Source: Sphaerolaimus hirsutus (lineage: Eukaryota; Nematoda; Chromadorea; Monhysterida; Sphaerolaimidae). Taken from it: a DNA stretch of 64,000 nucleotides. Shown here piece by piece: positions 1 to 64,000 of this stretch (positions within the stretch are counted from its first letter, which is position 1; each line of letters begins with the position of its first letter). Both the position numbers and the translations under genes were made by a program. The stretch spans positions 23,770,352 to 23,834,351 of the forward strand of contig OZ038453.1 in the NCBI GenBank assembly GCA_964036195.1, read 5' to 3'. The notes beneath the pieces were generated by a model. The model worked only from the letters and a program-made list of their open reading frames with translations. It made no database searches and had not been told where the DNA came from.

Positions 1-148
1 ATATTTTTTTGTCATAGCCCAGACCCCAAACCCCAACATACTTTAATGACATCAAAATCAGCCAATGTACAACAGCATGTAAAAAGTCCCTGGACAGTGT
101 TTGCCGTTTGCTATGGTCATAAAATCGTAACACGTTAATATATTAATA

Positions 149-672
149 CCGTATTTGCTTAATTAATCCCCCCTTGAATAATTCCCCCCCTCGAATAATC
201 CCCCCCTGTTGGACGCGTGAGGAAAAAATTATTTCCCCCTCTTGAATAATACCCCCCCCATGAATGAACTAAAAATACTGCTCATCTTAAAAAAGACAAT
301 CGATGACGCCAGACCAAGCAAAAAACACATGTCCGGTTTGATTCATCGAATGGAAATGCAGTACATCCGGTGTGCATCAATGCAATGGAATGTGCAACAT
401 TGTACACAATCAATGTACACTGATGCTGACGCTGACCATATTTAGGTGTTTGATAAATTGAATTTCAATGAAGTGTGAAGTTTGAGCAAAAATGTAACAT
501 TAACCTATCTTGGAAAAAGCGTATTTTGCAAAATGAATTAGATATAAACACGCTGGATAACTTTGACGAAATAATTATCCCCCCCTCGAATAATTCCCCC
601 CTTGAATAATACCCCCTGAAAAAGTCTGACGAAATAATAATCCCCCAGGGGGATTATTCAAGCAAATACGGT
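149..672. repeat. C-rich MITE with termini CCGTATTTGCTT
   Basis: The left end near 149 reads CCGTATTTGCTTAATTAATC. The right end near 672 is its inverted counterpart, AAGCAAATACGG. Inside are runs such as TCGAATAATCCCCCC near both ends and an AT-rich middle. It belongs to a large family in this window whose copies end in CCGTATTT and carry poly-C/G tracts. Other copies lie near 7361-7530, 22229-22595, 27175-27975, 28624-29028, 30978-31327, 38490-38935, 39130-39270, 45321-45741, 50805-51137 and 59584-59935. No coding potential is visible. Confidence 0.7.
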
Positions 673-689
673 TTATAATTTATTTATAT

Positions 690-957
690 AATATAAATTT
701 TTGTGTGGTACTGGGGCCAAACGACCCCGGTCGGGGACCAAAATTTGTTGTATACCGAAAAAAATTTTCTCACCGGGGTCGTTTGGCCCCGACCGGGGAC
801 AATAACCACAAAGCATCAAAAAGTGCCATAAATTTTTGTGTGGTACCGGGGCCAAACGACCCCGGTCGGGGACCAAAGTTTGTTGTATACTGAAAAAAAA
901 TTTTTCTCACCGGGGTCGTTTGGCCCCGACCGGGGACATTTCGATATTGCCGGGGAC
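690..957. repeat. Tandem pair of GGGGACC-rich inverted units
   Basis: Two similar units (about 705-800 and 832-940) each contain GGGGCCAAACGACCCCGG and its inverted partner. They are separated by a short AT-rich stretch. The surrounding element is itself split by the GGCGCC element at 958-1856, and its remainder resumes at 1857 and appears to end near 2200 with GGTCCCCGGCC. Short open frames here are by-products of stop-poor GC repeats. Confidence 0.6.
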
Positions 958-1856
958 TAGTGATGGAATGGCGCCATGGCGCTGGCGCCAATTGAGGGCG
1001 CCAAAGGGCGCCGCGCCATGGCGCCATTGGCGCTTGGCGCCCTTTTTCTGTGGCGCCCTTGGCGCCTGGCGCCCACATTCTGAAAGGCGCCATGGCGCCC
1101 TTGGCGCTTGGCGCCCTTTTTCCGTGGCGCCCTTGGCGCCTGGCGCCCTGCTTTAAAAGGGCGCCAAAAAGGCGCCAGCAGGGTTTCAAGGTGAGTGCTG
1201 TGTAAATGAAAAAAAAGATGAAAAACGCATCTGTGGATGATCTAAATTCGCCAGAAAAATGGACGAAGTGGTGTGAGCGAGTGAAAATCTTTTGTGCAAC
1301 GGTTCATCAGATGTGTCTGACAGATCAGAAGACGCGAATGATGAACCGTTGAACTTGCAAAATCATAAATCAACGGATTCAAATCGTTGCAAATCCATTT
1401 TTTGTTCAATTCAAGGAAACCTTGATTGGCAAAGTCTATTTGAAGTGAATGGATTGTTGTCAAATGACAATATCCATTGTGTTTGAATTCGTCATGTGGA
1501 TTTTATTTAAATTTTTTTGTTCTAGTGTTGTTTTTGTTCATTACATCCTGGAGAACGCAAATTAAGTAGTGAATGTGTGTACTAGGGTGCTGTAGAACCT
1601 GTTTTAGCACACGCAGGGCGTTCTATGCACTTTTTTATCCTGGCGCCCTTGGCGCCTGGCGCCCTATTTTTCAAACGGCGCCATGGCGCCCTTGGCGCTT
1701 GGCGCCTGGCGCCCGCATTCCGAATGGCGCCATGGCGCCCTTGGCGCCTGGCGCCCTTTTTCTGTGGCGCCCTTGGCGCTTGGCGCCCACTTTCTGAATG
1801 GCGCCATGGCGCCCTTGGCGCCTGGCGCCTTTTTTTCTGGCGCTTTTCCATCACTA
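958..1856. mobile_element. hAT-like foldback element with GGCGCC arrays
   Basis: The termini TAGTGATGGAATGGCGCC and its inverse (ending TCCATCACTA) are flanked by an exact 8-bp duplication CCGGGGAC at 950-957 and 1857-1864. That duplication length is the hallmark of hAT-type insertion. Both arms (about 965-1190 and 1640-1845) are degenerate arrays of GGCGCC and GGCGCCATGGCGCC palindromes. The middle (1200-1620) is unrelated sequence. Related elements are at 3991-4221, 17535-17784 and 43501-44072, with weaker relatives near 8918-9310, 32187-32448, 37490-37940 and 61481-61646. Confidence 0.8.
1282..1489 (+). CDS. Possible exon or captured fragment inside the GGCGCC element
   Basis: An open frame runs from just after a stop at 1279-1281 to a TGA at 1484-1486. 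It reads a serine- and aspartate-rich stretch (SSDVSDRSEDAND) followed by DWQSLFEVNGLLSNDN. Composition resembles a real protein more than the repeat frames nearby, but there is no good start codon and no recognised domain. It sits between the two GGCGCC arms, so it could be a host fragment carried by the element, an exon of a gene to the left, or chance. Confidence 0.15.
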
Positions 1857-2204
1857 CCGGGGACCGGACCCCGGCAAGATTACATGCACTATAGAAAAAT
1901 ATAGTGATTAACAAAAATAATAGCGTAAAAAAAATAAGAACCGCTTATCGCCCTGAGCTGAAATTTTGCATGCGCGCTCACTACATGCAGGAGTATACGC
2001 ATGCAAAAATTCAGACAAATCCAACAAAAATTTGACACTCCCCCAAAGAAAATACATCAGAGCATGTAACCATTTTGCAAAAATTTTGTGCATGCTAATT
2101 TGGTGATAATTCACCTAATTAACATGCAAATAACACATAGACACCAATTATCAACTTTTGAAAAAAATTATTTTTTGCCGGATCCCGGTCCCCGGCCAGG
2201 ACCT

Positions 2205-2820
2205 GTGTAAATAGCTATGGATTCCACGGGTTACGGCCATATTGCAACCTCTATTTGTACCAATTATTCAAAATTATAAAGTGGCCTATTGGAAGGCAAA
2301 TTCGAAATTGGCATTACCAACTACGCAATTTGTTCAAGTTAATCTGGTAATTAAGTCCGCGATTTTAGTGGTGGACTTAGTCAGCTAATAAACTTCGCAG
2401 ACTAGTGGAATATTTAGTCGGTGGGTGGGTCTATTGGAAGTGTCCTTGTTAAAAGACAACAAATGTTACAGCCTGGCGAAAAAATGAAAAGTGAAACGTA
2501 AAGTGAAAAGTTAACAAGGCAATTTACGGTGAGGTACTCTATTTCCTTATTTGAACAAAAGATGCGTGATAAAGGTGATCCAACGTAGAAATTACACTAG
2601 GTACATGCAATGATCAACCGAAAATGAGTCAATGGAAAATTGATTTCACGTTTATTCATTTCAATCATTTTTCAAATTAATTTATGAAGTCAGTTCTATT
2701 TTTCTTTAATTCTTGCATAGTAAATGTTTGCATTACGCTTCACGATTCACTTTTCGCCAAGCCTTAAACGCATCTACCAAGTACCCGCCAAGTATCGTCA
2801 AATCCCCACATCATAGTTGT
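2205..2820. other. Spacer without recognisable gene
   Basis: AT-rich spacer with scattered short repeats such as GTGAAAAGTGAAACG. I see no coding exon, RNA gene or long inverted repeat. Confidence 0.5.
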
Positions 2821-3070
2821 TATACTCGGCGTACGTGATACTCTGCCCTCGCACTGATTTATGTCTCGTGTTGGAAGCGTGCCAATCATTATTAAATCAT
2901 GCGATTTCCGCAAAAATATGAAAAAAATTCATCGATGTGAATATGTTAATGAATAACATTATAACAACAATCAATTTTGTCATCTTTTTATGAAACTCGG
3001 ACGCGTTAACCATCGTTGGCACACTTACAGCGGGAACCACGCGTGCAGGGTGTAATGTAACCGGAGTATA
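2821..3070. mobile_element. 250-bp mariner-like MITE, copy 1
   Basis: It begins TATACTCGGCGTACGTGATA and ends ACCGGAGTATA, so TA dinucleotides flank inverted TACTC/GAGTA ends as expected for Tc1/mariner-type insertion. Two further copies are at 4463-4711 (about 97% identical by eye, in intron 1 of the white-like gene) and 62490-62720 (more diverged, in a kinase intron). No transposase is encoded. Confidence 0.8.
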
Positions 3071-3072
3071 GA

Positions 3073-3562
3073 ACGTATTTACGTTTACTTATAAATACGG
3101 ATACTCGAGTGCTGCGTAAATACATTTACGTTTCCTCCCGAAAAAAATGCCGGTAGTCACTTACTCCGTACTTTTTGAAAGTATATAAAAAGGTATATAA
3201 AACTTATTTCAAACAGGCTTTTTTAGGCTTTTTAAGGCATAAACGGAACAAACGACGAGAAGCGCTAAAAATAGGGACAAAATATCAAAAAAACAGAATT
3301 AAAAAAAGCAAAAACACATTTACTAGTGAATTTGATGTGAAAAAGTTTGAAAATTAGTGATTTTAAGCGAAAATTGGAGCGAAATTTCTTTAAAATACTG
3401 ACTTTTTCGTTTTCCGGGGATAAAAGTAATTTACCTACTCACGTTTACTCATGAGTAAAAGTAAAAATATATACTTTACGTTTTCTGTACTCACCTGTGA
3501 GTAAAATATAAATACTTTTCGTTTACGTTTACTTTCTAAAAAGTTCAGTACTTTTAACAAGT
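3073..3562. repeat. GTAAACGTAAA foldback element
   Basis: Degenerate GTTTACGTTTAC and GTAAACG motifs occur at both ends and face each other. The right end reads AGTACTTTTAACAA. Better preserved members at 7794-8326, 19488-19957 and 39315-39774 start with GTTGTTAAAA or a close variant and end with TTTTAACAAC. A degraded copy spans about 30205-30620. The short lysine-rich frame inside is not a credible gene. Confidence 0.65.
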
Positions 3563-3990
3563 CTGCCCCACATCAACATGTACACGGTCGTGCTTCACGT
3601 CGTCAGGCTTTGCCTCATTTAGACAAACAACATATTCAATTTTATTCTATTTATGTGATTAGGTACACGGTCTGCCGCCCACGTAGAAACCACAGAGGTT
3701 TCATCGAAATAAAAAGCGGTTGAGGTACCGTTATCAGTGAGGGGCCCGATGACACGTTATGATAGCAGCATTCCTCCATTTGTCAAGCAAATTGGCAGTA
3801 TCCACAAGATTCTGAATTAAAATCACGGTACTTGTATTCACGGTAATCGTTACTTGAAGGGGGGGGGGGTATTTCGAGGATATACGGTAGTATTTTATCA
3901 AATTACAACCAAAAAAAGCATGCAAAAACGTCAAGTTTTTGTCGCCATTCAGATAACAGAAACCCTACATTCTACGTAATTGGGCACGGC
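3563..3990. other. Spacer upstream of the white-like gene
   Basis: A short G run near 3859 followed by GTATTTCGAGG is a degraded piece of the CCGTATTT family. Otherwise no gene or clear promoter motif is seen. The true promoter of the downstream gene probably lies between here and 4377 but cannot be pinpointed. Confidence 0.4.
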
Positions 3991-4221
3991 TAGCGATGTA
4001 AATGCGCCTTGGCGCTTTTGGCGCTTGGCGCTATTTTTGACCGGCGCCAGGAACAAAGTTCCTGGCGCTGGCGCCTGGTGCTAGCGCCAAAGCAAAAAGC
4101 GCTTCTGGCGCCTGGCGCCATTTTGCTCTGGCGCCATTGGGCGCTTGGCGCTGGGGGTCAGAAAAGCGCCATGGCGCTTTTGGCGCTTGGTGCCAAAGTT
4201 CTGGCGCTTTCCACATCACTA
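3991..4221. mobile_element. Short GGCGCC element upstream of white-like gene
   Basis: It starts TAGCGATGTAAATGCGCC and ends with the inverse GGCGCTTTCCACATCACTA, the same termini as the element at 958-1856. The interior alternates GGCGC, CTGGCGCC and TTGGCGC motifs. It ends 156 bases before the predicted start codon, so it may lie in the promoter or 5' leader. Confidence 0.65.
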
Positions 4222-4377
4222 GGCAAACACTTATCATAAAGGAGTAAAACTTGCCATAATAGCCTTGTAAAGTCTTATCAGACACCTGAGCTACTGAATG
4301 TGTAGCGAAATGAAACGCCACGTCGATAACAGTCGCATTCTTGTCACATTGCTTCCCACTGTCTAGACTTTCGGAAA

Positions 4378-7300
4378 ATGCCTAAAGAAGACAAAAAACC
4401 GCTGCTGCTGCACGATCAGAATGAAGCGACCGCTCGAGACGGTGAGAAAAACACCACCCATCTATACTCGGCGTACGTGATACTCTGCCCTCGCACTGAT
4501 TTATGTCTCGTGTTGGAAGCGTGCCAATGATTATTAAATCATGCGATTTCCGTAAAAATATGAAAAAAATTCATCGATGTGAATATGTTAATGAATAACA
4601 TTATAACAACCATCAATTTTGTCATCTTTTATGAAACTCGGACGCGTTCACCATCGTTGGCACACTTCCAGCGGGAACCACGCGTGCAGGGTGTAAAGTA
4701 ACCGGAGTATACACTTATTATAGGCGCATAAAAGAGCCCTCAAAAACGACCCGCGCGCAGCCTACGGCAGCGTGGAGCGTGCCAGCAGTCATCCCGGCGT
4801 AGTCAATGACGCAGTCGTGCCGGAACAGACGACGCCGCCGCACAGCTGGGCCGACGTGCGGCTGGAGCCCAAGGCGGACTTTGAGTCGCCCGACGGCCGC
4901 ATAGAGGCAGAGATCAGCGACGAGCGCCGCTCCAGCGTGTCCTCGCACAGGCCCGGTGTCGTTGCCAGACCGTGTGAAATGAATTCTGTGTAAAATGTCA
5001 AAATGTCATGCAAAGTGTCAAACGTCATGTAAAGTTCCCTGTGAAATGGTAAACGGTTTTGCTATTGTTCAGGGAATTTTACCTGACGTTTGACAGTATA
5101 TGACATTTCACATTTTTAAATGCCATTTTACAGGGTCTGGTAGTGCCGCCCGGTGTCACACTGACATGGCACGGCGTGAACGCATTTGGAAGGGACCAAG
5201 GAGGCAAAAACGGCAATGGTTCCTTATTTAGCAAAGTGAAAAAGCTGGCCAGCAAAAAGAAAAGATACACCGGCAGCCAGAAAAAGCATATTCTCAAAGA
5301 TGGTAAAAACGATCTTTTCAGCTAAATTTTGTTCCTGCGACGTTTCTAAAATGCAAATAAACTTCCTGCAGTATTCGGCGTCGCTGAGGCCGGCGAGCTG
5401 ATGGCAATTATGGGTAGCAGGTGAAAAATTAACACATTTACTTTAATTCAGCCTTTACACTTTACTTTAATTAAATATTTACCTAATATTCAACCATGCC
5501 AAACACGCCCCCCCAAATCAACCACGCAGCGGCGCGGGAAAATCGACGCTGCTCAACGTGCTCACCAAGCGCAACCTGTCCGGCTTGACCGTGGACGGCC
5601 AGGTGCTGGTGAACGGGCAGCGGGCTACAAAGGAACTCATGCGGCTGCTTAGTGCTTACGTGCAGCAGGACGATTTGTTCATTGGCACGCTCACTGTCAG
5701 GGAGCACCTGTGGTTTTATGTGTGTCTTTGTGCATTTGTTACTGTGTTTTTTAGAGTGTGAATTTTTTGAATGGGTGACAGGCGCAACTTCGCATGGGCA
5801 GCGAGTTTACGAAAAACGATCGCATCCGGCGGATTGATGACGTCATTCTCGACGTTGGTTTACGAAATTTGCCGCCGGGCCAACGGTGCTTGAATAGGGG
5901 CAAGCCTGATATGCACATCTGCTCGTTACGCACATTTGCCCGTTTTTTCACTTGACACTTTCTCAAGTGATTTTCAGATATGAGTAAAGTGAAAAAAAGT
6001 TGCGCAATGACATTAGTGAACTTTTTTCACTTCACTCATATCTGAAAATCACAAAAAAGTGTCAAGTGACAAAAACGGGCAAATGGGCAAATGTGCGTAA
6101 CGGGCAGATGTGCGTATCCGTGCACCCCCGCTTGAATATACCAAAAAACCAAATGTGTCGTCTGTAAATAAACTAAATATTTCTCTGCCCAGCTGAACCT
6201 CAAAAAGTGCGAGCACACGCTCATCGGCAGCACCATGAAGCGGGGAATCTCCGGCGGCGAGAAAAAGCGACTGGCCTTCGCTTCCGAGGTTGAATATTCA
6301 CTGAAATAGGCCCCCACTAGCTGGATGTCAACTGAATTCATGTCAACTAAATTTGGTTTAATTATGTGATTTCAACGTTCCTATGTGTGAGAGCATATTT
6401 ACATTCAAATATTGACACTAAATTTTCACTGTTTCTGTTAAGTGTGATGCTTTAAAACTGATTTTTGTGTGTTATTTAGTTGACAATAGTTGGCATTCAG
6501 TTGACAAAATTTTGCCATGTCAACTAGCTATTTAGTGGGTGCTCTATCCAACACATTTTTTATGAATCACCAACAACCACCCCCCTCAGCTGCTGACCAA
6601 CCCCACGTTGATGTTCTGCGACGAGCCCACGTCCGGCTTGGACTCGTTCATGGCGCAGCAGGTGGTCGGCGTGCTCAAACAGCTGGCGCACGCCAGTGGA
6701 CGTACTGTGGTCTGCACTATACACCAGCCTTCGAGTCAGGTGTTCGCGCTGTTTGATAAGTGGGTCGTTGGATGACTTAAAGGCGGCCTGCACACTAGTT
6801 GACACATGTGTGTCAACTGAGATTTTGGATTCATCTGGCGCAGAGCGATCTCCAAATGCACGTGCGACAATGTTGAAAAATAAATATTACAACAAGTGCA
6901 TTGGGAGATCGCTCTGCTACACGAGAAGCCGAAATCTGAGTTGACACAGACCAGTTGACACATGTGTGTCAACACTGTCAACTAGTGTGTGGGCCGCCAA
7001 ATACTAGCATAGTATTCACGTGCGGTGTATAGACAATGTTGACTTGATGCAAATTCATTTGTCCCAGAGTTTATTTGATGTCCGAAGGGAGAATCGCCTA
7101 CATGGGTCCAACCAAGGCGGCCATCGATTTTTTTGACAGGTGAGTATTAGAGCACACATAGCTACCTACCTAAATTCAATTTACCTAGCTAAATCATAGG
7201 ATGCTTGCGACACTTCCAGGGTTGGATTTCCATCTCCGGGCAACTTCAACCCGGCTGACCACTACATCCGAGTTCTGTCCGTTGTGCCGCGCCACGAGCG

Positions 7301-10300
7301 CACCTGCAAGCGCCGCATCAAGGTTCCGTGCACGCGCATGCGAAATGCACATACCGTATTACCTCGAAATACCCCCAGTGGGTTTATTATTCCGCCAGCA
7401 AAATTTGAGGGGGGGATAATTCGAGGGGGGGGGGTTATTCGAAGGGGGGGGTTATTATTTCCTCAGCCGAAATTTATGGGGGTATTTCGAGGGGGGGTTA
7501 ATTCAAGGGGGGGGGGTTAATCCGAGGTGATCCAGTTTGCCATTTTACACCACATCTGACACTCTTTCCAAAAGGGACCAACACTGCAGGAAATTTGCAA
7601 CGCATACCGCGACTCGCCGATGGGACGGGCGGCGGACACGCGCGCCAGCCAGCCGCCGCAGTCCTTGTCGTCGTCCAGCGACGCCCAGAACAACGACGCC
7701 ACCATGGTGCGCAGCTTCAACGCCGCCGACAGGGCGAAGGGCAAGCTCACCGTAGGGTCGGTCACGTTGATATCTGTCTGATGGAGGGCAGAGTTGTTAA
7801 AAGTACTGAACTTTTTTAAGGTAAACGTAAACGTAAAGTATTTTGATTTTACTCACCCTTGAGTACAGAAAACGTAAGGTAGTTTTTGAATACTTTTACG
7901 CTACGTAAAACGTGAGTAAAATACTTTTTTCAGAGAAAACGTAAAAGCGATATATTTTTTCTGGGTAAAACGTAAAAACGGGTATTTTTCAGACACACGT
8001 TAAAACACAGAAAACGTAAAAATAAGTTAGGTAGTATGTTTCTCACAAAAAGGTCAGTATTTTTTTAATTTTTACTCTGGTATACATAAAGATGTGTTTT
8101 TCTCTCCTGCCAAGTATTTCTTACGAAAATGTTTTTTTTGGTCACTTTCTGTTTGGCAAAATGACATTTTCTGTCCCCTAAGAATACGTTTTCTGTACTC
8201 GCCTACTTTCAAAAAGTACGCGAGTAAGCGAGTACCGGTATCTTTTTTGCTAGGAAACGAAAACATATTTACGCAGTACTCGAGTATATGTAATTATCTA
8301 GTAAACGTAAATACGTTTTAACAACTGTGATGAAGGGCCTAGGTATTTTTATTATTGTGTCAATACAGGTACCGAGCTTCGTGGCTGCAGCAGATGCGAG
8401 CGCTGCTGTGGCGCTCCAGCCTGGCCGTTATCAGAGAGCCTTTGCTGCTGCGCGTTCGCTTGTTTCAAACTATAGTTAGCTTACCAAATATCACTCTGAA
8501 ACCAATCCCTTGTCTGGTTTTATTTAACGTAACAAACACCATAAACACTCCCAGATCACGTCGTTAATTACGGGGGTGATATACCTCAATTCACCTGCCA
8601 GCGGCGCCGCCTACGTGCAAAACGTGCAGGGCGCCCTATTTCAGATCTGCGCCAATGTTGTTTTTGGATTCGTCTTTGCTGTAGTCGATGTGTGTTGCAC
8701 TGTTATTGACTTTTTGATAAAAATTTTACAATTGGAACTGGGCCCAACGCAGACATTCTGCAAGGAGCTGCCAATATTCCTGCGCGAGCACTTTAGCGGC
8801 ATGTATCGCGTTGACGCCTATTATTTGGCCAAGATTCTGTCCGAGGCTCCGATCTACATATTACTTCCATTCATATTTTCCACGATCGTCTATTGGATGG
8901 CTGGTAAGTTTTGATATCGCTGCATCCACTATTAATTGGGAAGCACCAGAAAAATGGCGCAAAGCACCTGTAGTGTTCCAAAAAATGGGTGTTTTCCAGA
9001 AAAGATAATTTCCGAAAATCTCTCAAAAATAAAATAAAATCCATCTGAAAAAGTGCTGAGAAAATACAAATAATATATAAATATATAGATTTTTTTATTT
9101 TTTTCTCATCAAATAAATATAATTAAATCTCTCTGAAAAACAAACAAACAGTAGAAAATATAAATAAGATTTTTTAAAATATTTTCTGAGATTTTTAAAA
9201 TATAAACCTCCCAGAGATTTCTGAAACGCTAAGCACCTGGTAAATACCATGGCACCAAGCCAAACAACCCTTGCGACCCCGCCACTATCATAACTGTTTC
9301 ACTCTCGCACTAGGTAAATACACAAAAAGCAATCCAACTTATTTATTTCCTCGAAGGCTTATACGGGTCAGCGGATGCGTACTTCATCAATGGGCTCCTG
9401 GCCGTTCTCACGTGCAACTCTGCCATCTCAGTTGGTGAGTTGAAACGTATAAAAACACTTGCAGCCCTGGTGGCAAGTGGCGAAGTAAAGAGTAAAGTTA
9501 AATGGAAAGTTAAGAGTGAAGTAAAGAGTCAATAGTAATGTTTCTCTTTGATGTGACACTTGCGGAACTTGCAGTTTTTGCCAAGTCAAATGTTGAAGTG
9601 TTTTTCCCAAACGAGTTCCCAAATTCCTCTACCAAAACTGGTTTCCAATTTCTTTGAAATAATTGTCAAATCTGGGAAACGGTAAACGAAGTATTTTTCA
9701 GGCTACGCGATCAGCTGCGTGGCGGGCAACATCAACTTGGCGCTGGTCATAACGCCGGTCATAGTCATTCCGTCCATGCTATTTGGTGGATTCTACCTAA
9801 ACACTGGGTTGGCTGTGATTTTTTGGCAGCAAGCCAATTTAGCGAAATATTGTGATATTTTCAATTAATCATACATCATATTTTAATGCCAAGTGCATAA
9901 GTATTTATTTACCTGACGTGAACGTTCAAAAGTAAGCCTTAAACCAATTTTTCCACATGTCGTGGCTGTTTTCATGCCGTTTGCAAATTCGGCACGATTG
10001 CAACACTGTTGGGGTCTTCATTTTGAGAGCACAACCGTGGAAAATTTAGCCGCGTTTGACGAAACGCGCATCACTCAACGCATAGTCAACAACTCAAAAA
10101 TCTCCTCACCTTGCAGTTCAGTGCCCGTGTATTTCGACTGGCTGAAATATCTATCCTTTTTCAAGTATAGCTACGAGGGCATGTGCGTCAACCAATGGTC
10201 GCACATCGGCGCCATACCAGGCAAGTTTATCGCAATATGATCAGAAGTAGATGAGCAAGAAATCATTTGACATTTTCACAGGGTGCGAGAATGGCACGTG

Positions 10301-11806
10301 TCCCGCCACTGGCATGGAGGTCATCGAGCAGTGGAGTTTCAGCGCGGTAAGCCGTGAATTCAAAAGTTCGAAAATAGCGCATTAGGGTACCTCGAAAAAC
10401 TCCCACTAGACACTTACCTAAGAGGAAGAAATTTCCCCCCTCCCCCAATCAACATAAGATTGGCTGTATAGGAACCAGAATGGCGGCCCGCACACTAGTT
10501 GACACATGTGTCAACTGGTCTGTGTCAACTCAAATTTCGGCTTCACATGTAGCAGAACGATCTTCCATTGCACTTGATGTAAAATTTATTTTTCAACATT
10601 ACCGCATGTGCATTCGGAGATCGCTCTGCGACACGTGAAACCGAAATCTGAGTTGACACTAGGGTTCAAACGGGACCAGTTTTTCGGACCGGGACCGGGA
10701 CCAGAAATTTTCTAATGTCGGGACCGGGACTGGGGGGTCGGGACCGGGACTGGCTTTTTTCAATTGTCGGGACCGGGACCGGGACTGGGGGGTGGGGACC
10801 GGGACTGGGATTTGCCGAACCAGGTACCGGCACCGCGGTATTGTTTGAACCTTATTGGTATGTAATATCCAGCCAATGTTGTTCCACACACCTTCACTGT
10901 GTGAAGGACCACTCTCAATTTATTAGCCTTTTCTTATAACATTATTCATGCAGTATTCCATTGCCATCTTCACTTGAAGTTGTGAATATATGATGAAACG
11001 CAATGTACGCAGGATTTTTTTGGGAGGGGGGGGGGGGCAGCACCGGTTGTAGGTGCCAACGCCATGGCAGTATTGGCACTGGCGTTGGCGCCAAAGTCTA
11101 CAATATAGGTATCTTTCTATACCTATATTTCGTACTAGAATCATGTTCGGGACCTTTCTAACGCTGTCACATTATGGAAAAATACATTGTAATCATTGGC
11201 TGAGTATTTGCGCGCTTGCGCGCAAAAATTATTTAGATGTTCCTACAAAATCGCTTTAGAAAAGTGCCATTTCTGGCAATTTTTTTTGAAAATTACGTTT
11301 TTTTCCATCCCTTGTCGGGACCGCTATAAAATTCCGGGACCGGGACTGGGTGGTCGGGACTGGCTTTTTTAATTGTCGGGACCGGGACCGCCCCAGTCCC
11401 GACTTTTTGCCGAACCATGTACCGGGACCGCGGTCCCGTTTGAACCCTAGTTGACACAGACAAGTTGACACACGTGTCAACTAGTGTGCGGGCCGCCATT
11501 ATGTTGCGTACGCGCAATTTCACTCTAGTGTCACGGAATCTGCTAACACGAAACCAGTAGTTAAATGGTGAAAATTCAGACAAAAAACCCGCCAAGAAGT
11601 CTTTCAGTGTCAATCATTCCCGAGAAAATTTCCCATCGTAACGTTTTACACCATAAAACCTCAAACAGTACTTAATTCCCCCCCCCCCCAAAAAAAAAAC
11701 GCAGGACAACTTGTGGCCGAACATTGCCATTCTGTTCGTGTACATTTTGGTGGTTCGTTTGCTTGGCTTCATTGCACTCCTCACCAGAACGATGCTAAAA
11801 AAGTGA
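4378..11806 (+). CDS. White-like ABCG half transporter, 19 exons
   Basis: Exons: 4378-4441, 4761-4955, 5144-5302, 5372-5420, 5530-5719, 5782-5853, 6193-6288, 6590-6759, 7068-7139, 7220-7322, 7590-7756, 8369-8474, 8555-8689, 8753-8903, 9357-9434, 9702-9807, 10117-10220, 10282-10346, 11705-11806. All phases agree and give 727 residues ending at TGA. The nucleotide-binding half comes first: Walker A GSSGAGKST (154-162), Q-loop YVQQDD (199-204), signature ISGGE (262-266), Walker B LMFCDE (282-287), H-loop His320 in TIHQPSS. The membrane half follows from about residue 446, including [15 protein letters not shown] and [20 protein letters not shown]. Members of this family pair as half transporters and move pigment precursors, guanine or similar small molecules across membranes; the substrate here is unknown. 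The intron between exons 2 and 3 is a MITE. Intron 17 has a GC donor. Exon 1 and the start are the least certain part. Confidence 0.93.
4463..4711. mobile_element. 250-bp mariner-like MITE, copy 2 (white intron 1)
   Basis: Nearly identical to the copy at 2821-3070 over its whole length, with TATACTCGG and GGAGTATA ends. It occupies most of intron 1 (4442-4760), just after the donor, and ends about 50 bases before the chosen acceptor. Confidence 0.85.
4956..5149 (+). mobile_element. MITE forming white intron 2 (introner candidate)
   Basis: Left end GTGTCGTTGCCAGACC and right end GGTCTGGTAGTGCCGC match the family ends GTGCCACTCCCAGACC and GGTCTGGGAGTGCCCC. A 3-bp target duplication CCG lies at 4953-4955 and 5150-5152. 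Removing element plus one CCG restores an uninterrupted coding stretch (HRPGVTLTW). The element contains in-frame stops, so it must be spliced. The best pair is donor CCCG|GTGTCG at 4956 and acceptor GGTAG|TGCC ending at 5143. This keeps the frame and adds three codons (VPP) relative to the empty site. Confidence 0.85.
5905..6120. repeat. Intronic foldback in white intron 6
   Basis: The left arm contains GTTACGCACATTTGCCCG and TTTTCAGATATGAGT. The right arm has their inverses, ACTCATATCTGAAAA and CGGGCAAATGTGCGTAAC. The arms, about 90 bases each, would form a long hairpin in the intron 5854-6192. No termini shared with other families were recognised. Confidence 0.7.
6308..6545. repeat. TIR element in white intron 7
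   Basis: CCCACTAGCTGGATGTCAACTG near 6312 is mirrored by CATGTCAACTAGCTATTTAGTGGG near 6520-6540. Additional inverted GTCAACTAAA and TTTAGTTGAC motifs lie inside. It fills most of the intron 6289-6589. Confidence 0.65.
6782..6998. mobile_element. GGCGGCC...CACTAGTTGACA MITE in white intron 8
   Basis: The left end GGCGGCCTGCACACTAG is mirrored by CTAGTGTGTGGGCCGCC at the right. It is flanked by AAA on both sides, a possible 3-bp duplication. A second copy at 10482-11497 has the same ends but is split by a nested hAT-like element. Confidence 0.8.
7361..7530. repeat. CCGTATTACCTCG C/G-rich MITE in white intron 10
   Basis: The intron after exon 10 contains CCGTATTACCTCGAAATACC followed by several GGGGGG tracts and TTATTCGAGG motifs. 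It is a member of the C-rich MITE family. Only the left end is well preserved. Confidence 0.6.
7794..8326. repeat. GTAAACGTAAA foldback in white intron 11
   Basis: It begins GTTGTTAAAAGTACTGAAC and ends ACGTTTTAACAACTG, with repeated GTAAACGTAAACG on the left and TACGTTTTCTGTACTC on the right. It fills most of the 612-base intron between exons 11 and 12. Confidence 0.75.
8918..9310. repeat. Degraded repeat in white intron 14
   Basis: GCACCAGAAAAATGGCGC near 8944 and CACCTGGTAAATACCATGGC near 9233 flank an AT-rich middle with TCTCTGAAAA/TTTTCTGAGA inverted motifs. It is probably a decayed relative of the GGCGCC family. Confidence 0.4.
10221..10222 (+). other. GC splice donor of white intron 17
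   Basis: Exon 17 ends ...ATACCAG and the intron starts GCAAGT, the standard context for the minority GC-AG intron class. The acceptor TTTTCACAG at 10273-10281 joins in phase to give PGCENGTC. No GT donor nearby keeps the frame. Confidence 0.8.
10482..11497. mobile_element. GGCGGCC...CACTAGTTGACA MITE split by nested element
   Basis: Termini GGCGGCCCGCACACTAG and CTAGTGTGCGGGCCGCC match the copy at 6782-6998. The body is interrupted at a GTTGACAC site by the hAT-like element at 10660-11449. It lies in the last intron of the white-like gene (10347-11704). Confidence 0.85.
10660..11449. mobile_element. hAT-like TAGGGTTCAAACG element, GGGACC type, nested
   Basis: It starts TAGGGTTCAAACGGGACC and ends with the inverse GTTTGAACCCTA. 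An exact 8-bp duplication GTTGACAC flanks it (10652-10659 and 11450-11457). Both arms are built from degenerate GGGACCGGGACT units; the centre is AT-rich. Non-autonomous, with no transposase. Confidence 0.88.
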
Positions 11807-11986
11807 ACCTATGTTATGGGGGCTATTAAAGCAATCAGTGAATATAACCGCTCTTATCTATGTGTAAGTAAACTTTTGAATGTAAATAACACAGGTAGAA
11901 GATTATCCGAATTCACATTGATCGCATTATCGTCGTTGGCAATGTGCTGGATTCCCATGCCTAGAGAATATAAATACTAAGGCACA

Positions 11987-11992
11987 AATAAA
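11987..11992 (+). terminator. Poly(A) signal of the white-like gene
   Basis: AATAAA lies 181 bases after the stop codon at 11804-11806, the nearest canonical signal downstream on the same strand. Another AATAAA near 12021 could also serve. Confidence 0.45.
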
Positions 11993-12271
11993 TATTACGT
12001 AAATTGCGATTATTAATTTGAATAAATATTATAATGTACTGCCATGTCATGTCAACCTCAAAAATGCATTTAACAGTAACATGTGCTAAACAGTTGTAAA
12101 TATATGGCATCTAAATATCCTTTTACTTAGAACGAGCTATCAGTCAGCAAGTGGCATAAAAACAAGAGCATTAGAAAGCGCCCGCGCAAGCTCATATTTA
12201 CTTATTTATATTTCAACAGGAACACCCAAACCCCGTATAATTTGTATACAAAATATAGATTTTTCAGCGCC

Positions 12272-12899
12272 ATTGGCCCTGCGCACACTAGTTTTCACAC
12301 GTATTGGGCTGTCGGAAAAGTTCGTTCCGTCTTCCCTTGGATAGTCGGGGATTGTGAGTTTGGAGTCGGTGTATATAAGCTGGAATTACCGCTCAACGTA
12401 AACTTCAAAAATAAAAGTTTACCGCGAAATTGATTACATAAAAGTGTATGATAATACATATCTCCTACTTTATGTTTCCGGCCGATTTTACATTGAAATT
12501 TCATCGAAAAATCGAAAACCACGGAAACGCTGGATCGTGCACGTTGAGTTTTGAACATTATTGAGAGATAAATCAGCACTGCATCGACTTTTACGTAATC
12601 AATTTTGTGGTAAAAATTTATGCTTGGATAAATTCCAGCTTATATACGCCGGCTGAATGCCCACTGATCGTCCAGGACAATCCAATGGGCGACGATCCTG
12701 AAACGGCACGAACTTTCCCGACAGACCAATAATTTGAAAACTCATAAATGAGCTTTAAACGTGTTTGAGTTTTCCACAATGAGTCATTTTTAATCTCCGT
12801 CAACTGTAGTTGACGGGCACCTCATCAAAGAAAACTCAAATGCGTTCTAAGCTGATTTGTGAGTTTTCGAAATTTCGTGTGAAAACTAGTGTGCGCAGG
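12272..12899. repeat. GCGCACACTAGTTTTCAC foldback element
   Basis: The left end TGCGCACACTAGTTTTCACAC is mirrored at the right by GTGTGAAAACTAGTGTGCGCA. Internally it carries the palindrome GTCAACTGTAGTTGAC near 12797-12812, which recurs in the related CACACTAGTTTAC elements at 18375-19190, 53401-53615 and 57428-57620. The hAT-like element at 12908 follows immediately. Confidence 0.75.
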
Positions 12900-12907
12900 C
12901 ACATTAG

Positions 12908-13669
12908 TAGGGTTCAAACGATATATCGTATCGAATATCGACCATTTTTTAATATTGAATATCGAATATCGATATCGAAAATTTTGAAAAAATATCGAAT
13001 ATCGATATCAAAAATTTCAAAAAAATATCGAATATCGATATCGAATATCGACCATTTTTTCGATATATCGAACCTGTATTGTGTCCCCAAATTTACTTTT
13101 CATTTTCATTTTGAGATGTTTATGGTTGATCTGATGTGCTTATAGTATTGTATTTGATGAGTAAAAGTACAGTATTTATAATGTCATTGTTGTTGGAGTG
13201 CTAAATTTGAAGCCAGAAAACGCTGATATACTTTTTTTGCAACATGCCCTTAAGCAATTAGGTTATAAGTATGAACTGTAATATCTACCAATTGTTATTT
13301 GTCTGATACACTTTGATTCATCATGTTTTTCTTCTATTTTCTACCATTGAGTGATGTAAAGCTTGTTAAAATCACTTGTACCATTCAAATTTCAGTAAAG
13401 AGATGATTAAACATGTGTGCAACCACATGAAAATACAATATGCCACTTGAAATATGCCTTGCTATACCAAAAGCATATTGCAATATCGAATATCGAAAAT
13501 ATCGAAATATCGAATATCGACCATTTTTAAATATCGAATATCGATATCGAGGTTCCATATCGTATCGATATCGAATATCTAGTTTCAGAAAAAATATCGA
13601 ATATCGATATCGAAAATTTTGAAAAAATATCGAATATCGATATCGAAAAGTCATATCGTTTGAACCCTA
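12908..13669. mobile_element. hAT-like TAGGGTTCAAACG element, ATCGAT type
   Basis: It starts TAGGGTTCAAACGATATATC and ends TCGTTTGAACCCTA. An exact 8-bp duplication CACATTAG flanks it (12900-12907 and 13670-13677). Arms are arrays of ATCGAATATCGATATCGAAA units, with an AT-rich middle. A related degraded copy in the opposite orientation spans roughly 26780-28239 and shares the same middle sequence. Confidence 0.88.
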
Positions 13670-13677
13670 CACATTAG

Positions 13678-14570
13678 CACCACACTTAGAATTTTTTAAA
13701 ATAAGTAGCTAGGCGACTTTTTGTAAAAATAATAATAAGCACAATTATATTTTCTTATTTTTAAAAGTATTTACGAGCTTACGCACGCACTTAATAAGTA
13801 GTGAAGGCGCGTCATCAAGATGGCACTATCAAAGCGAAGAAATATTCAAATAGGAGCAATGAACTCAATTAATTCTCCTTCTCACAGAGAATGAGCGTTC
13901 AAAATCAATGTGTCGAAAAGTTAATGAAAGCCTACATTGCAGTGGCATAACTGTCACCAATCTATTAAAAATCAGTATTCACCCTAAAGTGATAACAACC
14001 AAAACCTTACACCACTTGCGAAGAATAAATACGTTCTAAATATAATAAACTACGCGCCAAAACAACATCAAACAACAAGCCAGTAAAAAAATGTAACAAG
14101 ACTTTCTGCGACCAGCACCGTTATTTGTTAGTCGATAAAATTCACCATTGGCGTCCGATTGTGGCGACAACAAATTCAGCCGGTTTTCTGACTGGTCGCA
14201 TCCTGAAATGATGATCGAGTATTTTTATCGTCGATAAAAATGATCAGGTAGGCCAATAAATATATTTATATATCTTGCAGTCCATGCCAATCGTCATAAA
14301 GTTCTAAGCGAGACAAAAAAACGCTAAAATTCGGGAAATGTTAATAATCCTTCACTCTCATCACATTACCCCGGATATAGATTATGTGACAATAAAAAAC
14401 ACATTTCTGCACATAAATACATCCAAAGCTGTGTCGATGGATCCACTATTACATGATTTCTACTAAAATATTTCAAATTTGAAAGCATTACACTTTATCA
14501 ACAACAGTATGTACTATTTATATTTATTTTTATAGATAGACCATTTCAAAGATGATCATATAATTCAATA
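13678..14570. other. Spacer without recognisable gene
   Basis: AT-rich unique-looking sequence. I find no open frame with coding character, RNA gene or strong inverted repeat here. It may contain 3' untranslated sequence of the minus-strand gene at 14571-16146. Confidence 0.4.
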
Positions 14571-14804
14571 TCATTTCACCCAACAAGGATACATGCAGCA
14601 ATTGCCATTGGTGGCAAAAATATCAAGACATGGAATGCAATATACATGTATATATTTTCCTCTACACACTTCGATGCATAATCTGCCCCTTCGGACGGTG
14701 TTCCGATGAAACAGTTTGTAAAAATTAGCAAGCGGGTTCACACGAAAACCGACAAACGGATCCAAATTGCGTGGCACGATATAAGACCGGGCTCCATTCC
14801 GCAT
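14571..14804 (-). CDS. Doubtful exon of an unrecognised minus-strand gene
   Basis: An open frame on the minus strand reads RSYIVPRNLDPFVGFRVN then PLANFYKLFHRNTVRRGRLC and runs to a TGA at 14571-14573. Composition looks protein-like, but no acceptor is clear and an alternative frame is also open over the first part. If real it could be a terminal exon of the gene whose exons lie at 15517-16146. No family was recognised. Confidence 0.25.
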   Translation of the reverse strand: MRNGARSYIVPRNLDPFVGFRVNPLANFYKLFHRNTVRRGRLCIEVCRGKYIHVYCIPCLDIFATNGNCCMYPCWVK

Positions 14805-15516
14805 GTGGGGAAGTAAAAATCATTTTAGAAGTGATCAGTAAAAAAGTTTAAAGCGAAGTATATTTAGATGTGAGAAGTTAAGAAAAGTTTTAAGCTTGCT
14901 TCGCTTTTACAGTTTACTTTTCATTTCACTTTTCACTTATCATTTTACTTAGCTTTTACCTTTTCTCTTCTCACTCCTAAAATGTTTTTTCACTTCTCCA
15001 CTGGCGGAATTGGCACCAGATAATTGACACACCGAGGTGATATCAACAGTTACCGGACACCCTTCTAACAAAAGAAATTACTACAAAAAACACCAAAATG
15101 AACAGATGGAAAACAATGGGACAGGCACAGCACTCACTGCCGTTACAGTGTTATGCTCCAGTCCTGGGTGATTATTGTCTGTGGCGGCGAGTGTTAATTG
15201 TAACTAGCGTTGAAAACATCTCTCAAAAAGATCCAAGAAGTTTGTCACAATCTCAGAAAATCTCTCAAAAAATATTAATGAGATATTTTTTCAAAATTTT
15301 CTTATCAGAAATAAAATATAATTGAATATCACTGGGAAATCTGGAGAAAATAAATATATTGATTTGATATTTTCTGATATAAATCTCCCGAAATTTTTTC
15401 AATGCTAATTGTAACTGATAAAAATGTTATATTGTGCAAGGGCACCCGGGATGTGGTTGTGCTCACCGTGGTCAACTCACAGCAAAAAAGAACGGAGAAA
15501 TGTCATGGAAACGCAC

Positions 15517-16146
15517 CGCAAAATCGTCGTCATTGTCGAGCACGTCGTCGATGTCGAGCTCGCACTCGGTGACCACCTCGGAGCCGCTCACCTCGCCCGT
15601 GGGCTCAGATGCCCTGCAAATATAAAGTGCAAAGTGCGTATCAAGTTGATTAAAACGCATGTTATTAAAATTGTATGATGATTTAATTAAGTTTTATTCT
15701 CAATTATATGATCGGCGAGCGATATTGTTTAAAATATAAATTTTGAGAAAAAAACAGGGCACTTAAAATTTTTTTGACAGTTGCTAAATCATTTCCCCAA
15801 AATATCGCATTATTATTTGCTTTCGTTTCTCATATCGTCCCAGCATTATTGGTCATCGCAATAATAAATACGTCCATGCACCTAAAACACCATCGCACCT
15901 AAACGTGCTTCTAGCCGACTCGAGCGGCGGCAACTTGGTGGCGCAACTGTCGTCGGCGCGGCCGGGCTGCACGAAGGCGTTGCCGCCGGCCGAGCAGGTG
16001 GACGACGAGCGGGCGTCCACGAAGGCGGCAGTGTCGCCGCTAGTGCCGCCGCTCGACTTGCACGGGGAGGTGCCCTTGGCTGGCGACTGGTCTGTGCCGC
16101 CGCCGCCAACTGATAGTGAAGCTGGCGTCTCGCCGGTAGTCGAAGC
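15517..16146 (-). CDS. Unrecognised gene, two internal exons
   Basis: Minus-strand exons 15899-16146 and 15517-15613 are bounded by acceptor CTCCACAG, donor TTTAG|GTGCGA, acceptor ATTTGCAG and donor GCG|GTGCGT. The phases agree. The first exon is GC-rich and encodes a low-complexity Ser/Gly/Thr/Ala segment (for example TTGETPASLSVGGGGTDQ). The second encodes an acidic stretch ending ELDIDDVLDNDDDFA. If the last donor is not used, the frame continues to a TGA at 15474-15476. No domain is recognised; it resembles a disordered acidic linker or tail. N-terminal exons should lie at higher coordinates but were not found. GC content stands out against the AT-rich surroundings. Confidence 0.5.
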
Positions 16147-16245
16147 CTGTGGAGAGTTAAATGGGATAGAGGGAGTAGAAGGGCAGATTCAAATTCTCGT
16201 TTTCTGGTGCAAATTCGGCAAGCGGATGTGAAAAATCGGCGGGGG

Positions 16246-17318
16246 CCTCGCCGTAATGAAAACCCGGCCGTAATGAAAGCCTGGCCGTAATGTATGCCCA
16301 CCCGGCCGTAATGAAAGCCTGGCCGTAATGTAGGGGATGCTACATTCCGGCCGGGCAACATTCCGGCCGGTTTTACATTACGGCCGGGTCCTAGGGGGGG
16401 ATGGGAGTAGATGATTTTGTGTGACGTTGATCTGTGTACATCACCCCCCCCGCAGGCAGCCAAATGTGCGCTTCCCGACATGCTTTCATCTGCACCGCCC
16501 AGCACACGATGACAAATAGCAAATGATAGCATGATTGGATTTGTCGAGGCTTTTTGCTATTTTGGCTTTGAGCTATTTTAACGGAACAATGTGCAACAAT
16601 GACAGACGCGTGCACTAGCGTTGGGCACCGGTAGCCGGGTCGCATTTCACAACGCCAGCACAACATATGAAAACCGACTCGGGTACCGGTGCCCAACACT
16701 AGTGCACGCGTCTGTCATTGTTGCACATTGTTCTGCTGAACAGCGGAACAATGACAGTCGCGTGCCCTAGCGTTGGGCACCGGTACCCGGGTCGCTGTTC
16801 ACAACACTAGCACAAATATTTGTCGCTAGTATAAACTGATTGTTCATTCGCGGCATTGTGCTAGCGTTGTGAACAGTGACCCGGATACTAGTGCCAAACG
16901 CTAGTGCACGCCACTGTCATTGTTGCACACTGTTCAGCGGAACAATGTGAAACAATGACAGTCGCGTGCCCTAGCGTTGGGCACTGGTACCCGGGTCGTT
17001 GTTCACAACGCTAGCACAAATATTTGCCGCGAGTGAACAATCTCTAATACTAGCGTTGTGTAAAGCGAGGGCTGGGCGGTGCAGATGAAAGCATGTCGGG
17101 AAGCGCCGGGGGGGGGGGGGTGATGTACACAGATCAACGTCACACAAAATCATCTACTCCCCTCCCCCCCTAGGACCCGGCCGTAATGTAAAACCGGCCG
17201 GAATGTTGCCCGGCCGGAATGTAGCATCCCCTACATTACGGCCAGGCTTTCATTACGGCCGGGTGGGCATACATTACGGCCAGGCTTTCATTACGGCCGG
17301 GTTTTCATTACGGCCGCT
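16246..17318. mobile_element. 1.1-kb foldback element with CGGCCGTAATG arms
   Basis: The left arm repeats CGGCCGTAATGAAAGCCTGG several times and continues through AACATTCCGGCCGG. The right arm (17160-17318) is its inverse. The next layer inward, TGTACATCACCCCCCC against GGGGGGGTGATGTACA, is also inverted. The centre holds at least three units with TTGGGCACCGGTA-type motifs and the paired sequence GACAGTCGCGTGCCCTAGCG. No open frame is convincing. No target duplication was identified. Confidence 0.8.
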
Positions 17319-17534
17319 ACACCCTCGCGTGCAGCTTAATTGCATTTTTTAGCTGATTTATATAGCGTTCAATCTAGTCCTGTAAAAAGTGTAATTTATG
17401 TGAATATTTTGACTATTCCAATTTCAAATTCCGAAATTCACTATTTTTATCATTTTCTGACAAGTTTCTTTGTGGTTGGGCAGGTATACACAAACGCGTT
17501 TGTGATATAAAGACGTTTATTCTTTATTTTCCTA
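17319..17534. other. Spacer without recognisable gene
   Basis: AT-rich sequence between two mobile elements. No feature supported. Confidence 0.4.
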
Positions 17535-17784
17535 TAGTGATGTAAAAGCGCCATGGCGATAGCGCCAAAAAAAAAGTGCCATGGCGCTTATTACGTTTGG
17601 CGCCAGTTTGGTGTGGCGCCTTTTTCGTTTGGCGCCGTGCCCATGAAAAGTTATATGAAAGAAAAAGCGCCATGCCTCTTTTGGCGTTTTGCACCATTTT
17701 GCCCTGGCGTCATGAGCTAGAATGTTAGGGTTAGGAAAGCGCCATGGTGTTTTGGCGCCAAAGTCTGCGCTTTTACATTCACTA
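17535..17784. mobile_element. GGCGCC element with TAGTGATGTAAAAGCGCC ends
   Basis: Starts TAGTGATGTAAAAGCGCC and ends GCGCTTTTACATTCACTA. The interior has GGCGCC, GGCGCCGTGCC and related motifs, more degraded than the copy at 958-1856. Confidence 0.7.
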
Positions 17785-18110
17785 CGTTCATATTTTTGTC
17801 AGTTTTTCTATGCGCAAGTGAATGTGCTAGTTGATTCGATTAGCCACCGATTTTTAAAGCGATTCCTGAAAAAAATTGACGAATAATTGCGTGAAATAGA
17901 AAACATTTGATTAAAAAATGATTTTTTAGTGAGATTTAATGGCTGAAAAAATCGGAGTTCTCTGTTTTTTATAATCATTTCATTTATTTCAATTTCATTC
18001 TCTATTTCAAAATATTTCACTCATATCAACCAACGTGCTTGCGCCACTCAGAATCACTAAACAAAATGCGTTTATATTCTCGAATACTTTTTAAAGGATG
18101 CTTAATGAAT

Positions 18111-18305
18111 ACCGTATTTCTTCTAATAGAACGACACCTCCAATAGAACGGCAGGTTTTGGCCTTTTTTTTGCATTCACGAAAACAATAGAACGGCAGCC
18201 TCTACTTGAACGGCACCTCAAATAGTACGGCACCTCTAATAGTACGGCAGGTAAAAAGTCGAAGAAAAAATGGAACGGTGCTCTTCTATTAGAAGAAATA
18301 TGGTA
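18111..18305. mobile_element. MITE with ACCGTATTTCTTCTAATAGAA ends
   Basis: The left end ACCGTATTTCTTCTAATAGA is mirrored by TCTATTAGAAGAAATATGGT. Several AATAGAACGGCA motifs lie inside. Larger members of the same family are at 42163-42534 and 47314-47658. Confidence 0.8.
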
Positions 18306-18374
18306 CTCATGATATGTTTGGTGGGCATGACAATTTTTATCGGGCACCTCGAAAACTGGGATCATACACATGAG

Positions 18375-19190
18375 TTCAACGTCGTTGCACACACGAGTTT
18401 ACAAATAGAATTTTAAAAATTTGTGAACTGATAAATCAGAATTGAACGCATTTGAGTTTACCGGAATGCGTTATTTCTACTCTCCGTCAACTGTAGTTGA
18501 CGAACACCTAACTCCAGTGAACTCAAATGCCATTCAAATTTGATTTATCAGTACAGCAAATTTTTATTTTACTGGCAATTAATTACTTAATGCAACTCCT
18601 CCATTATGATTTTTACTGTCAGGTTAGCTTAAATGCTGCAGCTAAATTTTTGATGACAAATAAAAGTCAGTGCCCGATAAAATTGTCAGGTCAATTGCAA
18701 TACCTAGTTTTTTTCTATGTCTATTTTTCTCATGGTTCAGAAATAAAAAAAACTTTTCCATTGTTGCATATCCATTTGAACAATCAAAAATACCGGTCCC
18801 GTTAATCACCGAGCCCCACTCGTGCCCGTTTGCACTGCACACACTAGTTTACTGTTTGTAAACTAAAAATTTAGTGAACTCATAAATCAACTTTGAATGC
18901 CATTTGAGTTTACTGGAGTTAGGTGTTCGTCAACTACAGTTGACGGAGAGTAGAAATAACGCATTCCGGTAAACGTGAATGTGTTTGAGGTTGATTTATG
19001 AGTTTACGAAATTTCATAAATCAACTTTGAATGGCATTTGAGTTTACTGGAGTTAGGTGTTCGTCAACTACAGTTGACGGAGAGTAGAAGTAACGCATTC
19101 CGGTAAACTCGAATGTGTTTGAGGTTGATTTATGAGTTTACGAAATTTTTCAGATTTCATTTGTAAACTAATTGGTTTGTGCAGCGACAT
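18375..19190. repeat. Cluster of CACACTAGTTTAC elements
   Basis: Overlapping copies share ACTAGTTTAC ends, GAGTTTACTGGAGTTAGGTG, and the palindrome GTCAACTACAGTTGAC with the flank GGAGAGTAGAA. Palindrome-bearing cores occur near 18489, 18932 and 19065. Two adjacent near-identical stretches (18880-19000 and 19015-19145) indicate tandem or nested duplication. Confidence 0.65.
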
Positions 19191-19487
19191 GTTCAGCATT
19201 CCAGCTGGGCTTTATAACTGGATCAAAGTGACGTTCACACATTTTTATGTTATTATACAATGATCATGTTGTGTTGGGAAAATCAATTCTAATTATGATA
19301 AATATATGTTATTATAATTAATGTTATTATAATTGGGAGTAAAAGTTTTTGTTACACCACTTGTCAATATTAAATATTACCAAAGACAATTTTTGCATCT
19401 GTAATTTTGTCATCCCCAGCACAAAATTTGTCATCAACCCATTAATGTGGCATGGTCACTGACCGTCATTTTATTCATTTTACCAGA

Positions 19488-19957
19488 GTTGTTAAAAGCA
19501 CTGACCATTTTCAAAAGTAAATAATTTATTTATTTTTTACTCATGGTGAGTACAGAAAATGTAAAGTATTTATTTTTACTTTTACTCATAAGTAAACGTG
19601 AGTAAATTACTTTTGTCCCTGGAAAATGTAAAAGTGGGTATTTTTAAGAAATTTTGCCACAATTTTCGCTAAAAATCACTAATTTTCAAACTTTTCCACC
19701 ATCAAATTCACAAGTGAATGATTTTTGCCTTTTTATGCTATTTTGGATATTTTGTCCCTATTTTCAGCAATTCTCTCCTTTTTTATGCCTTGAAAAGCCT
19801 AACAAAGCTGGTTTGAAATATGTTTTCTGTACTCGCATACTTTCAAAATGTATACGAGTAAGTGAGTACCAGTATTTTTTGTGAGGGAATGTAAATGTAT
19901 TTACACAGTACTGGAGTATCCATATTTATCGAGTAATTGTAAATATGTTTTAACAAC
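19488..19957. repeat. GTAAACGTAAA-family foldback
   Basis: Begins GTTGTTAAAAGCACTGACC and ends ATGTTTTAACAAC. Internal GTAAAGTATTTATTTTTAC and CTGTACTCGCATACTTTC match the copies in white intron 11 and at 39315-39774. Confidence 0.7.
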
Positions 19958-20110
19958 TATGCATTTTACAGTACCAAAGTCAAGTTTCTGAAAACTTATT
20001 TCCCATAAAAAAATATCCAAATTGAAGCCTAATCACAAAAATCACCTGGCTAATACACTATGCAGAAAAGTGAGACTGAACATGCTACATAAATACAACC
20101 TTGTAAAAAT

Positions 20111-20240
20111 TGTGAAATTTTGGATGTGCATATTTCTATTCACTCTATTGGCAGGTACACTGGGTGGTTGACCACTGTGAAATTTTGGATGTGCATATTT
20201 CTATTCACTCTATTGGCAGGTACACTGGGTGGTTGACCAC
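20111..20240. repeat. Perfect 65-bp tandem duplication
   Basis: The 65-base unit starting TGTGAAATTTTGGATGTGCA occurs twice back to back (20111-20175 and 20176-20240) with no difference visible. This points to a very recent duplication or an assembly artefact. Confidence 0.9.
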
Positions 20241-20639
20241 ATGTGCCCAGAATGACTGCCCTTGTTAATTCTATGCAAATGTAGTGTGAGTAATAACATA
20301 TCTGTTTTTCTGTGTTTTGGAAAAGTTTAGACTTGGCTTATTTGCTCGAAATCCACATGTTGTTCTATACTACATATCTAATCCTAACATCTTTATCCTC
20401 CAATCACTCCAATCATTTTTACCCTCAGAAATGAAATATGGATTTCTCCAATCATTTTAAGTGTTGAATTGATGAAATTGACCAACAAATGCTTGAGTTT
20501 CTGGGCTTCAGACCTTGGATCACTGAGATGGTGATGACTATTTATAGTTTTTGTAGACCCCCAATTTTTCAGGATTATTCAATGAGATAATTTATCATGA
20601 GAATATTTTTCAAACCTCAACATAAAAGCATCAAAATTG

Positions 20640-21107
20640 TGCAAATTACAACAAGATGGGAAGAAAAAGAAGTGTAGTGGACACCAAGCTGTCACTTTCT
20701 ATGCCTGAACAGTCAACTTTTCTGCACTGTAATGTAGGCTTCAAATGGTATCCTGAACCTGTATCCCAGAAAATTTCTGTATTTGGCAGTCCCAACCCTG
20801 AAGCTCCAATCACAATCCCAATCCAAAATCTCAAAAAATGAATCCTGATCTAGTCCTAAAAACTTTAAAATCCCATGACCCTGACACTGATCCCAGAAAA
20901 GCTAGTGAAAATCATAAAAAAGTTGAAAAAATAACTTTTTGCAATAAGAAATGTGAATGGAAACCTCCAATGTCTAAAATATGCCACATTTATGGCATCC
21001 ATGTGTCATTTAAGACCACTTTTGTGGCAAATAAAAGAAAACACTTTTATATCAGAACGAAATCCCGATCGTGAAACTCTAATCCCCAGTCAATCCTGTT
21101 TGAACCC
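20640..21107. repeat. Degraded TAGGGTTCAAACG-family element
   Basis: The right end CCTGTTTGAACCCTAC is preserved. Upstream sequence such as AATCCCAATCCAAAATCTC and CTGACACTGATCCCAG is a decayed version of the ATCCCGATCCCG array seen at 54653-55272. The left end is not clear. Open frames here are leftovers of the stop-poor repeat. Confidence 0.45.
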
Positions 21108-21357
21108 TACTCTAGTCTAAGTGTAGTACAAAACTGTCTAACCCAAAGTCGCTGCACACAATAGTTTGCAGATGAAATTTTAAAATAGTTAACTTGATAA
21201 ATCAGTATGGAACAGATAGTAGTATACTGGAATGAGTTACTGGATATACTGGGACACCTGTTTCCAGTAATCTAACATGCCATTCAAAGTTGACCTATGA
21301 GTTTAAGTTTTAGTTTGCTGGCAGTGAACCAGTGTACAATACACACTTCACAAACAT

Positions 21358-24300
21358 TCACAAACTGGCATCATGAGTATTTTCAAAATTTTGAATATTC
21401 TTTTTGCTGTCCTGCTCATTATTGTTTCCATTATCAAACTGCAGCTTCTTTTGTCCACTCTTTGCTGTCAAGTTTTGTTTTTTTCCACCAGCGCTTGTGA
21501 AGTGCTCATTTTCTCGATTTTCGAAGTGAGCTTTACCAGCTTCCTCATTTTGCAAGCCACATAAACGGAGGCAAAATTCAATTATTTGGAAAATTGCCAT
21601 GAAAGACAAGCCTACATACAGGCCCAGTGTGCCACCAAGGCTGGACAAAAGTTTCTGAAATGTCTGTGCTTTGTTTTCTACTGTCAGCATATAATCTGTA
21701 TTCTGAATTGTGAAATGAGTTGTTCACAGTGTTATTTTGTACAATTTAACTCAACGTACTGCCAGATAAATGACCACTTTTGCCAGTGACAATTTCACAT
21801 TTTCCTTGTATGTAACATTGGCCAATTCTGGAATTTTCTGCCTCCATGGACCCTGAAAAACTATTTTTATTGTTCAAATTATGTATAAAGATGACAAATA
21901 TAATATCTCAATGGTGATCATGTGTCCAGTTATGTGAAATACTAGCAGGATTCTCTATACAGCTTCAGTCCAGTTTTGTGCTATTTACATATTACAGATA
22001 GACACCTTTCAAGACAGGTTTGGCACCATTTTTTCTTTGGTGCCACACTTTCTCTTCTGCTATGGAAGATATGGAAGCTATGGAGCTGCTTTAACCTATT
22101 TTGGCCATTTACTGGTTTTTGTGATTTTTCCTCCTTCCTTGTTAGTATATCTTGAAAAAGAATATATGTATATTAGACCCAGAAAACAACCCTCCAACCC
22201 AACCCCCCCCCCCCAAAGTTCATATACCATATTACCTCGGATTATCCCCCCCCCTTTGATAAACCCCCCCTTTGATAAACCCCCCCTCGAAATACCCCCC
22301 TAAACTTGAGTGTAAAGAGAACGTACATGACAAATACCGCAGTTTGTGATCTGTACAATGCATAAATCACGTAAAAAGTGATGATCAAGTAACGTTAGGG
22401 AAGGGCTTATGTGTACATACAGTTATATATGCCAATAAACACATACATCCACATAATTGTTCGATTTTTCTACGTCTGCGTATGGGGAATTTCTGAAAAT
22501 TTCTGGCAAAATAAAAGACCCCCCCCCCCTCGAATAAACCCCCCCTCAAATTTTGCTGGCGAAATAACCCCTGGGAGTATTTTGAGGTAATACAGTATCT
22601 ATCCCCCCTGAAGAGTGATTTTCTATCTGTCCAACCTACTGGGTCAAAATCTACGATTTCACTGACTTGCTTTCCAAGCCACATCTGGCACCTACATGCT
22701 TGGGGACACTCCCAGACCCTGTGAAGCGTAAAAAACCCTGTAAAATGACATGTGTAATGTAAAAAAACCTTGTAAAATGTCATGTGTCAAGTAAAAGACC
22801 CTGTAAGATTTCATTTGTATCCTAATAAGGGTGTCAAATTTCCGTTTTAGGTTTCCGTTTTCTGCAGGCCAATTTTTTCTGTTTTCCGGCTGCTGAATTT
22901 TTTTCTGTTTTCCGGCTGCTGAATTTTTTTCTGTTTTCTGGCCACTTTTTTCCATTTTTGTTTTTCCAGCTCATTTTCCGTTTTTTTTTGGCTAAATTTT
23001 CAGCTTTTCCGCCTTTTTTCCGTTTTCTGCCTCAATTTCCAGTTTTACCGCCTTTTTTCCATTTTCCGCCTCAATTTTCCATTTTTCTGCCTCATTTTAC
23101 TTTTTTCTGGCTCAACTTTCTGTTTTCTGTTCCAGCCAAACTAGTAAACATTCATGCAGATTGTCAATTATGTAACAAAAAATTTCTGTTTCCAGCAAAA
23201 TTTCTGCAAATTTTTTCCACTTCCAGCTAAATTTTTGCAAATTTTACCGTTTTTTTTAGCAAAATTTCTTTTGAAATTTTTTTAAATCCATTTTCCACCA
23301 AGTGCAAATGTTTTTTCATTTTCCTTCCGTTTTTCAGCCGCTGAAAATTTTTTCCATTTCCGTTTTCTGTAAAAAAGTTTTTTTGACACCCTAATCCTAA
23401 TCTTATTTTATCATATCCAAATTTTATGTCTTTGTATCCAAATCTTACATTTTGACATAGCATTTGTATTGAAAAAGCTAATATTTGGATACAATAGAAA
23501 AAGATTTGAATACACATGACACTTTACATGGTCTTTTGCATGACATTTGATACTAAACAGGGTCTTTTACATGACATTTTACAGGGTCTGGGAGTGGTCT
23601 GGCCACTCAAGTTCTTAATTAATGGACACTTTTCTTATACAACAATTATGAATTCCCTCAAGATGCACTCCGCTGCATACTTCACATATTTTTCCTCTTC
23701 GTTTGGATACACCTGTAGTCAGCATCACCATTTACACAAAGTGACTGTTTACACAAACCAAATAAGTTCTCAAGCGCAGCATAAGGCCATGCAATAATCA
23801 ATGCATTTTCTCAAGTGTCTGAATTGTCAAAAATCAATTCATTAAGATTGAAAAAACTGACAATGTGTTTTTCAAAGTATTCCTTCTTAGGCCATCGGCT
23901 GCTTGAAATCTTGCTGTTAAATAGTGTCTCAAAACATGCTGGTGGGCACTGTGTTATCTGGTTACAAATTTTTCCTGCCTGAACATCAGCTTCTATCTAC
24001 AAGCGAATTTGCCATGATGCCAAAATTCAGCAGACTTTAAAACATGTGAATGAGTGGAACATACCCCTTTAATGCAAGTCTTATCATTGATTACATCACA
24101 AGCTGCAAAGTTTGATTGGTTCTCACTAAAATGAGTGACCATATCAGAACCAAAATGAGTGACCATATCATCATGTGTTACTGCATCAACTGGCACACAT
24201 GAGCACCTGTTGATGATCTCAATTGTATAACAACTGTATATACATGCATGGTGTGTATAGTTAGACTGCTTTTTAGATGACACTTTGCTGAAAATTGGAA

Positions 24301-27300
24301 ATTTAGTTATTTTTTGTTATGTTAAAGATAGAACTGAAAGGGTGCTGCACCAATGTGCCAGTGGCACTTGACACCCTTGGCTTCTAGCCAGGGGTCTCAA
24401 ATGGGGGGGGGGGGTTGGTGGGGGGCGTTACCCCCCCCCCCAGACCGCCCAGCTATCTATCTATCCTGGAGGCCGCTCAGCTATCTATCTATCCGAGAGG
24501 CAAAATTTTAGGCTACTACCCCCTAAACCCCCCCCCCCAAATCACTCAGCTATCTACCTATCTGGAGCGATTTTTGAGAAAATATACCCCAATGTTTGCT
24601 CAAAATCGCTATTTTTCATACCTTTTTATAGATTTTCACCTCCAAAATACTAGTTGATGTTCCTATTTACCTATTTTAACCTATTTTTGGTACTATATGC
24701 TCTTATATATGTATTTTGAGCTATTTTACACCTACTTTTAGCGATTTTTCTCCCTTTCTTCCTTCTACACCCTGAAATAGCCTATATATTGAACCACCAC
24801 AACCGCCCCAATACCCCCCCTCCCCGCCCACCCCCAAATTTTTTTCAAACTATCTATCTATCCCGAAGGCTGCTCAGCTATCTATCCAAATACTCAGAGG
24901 GTCAAAATTCATTTAAATACCCCTGCTCCTAACTGCTATCCAAGTTTCTATTTGCATTTTATAAGGATGCAAGTGAAAGGTGCAGCATGTAATTAAGTGA
25001 CCACAAATGGTCATTAATGGCAGCCCACATGCTAGTTGACATGTGTTGACTTAATTGCATTCTGTGGCCATTATCTGTGATGCTGATGGAAATACTGCAT
25101 CTTTCAGTCTCATTTGTATAAAGTGAAAACAATAACTTGGATGTGTGCCAAGTTCACACATATTCTTGTGAATGAATTTGTTGGGGTGTGGCATTAAGAT
25201 ACTGTACAATTCAATTTTCTATAATGATATGTCTATCAAATGCATTTCTGACTGAAAAAATGTACCATGAACTGAATGGAATCTGTCTATTCAAATTCAA
25301 ATTTAAACACATACATCATTCATATATCAGCACTGACTCATTTCATGTCTGCTGAGTTTAAATCACTGATTGATACACACTCACCTTTTGAAAATGCTGT
25401 TTTCATTAAATTCATCCATTTTATCTGCATTACCACAGTCAGACCTGCCCCAAGGTTTTTGCAGTCTCTGTGTCACAGTTTTGGTCACTGCAAAAACTGT
25501 CGCAAAGCCTGGACTGATTGTGATGCCATTGTCACCCATCATCACAGCATAATTTGGGTGGTGTATGGCAATCTGATTAGGGATTTCATGAGTGTCCATG
25601 GAATATTCATAAGTATGAGGTGTGCAGTATCACTCCAGCTTCTATTCTGCTGCTTTAAAGAGCTTTTCACTTCCTTTGTAGAAATCACATTCAATTTCAT
25701 GAAAGCTGAAGCAGTCTCCATAAAATGTCATTCAATTTACCTTTTTTGAGCATTTTTATGGCTACAGGAAAGATTACAAAGTAATTCATAGTACATAGTC
25801 TCGGTTCATATTATGATTTAGCTGTATATACCATCCTTGTGTGGTTTGTAAAAAAATTGAAATACTTTTTTACGATAGTCATTAAAACATTTTATTCATT
25901 ACTCATTCACGCACTTTGAACCCTATTTCATCAGTCAAATCATCCATATATTCTTCATATTCTGTGAACAGAACCAACTGCAGGCCAAATTGTTTACCTG
26001 CCATAATTGAATTGTTTCTGTTTACTACAAAAGTGTAGCAATTTCCATTTGTTGCACCTATCTGTGGTTTTAGATAATGGAAAGTCATTAGAAGTAATTT
26101 TTGTGAAAAATTTCCTGGAACTAACAAAATATGTGAAATTGTGTACACCACAGTTCTGTGATTCAAATGTGCAATCAATCAACATTTTTTGAACATCATG
26201 GCCATAGTTTTTGAAATTTATCTGTAAAACATATTTACCTGTAAAAAGTATAGTCACGCTAAGGTCTTAACAAGATATATGGAGGATGGAAAAATGTTTT
26301 TTTTCAATGTCCCAATTTTTTATACATAAAACAGATTTTAGAGCTCCCAAATGAGTCAACATCATATTAAAAACGTTTGATGTATGTCATCCACAGCAAA
26401 CAATGGGTGTGTGGATGTGCGGTGAAGTGTCGGGAAGTGCTTCCTGACGCTTCACCAAGCATGCTGGCGCTTCCACACACATCACGAAAATCTACATGAA
26501 GGCACTTCACGCTCCCACACACATGTATACATATGGGATGCATGTGGAAGCGCCAGCGCCGTGAAGTGTTTTCCACATTTTGGATGCGCATGAAGCGCAT
26601 GGTGAAGATAGGTGAAGCCTGTGGAAGGCACTTCACCGAGATTTTCGTGATGTTGGTGGAAGCGTGTGGAAGCGCGCCGCTTCACGCGCATCCAGGCCGA
26701 TTCCACACGCTTCACAGATCCATTTTTTGCTGTGATCAAAAGCTGAAAAGCTTTTATCTGAAAATAAATTGCACATGCTACCATATTACCTCCAATATTG
26801 AAACTTGATCTTCAATATCGATATGATATGGAACTTTGATATCTATAATTGATATAAAAATGGTCAACATTCAATATTGCAATTTGCTTTTGGTATGGCA
26901 AGGCTAATTTCATACATCATTTTTATGTGGTTGCACACATGGTTTATCATCTCTACTGAAATGTGAATGATGCAAGTGATTTGAAAAAGGTTTACATCAG
27001 TCAAAACTAGAAAATGGACAAAAAACATTATATGAACTGTAATATCTAACAACAATGGGTAGATATTACAGTTCATACTTATAAATGAATTGGTTAATGC
27101 ATGTTGCAAAAAATAGCATATCAACATTTTCTGGCTTCAAATTTAGCACTCCAGCAAAAATGACATTATAAATACCATATTTCCTCTCAATACCGTCAGG
27201 GGGTTTATTTTTTCAGATTGGAAATTTTGAGGGGGGGGGGGTATTTCAAGGGGGGTGATTATTTCATCAGAAATTTTCAGGAAAGTCATACTAGAGAGTA

Positions 27301-29996
27301 TGTTTTTACATACCCCAAATCGGTAATAAACGTGACCAAATAGGGTATATACCGTATTTCCTTGGAATACCCCCTGGGGGTGATTGTTTCATAGTGGTCT
27401 CAAGAGGGGCGGGGGTAGAATGAGGGGGGGGGTTTCGAGGGGGGTTATTATTTCACAAGAAAATTTTTTAAATCCCAGTATGAAATTGTCGTCTGAAACG
27501 TATGCAGACGTTGAAAAATACAACAAAAACCGCCATTTATAAGGTTATGTAGACTAATATTAGTATGTAGACGGTATAAACACTGTTCTAACGTGACACC
27601 AACATTGTTTTAATGTGTGTTCTTCATTACACAGAACACAAACTACAGTTATTGTCATGTACATTCCCTTTACACTCAATTTGGGGGGTATTTCAAGGGG
27701 TCCCGTTTTCAAGGGGTCATTGTTTCATAGTGGTCCCGAGAGGGGGGGGGGGTAGAACAAGGGGGGGGGGAGTATTTCGAGGAAATACGGTAGGAACATA
27801 ACAGGGATGTAAATGTACATCGCTACACAAACTAGCGTATACATATAACTGCGATGCAAAATGATCGCAATAAATACATCATGTTCCTTGCACACATGAT
27901 GTACCTTATTCCAGAGGGGAGGGTATTTCGAGGGGGGGGGTAATTCAATGGGGGTATTTTGAGGAAATATGGTATTGTACTTTTACTCATCAAATAAAAT
28001 ACTATAAGTAAATCAGATCAATCACAAATATCTCAAAATGAAAATAAATAACTTTAATTAGGGATACAATACAGGTTCAATATATCGAAAAGGGTCGATA
28101 TCAATATTCAATATTTTTCAAAATTTTCTATATCAATATTAGATATTAGATACTTTTTCAAAATTTTTGATATCGATATTTGATATTAAAAAATGGTTGA
28201 TATTCGATATTCAATACGATATATGGTTTGAACTCTATTAGAGGGTACCTTATATTGGAGGTATAATGGTAATTAACATTGAAGGTTGTTTTCATGGGTT
28301 TTGTTGCATTTATAGTGACAAACTTTACATTTCTACATGCTTCCATGTAGTAATAAATCTGTGATATGTTAGTGTAGTATACAAATATCCAGTCAATGGA
28401 ATCAGCTTCCATGTGCCAATGACAATGAGCTTCTGAGGTATGATTCATTACTCTCAATTATCAACCCTCAATATGCCAGTATGTGATAATAAGCTGTAAT
28501 CAACCCCTTATATACTAGTGATAATAATGTGATAATAAGCTGTGATATATATTGATGAAGTATATCATATCCGGCCCATGTGCTCCTACACACTTGTACA
28601 GTGTGAGACATCACTCTCAATGTAGTGTATTTCCTCGAATTACCCCTGGGGGTTTATTTTTTCAGAGAAATTTTGAGGGGGGGTTAAATGAGGGGGGCAT
28701 TCCGAGGGGTTATTATTTCGCGAGAAATTTTTTGAAATCCCAGTACTAAATTGTTGTCTGTAACATGAGCAGACGTAGAAGAATGCAACAAAAACTGTAA
28801 CTCTAACAATCACTATCTAGACATATATTCATGTAGATGGTAACCCTCTTCTAACATAACACAGTCATTGTTTTGAACGTCTGTATTTACCGTGTGCCCG
28901 GATCACAAATCGCAGCTATTGTCATTTACGTTCCCTATACACTGAATTTAGGGGGGGGGGGTATTTTGAGGGGGTTTATAAATTCATAGTGCCCATTTTG
29001 AGGGGGGTATTTTGAGGAAATATGGTATAATACCGTCGGTATTAGCCTTCCCTTATTAACCTTATTTGAGCACTATTCCATGTTGAACTTCACTTGAAGT
29101 CACAAACATTTGATGGAAGGCATGTGATCAAAAAATGGATTTTTTTTGGCAGAAATCATGTTTGGACGGAGCTTTAAAAAAGTTGTATTTTTAAAGTTAT
29201 TTTTATTTTAAATGGGGTCATTGCTAGGGGCAGTACCTTTTGAAAAGCCTGAGTACTGTGAATACATCATACAAAGACTGACCTTGTGATCAAAAAGAAA
29301 TTTATAAAATCTCTCTTTGAATAAAGCATCAGTGCTGAAGTTTTGATCATTTTTTTCATTGTCCAGTTCTGACGTCGTATCCTGATGAGTATGCAAAATA
29401 AATTTGATGACTGTTATTTTTGAATATCTTTAAAGTTACCTTCCAAAGTTGCCAAATTGCTTCATTTTGTCGCAATTTATTTACTTTCAGGATATTCAAG
29501 TTGCAAATTGAAACTGCTGGAAATTCGTTCCTTTCATCTGTGACAACTTCCACTGTTGTTAATACTTTATATTCAAAATATGAACAGATCTGAGAGTATG
29601 TTGGCAATTTTTATGATGAAATGTGTTACCATATTTATTCCAATAGAAATGTACCTTACATTTTTGTCACATTTAAACACACTTTTTACGGTAGGTCTCT
29701 TCAATCAGGGTGAAATATGGTAGCATACTGAATAATTTCCATGAACTAACTTCTTGAATGCACTGCAAAATGCAAAGAAGCCACATTAGTACACTGATGA
29801 GAATCCAACAATACCTCCATTTTGGCCATTTCCATGTTCTTTTTATATCTAAGAATCCATTGGCATCTGTGTAATCACAGAAATCAATCACCTTCTCATA
29901 AAGTGTGGAATATTGCATTTCTATAAAATTTAGAGTATTTTTCATACTCACCCAAACCAACATTTTAATCAACTGAAAAGTCCATGCATTTGACAT
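21358..29996 (-). CDS. DEG/ENaC sodium channel subunit, gene A, 10 exons
   Basis: Exons in coding order: 29751-29996, 29440-29589, 29283-29381, 26126-26221, 25915-26061, 25385-25572, 24065-24287, 23862-23996, 21760-21852, 21358-21702. Phases agree and give 573 residues. Seen: TM1 at about 62-80; FPAVSICNLN just after it; cysteine-rich ectodomain with NYGHDVQKML, GNCYTF, ITISPGFATVFAVTK, CIYSCYTIEIINRCSCVP and ITQCPPAC; pre-TM2 NVKLSLAKVVIYL; TM2 at about 478-504 with LGGTLGLYVGLSF, including the G-x-S filter (490-492). The family forms trimeric, usually amiloride-sensitive Na+ channels in the plasma membrane, gated by peptides, acid or force; which applies here is unknown. The usual N-terminal HG gating pair reads NG. 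An 8-codon tandem duplication lies in exon 7. The exon 8 donor is GTCAGT. The start could instead be at 29963 or 29945. Confidence 0.92.
22229..22595. repeat. C-rich CCGTATTT-family MITE in gene A intron 9
   Basis: Left end ACCATATTACCTCGGATTATCCCCC, with several CCCCCC tracts, and right end TATTTTGAGGTAATACAGTA. It lies in the long intron between exons 8 and 9 of DEG/ENaC gene A. Confidence 0.65.
22700..23600. mobile_element. Introner-family MITE copy split by a nested element
   Basis: Left end GGGGACACTCCCAGACCCTG and right end CAGGGTCTGGGAGTGGT belong to the family that forms introns in white and gene B. The body is repeated ATGTCATGTGTAAT-like sequence, and the element at 22827-23393 is inserted in it. 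It lies well inside intron 8 of gene A, so it is not the source of that intron. Confidence 0.7.
22827..23393. mobile_element. hAT-like AGGGTGTCAA element with TTTCCG arrays
   Basis: Starts AAGGGTGTCAAATTTCCG and ends TTTGACACCCTA, flanked by the 8-bp duplication ATCCTAAT (22819-22826 and 23394-23401). The interior is an array of TTTTCCGTTTTCTGCC-like units, almost all pyrimidine on this strand. A sister element at 44253-44803 has the same ends with the complementary GGAAAACGGAAA array. Confidence 0.8.
24390..24920. repeat. CTATCTATCTATCC element
   Basis: C-rich tracts alternate with CAGCTATCTATCTATCC-type motifs at both ends and an AT-rich middle lies between. Similar sequence occurs at 55553-55966 and about 61955-62300. 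It is in intron 6 of gene A. Confidence 0.55.
26385..26745. repeat. Inverted-repeat element of GTGAAGCG / CGCTTCAC motifs
   Basis: Left side CACAGCAAACAATGGGTGTG and right side CCATTTTTTGCTGTGATC are partly inverted. In between, motifs GTGGAAGCG, GTGAAGTG and CTTCACGC occur repeatedly on both strands. It sits between exons 3 and 4 of gene A. Frames here are repeat by-products. Confidence 0.6.
26780..28239. mobile_element. Degraded TAGGGTTCAAACG-family element with nested C/G-rich MITEs
   Basis: The right end GATATATGGTTTGAACTCTA and the ATTCGATATTCAATA arrays at both ends match the element at 12908-13669 in reverse. Shared middle sequence includes TTCAAATTTAGCACTCCA. Between about 27175 and 27975 it is interrupted by CCGTATTTCC G-tract MITE material. 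It lies in the 3-kb intron between exons 3 and 4 of gene A. Confidence 0.6.
28624..29028. repeat. G-tract CCGTATTT-family MITE in gene A intron 3
   Basis: GTATTTCCTCGAATTACCCC at the left and TTTTGAGGAAATATGGTA at the right flank G tracts and an AT-rich core. Same family as 149-672. Confidence 0.6.
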
Positions 29997-29999
29997 TCA

Positions 30000-30977
30000 A
30001 TTATATTGAACATTACACAATGGATCCAAATCTGGGGCTTATTCCAAAAAGTGACGATAATTTTCCTACTTGATGTTTTGAAGCAGGTCTAAAAGTGAAA
30101 GTTGTGACTTTCACTACTCATTCCAACTTTGATCATTTCTGCTGCCATTTTCAAGCTGTTTAGATTTGTTTGAATGGTTTTTGCTTTTTTATGCACCCAT
30201 TAATTTTTCTGAATTACATTTTCTGTACTCATATACTTTCAAAAGTACAAAGTACAGTAGAGTAAAGTAAATACAAGTATTTTCCACAGAAAGCATAAAT
30301 GTACTCTAGTACCCAGTGCTTTAGTATACATATTGTTTGAGTAAAGTAAATACATTTTAACAGCATGAACTAAATTTGCGCATGTTGCAGCAAATTTGAA
30401 GGTGAAAACGGGCAAAAATGTATGAAAATGAGTGATTTTTAGTAAAAATTGGGGAAAGATGTCTCAAAATACTCACAGTTACATTTTCTGGGGAAGTATT
30501 TTACATACATGTACATGAGTAAAAGCAAAAAAATTTACTTTAAATTTTCTGCACTCAAATGGTGTGTAAAAATAAATGCTTGACATTTATATATACTTAA
30601 ATTTCATTACTTTTAACAACTGATGTATGTACAGATTTTTCATTGTAAGTTGACTGAGTGAAATGAGACCCTGGCAGTTCACCTTCATTGCCATGTCAAT
30701 CCCCTTTACTTGTCTGAAACCAAATATGTATTTACCTTTATGTTATCGAATTCCCAAAAACTGTTATATGAAACATAAGTCAATGCAAACTAACTGTATG
30801 TTTGACGCTGTTAGGCTTGATTATTTTCTGGCTATTGAGAGATAGTACGGTCGATGCAAAGGGTATTTTGTTATGTATTTACACAAAGAATGTGACATTT
30901 GACTTTGAGTGGATGAGGTTGTATTTACACTTTTCCAGGGATTGAACATTTTCATTTCTCAAACAGTGACATAAATT
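30000..30977. other. Intergenic spacer between DEG/ENaC genes A and B (upstream of A)
   Basis: The part at about 30205-30620 is a decayed GTAAACGTAAA-family foldback ending TTTTAACAAC. The rest is AT-rich with no gene seen. The promoter of gene A (minus strand, start at 29996) should lie here, but no core element is clear. Confidence 0.45.
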
Positions 30978-31327
30978 TGATGGGGGGGTGTATTTCGAGG
31001 GGGGGTTATTATTTCGCAAGAAATTTTTTGAAATCCTAGTACAAAATCGTTGTTTGTGATGGGTGCTGGGGTAGAAAAATGCATCAATAACTGACATGTA
31101 TAGACTCCTGTAGACTACTATTAGTATGTAGATGGTATGAACACTGTTCTAACGTGATTCCGACATTGGTTTAACGTGTGTTCTGCACTCCGCAGAACAC
31201 AAACTGCAGTATTTGTCATGTACGTTCTCTTTACACTCAATCTGGGGGGGGGGTATTTCGAGGGGGGGGGGGGTGATTGTTTCATAGTGGTCTCGAGAGG
31301 GGGGGGTATTTCGAGGAAATATGGTAT
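30978..31327. repeat. G-tract CCGTATTT-family MITE
   Basis: Repeated GGGGGGTATTTCGAGGGGG motifs and the end TTCGAGGAAATATGGTA identify the family. The same AT-rich core (GTTCTAACGTGA) occurs in the 27175-27975 copy. Confidence 0.6.
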
Positions 31328-31792
31328 TTACAATACAAGAATCCAAATATTATAAGGCACAGATGACCTGAATGCAAGTAAATGCTCCCCTTCAATAACT
31401 CCCATCTGTTGTCCAAGGGATGAAGTGGGAGGATAAGGAGAGGAATTCTGCATCATGTCTGATATACAGGGTATGGATATGGATATGGATCTGATACAGG
31501 AAATTCCAGAGAAGAAGTGATTCCCCTGTGAAAACTAATCCAGTAAAAAAGTCTGGCAGAAACTGCCCCTGGGCACTTATTCAAGAATCTACAGTAACCC
31601 GAGATCAGGCAATAAATCTATTTCTGTCACTAAACAATCACCAAGGTCGATCACACAACAGCAGGTGGTGTAATCCTGCCATTGCTGATTTCATATGTCA
31701 TACTGTGGTTTGGCAGTGAAGCAAGACCTTCACTGTTGTTGCTCTCAACCAGGATTTCTGAACCGCACCTGGAGTTTGAGAAAGTTAATTGA

Positions 31793-31798
31793 TTTATT
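31793..31798 (-). terminator. Possible poly(A) signal of DEG/ENaC gene B
   Basis: AATAAA on the minus strand, 143 bases beyond the TAG that ends the proposed last exon of gene B. Confidence 0.35.
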
Positions 31799-31940
31799 GG
31801 GAGGTTTATATTTAATGGCAAATGAAATTTTTTTGTTTTCACCTATTCATGTTTTTCCAGGATTTTCTAAAGAGTTTGAATTGTATTTTGAGAGATAACT
31901 TCCATGAATTAAATTTTCCATTAAGTAATAATTTTTAATG

Positions 31941-34900
31941 CTAACCGCACCCCATGCTATAGCCGGCATTAGTGTTTATTGAGTCATTTAGGGTGGGATT
32001 TGGCATCTCGCCAATTTTTGATTCACATTGGTTTTCATTGGTTGGTTCATGATCTGATAAGACATTTTCTTGGCTGGATAGGTTATCTGGGTGTAATGAT
32101 GAAATTTTTATGGAGTTTTTAGTATTTGGCTGATTGGCTGCTAACAAGAATCACATCAAATTGGTTGTGAAAGGCTTTTGGAAATATGTTGTGATGGAAA
32201 AGTACCAGAAAAATGGCGCCAACAGCCACAGTAAAAGGCGCCATTAGTGCCATGGCACTATTAGAAAGGCATCAGGTGCCATTGGTGCCAGAAATTGTTA
32301 CTGCTTTCGATTACATTATGATGGCATCAATGGCTTTGGTATCATTATGAAAGGGAGTCACACCAGAAAATTTTGGCATGGTTCCTTTCAAAAAATGGTC
32401 TTTTGCACAACAGAAAATATGAGCCAACAGACAATATGAGCCATGCCAATGATGCTTTGGTACTATTCAATGATTTTCCCACCTTGTATAGCTGAGGTTT
32501 CACTCTGATCATCAACATTCATATTTGGTGAGTCACCTTCATTTCCACTCTCTATCCCCTGATGATCAATACCATTTGCATTTTGGCAATTTTCATTTTG
32601 ACCATTTTCACTTTCAATCAAATCTTGATTTTCTTGATTTTCAAAGTGTACTTTGCCAGCCTCCTCATTTTGCAATCCACACAAACGGAAGCATAATTCT
32701 ATCATTTGGAAAATTGCCATGAAAGACAAGCCTACATACAGGCCCAATGTGCCACCGAGGGTTGACAAAAGATGGAAAAATGTTTGTGCTTTGCTTTCCA
32801 CTGTCACTGTGTAATCCAGGCTCTGTTGCAAAAAGGGTTGTTTTGATTTTAAATGTTGTATTTACTTGAATAATTTCCCCTTTAATTATTCCCCTCTTGG
32901 ATAATTTCCCACCTGAATTATACCCTGTTGAATACTATACTATTGAACAATTCTCCCCTCTGTTAGACAATGAGGCAAAAAATCAATTTGTTGTGTCCAA
33001 TCTGAACAAAAATGGCAGGTTAATTTTGTTGCTAAAGCACATTTCATGAAATGAGTAGATAGAAACATGCTGAAAAATTCTACCAAAATGCTTATTGTTC
33101 CTTAATATTCCTCTCTCACCTAGTCCACCCTTGGAAATTACCAATGAAAAATAATCCCCCAGGGGATTTTTTTAAGCAAATACTACACCATTTAAAAAAA
33201 TTTCAAGTAAAATAAACATACTGCTTGATATATGACCAATTTTGCCAGTGATAATTTCACATTTTGATCTGTAACATTGGATAATTCTGGAATTCTCTGC
33301 TTCCACATACCCTGCAAATTTGTTGAAAATTTATTCATTTTAAAAAAATGGCTATTTCTCCTGTGGAAAGAAATATGGCAAATATGAGGGTGCTTGATTT
33401 TTAAACTGATTTTTCATATACTCTGCAGTCTTCTGACCTCATGATATGCATTTTGCTGAATGAAACACTAAAAAAGATTTCAGACACTGAAGATGTTCTG
33501 CTTGTACTTGACTTCACCTTTTTTGTAAAAGTTCTAATGTCATAATAAGAAAAATACCCACAATCTGTTTCTCAAGGTGTTCCTTCCTAGGCCAGCGACT
33601 GCTAGAAATTGTGTTGAGAAATTTTGTTTCATAGCACGCTGGCGGGCACTCAATCTCTCTGTCACAAATTGTCCCTTTTGTCAAGTCCAATTCCACCTGT
33701 ATTTTTTTAAAATTATGTCATGGTGGAAATGGTTTAAAAAGGATAAATAAATAAAAACAAAAATCTTCATTGCACCTACCATATATCCTCAATTCATTTC
33801 CCACCCAGTAAACTGGGGTAAATGTTTGAAAAGGTTTGGGATTCAGCTGGCGTTGGGTGACTATTCAAGGGGGAACTAAATGAGAAAATATGGTCAATGT
33901 GAATCAAACGAACAGTTTCCACACAGGCTTTAGAATGGTTTGGTTCACATGCTTCCACACTCGAATAACTCTCACCAAAATATGTGACTACATCAAGATG
34001 TGTCACTGTATCTGCTGGTGCACATGAACATCTGAGGGGCACTCCCAGATCCTGTAAAATGTTAAATGTCATGCAAAGTGTCAAAAGTCATGTAGATTGC
34101 CCCGCAAAATGTCAAATATCTATATCAAATGTCATGTAAAATCTCAAATTGTCTTAGTAGTAAAGTCTTTCCTTTTTAAGTTTAATTAGCACTTTGCATG
34201 ACATTTGACACCTTGCAGGGTGTGGGACAGCCAATACTGTGTAATGTCAAAAGTCATGTAAAATACCCTGTAAAATGTTTAAAAAAATCATTTCATTCAC
34301 TTGTTATCAGACATGTTACATGACTTTGACACTTTGCATGACATTTGACATTTTATATGACTTTTGACACTGCAAGACATTAAACTTTTTACAGGGTCTG
34401 GGAGTGGCACCTGTTTAGTATCTCTTTTATGTAACAGCTGTACACGCACATGTCATGTGTGTAGTTTGTCACAGATACAGATGAGATTTTGCTGAAATTT
34501 TTAATTCATTATCAGTTTTCACACTATGAAAGTAAATATATTTGTAGGTAAACACCTTCCCGGACAAGTTCACCACCCAATTTTTTATTTCACTTCGGAT
34601 GCAATATCTCCGTCCATGGGGGTGTTATAAAGCTAAAACTTTGTATATACATATAAAGTGGTAAGACCCCCTACTCCCCAACAATGGGGGGAGGTGCGGC
34701 GACTCACTACAGGGTGGGTCGCCCTATATGCGACAATTTTTTTTGGCGTTTTTGGTGTCCCAACCAAGTTCACCACCCACTTGATTGGCCACACTACGAA
34801 GGCCATATCTCCAGTTGTAATGATGGTAGAAAGCTGAAATTTGGGGAATGTCTTGCCAACAACCCCCCTCACAATACACCAGTGGGGCGGCTGCCGACGA

Positions 34901-37900
34901 CCCACTAAAGCATGGGTCACTGCAAATAAAGTTGACAATTTTATAAATGGTGTCCCAAAACAAGTTCACCACCCAACTGCATTATAAAAATGTTGCAACA
35001 ACATACCTAATATAAAACTGAATTATGTTGGAACCCTAGTTGAGCCAAAAAAAAGTTTTTCAGTAGGGCACCGACCCTGTCCCATAAACAGTAGACCGAA
35101 AATTTCACTTTAAATCAATTTTCATTTTCACACCTAAGAAGTTGGTTTACAAAGTTCACTAGAGAAGGGTCTAAGGTTCAAAGTTATGTAAACAACATAA
35201 CCTCTAAAATGCTTCCATAGTGAAATTTATTTCGGGTGAATGAAAAAGTGAAAATTTTGTCAAATTTTGTTCCTGCAATGACATCATTTTGACATTACAG
35301 AATTGACCCCAAGTAAATTTTAAAAGGAAGCATTTTGGAGGTTATGTTGTTTACATAACTTTGAACCTTAGATCCTTCCCTAATGAACTTTGTAAACCAA
35401 CTTCTTAAGTGTGAAAGCAAAAATTGGTTTAAAGTGAAATTTTCAGTCTACTGTTTATGGGATGGCGTGGGTGCCCTACTGAAAAAATTTTTTGGCTGAA
35501 CTAGGGTTCCAACAGGATTCTGTTTTATATTAGGTATGTTGTTGCAACATTTTTAAAATGCAGTTGGGTGGTGAACTTGTTTTGGGATACTTGAGCTGTT
35601 TTTAAAAAAAATGGTCAATATTATTTGTAATGACCCATGCTTTAGTGGGTTGTCGACAGCCGCCCCACTGGTGTATTGTGAGGGGGTTGTTGGCAAGACA
35701 TCCCCAAATTTCAGCTTTCTACCACCATCACAACTGGAGATATGGCTCTCGTAGTGTAGCCAATCAAGTGGGTGGTGAACTTGGTTGGGACACCAAAAAC
35801 GCCAAAAAAATTTGTTGCATATAGGGCGCAGTAGTGAGTAGTGAGTCGCCGCACCTCCCCCATTGTTTGGGGGTAGGGGGCTCTTACAACTTTACATATA
35901 CAAAGTTTCAGCTTTATAACACCCCCATGGATGGAGATATTGCATCTGAAGTGAAATCAAAAAATGGGTGGTGAACTTGTCCGGGAAGGTGTTTTTTATA
36001 CAGTGCAGGATAGCCCAAATTGACTTTTAAATTTTTTTTAGAGTTAGGTTATGAATTTCACATGTTATAGTGATAAATCAGCTAGGATAATGATTTAAAC
36101 AGATTTCATATTCAATGGATTATTTAAAAGTGAACAGACAAGTTTTGTGGTATAGTAGAATTGCTCTGTATTGTTCAGTTTTGAGACAATGTTGGGGTCC
36201 TGATTGAAATAGTTGATAATTATGTATCCACTTGATATTTATCTGGTTCTAATGGTGTTCCAATACAGTTGGAAAATCTTGTCTAGCCCTAAGCTCAAAA
36301 AATCGTAACCTAACTGTCAAAACTGTCAAAATAATGTTAAAATGCTGATCCTGGGCCACCCTGTAAAAATTCAAATCCATTTAAAAATGCAAACAACCAC
36401 CCAACCTCTTAACAATGCTGTTTTCATTAAAATCATCCCTCTTATCTGCATCACCACAATCAGACCTGCCCCAAGGTTTTTGCAGTCTCTGTGTCTCAGA
36501 TTTGGTCACTGCAAAAACTGTTGCAAAACCTGGACTAATTGTGATTCCTGAATCAGCCACTACTACAGCATAGGTGGGGTGATGTATGGCAATCTGATTG
36601 GGGAAATTGGGGAAACTGTTTTTTTGTGGTGGTGAAGTGACTTCACTCACATTGGTGAAGTGTTATACCATGTTTAAAGTGCTATGTAAGTGCTTTTCAA
36701 AGTGAGGAAGTCTAATAAGTATGTATAATAGCTGAAAGTTGGTAAAAATAACCAAAATTATGTGGAGCATAGCTAAAAATATGTAAATTTACCAAATAGA
36801 TGTGTCTCTGTATATTGCTAAAATTGAGATTAGGGCGAAAAAGTACAAAAATATGATATTTAGGGTGAAAAGTAGAGTACATTTACTAAAAATTTGCTCC
36901 ACATTGGTAGATAGCTCGGCCATTGTGGGGGGGGGGGGGCTTCTGCAGTTTAAAGCCAAAAAATTTTACATCTGATTGATATCTAGATAGCTGGAGCATG
37001 TAAGGATGTTCTAAAGCACGTATTGCCACATTCACAGTGATGCCAACTTTAAATTTACACTTAACTCACTTTAAAACCAATTTCATCAGCCAAATCATCT
37101 AAATATTCATTGTTTTCAGTGTACAAAACCATATGCAAGCCCAGCCTTTGGCTGTTTGGCACACGTGTTTCATCATTGTCAATTGTGAAGGTGTAACAGT
37201 TTCCATATTGGGGGTCTTCCTGTTGCATGGGTAATGGTTTTTGTGACTTGTGTGGCTACTGTGCCTACAGTAGTAATGGAAAAGAACCAGGTGCCACTCT
37301 CAGACCCTGTAAAATGACATGTAAAGTGTAAAATGTCATGCAAAGTGTCAAAAGTCATGTAAAATGCCCTGTAAAATGGCAAACTAGTTTGCCATTTTGC
37401 AGGGCATTTTACATGACTCTTAACACTTTGCATGTCATTTTACAGTTTACAGAGTATTTTACAGGATCAGTGAGTGCCCCCAGTACATTGACACCAAGTG
37501 CCAAAAGCTCCATGTTACTTTTCAAAATCCCAAGCACCAAGCGCCAATGGCGACAGGCAGAGCAAAGCGGCAAAGTTTGTTATGGCGCTAGCGCCAGGCG
37601 TTTTGCTTCGGGTGCCATGCAAAAATAGCGCTATGCACCATGGCCCTTTTTATGGGTCTGGCACCAAATGCCAATGGCGCCAGAGCAACATAGGCGCCAC
37701 ACACGCTAGTTGACATTGACACAAATGTCAACTGGTTCCGATCCCAAATCAATGCTTGCTGGCGAACCAAGGATCGACCTTCAAATACAAGCTTGGAATT
37801 GGGACCGGAACCAGTTGACATTTGTGTCAATGTCAACTAGCGTGTGTGGGGCCATAGCGCCAAGCTCCAAAAGTTCCATGGCGTTTTCTTCTGTGGCGTT

Positions 37901-40900
37901 AGTGCCTGGCGCCAGCGCTGTGGCGCTTTTTCTTTGAAATTTTACAAATCTCTTGTAGAATAGTGTGTGTAATTCATTCTTCTCATTGTACAGGTAAATA
38001 TTGAAAATAATTTCACTTGTGTTTCACTCACATAATGCGTGAAGTTGTGCGGACCACATTGCATTGACATGTATTTGCAATCGACCAACATTTGCCTGAT
38101 ATCGTGGCCATAGTCTTTGTATTTTATCTGAGCAAATTGGGAGTTTTTCAATGAGGTATCCAGATCTGTAGCAGATGCCAAATGGCGTTGCGCACACTCG
38201 TTTATTGCCAGTAAACTAAAATTTCTGTAAACTCATACTCGGAGGACAGCATGCGGTGAATTTTTCTGAAGGAAACCCTCTATCATGACGTCATCATAAA
38301 TAAAATAAAAATTGTTCTAAAAAAAAAAGAAAAAACGTTCCAGGAAAAACATTTGTCATTTGTACGCGACTCCGCCTTTTACTGTTTTAAAGATTATTTG
38401 TTTTGTTGTATTGGAAGTGTCCTTCTGCTGGAGGTATGCCGTACTATTCGACAAAATACGGTACTAGACAAGTGTGTGCTCTGAACTCCTGTATTACCTC
38501 GAATAATCCCCCCTTGAATTAACCCCCCCCCCCCCTCGAATTAACCCCCCCTCAAAATAGGCTGGGGAAATAATAACCCCCCTCGAAATACCCCCCCCCT
38601 TCGGAATGATGTACGCCATGTACATAATAAATACGTCATGTATGCAATGTACATGATGTGTATTACTGTTAATTTGCATTGCAGCTCCACATAGACTAGT
38701 TTGTGCAGCTATCTATTTATGTTTTTATGTCCAAATATATCCTGTTTGGACACATTTATTACCTGTTTTGGGTATGCAAATGCCTACTATTTACTACGAT
38801 CCTTACGGAAATTTTTAACGAAATTATAAGACCCCCCTCGAATCAACCCCCCTCGAATTAACCCCCCCTCAAATTTTGCTGGCGAAATAATAAACCCCCA
38901 TGGGGGTATTTCGAGGTAATACGGTATTTACATAAATATTTACAATTCACTAACCCTTTGGTCATAAATTGTCTTGTAAACATTTTCCGCAAACAAATCG
39001 TCAGCATGGTATTTTCCTTCATTGTCACCATTTTGTAACTCATCCCACGTTTTTGAAGCTTGAGCATCCTTTTCACTCGTGTCCTGTTTTATTTTAATTT
39101 AAAAAAATGTTTTTAAACCATTGACAATGACAAACTGTCAGGGGTATAGTAGGGGGATTTCATAATAATTTCTGTTGAAATAATAACTTCCACTCGAATA
39201 AGCCCCCTTGGATTAACAGCCCCTTCTGCAGAAACCCCCCAGGGGGGTATTCCGAGTAAGGCAATATATTGAACCCCTGCGACCCCCGACAGAAACATTT
39301 ATTGAAATCTGCAGAGTTGTTAAAAGTACAGAACTTTTTTTAAAGTATACGTAAACGTACAGTTTGTTTAATCACCCCGAGTACAGAAAACGTAAAGTAC
39401 TCAATTTTTTCAACTTTTACCCATGAGTAAGATACTTCCCCTACAGAAAACGTATAAGTGAGTGTTTTTTTGGAATTTTGCCCCAATTTTCGTACCTTTT
39501 TGACCAGTTAAACCTTCAAATTCACTAGTTCGTGTGTTATTTGCCTATTTTAAGCTATTTTTGGGGAAAAATTCCTATTTTCCGCTTTTTCTCCCTCTTT
39601 TCCATCGTTGCCTCGAAAAACAACTATAACAAAGACTATCTGAAATACGTTTTCTGTACTGGAGTACTTTCAAAAAGTATACGTTAACGCGAGTACAGCT
39701 ACTTTTTCAAAGTATACGTAAATGTATGTACTCAGTACTTTTTGAGTAAACGTAAATCAATACGTTTTAACAACCACGGAAATCTGCACCCCAGCAGAGG
39801 TGTAAATCTACAAAACCCCCGCCCTGACTTTTACAGCTGCTAACCTCAAAAATCTGCCATATCGCACTATTCTGCCTTATTTTGCTGACTTTGAATGGGT
39901 TCAAATTGCAAATGGTCACTGCGGGGAATTCCAAACCTTCCACATCGGTGACAACTTCGACTGTTGTTAAAACGTCGTATTCAAAGTATGACCAGATCTG
40001 CATAATATATGAGTGGATTTCAGTTGCAGATTCATAGTTTTATGTAGATAAAAGTTTAAAATTTTAGAAAAAACGTCAAATTCAAGGGGTGTCTGTCTGG
40101 ATTGCAGGCAGCTATACTCGGATGACATTACATCGTACATTTTTCCGGAGGAAACACTCCATCATGACGTCATCACTTTAGTCAGTCCTGGCATTCTTTC
40201 TGTTTCTTTTTGCGAAATATTGATTCATAAGTTTTCAATTGGCCGTCTGCCAGCCGAAGACGTAAATCATCTCTATTTGTAGAGTGTCATGTCTGCCGAG
40301 TATACCATACTTCTTGGACATGGACCGCAAAGTATGCGCCCTCAATTTACTTATGTCTTAGTATAGTTACGAGCGGGATACTTATGTATGCACTTCACAA
40401 AAAAAAATATTCCAAGCAGAAAAGGCGGAGTTACGTGCAAGCAATGAATGTTTTTCTCTGAAACGTTTTTTTTATTATGAATTTTTATTTTATTCACGAT
40501 GACATCATGGTGGAGTGTTTCCTTCAGAAAAATGCATAGCGTGCGGTCCGTGGAGTATACTTATTTATGTCTTAGGCACCAACGAACCAACGGCAAACTT
40601 ATGCACGAACTTTTACAAAATGAAATTAAAAAGAAAAAGGCGGATTCGAGTACAAACCAACATGGTTTCTGGCAGGAAACGTATTTTCCATTTTTTTGGA
40701 ACAATTCATATTTACGATGACGTCATGACGGAGTGTTTCATTCACAAAAATGCGGAGTGTATACCAGAAGATATATTATCAACTCCGCATTTTCAAAATT
40801 ATTTTCAAAAGAACCATAATAAGTTGTTTTTTTAACTTACATCGACTACACACTGTATAATACACAGAATCCACATAATGATGCTGATTATAACCCAAAA

Positions 40901-41083
40901 ATATCGCCATTTTGACCATCTCCAAGTTCTTTTAATATCCAGAAATCCATTAGCCACCGAGTAATCAGAGAAATCAGCCAATTTTACGTAAAACGCGGAT
41001 TTATTCATCGTGTTTTGTTTGTTATTTTCCTGAAATTTTGCAATTTTTTGTCGCACCGCATTGAGGCCCACTTTTATAGTCAT
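31941..41083 (-). CDS. DEG/ENaC sodium channel subunit, gene B, 12 exons
   Basis: Exons in coding order: 40841-41083, 39845-39997, 38955-39083, 38032-38127, 37070-37219, 36406-36593, 34411-34491, 33914-34031, 33562-33696, 33222-33311, 32483-32822, 31941-32140. Phases agree; about 640 residues. It is a close tandem paralogue of gene A with the same intron positions plus one extra (34032-34410) formed by a MITE. Seen: TM1 in WRYFWVIISIIMWILCIIQ; FPAVTICNLNPFKVSKI; YGHDIRQMLVDC; GNCYTF; ITISPGFATVFAVTKS; CVYSCYIKEILNRCSC; ECPPAC; TM2 with LGGTLGLYVGLSF. The N-terminal HG pair again reads NG. The last exon, an Asn/Ser-rich cytoplasmic tail ending YSMGCG, is inferred from donor ACAAG|GTGGG and acceptor CTTGTTAG in matching phase. 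Without it the frame stops at 32463-32465, giving 580 residues. A and B could co-assemble, but this is inference. Confidence 0.92.
34035..34410 (-). mobile_element. MITE forming an extra intron in gene B (introner candidate)
   Basis: Read on the coding (minus) strand, the exon ends AACAG and the element starts GTGCCACTCCCAGACCCTG. It ends GGGAGTGCCCCT followed by CAG and then ATGTTCATG of the next exon. The target CAG is duplicated at 34411-34413 and 34032-34034. In gene A the matching codons are continuous (ATCAACAGGTGCTCA). Donor CAG|GTGCC and acceptor CCCCTCAG| therefore coincide with the element edge and the duplicated target, and splicing restores the exact frame. Inside are two element-like units, perhaps a nested or tandem insertion. 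Confidence 0.9.
34551..35993. mobile_element. 1.44-kb palindromic foldback in gene B intron 6
   Basis: Arms of about 680 bases (34551-35235 and 35315-35993) are inverted copies. The outer ends read AACACCTTCCCGGACAAG and the inverse CTTGTCCGGGAAGGTGTT. The phrase GTTCACCACCCA recurs within each arm. The loop is about 80 bases. Short open frames in the arms mirror one another and are not genes. No target duplication was found. Confidence 0.85.
36600..37069. other. Gene B intron 5 without recognised element
   Basis: Between exons 5 and 6 of gene B. AT-rich sequence with a G run near 36927 and GATATCTAGATAGCTGGAGC, reminiscent of the CTATCTATC family but too decayed to assign. Confidence 0.4.
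37291..37480. mobile_element. Introner-family MITE copy in gene B intron 4
   Basis: Starts GTGCCACTCTCAGACCCTG and ends GGATCAGTGAGTGCCCC, with CAG immediately before (37288-37290) and after (37481-37483). The centre is a palindrome around CAAACTAGTTTGCCATTTTGC. On the plus strand its edges would be ideal splice sites, but it lies antisense in an intron of gene B. Confidence 0.85.
37490..37940. repeat. GGCGCC-type element with nested CTAGTTGACA element
   Basis: Degraded GGCGC/GCGCC motifs at both sides enclose an element at 37691-37850 whose ends are CACACGCTAGTTGACATTG and its inverse. Similar CTAGTTGACA elements with the phrase AATGTCAACTGG are at 52086-52392, 62960-63235 and 63443-63549. 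Confidence 0.6.
38240..38480. repeat. TACTCGG MITE with conserved CATCATGACGTCATCA
   Basis: Related to the cluster at 40113-40766: it shares CATCATGACGTCATCA, GCGACTCCGCCTTTT and CATACTCGG. The left end is at about 38237 and the right end is unclear. Confidence 0.5.
38490..38935. repeat. C-rich CCGTATTT-family MITE in gene B intron 3
   Basis: Left end TGTATTACCTCGAATAATCCCC and right end GTATTTCGAGGTAATACGGTA. Both sides carry CCCCCCTCGAATTAACCCC tracts. A smaller relative is at 39130-39270. Confidence 0.7.
39315..39774. repeat. GTAAACGTAAA-family foldback in gene B intron 2
   Basis: Starts GTTGTTAAAAGTACAGAAC and ends ATACGTTTTAACAAC; the interior matches the copies at 7794-8326 and 19488-19957. 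Confidence 0.7.
40113..40766. repeat. Cluster of TATACTCGG mariner-like MITEs in gene B intron 1
   Basis: One unit (40113-40304) has ends TATACTCGG and CCGAGTATA. It runs into a second (to about 40559, ending GTGGAGTATA) and a third fragment ending near 40766. Shared internal motifs are ATGACGTCATCA and AAAATGCATAGCGTGCGGTCCG. Diverged copies are at 50356-50584 and 59184-59442. Confidence 0.65.
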
Positions 41084-41279
41084 CTTGTTGTTGTAATTTT
41101 TCCCCAAAGCTAAATGCACATAATTTCTTATGGTTGAGTTGACATAAATGCAGTTGCCACAGTCAGTAACCAGTTTGGTTACTAAGCATAGTCAGTTGCC
41201 AATTAATTATTCATAGTATAATCTTTTGTTTTTCACTCAGACTGCCTGTATAGAGGTTATCCTGAGGTTTTCTAACATG

Positions 41280-42020
41280 TGGGCTGCTTAAATATTTTTT
41301 TGTCATGGACAAAAAGTCCACAAGTACACTTCTTTACTGGACTTCTTTCTACATGCCCCTTTTGTTCCTGTCGAAATTTATTTTGTGAAAAGGCCACTGT
41401 ACACATACAAGTTGACAGCAGAGGCAGAAAATTTGTCACTTTAAAATCAACATTTGAGGCGTCCAATTCTAAAAGTCGACAAGTCCACAATATGACAATT
41501 TTGAGTTATGCCCAGAAACGTCATCTGGGGCCACTCCCGCACATTTTTCATAATTTTCCATAAATATTTTGACCTCACATGCCCATATGGCATAGTGCCA
41601 AATTTGGCATTTTTTTGGGAAAAATGCAAAAAAATTGGGCATAAAGTAGACAAGTCCACTTAGTTTTGGGCTAAAAGTCGACAAGTCCATCCTCAGCATC
41701 CTTTTTTATGGGAAAAAACGCAAGAAATGTGATAAGTCCACTGTGGACACCGATTTCTAAAAGGTGACAAGTCCATTTCCCTCCCCGAAACAGTTTTGCT
41801 TTGGCCGAATGGAATTTTATGGACCCCCCATTTTTCACATATACGTTGAGATTAGGGGCTGAAAATTTGACACTTTATTGTCAACATATGGAACTTAATG
41901 GAAAGCATGACAGAGCCAAATTGGACACGCACCACGGGCCTGAAATTGGGTCTGAAACTTAAAATGCGATTTACTCAAAATCGCATTTTGTGGACTTGTC
42001 GACTTTAAGAAGTAGACTCC
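41280..42020. repeat. Element of AGTCGACAAGTCCA motifs
   Basis: AAAAGTCGACAAGTCCA-like motifs occur near 41312, 41470, 41648, 41684 and 41766, and the inverse GTGGACTTGTCGAC is near 41991. It begins about 200 bases upstream of the gene B start codon. No credible protein is encoded. Confidence 0.55.
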
Positions 42021-42162
42021 TCATTTGGAACTTTACGAGTCAGCTAGCGCACCCATTCGACGTGCATCACCGGCAGGGAATTATTTAGAAAAAAAACCTG
42101 GAAAGGTTTTGCACTTTTGGAAAGGAAAGTGGCATTTTTACGAAATTGATTTTCATTGTTGT

Positions 42163-42534
42163 TACCGTAGTTCTTCTAACAGACCGACACCTCCAATAGA
42201 ACGGCAGGTTTTGGCACATTTTTACGCTCACGATAACAATAGAACGGCACCTCCAATAGAATAACGGGTAGAACTTTAGAAGAGTGCAATAACACAAAAA
42301 TACCTAATAAGAATGAATGTCGAGAACGTTCAAAGCGGACAAACAGATATGAAACTTTAAAATTGATGCTCTGATGACAAAAAGTTGCTCAATTTAATTT
42401 CAAAAACCCATGTTCAAAAAAATGTGTGAAAAATTGGTGAAAAAATAGAACGGCAGCCTCCAATAGAATAAAAAAAGGCAGGTAAAAAAATTTAAAAAAT
42501 AGAACGGTGCCCTTCTATTAAAAGAAATACGGTA
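42163..42534. mobile_element. MITE with TACCGTA...TTCTTCTAA ends
   Basis: Starts TACCGTAGTTCTTCTAACAG and ends TTCTATTAAAAGAAATACGGTA, with internal AATAGAACGGCA motifs. Same family as 18111-18305 and 47314-47658. Confidence 0.75.
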
Positions 42535-42664
42535 GTTATCGACTTTTATAAGTAAAGGCTTAATATGGGCTTATACCGGACGGACAGAACGCCTTACAAT
42601 GAATGCTACCATATTTTGATGAATAATATTATGTGAAAAATTGTGCACCAAATTCACCCAAAGT

Positions 42665-42976
42665 CATAGGCGGCCTAAGTGCTTGTGCGCTTGTGAATGT
42701 CACAAGCGGAATTTTTGGTGTCACAAGCAGAAATTTCACTGTCACATTGTGACATTCACAAGCACATATTGTACACAGAGAGTATGAGCTCAAAATTAGC
42801 TCAAAATCGCTAACATTTGGTCCATTTTGCCAATTTTCTCCTTTATAATCACTATTTTCATCTATATACATGGTTACCTATATACCTATAAGGACTCCGA
42901 TAAAAAGGTGTCACAAGATGAAAATTTGGCTAATGTGAATGTCACAAGTGCAAATTGGGACCTTGCGCCGCCTATG
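42665..42976. repeat. CATAGGCGGC inverted-repeat element
   Basis: CATAGGCGGCCTAAGTGCTTGTG at the left is mirrored by GCGCCGCCTATG at the right. Internal GTGAATGTCACAAG motifs repeat. Confidence 0.65.
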
Positions 42977-43282
42977 CCCAAAGTGGAATCAAAGCAATGA
43001 TCTGGTATTGTAAGAGTTTTTTACGTTCATTCGTTTATTCGGATGGGATATGGTAGATTTCATTTTCAAGTGTTCTGTAAATAGACTATACCAATCCCTA
43101 GGGGGTATTGTTGCATCTAAGATGTTTGTAGAAAGAAATCACCACGTGAAACTTTTAATTTATCACAGCAATAATCACACATTCACCAGCTTTCGGACAA
43201 TCTCAATAACAAAGAAATGGTATCCAGTTTTTGGTGCATCAATCAATGTTTCAACTGAAAAGTTTTTATGAACAGTTCACAG

Positions 43283-43471
43283 GTGCCAGTCCCGGACCCT
43301 GTAGAATGCCCTGTAAAATGTAAAATGTCATGCAAAGTGTCAAAAGTCATGGAAAATGCCCTGCAAAATGGCAACCGAGTTGCCATTTTGCAGGGCATTT
43401 TCCATGACTTTTGACACTTTGCATGACATTTTACATTTTACAGGGCATTTTACAGGGTCTGGGACTGCCCC
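43283..43471. mobile_element. Introner-family MITE copy, intergenic
   Basis: Starts GTGCCAGTCCCGGACCCTG and ends GGTCTGGGACTGCCCC, flanked by CAG at 43280-43282 and 43472-43474. The arms are near-perfect inverse copies around a GGCAACCGAGTTGCC centre. It shows the same CAG|GT ... CCCC|CAG arrangement as the copy in gene B, but outside any recognised gene. Confidence 0.88.
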
Positions 43472-43500
43472 CAGAAGATACATATGGGTCACTATTAATC

Positions 43501-44072
43501 TAGTGTTGTGAAAAGCGCCATGGAAATGGCGCCAAGCGCCAGTGGGAAATCACACTTTTTTCTCATCAGTGCCATTTAGGGTTCAAACTAGATCGACTTT
43601 TCGTGATCGGAATCGGGATTGCGGTCTCGGTACTTTTATTACGGGCCGGGATTTTTCAATTTTCAGGTTGAGATAGGGGTGTCAGGATTTTTGGATTTTG
43701 GATAAAATATGTTATTAAGGGTTCTTCAACATTTATTCAAAAATGTCTAAAACACGTTTGGATGCCATCATGCCAGAGAGGTCTAAAATGTACATTTGTG
43801 ATTTCACATTCACATTTCTCAGTGCAAAAAAGCCATTTGGCAAGGTTGCTTTTTGCTGCCTCGGGATCGGGGAAATTTTTCGGGATCGGGATTTGAATTT
43901 TTTTGGGATCCGGATTGGGATTGGCTTCTCAAATTTTTGGGATCGGGATCGGCATTGGGGCTTCGGGACCGCAGAACCCGGAAAATTATCATTATCCGTT
44001 TGAACCCTAGCGCCATGGCACTTTGGCACTCTTTTTTGACAGGCGCCATTCTTTGGCGCCAGTCCATCATTA
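43501..44072. mobile_element. GGCGCC element containing a nested TAGGGTTCAAAC element
   Basis: Ends TAGTGTTGTGAAAAGCGCC and GGCGCCAGTCCATCATTA. Inside it, 43577-44009 runs from TAGGGTTCAAACTAG to CGTTTGAACCCTA with a GGGATCGGGATTG array. The flanks GTGCCATT and GCGCCATG are a partly decayed 8-bp duplication. Confidence 0.7.
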
Positions 44073-44252
44073 ACATAAAAACAGACCTTCGAATTGTTTG
44101 TCGTGAAGCGAACATTTCCACAGGTTTGTGTCAACATTAATCGCTGCGCTGTAGCTTAGACAATCGTTACTCTTCTCTATTTGCCTGGGAGAATACAATT
44201 TTCATGTTTTCACAGTGAAATTGTATAGTTTTCAAACATCGTATATCGTAAC

Positions 44253-44803
44253 TAGGGTGTCAACAAAAACTTTTTGGCGGAAAATGGAAACGGAAACGGA
44301 AAAAAATTTGCACTTGCCGGAAAACGGAAACGGAAATGGAAAAATTTTTCCACCTGCCGGAAAACGGAAAAATGAAAGCCCGGAAAACGGAAATGGAAAC
44401 AGAAAAATTTGCTGAAATTATGCCGGAAACGGAAAAAATTTGTTGAAATTTTGCCGGAAATGGAAAAAAATTGCAGAAATTTATCCAGAAATCAAAAAAT
44501 TTGCAGAAATTGTGCTAGAAATAGAAACAATTCACATAATTGAGAACCTGAATGCATGTTTACCAGTTTGACTGAAACAGAAATCAGAGAATTGAGCCAG
44601 AAAATGAAAAAAGTTGGAAAAACAGACAACTGAGCCGGAAAACGGAAAAAAGGTGGAAAAACTGAAATTTTAGCCGGAAAACGGAAAATGAGCCGGAAAA
44701 ACGGAAACAGAAACGGAAAAAAAAATTTAGCAGCCGGAAAACGGAAACGGTAAAAAATTTGCCTGCGGAAAGCGGAAACAGAAAACGGAAAGTTGACACC
44801 CTA
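44253..44803. mobile_element. hAT-like TAGGGTGTCAA element with GGAAACGG arrays
   Basis: Starts TAGGGTGTCAACAAAAAC and ends GTTGACACCCTA, flanked by an exact 8-bp duplication ATCGTAAC (44245-44252 and 44804-44811). The interior is an array of CCGGAAAACGGAAACGG-like units, almost pure purine on this strand. Confidence 0.85.
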
Positions 44804-44892
44804 ATCGTAACTGTTATCGTTCTGTTGAAACGTCGGTGAAAAGAATGTATTGTTGTGTATAGGTAAAATTGAAGAAAAAAATTCACCTGAGA

Positions 44893-45140
44893 CCACTCCC
44901 AGACCCTGTAAAATGCTCTGTGAAATGTCAAATATCATGTAAATTGTCATGCAAAATCTCAGTAACAAGCAGTAAACGAAATAAACGTAAATTATTTCAT
45001 TCCATTTAATTTTCACGTGAATAACATCTTTCAGGATTTTTATATTTTTCTCATGATATTTGACATTTTACATGGCATTTTACATGACATTTTACATGGC
45101 ATTTTACAGTGTCCAAAAATGGCACCAGAAGCACCAATCC
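44893..45140. mobile_element. Introner-family MITE copy, diverged
   Basis: ACCACTCCCAGACCCTGTAAAATG at the left and GACATTTTACATGGC repeats at the right match the family. The right terminus is altered (GTGTCCAAAAATGGCACCAG). Other partial copies lie at about 48885-49040, 52860-53084 and 60140-60527. Confidence 0.6.
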
Positions 45141-45320
45141 GCGCATATCGACCTCATTGGCTCATTGTCGAATGTAGCAATGATGCTTGAATTCGGACCA
45201 ACTTTATCCGAATAACCCGCATAGTCCACCCTCAGAACTGAGCCAGATCCACTGAAAAAAAGTGAAAAGCTTAGTGCTAATTTTTTATGTCTGCCATTCA
45301 GATACCTAATACTATATTTA

Positions 45321-45741
45321 CTGTATTACCTCGAATTTTCCTCCGCCTTGAATTACCCCCCCCCCTCAAAATCGGCTGGCGAAATAAGAACCCCCTCGAA
45401 ATGGGCTGGCGAAAGAAGAACCCCCCTCAAAATGGGCTGGCGAAAGAAGAACCCCCCTCAAAATGGGCTGGCGAAAGAAGAACCCCCCTCAAAATGGGCT
45501 GGCGAAAGAAGAACCCCCCTCAAAATGGGCTGGCGAAAGAAGAACCCCCCTCAAAATGGGCTGGCGAAAGAAGAACCCCCCTCAAAATGGGCTGGCGAAA
45601 GAAGAACCCCCCTCAAAATGGGCTGGCGAAATAATTTCCCTCTAGAAATACCCCCATCCCGAATGATGTACGTCATTTATGCAATGTAAATACATGGTGT
45701 ATTTATTACTGCTAATCAGGGTATTTTGAGGTAATACGGTA
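45321..45741. repeat. C-rich CCGTATTT-family MITE carrying a minisatellite
   Basis: Ends TGTATTACCTCGAATTTTCC and TATTTTGAGGTAATACGGTA. Between 45366 and 45632 it holds nine copies of a 31-bp unit. Confidence 0.75.
45366..45632. repeat. 31-bp tandem repeat, nine units
   Basis: The unit reads AAAATGGGCTGGCGAAAGAA plus GAACCCCCCTC. The seven central units are identical by eye; the outer two carry single changes. Because 31 is not a multiple of three and the unit lacks stops, the array is open in all forward frames, which explains the long repetitive open frames here. These are not genes. Confidence 0.9.
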
Positions 45742-45857
45742 TATTCTTGAATGGCCCAGGGAAATATTTTTAATCGGGCTCTTTGGAGGGCGAGGGCGTT
45801 CAAAAGAATGGAAATATTCAAGGAAGGAAATTTATTTTAGGATATATAGTAGGCAAC

Positions 45858-46303
45858 GATGGCAAACCCTCTCAAAAAAGTCTTCAAATTTTTAAGTATT
45901 TTTTCCAAAACGACTTTTCGAATTTTTTCCAAAAATAGTTTTCGAATTTTCGAATATTTTTATTACTTTTTGAATTTTCGAATCTTTTTGTTACTTTTCG
46001 AAGTTAATTGCATCAAATTACCATATTTTAGAATTTTTAGTCTGACTTTTTGAATGTTTTACAGCCTTACCGCTGTTACCGCATTAGTATTTTGCTTTTG
46101 CTGCAACAAAAAATACATGTGAATATGATATTTTTAGTCAAGTTTCTGCATTTTTACTCATTTTCAACAAACATCATCGAAAAATTTGGAAAACGTTGTC
46201 GAATTTTCGATTATTTTGAAAACAAAATTCCACCGTGTGATTAAAAATTCGAAGTCCTAAAAAATTCGAAAAGGTTTACGAATTTTCGATCTTTTTTGCC
46301 ATC
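45858..46303. repeat. GATGGCAAA foldback, copy 1
   Basis: Starts GATGGCAAACCCTCAAAAAA and ends CTTTTTTGCCATC. Both arms are rich in TTTTCGAATTTTCGAA. The second copy is at 46702-47195. Confidence 0.7.
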
Positions 46304-46479
46304 ATAAAATTTCTCAGTATAGCCATGACATAAAAAAATATCCCAAAATCACCTGAATCCTGCAAAATTGCTCGGAGTATTTGCACTATAACAATTCAAA
46401 CCGTCCGGGTTGTATGGGTCGCACGAAGTTGACGGCGCTCCAGGGGCGAAATTTTATTTCTCCAACAATTTTTTTGGGG

Positions 46480-46669
46480 TATACCCGATGGATATCACAC
46501 GTAGTATGGAAATCTACCATAACCCACCTGAATGATGAACCAAATTTTTTAGTTTTTCATCATAATATTTAGTTTTTACTATCGAAAAATTAATTATGAA
46601 ATTTGTCAAGTTTTTTTCCATTAAATTATGCTGGATTTCAGCACATGCTTTGCAGTCCGCCGAGTATTA
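46480..46669. mobile_element. TATAC...GAGTATTA mariner-like MITE
   Basis: It shares ATCACACGTAGTATGGAAAT and CATAACCCACCTGAA with copies at 50635-50804, 57812-58005 and 63550-63740. The ends TATAC and GTATTA are decayed versions of TATACTCGG. Confidence 0.65.
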
Positions 46670-46701
46670 CAGAGGTCAAAAAATTTTGAGTAAGGTGTAA
46701 C

Positions 46702-47195
46702 GATGGCAAACCCCCCAGAAAAAAAGTATTTAAATTTTTAAGTATTTTTTCTAAAATGACTTTTCGAATATTTGAATTTTTCCCCAAAATACTTCCCCAG
46801 AATTTAGTTTTCGAATTTTCGAATTTTTTTATTTTTATCAAATTTTTTTAGTAGTTCTCGAATTTTTTGGGGTAGTTTTTGAATTTTTTAAAATAGTTTA
46901 CGAATTTTTTTGGAAAAACAACGCAAGATTTTTTCTAGAGAACTCGGACTCAACGTTTTTATGTTTGTACATATTACAGCTCAGACACACCCCAAGTCAA
47001 TCGTCAATTGATTGAGAACATGACCTTGAAAATACATAATAATGCCTCGAATTCCCCCAAAAAATTCAAAAAAGGCTTTTTCAATATTTTGAAAAAATCT
47101 ATTTTTATGTATTTTTTTCACCGCGTGCTCAAAAATTCGATAAGTATAGAAAAATTCGAAAACGATTTCGAATTTTCGAATCTTTTTTGCCATCG
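46702..47195. repeat. GATGGCAAA foldback, copy 2
   Basis: Starts GATGGCAAACCCCCCAGAAA and ends CTTTTTTGCCATC. Arms match copy 1 in content and orientation. Confidence 0.7.
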
Positions 47196-47313
47196 TTAGT
47201 CAGGTGTATGATTAAACACGCTATAAATTGGGTTGAGTAGCCCCCCAAAAAACGTCGGGCTCATTACATTTCGCACCGGGTAATTGTAAACCGCCTGCGA
47301 AAAAATGGGGTAG

Positions 47314-47658
47314 TTACCGTATTTCTTATAATAGAACCGCATACCTCCAATAGAAGGGCACCTCCTATAGAACGGCGAGCTAGTAGAAATCATGTTGGGA
47401 GTGTGCCAAAACACAAAAATATATAAAAATCAACGGGGAAAATGTTCAAAGCTTCCAAAAAGGTAGATATAAAATTTGAACTTTATGCTCTGGTATTCAA
47501 ATATTGCTCAAGCTTCATAACAATAAGGCTATGTTCGAATGAAAAATGTGTGAAAAATAGAACGGCAGCTTCCTATAGAACGGCACTACAATAGAACGGC
47601 AGGTAACAAATGTTGAAAACAAACTTCACGGCGCCCTTCTATTAGAAGAAATACGGTA
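47314..47658. mobile_element. MITE with TACCGTATTTCTT ends
   Basis: Starts TACCGTATTTCTTATAATAG and ends CTATTAGAAGAAATACGGTA, with AATAGAACGGCA motifs. Same family as 18111-18305. Confidence 0.8.
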
Positions 47659-48451
47659 TGTGGGGACTTCCGTTCCAAAAGTTTACAAGCGCCAAATCCA
47701 GAAAAATCGAGTTAGCTGTAGATTCGACATCCACGTATAATTCTGCCCATTTTGGTAAAAAATCAGTGTTATAGTCCATTTCGTTCCCGAGATACAGTGG
47801 TACCGTTTTTCAGAAAAATCACAATTTTCATATCGAAAGTGCACATATCCATCTCAGATCCCCTATGAAAAACAGGACTTTCATTTCGTAAGTGCACATA
47901 TCCATGCCGGACCACCGGAGTTTCATTTCAAAAGTGCACATATCCAAAAAATAGTTTCATTTCCAAAAGTGCACGCGTGCTCCGAATCGCTCGCGAAGAG
48001 CCGGCCGGATTTCCCATACAAAATAAAGTTTCATTAACAAATGTGCATACGTGAATTTCCAAATTTATTTTGCTCTATAAATCGAGTTCGGGTATAAATA
48101 TAGATCTGAAAATTTAGGTTTGTGTACTTCTCGAAAAGGGCTTCTCAGTGGTGTAATTGGTTTTGCCCTGCGATGCACCATTAGGAAGTTATTTACATTT
48201 CAAGTTCAAATTTTCAAATTTACTCCTTATTTTGGGTGGTTTACAAAATATGACAACTCCCAAAATATTTACCAGCCGACAAAATTTAGAGATACAAAAA
48301 TTGTAGACAAATGTCCGAGATATCTGAAAAGTGCAGGGCAAGCTTTGTCGCCCAAACATGGCGCTGCCGGGCCAGCGCCAAACTTTAAAATGCGATTTTG
48401 AAAAATCGAAAAATCTGGATATGTTAACTTTTGGAATGAAAGTCCCCATGT
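47659..48451. repeat. Foldback with GTGGGGACTTCCGTTCCAAA ends
   Basis: The left end TGTGGGGACTTCCGTTCCAA is mirrored by TTGGAATGAAAGTCCCCATG. The phrase AAGTGCACATATCCA repeats three times in the left half. An open frame near 48120-48401 lies inside and shows no coding features. Confidence 0.65.
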
Positions 48452-50355
48452 GTGAAAAAGTTATTATTTATGCTCTCATTTATGTTTTTGGATTCATTTG
48501 AGGAGATGCGGGTGGAATCATTCAAGGAAATCATACGTTAGAAGAATAAAAAATATTTATATTGTATAATGTTGTGAATAAAAGTTTTAAATTCGGAATT
48601 TGCAGTCACTCACCCGAATTTAGATTGACACAAAGCAGTATTATGAAAATTACGTTAGCACAGGGAAATTTTTTCCATTCAAACATATTCGCGCAGTCAC
48701 CCGCCCAAAAATGTCAAGTGACAAAAATTACAATGTTTATAAAGCTAGGACCACCTTTCCACCATCCACCCTAGATATTTTTAATTGAAATTTCGCATTT
48801 AATCTCAAAATCTTACACGGGTCTCAGAATTTGGTCACAAATCAATGTAATGGATCAAGTGCGATTTGAGTGCATAGGGGGCAATTCAAGACCCTACAAA
48901 ATGTCAAATTTCGTGTCAAGTGTCAAGTCACATAACATGCCCTGGAAATTGTCAAATGTCATGTAAAGTGTCAAATGTCATGTAAATGCCCTGGAAAATG
49001 TTAAATGTCACGCAAAATGACAAAGTCATGTAAAATGTCCTGGAACAATAACAGTAAACACGTATACTTTATCGACTTTTACCGAATGCGTATCGCGTAG
49101 TTTTTGATCCGATAAATTACGGTAATTCAATCACACCGCTTTGCCATAGAAACAGAGTGGGCTATTTTTGTCGGTACCTAAATTCAGATAATTGCACCAT
49201 TTGCAAAGTGAACAAATAAGCTAATTGGATGCTAATAAATCTAACATGGGCTGCCGACTTCTTTTTTCGTTTCGTTTTGTATTTATGTTTTTGATAGCAC
49301 CACCAAAAAACTGGGCTGTGAAGGGAAACACAAAATTATAATTTCTACATTTTCCACTAGAAAAACACTTAAAAATATATTTTATCCATATTTTTGGTTG
49401 AAAATGCATACATATTTACATTGTATAAGATTTACTCACTGTTTTATTTTGTGAAAGATTTAGGCAAGGTATTCGGAGGACAGGAAATATACGCGAAAGA
49501 TTAGCGAAAGTAAGAATACTGAGATATTTAAGTTCACGAAGAGATCCAGTATTTATGACATTATTACGCAAGCATTGTGGGAAAAATGACTTAAGTATGT
49601 GTGAAAACTTTCACTGAAAAGCACCGAAATTTCCCGGAACATTTACTTCCTACGAAATAACACACGAATAATTTCGGATAGACACGCGCTACGGCTGAAA
49701 ACTTATGGACGCAAAATTGTATGCATAACAAAAAATTGACAATCTGTAGTATTTTGCTCATCGGCCGCACTGCACACGTCTTAAGAGACTTCCACAAAAA
49801 AATAAAAAAATTACGCAAAATAAAGCGCGCAAAAATAGTGACAAATAGTTGGCAATGAAAAGGCTCACTCGGGGTAAGTCAAAGTAAAATCGACCAAAAA
49901 ATGTGGCAATTGTAAAGGCGAGAAATTGCATTCAATAACCCGGCACAGTTGATTCCGGAAAGCAGAACCATACAGAATCGGGCGGCATTACAACGGGTCG
50001 GGTACCCGACAAACTTGCTTGTCGGGCTTATCAAATCTCGATAGAGAAGAAAAAATTTTAGAACGAGTTGCATAAATGTAGTCAAAAGATGGCTCAATGT
50101 CCCAATTCCATGTAGGGTTCAAACGGGATCCCGATGCCAAAAATGTACCCAATTCCAAAAAATTGCCCAATTTAGTTGAAAAACCAAACCAAATCCCAAA
50201 CTTTTTACCCCACAACCCCGTTCCCGTTTTCCCATACATTCAAAAATAAATACCGCTCCGAAAAATGAATCACGCTTGAACCCTATAATTCCAAGACGGC
50301 ACATAAAAAAGTCACTGTTTACCGAAAAAATTGTACTAAAAATACCGAAATTTCG
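48452..50355. other. Spacer with a short hAT-like copy; no gene seen
   Basis: Contains a partial introner-family copy at about 48885-49040 and a 173-bp TAGGGTTCAAACGGG element at 50113-50285 whose flanks (AATTCCA) suggest a decayed duplication. Otherwise AT-rich with no supported gene. Confidence 0.45.
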
Positions 50356-50804
50356 CATACTCGGCGGACCGCAAAGTACGCGTCTATAATTACTTATGTC
50401 TTAGTCGATAGCGCGCGAGCAGGATACTTATGCACTTCCACAATAGAATCAAAAAAGAAATTATATTCATGCACAAAGAAAAAAAAATTTTTTCTGGGAC
50501 AGTTTATATTTTATAAATTATGACGTCATGATAGACTGTTTCCTTCAATAAAATGCATAGCATGCGAGCCGCGGAGATAATATATCAGCGCACTGGGGGG
50601 TATGAATGTCTGACAAACAATTATTATACTCGGCAGACATCACACTTAGTATGGAAACCTACCATAACCCATCTGAATAGTGAACCAAAATCATACAGTT
50701 TTACATCATAATATTCCGTTTTACTATGGAATAGTTAATTACGAAATTTATCACGATTCTATTCATTAAATTATGGTAGGACTACTTTGCGGTCCGCGAG
50801 TATA
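50356..50804. repeat. Two TACTCGG MITEs side by side
   Basis: 50356-50584 resembles the ATGACGTCATGA type at 40113-40766. 50635-50804 is the ATCACACTTAGTATGG type with ends TATACTCGGCAGAC and GTCCGCGAGTATA. Confidence 0.65.
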
Positions 50805-51137
50805 CGGCATTTCCTCGGAATACCACCTGAGGTTTATTTTTCATAGTTAAAACTTTGAGGGGGCGGGGTATTTCAAGGGGGGTTATTATTTCGCCAGAAA
50901 TTTCTTGAACTCGCAGTACTAATTTGTTGTGTGTAACGCATGCAGACGTAGATTATTCGAACAAAAACCGCCATATATAAGAGACTACAGACTTTTATAA
51001 GTACATATTATGTAGAAGATGTAAACCCTAAAGTAAAAACACAGTCATTGTTTTAAAATATGTACTGCATTGCTAGGATAACAAAGGGGGTGGGGGAGTA
51101 TTTCGAGGGGGGGGGGGTATTTCGAGGAATACGGTAA
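50805..51137. repeat. G-tract CCGTATTT-family MITE
   Basis: GGCATTTCCTCGGAATACC at the left and GTATTTCGAGGAATACGGTA at the right, with G tracts inside. It lies just downstream of the septin stop codon and may fall in its 3' untranslated region. Confidence 0.65.
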
Positions 51138-51168
51138 TCAAGAAACTATCAAACAAAACTCAATCAGT

Positions 51169-54100
51169 TCACTTTTTCTTCCCTTTATGCACCTGCGAAG
51201 CCACCTTTTCCTCAATCATTCGCTTTTCATCCTCGATCCTCTGTAACTCATCTTCGATTGATTGTAGCTCCATTTTCACGGAACGGGCCGCTTCGCCGTA
51301 GCGAGATTCCAGCTGGGTTTTTTTTGGGGGGGGGGGGTTATTAGTCGACCAAAATTGGGGGGTCACCGATCCGAAAATCGGGTGATTTTCAGGAAATCAC
51401 ATGATTAATCCGGATAATAAAAAATTATCGCAGGAAAATATATTTCTCCCGGAAAAATTATGAATAAATATGATATTTCTAATAATTCCTAAACAGAAAG
51501 AAATCTCACTTTCTAAATTTTTTTAGAATATTTCAAATATACTCGACGGCGAATTTTGTCACGATCTCTATCTCAAAAATCGCAAATAAACAAAACTGTC
51601 AAAACATTTTCAAAAGGCATCTAGGCACTTAAAAAGGCACCATCGCACAAAAAAACTCACATCATTTTCCCTCTTTTTAAGTTCCTCTTCCAGCCGCACC
51701 ACGCGCTCGGTAAATTTATCCTTCATTTGTTTTTCCTTTGCGTGCAGTTCCTCCCGGAGGGCGCGCCGGCGCTGCGAAACGCGTTTCCGGTAAGGATTTT
51801 CGGTTTCGGTGTGAAAAAATAAGGTACGGCGAATAATGTGTGAAAGGGTAAATCGACTGCCAGCTAGGGTGATGAATAAATTTAATATTTTTATTTTAGT
51901 TTTTTTTCAATTGATTTCAATAATTCGAACGTCAATGCGATTTTTGGTGGAAAATTTGTTTGGTTGCGATTCGCTGGGCACATTTTGCGCAATTTTTTAC
52001 GCAAAGATATTAACTAAATTACTGTAACTAATAGAAACACCGGTATTCTTCTCATACATCTTATCTGTAAACCCGGAATGAACATTCGCTCACACTCTAG
52101 TTGACATGGACACCACCAAATGTCAACTGGTTTCCAACCCAATTCAAAGCTCGCTGATGCGTAATAACACGCATTATTGTATACACAAGCAGTTCATGCC
52201 CGCCTTGTATTTACATCACACCACAACATGTATTTAAATCACACCACAATATTTTTTTAAACCACCGCAGCTTCATTAGCAACATGATTCAATAATTTTG
52301 CACTTGAACGTCGTCCATCGGCTCTTGATAAAGCTTTGAATTGGGATGGGAACCAGTTGACATTTGGTGTCCTTGTCAACTAGTGTGTCCATCTCATCAC
52401 ATTCAAAAGTCCAGACTTACTTCCTCCACCATGTGCGCCATGTTGGGCCCAGTGTCCCCGTCCTTCACGCCCATCTTGGTCAGGCGGTCCGCCCTGCGAA
52501 AAGTTATGCAAAATTGCGGGGTGAAGAATTGATTGTAAATTGAATATGTTGTTGTTTTGGGTTGCAAAATGTATATTTTGTCGATTACCGCCGAAAATAT
52601 AACAAATTCAATCAACATTATTAGTGTCTCTGCAACACACTTTTCCTTATTTCACGATTTTAGACTCTCATTCTCACTTTTTACAAAATTCTCTTCTATC
52701 CACCACTGATTTTTCTAGACATAAAAGTGCAAAAAAATTGCCGATTGGGATGGGATTCGAACCCACGCGGGCATTGCCCATTGGATTAGCAGTCCAACGC
52801 CTTAACCACTCGGCCACCCAATCATGAAACCAAAGGTCCTTATTTTTACCCGTCTTTCTGTGGTTTACACTGCATGACATCAGACATTTCCCAGGGCATT
52901 CTACATGACTTTTGACAGTTTGCTTGACATTTGCTATTAACACGGCATTTTACATGTCTTTTGACACTTTGCAAGATATCTGACATTTAACAGGGCATTT
53001 TTTACGACTCTTGACATTTACACGACTTTTTACACTTTGCATGACATTTGACATTTTACAGGGTCTGAGAGTGGCCCCAGGATAGGACAAATACGCCCTT
53101 CAAATGAATTACACAAATCCAAAAAATCAACACAACCACAAACCTATACGCCTCATAATGCACCCTGTGGGTCCTTTCCCTCAAATGCTCCACATTAGTC
53201 CTCAATAAAGCCTCCCTCAATTTCACAAAATCGCAATGTTGTTCATTTTCAACTTCCACAACCCCCCAGGGGTATTGCCTGGCGCGCACTTTTTTACCCC
53301 CCGCAGTCGTGACGAAATCCACTGAGCCCACCACGGCGAATGGAATCAATTCCTGTGGGGGGGGGGGTAATTGAGTTTAAGTGGATTTGTTTAAATGGGG
53401 CTGCGCGCACACTAGTTTACTGTTATTTAGTAAACTCAAAATTTTGTAAACTCATAAATCAAATTTGAATGGTACATGAGTTTACTGGAATTAGGTGTTC
53501 GTCAACTTGTTGACGGAGAGTAAAATTAAAACACTCACTCATTCCAGTAAACACATGTGTTCAAGGCTAAGTTATGAGTTTTCACAAATTTTCACTGGTA
53601 AAGTAGTGTGCAGCGACATTACGGCGCCTTGCGCCATTACTGAAAAAACCCATGACGTCATATTTTATCTGGCGCTTCTCACCTTCAATATATTGTTTCA
53701 AAAATTAAAAAATTACATGCTACTTTGACAGGTGGGAAAGCGGATCAAAGAAAAACTTACATTAAGTCTGGTGTTGACTTGAGCGAATTTCTCATCGTCC
53801 ACTGGAAACTTGTACCAGTCAATTTTGTGCGAACGCAGCTCGCTGATAATCTGCGAAATTGGCAAAAATAGTCAGATAAAAACTAAAAAACGCAAAAAAT
53901 ACAAAAAATGCAAATAAAACACCTTGGTTTTGAACCTGGCCAATTCCTGTTTGCTAGTCGTGTCCGCCTTTGCGATCACTGGAATAACGCAGCACCGTTT
54001 GGATAGCTCGCCGAGCGCGACCAGATCCAAAGCTTTCAGGCTGGAAAAGCGGTTTTGGTGGTTGTGAAACGTATATTGCACTTTCTAAGTGACACAAGTG

Positions 54101-57100
54101 ATTATTTATGTAAATTTGAAAATAAAAAAACTATTATGGCTGTACACACTGAATAGTTTACGGCCTAAATTTAGGAAGCTGGTAAACCCGTGCAAAGGCA
54201 GTTGAGTTCACCAGAATTAAACATTTAGGATTTCCGTCAACAGCAGTTGACGAAATCCCAATTACCAACAAAAATGCGTCCAAAGCACAATTACAAATTT
54301 CTGAAATTTTGTCCGTAAACAAGTTCACCGATGGCCAATGGCTGAAAAAATGTTTTCCAAAAAAAATCCGTTGGGAGAAAGAATGAATTTTCCGATCTTA
54401 TGAATGAAAGAAAATTTAAGTCGATTTTGGCGGTGCATATGGAATGAAAGCTTACATACTCAATTTGCTTGACTCGAATGGATAGAATATGGATAAAAAT
54501 ATTGTATGGATAAGTGTGGATAAAAACTGAGTAATGTATAAAAAGATTAAAATTTTAAATCAAATATCGAGAATCAATTTTTTTTTAAATATTCAACATT
54601 TTTCATTTCAATAGATCAAATCAGGTCACTTTTTCAAACATTAAGTCATACCTAGGGTTCAAACGGGATCCCGATCCCGATCCCGGATCCCGTGAAATTC
54701 CGGGATTTAGCAGTCCCGATCCCGATCCCGATCCCGAAACCCCAATCCCGATCCCGATCCCGATCCCGAAATCCAAAAATACCAATCCCGATCCCGATCC
54801 CGATCCCGAAAACTTTCAAATCCCGATCCCGATCCCGAGAATCTCCGAAGTCCGGGATCCCGATCCCGGAAAAAATAGTGGAAATTATAAAAAGTAAAAA
54901 AATGACATTTTTGCATGCAAAAATGTGAACGCAAACCCCCAGCGTCCATTTTATGTCCCTTTTCTGGCATCCAACAGTGTTTTGAGACCTTTATGAACAA
55001 CTGTGAATGCCAGAACAGTGACGAAAATCTCTATCCCTAGACCCCGATCCCGATCCCGAAAAAATGCCAATCCCAATCCCGATCCCGATCCCGTGACCCC
55101 AATCCCGGCCAATCCCGATCCCGATCCCGATCCCGAAATCTCAAAATACCAATCCCGATCCCGATCCCGATCCCGAAACCCTAATCCCGATCCCGATCCC
55201 GATCCCGAAATCTCAAAAAGTGAATCCCGATCCCGATCCCGATCCCGAAAAGTCAATCCCGTTTGAACCCTAGTCATACCCCCCCAAAAAAAAGAAAGAA
55301 GAAAAAAGCCAACCCATGTCCAGTGGGCGATATGAAGTACAAACACGCGTGCACCCTCGTGTCATGATACAAAGTTAATGCACGCTGAATTTTCAATTCC
55401 TCTTGTAGATATGCTTCATATTGGGCGTTTATGAAATCGACAATTTTCTCCGCGCTGAAAAAAGGGGGGGGGCATTTTGATGTGTAATTTAGCGGTGCGG
55501 TAATATGTAAATCTTTCAGTGTAGGTATGCGACAAAATAATTCTGAGGGTTGTACAGGGGTAGGGGTAGGAAAGGGAGGTCACACCCCCCCCCCAAACAA
55601 CCCAGCTATCTATGTATCCCAGAGGAAATTTTTTGGGTTACTACCCCTTGACCCCCCCCCCCCAATTATATCTGGATCGATTTTTGAGAAGTTTGACCCC
55701 GTTACTAATTTTGAGAATTTTTGCTCAAAATCGCATATATTCATACTTTTTTAAAGATTTTCACCTCTACATTCAGTAGTTAATGTGATTTATTGTCTAT
55801 TTTAATACTGTATGTTCTTTCACACATTTTTCAGATACTTTAAGCGATTTTCTCCCATTTCTCACTTCTATACCTCGAAAAGTTCTATATATTGAACCAC
55901 CGCAATTCCCCCCACCAAAAAAATTTTTGTAGCTCCGGAGGAGGGTCAAAATGTAACCTACCCCTGTACAGGGGTTTCCAGTGGGGTTCACCTCCAAACT
56001 TAACTATCGATCGTGTTGATGTGTTACTATTTCTAAAAAACAAAGTTTGAAAAAACCTTTTGTCCTTGTCCAGCTGGTCGCCAAAGCCGGCAGTTTCCAC
56101 AACACTCAAATGCAGCGTGACATTTGACTCTTTTAGCACTGTGAATGAGGGTGGTATTTTCATTAGATTTGGGGGTGAGTGTTAAAAATGGTATGTTTTT
56201 TAAACGAAATATGAATTTTCTCAGAAAGTATTTTTAAGACGTTTTGCATTGATTGTGTTTGTGTTCAATAAAGATCTGTAAAATAATTACAATTGACGAC
56301 GATCAAACATTGAAAAAGTGGCGTTGCAAACACAAATGTGTTCAAAACAAATTTATCAGTTTCCCAATTTCCCGCGGCCACAAAATCAGCCCCATCACAT
56401 CTGAACCATTATACACCCAAATTTCACTAACAAACACAATTACACCCCTCAGACTAACAAAACTCCTTAGTCCTCAATTCGACCGTATCCAATTCCGCGC
56501 TGCACGGCTCAAAGTCCATGTCCATGTTGAACAGGGACTGCATCAGCGTGGACTTTCCGATACCCGTCTCGCCCACGCACAGAATGTTGAAGGAAATTCT
56601 GTTGTTTTTGGGGGGTTGGGGGTTTATTTTTGTGGTTTGATTGAAAAGAGAATTTGAATTAGGAGGTTTAGATTTCAGACTTAGGTTTGGGTAAGGTAGA
56701 GATGGGTAAGGTAGAGAAGCGTTTCAGTATTCAACTTAGTTTCTCGTCAACTTCTTTGTAGGATTAACAATAATAACCATCGTTCTACATTTTTCAAAGC
56801 AGTTTATTCTATTTTCGTTGATTTTAAACTCTAGTCGACTGCCCTCACAGTATAATATGTTGAAGCACGATATAGGGTGGGACGATATATCGCATCAAAT
56901 TATATACCCCGGACATTAAAAAACGAACCCAAGCGCCAGAGTTTTCTCGACAAGCTGCTCTGGCAACGTGTCAAAACCGACACGGCCGGACAATTTCAGC
57001 AATTTACGACTTTCCCCGCTAGAATTTACGTTTGGAGCGGGCGGCGGCGCCTGCGCGCAAAATTGGAACCGTGCCAAATAATCGGTTTGAAAAATAGACA

Positions 57101-57173
57101 ACATTTAGGTGTGATGTAAATTGGAAGATGTTTAACGTACCGCAAAAGGCTTCTTGATATCTGTCGTTGCCAT
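51169..57173 (-). CDS. Septin, SEPT6-group, 11 exons
   Basis: Exons in coding order: 57141-57173, 56929-57050, 56459-56598, 56057-56138, 55314-55454, 53923-54040, 53761-53850, 53144-53352, 52421-52493, 51661-51771, 51169-51312. Phases agree and give 420 residues. Seen: [17 protein letters not shown]-loop GETGIGKS (61-68); switch/G3 region ETAGFGDQ (113-120); [11 protein letters not shown]4 AKAD (196-199); septin unique element with [14 protein letters not shown] and [12 protein letters not shown]-terminal coiled coil (about 337-405) and a lysine-rich end KGKKK. Septins polymerise into GTP-binding filaments at membranes, cleavage furrows and cilia. The PWG and CDFVKLRE wording and the coiled coil fit the SEPT6/8/11 group. 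The initiator exon is only 11 codons. The intron between exons 8 and 9 contains a tRNA. Confidence 0.95.
52086..52392. repeat. CTAGTTGACA element in septin intron 9
   Basis: Left end CACACTCTAGTTGACATGG and right end GTCAACTAGTGTGTCC are inverted. AATGTCAACTGG and AACCCAATTCAAAGCT with their inverses form an inner layer. Confidence 0.7.
52742..52823 (-). tRNA. tRNA-Ser (anticodon GCT)
   Basis: On the minus strand the 82-base gene starts GATTGGGTGGCCGAGTGG and ends TCCCAATCG. The 7-bp acceptor stem GATTGGG/CCCAATC is perfect. The anticodon arm TTGGA-CTGCTAA-TCCAA carries GCT (plus-strand 52788-52790). A long variable arm and a T-arm with GGTTCGAATCC follow, as expected for a class II serine tRNA. 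It has no intron and no encoded CCA. It lies inside septin intron 8, same strand. Confidence 0.95.
52860..53084. mobile_element. Introner-family MITE copy in septin intron 8
   Basis: The right end CAGGGTCTGAGAGTGGCCCCAG is preserved. The left terminus is lost. The body repeats TACATGACTTTTGACA and CATGACATTTGACATTTT. It is in mid-intron, next to the tRNA. Confidence 0.7.
53401..53615. repeat. CACACTAGTTTAC element in septin intron 7
   Basis: CTGCGCGCACACTAGTTTAC at the left and AAGTAGTGTGCAGCG at the right. It holds a shortened core GTCAACTTGTTGAC followed by GGAGAGTAAA. Confidence 0.65.
54653..55272. mobile_element. hAT-like TAGGGTTCAAACG element, ATCCCG type
   Basis: Starts TAGGGTTCAAACGGGATCCC and ends CCCGTTTGAACCCTA, with an exact 8-bp duplication GTCATACC (54645-54652 and 55273-55280). 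The left and right parts are arrays of GATCCCGATCCC; the middle is AT-rich. Arg-Ser or Asp-Pro frames here are repeat artefacts. It lies in septin intron 5. Confidence 0.88.
55553..55966. repeat. CTATCTATG element with TACAGGGGTAGG ends
   Basis: The left end TGTACAGGGGTAGGGGTAGG is mirrored by CCTACCCCTGTACA. Inside are C tracts, CAGCTATCTATGTATCC and AT-rich text shared with 24390-24920. It lies in septin intron 4. Confidence 0.7.
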
Positions 57174-57427
57174 TTTTCGTATCCGATTTCAGACAAAATC
57201 GCAGGAAAGATCGGTCAATCGTTTATCGATCACGTTTATCGACTACGACGCGAAGAACAATTTTTTATTTTTTTAAATTTTTCGGTAGGTAACGTAAACA
57301 GTCGTTTCGCCATCTTGAAAAAAGCATTCGTGAAGAAAGCGTTAACTTTTTTAGAAACGTTTTGTACTGTATCCAGTAATGGAATTTAATTGCTAAGACA
57401 AACTATATAATGGACGTTCATTTTAAC

Positions 57428-57620
57428 ACACCAGTTAAATAACGAAATTCTTAACAAAATTGTAAACTCATAAACCTATTTTGCCTTAATCGCATTTGAG
57501 ATTACTGAAATGGGTTCATTCTTGTAGTTGACGAAGACCAGATTCCAGTGAACTCAAAATCCATTCAACTCGACTTATGAGCTGACTGAATTTTTAGTTG
57601 ACTGGCAGTAAACACTCCAA
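57428..57620. repeat. Decayed CACACTAGTTTAC-family element upstream of septin
   Basis: GTAAACTCATAAACC, GTAGTTGACGAAG and ACTGGCAGTAAACA match the family. The termini are decayed. About 250 bases upstream of the septin start; any promoter would lie between. Confidence 0.45.
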
Positions 57621-57811
57621 AACATCTTGCAGTCCGTTTTTTCCCTGACTTTTAGCACGAATGTTTCCGTTCAATAAATGATTTCGAAACTTGACTCATC
57701 CACCGTTCGATTCATTAAATCTCATGATTCAACATTATGATTTCAGTTTTGCATGCAACCATTAATCACGCGGCGATTTTTTTCTCTCGCACAATCAGAA
57801 ATCACCATGAG

Positions 57812-58005
57812 TATACTCGGCAGACAGCACACCTAGTATGAAAAACCTACATAATTTAATGAATTGAATTTTGTGATAAATGTCGTAGTAATTTATTACA
57901 TAGTGAAAACGAAATATTATGATGAAAAAACCGTATAATTTTTGATTCATTATTCAGATGGGTTATGGTAGGTTTTCATACTAAGTGTGATGTCCGCAGC
58001 ATATA
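57812..58005. mobile_element. TATACTCGGCAGACA mariner-like MITE
   Basis: Begins TATACTCGGCAGACAGCACA and ends GTGATGTCCGCAGCATATA. The arms are clearly inverted (AACCTACATAA against TTATGGTAGGTT). Confidence 0.75.
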
Positions 58006-58243
58006 CGCAAAAACTCATAGATTTTCTCTTTGGAATGTAATACACCTAATACCAGTTTTCGCTTTGTTTTCTTCAGAACACCTAGACCTAGGGATGGAAA
58101 AAAATTTAAATAATTTTTTAAATCTGATTTTTTTCATCAAAGGGTGTTCAACAGATTTTGAAAAAATTAAAACGCAACATTTTTAGCAGTGATTCACCAG
58201 ATGTTTTTGCAAATTTATTCTACATGTTATTGTATGTAGAATG

Positions 58244-58456
58244 GCACTGCACACACTAGTTTACTGCCAGTGCCATAAACTAATTTTTTGTAAACTCAGA
58301 AATTAATTTTAAATGGCATTTGAGTTTACTGGAATTAGGTGTTCATTTTCTACACTTGACACAAAAACACATTCATGAAAACTCAAATGTGTTCAATACC
58401 AATTTATGAGTTTACTAAATATTTACATTTCATTGGTGAGCTAGTGTGTGCAGCGA
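58244..58456. repeat. CACACTAGTTTACTG element
   Basis: Left end CACTGCACACACTAGTTTACTG and right end GAGCTAGTGTGTGCAG, with GAGTTTACTGGAATTAGGTG inside. Confidence 0.7.
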
Positions 58457-58582
58457 TAATAAATATTTATGTACAATTTCATATACATCGATTCCTGCTA
58501 TAAACCCTGATTTTGTGCTGTAAAAAATAGTTTTTTTTCCATCCCTAGTTGAACCAGTTTTGAATTGCATTTTTCCATTGAA

Positions 58583-60052
58583 TCATTCATTTGCATTGTA
58601 TTCTAATTCGAAATTTTGCATATCAGTCAGCCAGTACGAGAGGCGAGCCGTCAGCGTGCTTTGCGGCGTGGCCCCTGTGTTTTGTGTTGTTTTTTTGTTA
58701 AAATATTTATGTGTCTTTTTTGAGACTTGAAATTGCGTTCAGGTGGCTGTCTCGCACAATGTAAAGTTTATGTGTCAATTTGTCATGCAAAATGTTAATC
58801 ATGATTGAAAAAAAAGATTTTTACTACTGAACTTTTGACATTTTGCATGACACTTGACACTAAAATGTCACTTTTTGATGTGTTTTAAAAAAATTGATGG
58901 GCTCTTTATCATAGCGGCAATCATAATTTAAAGACTACTGACATACTGCGTAGTTTTCCATTGCATCAAACACTATTTAACTCCAATATTTCAAACACAA
59001 CAACAACAATTTTAAAAACCACATTTAGAAGCATACCAATTGTATGAATATTTGTGATGGGGCACTTGGTTCCAGTCAAAAAGTGCTTCTTTTGTGTCTC
59101 CCAACGCGCGTAGGTCCATCCAAAAGGTTTCCTGGGTGTTTTTGGAAGATTTTTTAAATGATGTTCTTAAATAATCACTTTTCTATACTCCTCTGACTAC
59201 ATGCTATGCATTTTTTGAATGAAACACTCCATCAGGATGTCATCATTTAAAAAATGAAAATTGTTCCATAAAATAAAAAAATTTTTCCATACAAGGAACA
59301 TGTTGGGCTGTACTTGACTCTGCTTTTTCTTTTTTAAATATTTTTTTGTTTTTGTGAAAGTGGGTGAATAAATATTTATGGTATGCTGGTGCATAAGACA
59401 TAAGTATGTGTGGATGCATACTGTACTGTCCAAGGAGTATATTTAGCTAATATCACAAAATAAGGTGTGACAAGTTTACCAGAATATGGTCATAACTTGG
59501 CTCAGCATAAAAGTCCAGTGATTCCAGGTGCCTCTGAGCATGAGAGAAACATTTTCAAGTAAATAAACACGGATATAAATTATGTACCATATTTCCTCGA
59601 AATAGCCCCCCCCCCTCTTGAATTAACTCCCCCTCGAAATAACCCACATGAAAATAACATTTGGCATGTAAATTGTAAATGAGGTGATAAATATGTATGT
59701 ACATATTTAAATGCAAACATACAGGACAGATGAGTTAAATTGCACCCAGACTGGGCTGATTTAGTGAAAAGTAACATTGAGTATTTATGACATCCATTGA
59801 GTTGAGTATGAATAGTGTTGTTATTCTATCATTTAAGTACATTAATGCAACAAATTAGACTCATCTAAATCATGATGAAGAAAAAAAACCTTCCTCGAAT
59901 TGTGACCCTCAAAATGCCCCCCCCCCGGGATCTTATTCCATTCCATAATTTCAATATCACCTGCAGAGTCATCAAACTGCGTATAGCATATCTTTTGCCA
60001 TCAGCCGCCTTCACAGTGCCCAAAATGTACCTCGTGCTGCCTGCACTTGAAC
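58583..60052 (-). CDS. Unrecognised gene, three minus-strand exons
   Basis: Candidate exons in coding order are 59961-60052, 59037-59131 and 58583-58674. Acceptors are TTTCACTAG, ACACCCAG and AACACAG; donors are CTGCAG|GTGATA and ATTG|GTATGC. The last two join in phase and run to a TGA: they read FGWTYARWETQKKHFLTG, then KCPITNIHTIGATPQST, then ending FELEYNANE. The first reads GSTRYILGTVKAADGKRYAI and ends in phase 0, whereas the next starts in phase 2, so an exon is missing between them or the first belongs elsewhere. Its entry phase fits the end of the kinase exons at 61770-61949, so they might be one gene. No family is recognised with confidence. Confidence 0.45.
59184..59442. repeat. TATACTC MITE (decayed)
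   Basis: Starts TATACTCCTCTGACTACATG and ends CCAAGGAGTATA. It shares ATGCATTTTTTGAATGAAAC with the cluster at 40113-40766. Confidence 0.65.
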
Positions 60053-60139
60053 CTAGTGAAAAGTGAAAAATGTAAATAAAGATACTCCACTCTGCCGAAC
60101 CATAGGAGATAAACATTGAGATTGAGTTATTTTATCATA

Positions 60140-60527
60140 TTGACACACGACGTGCATCAGACCCTGTAAAATTCCCTGTAAGATGTAAAATGTCATGCAA
60201 AGTTTCAAAAGTCATGTAAAATGTCCTGTAAAATGGCGAAATTTGGTTTACCTTTAATCAGTTTGACATTTTTATGAGATTTTTCATGACATGACTTTTG
60301 ACGATTTACATGAAATTTGTCATTTTACAGAGCATGTTACAGAATGTGGGACTGGGAATAGCCAGTTAAAATGTCAAATATCATGCAGTGTAAAAAGTCA
60401 AGTAAAATGCCCTGTAAAATGTCAAATTTTTTTTTACTGGTTGCTTGACATTTTTCATGGTTACGTTTAAAACCCATATATGAAAAGAATGATATTTGAC
60501 ATCCTTCAGTGTCTGGGAGTGTCCCCA
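60140..60527. mobile_element. Introner-family MITE, two units
   Basis: CATCAGACCCTGTAAAATTCC at the left and GTGTCTGGGAGTGTCCCCAG at the right. An internal junction near 60345-60365 (GAATGTGGGACTGGGA) indicates two copies joined. Confidence 0.65.
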
Positions 60528-60777
60528 GGTACCTTTTTGGGGAAGAAACAAACACATGTACCCACCAATCAAGCACACACTCCCCCAGTAAAACCAAACA
60601 CAATGACCAAAACCCGGTGTGCATGTAAACCCAGTGCACATGTAGACTGGGTGATTGGGGTGCCAGGGACATATCCAAAGTTTTTGCGTGGAGGGTATCT
60701 GTTTGTTTGAGGAGCCCGGTGAACAGGGGGTGGGGCCCAGCCTCAGCCTCAGGGTTTGCTCAGCCCATCTACAATTG

Positions 60778-61458
60778 AAGGGTGTGCTTCTAAAAGTACC
60801 GATCTACAAAAAATCGATTTTGAGATAATCGCGATTGAAAGTTTGGAGCATGCAATACCCATACATGGGTATTGGGTATGGGAATTTTGGGTAAGGGTAT
60901 TTCGGCCATATTGTTGGGTATCCACATGCATGGGTATAATCATTGATTATACACATAACACTAGCTATATAAAATTTAGGGAATTGTATTTTTGCAGTAC
61001 AGTACATTTGAAAGGAACAAATTGGTAATAGCGTGTAGATCGGTATTTTTTAAAGCACAAAATCAGAAAGCTGTAGATCGGTACTTTTACCCATAATAAA
61101 AAAGCACAAAATGAGTTTTTGCGCAAGCGGACGCCGATCTGACATCGGTACTTTTAGAAGCACAAAAAATAATGTGCAGATCGGTACATTTCAAAGAACA
61201 GTTTTGAAAAAAGTGTGTAGATCGGTACTTTTAAAGACACAAAAGCTGAAAAAGCTTGTAGATCGGTACTTTTAAAATTTCAAAAACTGTAATTTGCGAT
61301 TTTTTTGCTTTTTTCGACCCCCCATATCTCAAAATTGAATTTCGCACCCCCCACATATTATATATATTTTTGAAGCGCATTTTTATGGGGACCCCAAAAA
61401 TGGTCCTAACTCAAATTTGAAAAATTTGTAGATCGGTACTTTTAGAAGCACACCCTTC
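60778..61458. mobile_element. 680-bp foldback with AAGGGTGTGCTTC ends
   Basis: The left end AAGGGTGTGCTTCTAAAAGT is mirrored by CTTTTAGAAGCACACCCTT. Flanks CAATTGA and CAATTTGA suggest a decayed duplication. The phrase GTAGATCGGTACTTTT repeats about six times in the right half. Confidence 0.75.
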
Positions 61459-61769
61459 AATTTGAGTTACATGTGATGGTATGGTGACGGAATGGCATCA
61501 TGGTGCTGGCGCCATTGGTGTTCACACCTAAAATCACTTATATTTATGTGTGTAAATATACATACCTAGAGCAACTGGCACGCCATTCAATGTTTTTTTA
61601 TAGAATGGACAGTACGGGGACCAATTTACTTTCAAATATCAGTGTGATGGAAAAAGGCGGGTAAAGTCGGCCTACATGTCCGCATGTGTGTACGCTAAAA
61701 TCAGCCTACATGCGCACCGGGTCTACATGCGCACCGGGAATGCCAACCACAACCCCCCCCCCAACGCAC

Positions 61770-63371
61770 CCCCAGGCAAGCTGGAACTGTGGCACTTCAG
61801 CTCGGACACCTTCTGCTTGTCAGCAATGGTTCTCCACGGCAGCTGCCCAGCTAAGGCTTCAGCTGTGAGGTAGAACACTGGCCACAGGTCGTCCACTCTG
61901 CCCATGTCCTGGTTGTGGTGCGTGCACAGGGATGCGTAGCGGGCTGTGCCTGGGTGGGGGGGGTTAGTAGGGGTTGGGGGGGGGGTTAGTAGGGGTTGGG
62001 GAGGGGGTTAGTAGGGGTTGGTGGGAGGTGTTACCCTTCTGAATCTCCCTGCTATCTATCTATCTGGGGACTGCTCAGCTGTCTATCTATCCCGGAGGCA
62101 CAATTTTTGGCTACTATCCCCTGAACACCCCCCCCAAAAAAAAAAATCACCCAGCTATCTGGAGCGAATTTTGAGAAAATGTGCCCATATTTTCACTCAA
62201 AATCACTAATTTTCATACCTTTTAAACGGTTTTCACATTCAAAATCACTGTTCATGTTTCATTGACTATTTTCAAAAAATTTGTGCACTATATTTATATG
62301 CTTAAATATATATATACCTATTACTGCGAGGGCTTCGAACCCTCGAACAAGATCCACTCCCCCAGAGGGGAAATTGGTTGTATCAATGAGTACTCATTAA
62401 ATTTTGAAATCAACTCGACCATAATGACAATTGTCACCAGTCACCGGTTCTGATTGTCATTATTATAACAGTCTCAACATGCAACATGGTATACTCGATG
62501 GACATGATACTCTGCCCTCTCACTTATGTATGACTCACATTGGAAGCGTGCCAATGATGATAAAACATGCGATTTTTGTGTAAATGATGAAAAAATGGTT
62601 ATTGTGATTAAGTTAACGTATAGTGTTATATCAGATATGACTTTTTCAACTTTTTATGAAAATCGTTGGCACGCTTCCAGCGGGAACCACGCGTGCAGGG
62701 TGTAAAGTGACGGGAGCATAACATGTTCACCTTTTCCAAACACGCACCATGAAAGCCACTCTTAGGCCTGGGCGGTCTCAGCTGACCACTGTCCACATCC
62801 CTGTACCTCCTGGCAAGGCCGAAATCTATTAGAACCAGATAATTGCCAGCTAGTTTGCCGCGTGAAGGTGGCGCCATGCACACATTTGATGGTTTTATGT
62901 CACGGTGGAGCCAGCCTGATGGGTTTTGCTGGATTTAAAGAATGTTGGCACTGTGCCAAACGATCAACACAGATGATAATGACAATGGTGTTAAATGTCA
63001 ACTGGTTCTGTTCCCAATTCAAAGCATGCTTATGAGTAACACTATGCATTATACTTGATGCTGACATTGTAAATATTCATATTGTGCATTTTTTTATCGC
63101 TAACATAGAAGCTTCGTTTGCAACATGATTCAACACTTTTCCATTTGAACAACTTTCATCGGCTCGTTAGAAAGCTTCAAATTGGGCCTGGAACCAGTTG
63201 ACGTTTGATATCCTTGTCAACTAGAATGTGTTAAAGCCAAAGCAGCCCACCGCAATTGTGCAAGTCTCTGATGGACTGGACACACTGCACGGCAAGTCTT
63301 AGTGCGGCAGCCACTGGTAGACGATCTTTGACTGTGGATTTCTTCACTTCGCGCATGTTAGCGCCGGCCAG
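61770..63371 (-). CDS. Tau-tubulin-kinase-like protein kinase, partial
   Basis: Exons in coding order: 63251-63371, 62748-62915, 61770-61949. Phases agree. They encode the central kinase domain: LAGANMREVKK; helix RLAVQCVQSIRDLHNCG; catalytic loop HRDIKPSN; DFG in LVLIDFGLARRY; activation segment with RPPRPKSGFHGTARYAS; and MGRVDDLWPVFYLTAEAL with GQLPWRTIADKQKV. The GT-RYAS and GR-DDLW wording matches the TTBK branch of the CK1 group (Ser/Thr kinases; vertebrate members phosphorylate tau and tubulin and act at the centriole). The N-lobe lies beyond base 64000. The last donor is GGGG|GTGCGT; the exon for the end of the domain was not found, although phase allows a join to 59961-60052. A mariner-like MITE sits in the second intron. 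Confidence 0.85.
61955..62300. repeat. GTTAGTAGGGGTTGG repeats and CTATCTATC element
   Basis: Three tandem GGGTTAGTAGGGGTTGG units are followed by CTATCTATCTATCTGG and C tracts like those at 24390-24920. It lies in the kinase intron right beside the acceptor of exon 61770-61949. Confidence 0.55.
62490..62720. mobile_element. Mariner-like MITE, copy 3 (kinase intron)
   Basis: Starts TATACTCGATGGACATGATA and ends GACGGGAGCATA. It shares GATACTCTGCCCTC, GGAAGCGTGCCAATGAT and GGGAACCACGCGTGCAGGG with copies 1 and 2, but is clearly older. Confidence 0.8.
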
Positions 63372-63549
63372 CTGAAAATTGGGGTTGAGAGATTTGAGGC
63401 GACTATCAGGCAAGTTTTGGCGATGTATTAGCAATACGCGCATTATTGAGTTGACAAGGACACCAAATGTCAACTGGTGCTGATTCCAATTTGAAGTTTG
63501 CTCACGAGCTGATGAAAGTCGTTCAAATGCAAAAGTGTTGAATCGTGTT
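62960..63549. repeat. Two CTAGTTGACA-family elements around a kinase exon
   Basis: One lies at about 62960-63235 (AATGTCAACTGGTTCTG against GAACCAGTTGACGTTTG). A second half-element at 63443-63549 (GACACCAAATGTCAACTGG) is cut off by the MITE that starts at 63550. The exon 63251-63371 lies between them. Confidence 0.55.
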
Positions 63550-63740
63550 TATACTCGACGGATATTACACTTAGTATGGAAACTTACCATAACCCATCTG
63601 AATAAGGAACGAAAGATTATGCAGTTTTTCATCGTAATATTTCGTTTTTACCATGGAATAATTTTTAAAGAAATTTATCACAAGATTTTATTCAATAAGT
63701 AATGGTAGAATACTGCACATACTTTGACGTTCGACAAGTA
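63550..63740. mobile_element. TATACTCGACGG mariner-like MITE
   Basis: Starts TATACTCGACGGATATTACA and ends GACGTTCGACAAGTA. It shares CTTAGTATGGAAACTTACCA with copies at 46480, 50635 and 57812. Confidence 0.7.
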
Positions 63741-64000
63741 AAGCCTTTATAACCAGGAATAGCGTTTTCTGACGGAAAAACTCTCAAATTATGACTGAAA
63801 TTTCGAAAATTTGTAAAAACGTTTTCGCATTTCTATTTGCCGCCGGCGTCATATATTTATATTCTGATATCATTTTTAATTATGATTTTCCCAGAATCAC
63901 TTATTTTTGAATACTAAAAAACCCCTCAAAACAACCCCCCCCCCCCAAAAAAAAAAAATCCCCAAAACCTACTTCCATAACCAAATACTTGGCAATTGGC
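63741..64000. other. Kinase intron to window edge
   Basis: AT-rich, with C and A runs near 63930-63960. No exon of the kinase N-lobe is recognised before the edge. Confidence 0.5.

Follow-up and report, generated by a model that had tools for sequence, protein, structure and literature searches.

A foldback MITE as the probable source of an extra intron in a nematode DEG/ENaC channel gene

One of two tandem DEG/ENaC channel paralogues in the nematode Sphaerolaimus hirsutus carries an intron that its neighbour lacks, and this intron was probably made by a transposon, via insertion of a MITE at a CAG within a coding exon, a reading to which we assign a probability of about 0.7. Both genes are encoded on the minus strand of the window, i.e. 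the whole 64,000-nucleotide stretch of DNA that was analysed, and their models were derived via exon homology and splice sites. Gene A (21358-29918) comprises 10 exons and encodes 547 aa, gene B (32463-41083) comprises 11 exons and encodes 580 aa. Every one of the nine introns of gene A is paired in gene B, which possesses one more. This additional intron 7 (34032-34410, minus strand, 379 nt, phase 2), our candidate for a MITE-derived intron, is taken up over its whole length by a foldback MITE, CAG|GTGCCACTCCC...GGGAGTGCCCCT|CAG; it is absent from gene A and present in a further paralogue, gene C. Without the element, gene B has an uninterrupted frame of 580 aa and matches PF00858 (the ASC domain) over nearly the full Pfam profile (E 2.1e-76, positions 2-455 of 455). 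A query with gene A against 5.8 billion proteins returned two distant PF00858 proteins with 24-25% identity, and the relatives of these genes with solved structures are ENaC, ASIC and FaNaC. Another, large foldback element with several arm pairs that are 91-95% complementary (34550-35994) takes up the greater part of gene B's intron 6.

An earlier note on this DNA had claimed that the exon concerned is continuous in gene A and interrupted in gene B, and that gene A represents the element-free form. Both statements are borne out by the sequence and the gene models: the homologous exon 7 of gene A (24065-24287, minus strand) is unsplit, and its gene B equivalent is divided into exon 7 (34411-34491, minus strand) as the upstream half and exon 8 (33914-34031, minus strand) as the downstream half. 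On the coding strand, gene B exon 7 closes with AAACAG at 34411, the insert starts with GTGCCACTCCCAGACCCTG (34410-34392) and ends with CAGGATCTGGGAGTGCCCCT plus CAG (to 34032), and exon 8 starts with ATGTTCATG at 34031. Read from the sequence, the CAG target is duplicated (upstream copy at 34411-34413, the final 3 nt of exon 7; downstream copy at 34032-34034, included in the intron) and the GT-starting end of the element lies upstream, so that the insert is bounded by CAG|GT...CAG|. The direct CAG repeat, which the note had likewise described, is real, being exact in gene C and accompanied in gene B by one extra T between terminal repeat and CAG, a base that is missing in gene C. The GT of the predicted 5' splice site originates from the GT-end terminal repeat (34392-34410, minus strand), the AG of the predicted 3' splice site from the downstream CAG; the GG-end terminal repeat, GGGGCACTCCCAGATCCTG, occupies 34036-34054 on the plus strand. 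Hence, the proposal that one splice dinucleotide resides in the element and the other is taken from the duplicated target holds in both B and C. That the CAG belongs to the terminal repeat was rejected, as the triplet stands in direct and not in inverted orientation at either end. With its terminal inverted repeats and the 3-bp CAG target duplication, the inserted sequence is indeed a MITE, as had been suggested.

Joining gene B at CAG|GT...CAG| gives AACAG|ATGTTCATG, to be compared with the continuous AACAGGTGCTCATG of gene A (24287-24065). The join encodes N-R-C-S-C as in gene A, in phase 2, and the alignment of both genes shows no residues lost or gained at the CAG junction. The claim that these splice positions restore the gene A codons is therefore correct as a description and fails as evidence for splicing: codon restoration is expected for any insertion with target duplication, and we rejected it as proof for this reason.

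The element is a repeat and not a chance arrangement, as the window contains 14 occurrences of its 15-mer core CACTCCCAGACCCTG at no more than 3 mismatches, versus 0.58 expected. An end model recovered about 10 copies in the window, some of them partial or weak. A search of the genome (348 Mb, 762 contigs), in which 40 of 3438 first-look candidates were scored, gave at least 143 matches, and the stretches round the matches were fetched. Pairing of left and right ends yielded 39 elements, or 38 after an edge pairing in L031 had been dropped; two of these were re-paired, their first pairing having ended at an internal repeat. Independent copies number 36 of the 38, one copy in L009 and one in L010 being gene C equivalents of copies at gene B. 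The flanking triplets are identical in 17 of 38 copies versus 9.2 in shuffles (p 0.0004, 5000 shuffles), with the gene B copy counted as a mismatch by the script owing to its extra base. CAG or CTG stands at both flanks in 21 of 38 copies, and the two triplets agree in 16 of these 21 (10 CAG/CAG, 6 CTG/CTG); in the remaining 17 of 38 copies, one or both flanks carry a different triplet. With the copies oriented by their more GT-like end, this end reads GTGCC in 25 of 38 cases and the opposite end GGGGC in 29. Taken together, the triplet and end counts point toward CWG as the preferred target duplication and toward an element of which typically one end only offers GT.

Between the modelled ends, the elements measure 145-486 bp, with one of 906 bp (L031 edge pairing excluded), and the list of open reading frames contains none of 60 aa or more that lies wholly inside 34032-34413. 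The family is short, non-coding and multi-copy, with terminal inverted repeats and a target duplication, all of them features of MITEs; its CWG duplication is a trait of NuwaI within PHIS (PIF-Harbinger). The element is probably a non-autonomous DNA transposon that was mobilised by a PIF/Harbinger-like transposase of the NuwaI type with CWG target, and its membership of the NuwaI group appears likely. Copies with a CAG duplication are located within intron 4 of gene B, antisense to it (37288-37483, plus strand), and upstream of gene B (43280-43474, plus strand); the foldback arms of the latter are 96% complementary, and positions 43283-43474 are predicted to fold into one unbroken hairpin. The end model placed a further copy with CTG and CAG flanks at 44887-45128 (minus strand), and a 904-bp copy without a matching flanking triplet is found in intron 8 of gene A (22700-23603). 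An element copy at about 52864-53081 adjoins a tRNA-Ser (GCT) gene (52740-52824, minus strand). The window also contains an inverted repeat (16250-17314) with 202-nt arms that are 100% complementary and 661 nt apart, as well as a tandem array of a 31-base unit (45329-45665) with inner copies that are 98-99% identical.

Apparent exonic copies in other genes were judged by eye, not blind, from open frames, start codons and Pfam; since a composition-based classifier separated coding from non-coding sequence poorly, the exonic list rests on these three. GT...AG with an exact join is seen at six independent sites in apparent exons (gene B/C, an Ldh_2 gene, an SDR gene, L028, L037 and L004), and six more copies are off this simple rule. 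In the Ldh_2 gene (L033), the GT end lies upstream with AG at the downstream border, and a Pfam match extends across the join (E 5.5e-28). The same arrangement of GT upstream and AG downstream is seen in the SDR gene (L027, 523-695), where adh_short is matched across the join with E 1.1e-7, or E 6.2e-12 when the next presumed exon is added. At L028, L037 and L004 (the latter with CTG as left and CAG as right triplet), the join is exact and the frame open, with no Pfam family above the cut-off. Pfam support across the join thus exists for two of the five sites outside gene B/C. The SDR gene contains two element copies (523-695 and 875-1020) about 180 bp apart, apparently in one exon.

The copies off the rule are those at 4953-5152 in the window, L014, L021, L022, L027 (875-1020) and L039. 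The first of these (plus strand) interrupts what looks like a coding exon of a gene that, by its sequence motifs, we take to be a White-like ABCG transporter; no Pfam match was obtained for this exon. Its GT end is upstream, CCG stands on both sides, and an AG inside the repeat, if used as acceptor, would add 9 nt in frame. Its flanks also agree over a longer stretch, CCCGGTGTC on both sides; a target duplication of 8-9 bp was rejected for the family, the matching copies of which have 3 bp, and the longer flank match can be put down to the juxtaposition of the element end GTGTC and a flank GTGTC. No in-frame GT...AG join was found by hand for L014, L027 (875-1020) and L039, and no AG was found at the downstream end of L022. 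Among these, the second SDR copy and L039 have CTG targets, and L014 and L022 differing triplets. L021 (550-725), in an apparent coding exon with CAG on both sides, is reversed with its GG end upstream, so that the simple GT...AG rule cannot explain it. The off-rule copies may represent deleterious alleles, errors of the assembly, exons that were misjudged, or other splice choices. In 11 of the 12 apparent exonic copies the GT end is upstream (gene B/C, L033, L027 twice, L028, L037, L004, 4953-5152, L039, L014 and L022, with L021 reversed); as this list was not compiled blind, the orientation count was set aside as evidence.

The strength of the predicted splice sites, scored with a matrix from the 18 other introns of genes A and B, counts against splicing at CAG|GT...CAG|. 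The donor CAG|GTGCCA scores -2.2, compared to 3.9 for the worst of the 18, and the acceptor GCCCCTCAG|A scores -4.1, compared to a worst value of -3.5. Competing acceptors in the element are located at -338 (5.2), -236 (11.0) and -20 (7.9, frame-shifting), and a competing donor in the exon, CAT|GTGCGT, reaches 5.6 at 39 nt upstream; every GT within the element stays at or below 2 with this local matrix. For the intron RNA, folding predicts a single long hairpin (MFE -137.5 kcal/mol, not equalled by any of 100 shuffles, z -10), at the ends of which GUGC and CCCCUCAG are unpaired. According to the predicted ensemble, the -20 acceptor is fully paired and the terminal acceptor unpaired, the -236 acceptor is partly paired and half open, the donor is partly free (first G unpaired with probability 0.58), and an inner donor, CCU|GUAAAA, 18 nt into the element, is paired almost completely. 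As a foldback element folds anyway, the hairpin offers a possible mechanism and no proof, and a structure of such tightness could also impede the branch site.

Gene C is located 43.7 kb off and is 93% identical to gene B (1430-column alignment), with the element at the same position. No match to its exon 1 was found in L009 and L010, and it is without the end of exon 6; gene C may therefore be decaying. A fourth DEG/ENaC gene, the A-like gene D, has its first exons at about 3071-3712 of L009. Comparison of B and C over exons 2-11, excluding exon 1 and the exon 6 end that C lacks, revealed 17 changes that are synonymous and 5 that are not (dN/dS 0.074, p 9e-9), compared to differences at 219 of 3788 well-aligned intron sites (5.8%). 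Upstream of the element, dN/dS amounts to 0.019 (13 synonymous, 1 non-synonymous), and downstream to 0.26 (4 synonymous, 4 non-synonymous; p 0.06), where 32 non-synonymous changes would be expected at the intron rate. For exons 9-11, 3 synonymous and 4 non-synonymous changes compare with about 27 non-synonymous ones expected, the number of sites being estimated. The purifying selection seen in both genes, which is weaker past the element on the downstream side, indirectly favours splicing and supports it better than the restored codons do. Since the element is present in both genes, whichever of the two is functional tolerates it. Across the block of exon 7, element and exon 8, genes B and C differ at 8 of 554 aligned sites, and in intron 8 at 12 of 214; the element intron itself (L002 and L009; host C4:23760638-23760994) differs at 6 of 354 sites versus 213 of 3434 in the other introns (p 1.7e-4). 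This low divergence probably reflects local gene conversion or constraint. Given the high similarity round the element, gene conversion may have moved it after the duplication, and possible conversion between B and C after that event limits the selection argument.

The weak splice sites with their stronger competitors, one of which is frame-shifting, the exon parts missing from the element-bearing gene C and some other exonic copies without a simple in-frame solution would suit an ordinary disruptive MITE insertion, which leaves gene B unspliced or mis-spliced and becoming a pseudogene, with the codon match a product of target duplication. We regard this as rather unlikely, however, as gene B without the element retains its open frame and nearly complete PF00858 domain, the dN/dS between B and C is low despite the element in both, and the downstream non-synonymous changes lie 8-fold under the intron rate. 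Instead, the element could be spliced at other sites, i.e. the exonic donor, the inner donor or an AG in the terminal repeat, to give an altered protein. The exonic donor outscores the predicted one (5.6 vs -2.2) and would cost 13 codons in frame, and the inner donor is in frame with the CAG acceptor and would add six residues; in addition, the aligned element ends often show the motif CCTGTAAAA, the White-like copy has its in-frame 9-nt addition, and some introners add codons according to a figure legend of PMC9860276 (Fig. 2F). Yet no GT of the element exceeds 2 in the local matrix, the inner donor is almost fully paired in the predicted hairpin, and the alignment of A and B is free of lost or added residues if the CAG junction is used, so that splicing at such sites appears quite improbable.

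An ancestral intron that was lost in gene A, and the old version of which was replaced or filled by the MITE in B and C, is formally possible as far as the loss is concerned. It would have to be reconciled with element ends and target duplication that coincide with both intron boundaries without residue of an older intron, with CAG on both sides of non-exonic copies as well (e.g. 37288-37483), and with the nine other introns that gene A has kept; we consider it very improbable. The transposon origin of the gene B intron remains our preferred explanation. Accordingly worded as a sequence of steps, a foldback MITE of a many-copy family would have inserted at a coding-exon CAG of gene B or of the B/C ancestor, with duplication of the CAG and with the GT-starting end facing upstream. 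The pre-mRNA would then fold into a single long hairpin, with the 3' end CCCCUCAG unpaired, the 5' end GUGC mostly so, and the nearest stronger acceptor concealed, before the spliceosome would remove the element and the protein would be unchanged. The element may likewise have given rise to introns, or to attempted ones, in further genes and would then constitute an introner family. That the animal is in a burst of intron gain by one CWG-target foldback MITE family, which supplies a ready-made GT...AG intron with a hairpin exposing mainly the terminal sites whenever a copy lands in the right orientation at a CAG, is a more tentative reading, to which we give somewhat less than even odds. If it were true, hundreds or more new introns in coding exons would be possible. 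The simple rule predicts that copies with GT upstream and mainly CAG targets survive in exons. The gene pair would offer a before/after picture, the sister copies elsewhere are parallel tests within one genome, and the locus represents a natural experiment on whether hairpin folding permits the use of weak splice sites.

The interest of this case lies in the family and in its animal host. Introners of the DNA-transposon type are reportedly also a subject of Huff et al. 2016. The mechanism is already known and not new, and the family is unreported in the literature searched, where word searches of open-licence papers, which cannot find a sequence, yielded no report of it. The origin of new introns is a long-standing question, and excerpts of PMC9860276 give few transposon-made cases in animals: across animals and land plants, introners turned up in two groups only, both of them animals. 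Introners that carry the 5' splice site and co-opt the 3' site are described there (Fig. 2C), in agreement with the earlier note, which had called this division of labour known. Like the element studied here, the DNA-transposon introners of Gozashti et al. (2022, PMC9860276) are, in the same excerpts, non-autonomous and have terminal repeats and a target duplication; the element differs by its 3-bp CWG target and by the fact that its splicing is predicted. In passages of PMC4482050, the CWG target duplication defines the NuwaI group of PHIS (PIF/Harbinger), which occurs mainly in animals. NuwaI thus shares 5'-CWG-3' target duplications and animal hosts with the element; most of its autonomous candidates encode a DDE transposase and a Myb/SANT protein, and intron-making goes unmentioned in those passages. 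The introner elements of Amoebophrya, as portrayed in parts of PMC7789003, resemble the element in their hairpin-capable inverted repeats and the short direct repeats at exon borders, but have mostly non-canonical splice motifs and a dinoflagellate host. Similarly, the non-canonical introns of euglenids and diplonemids have ends that base-pair and meet, and a MITE origin has been proposed for them (PMC12621601, in part); unlike the element, they are not GT-AG and reside in protist hosts. The same portion of that source reports that non-canonical introns have taken the place of most standard ones in the chordate Fritillaria borealis. Set beside these systems, the element most probably belongs to an introner family derived from a CWG-target, NuwaI-like DNA transposon.
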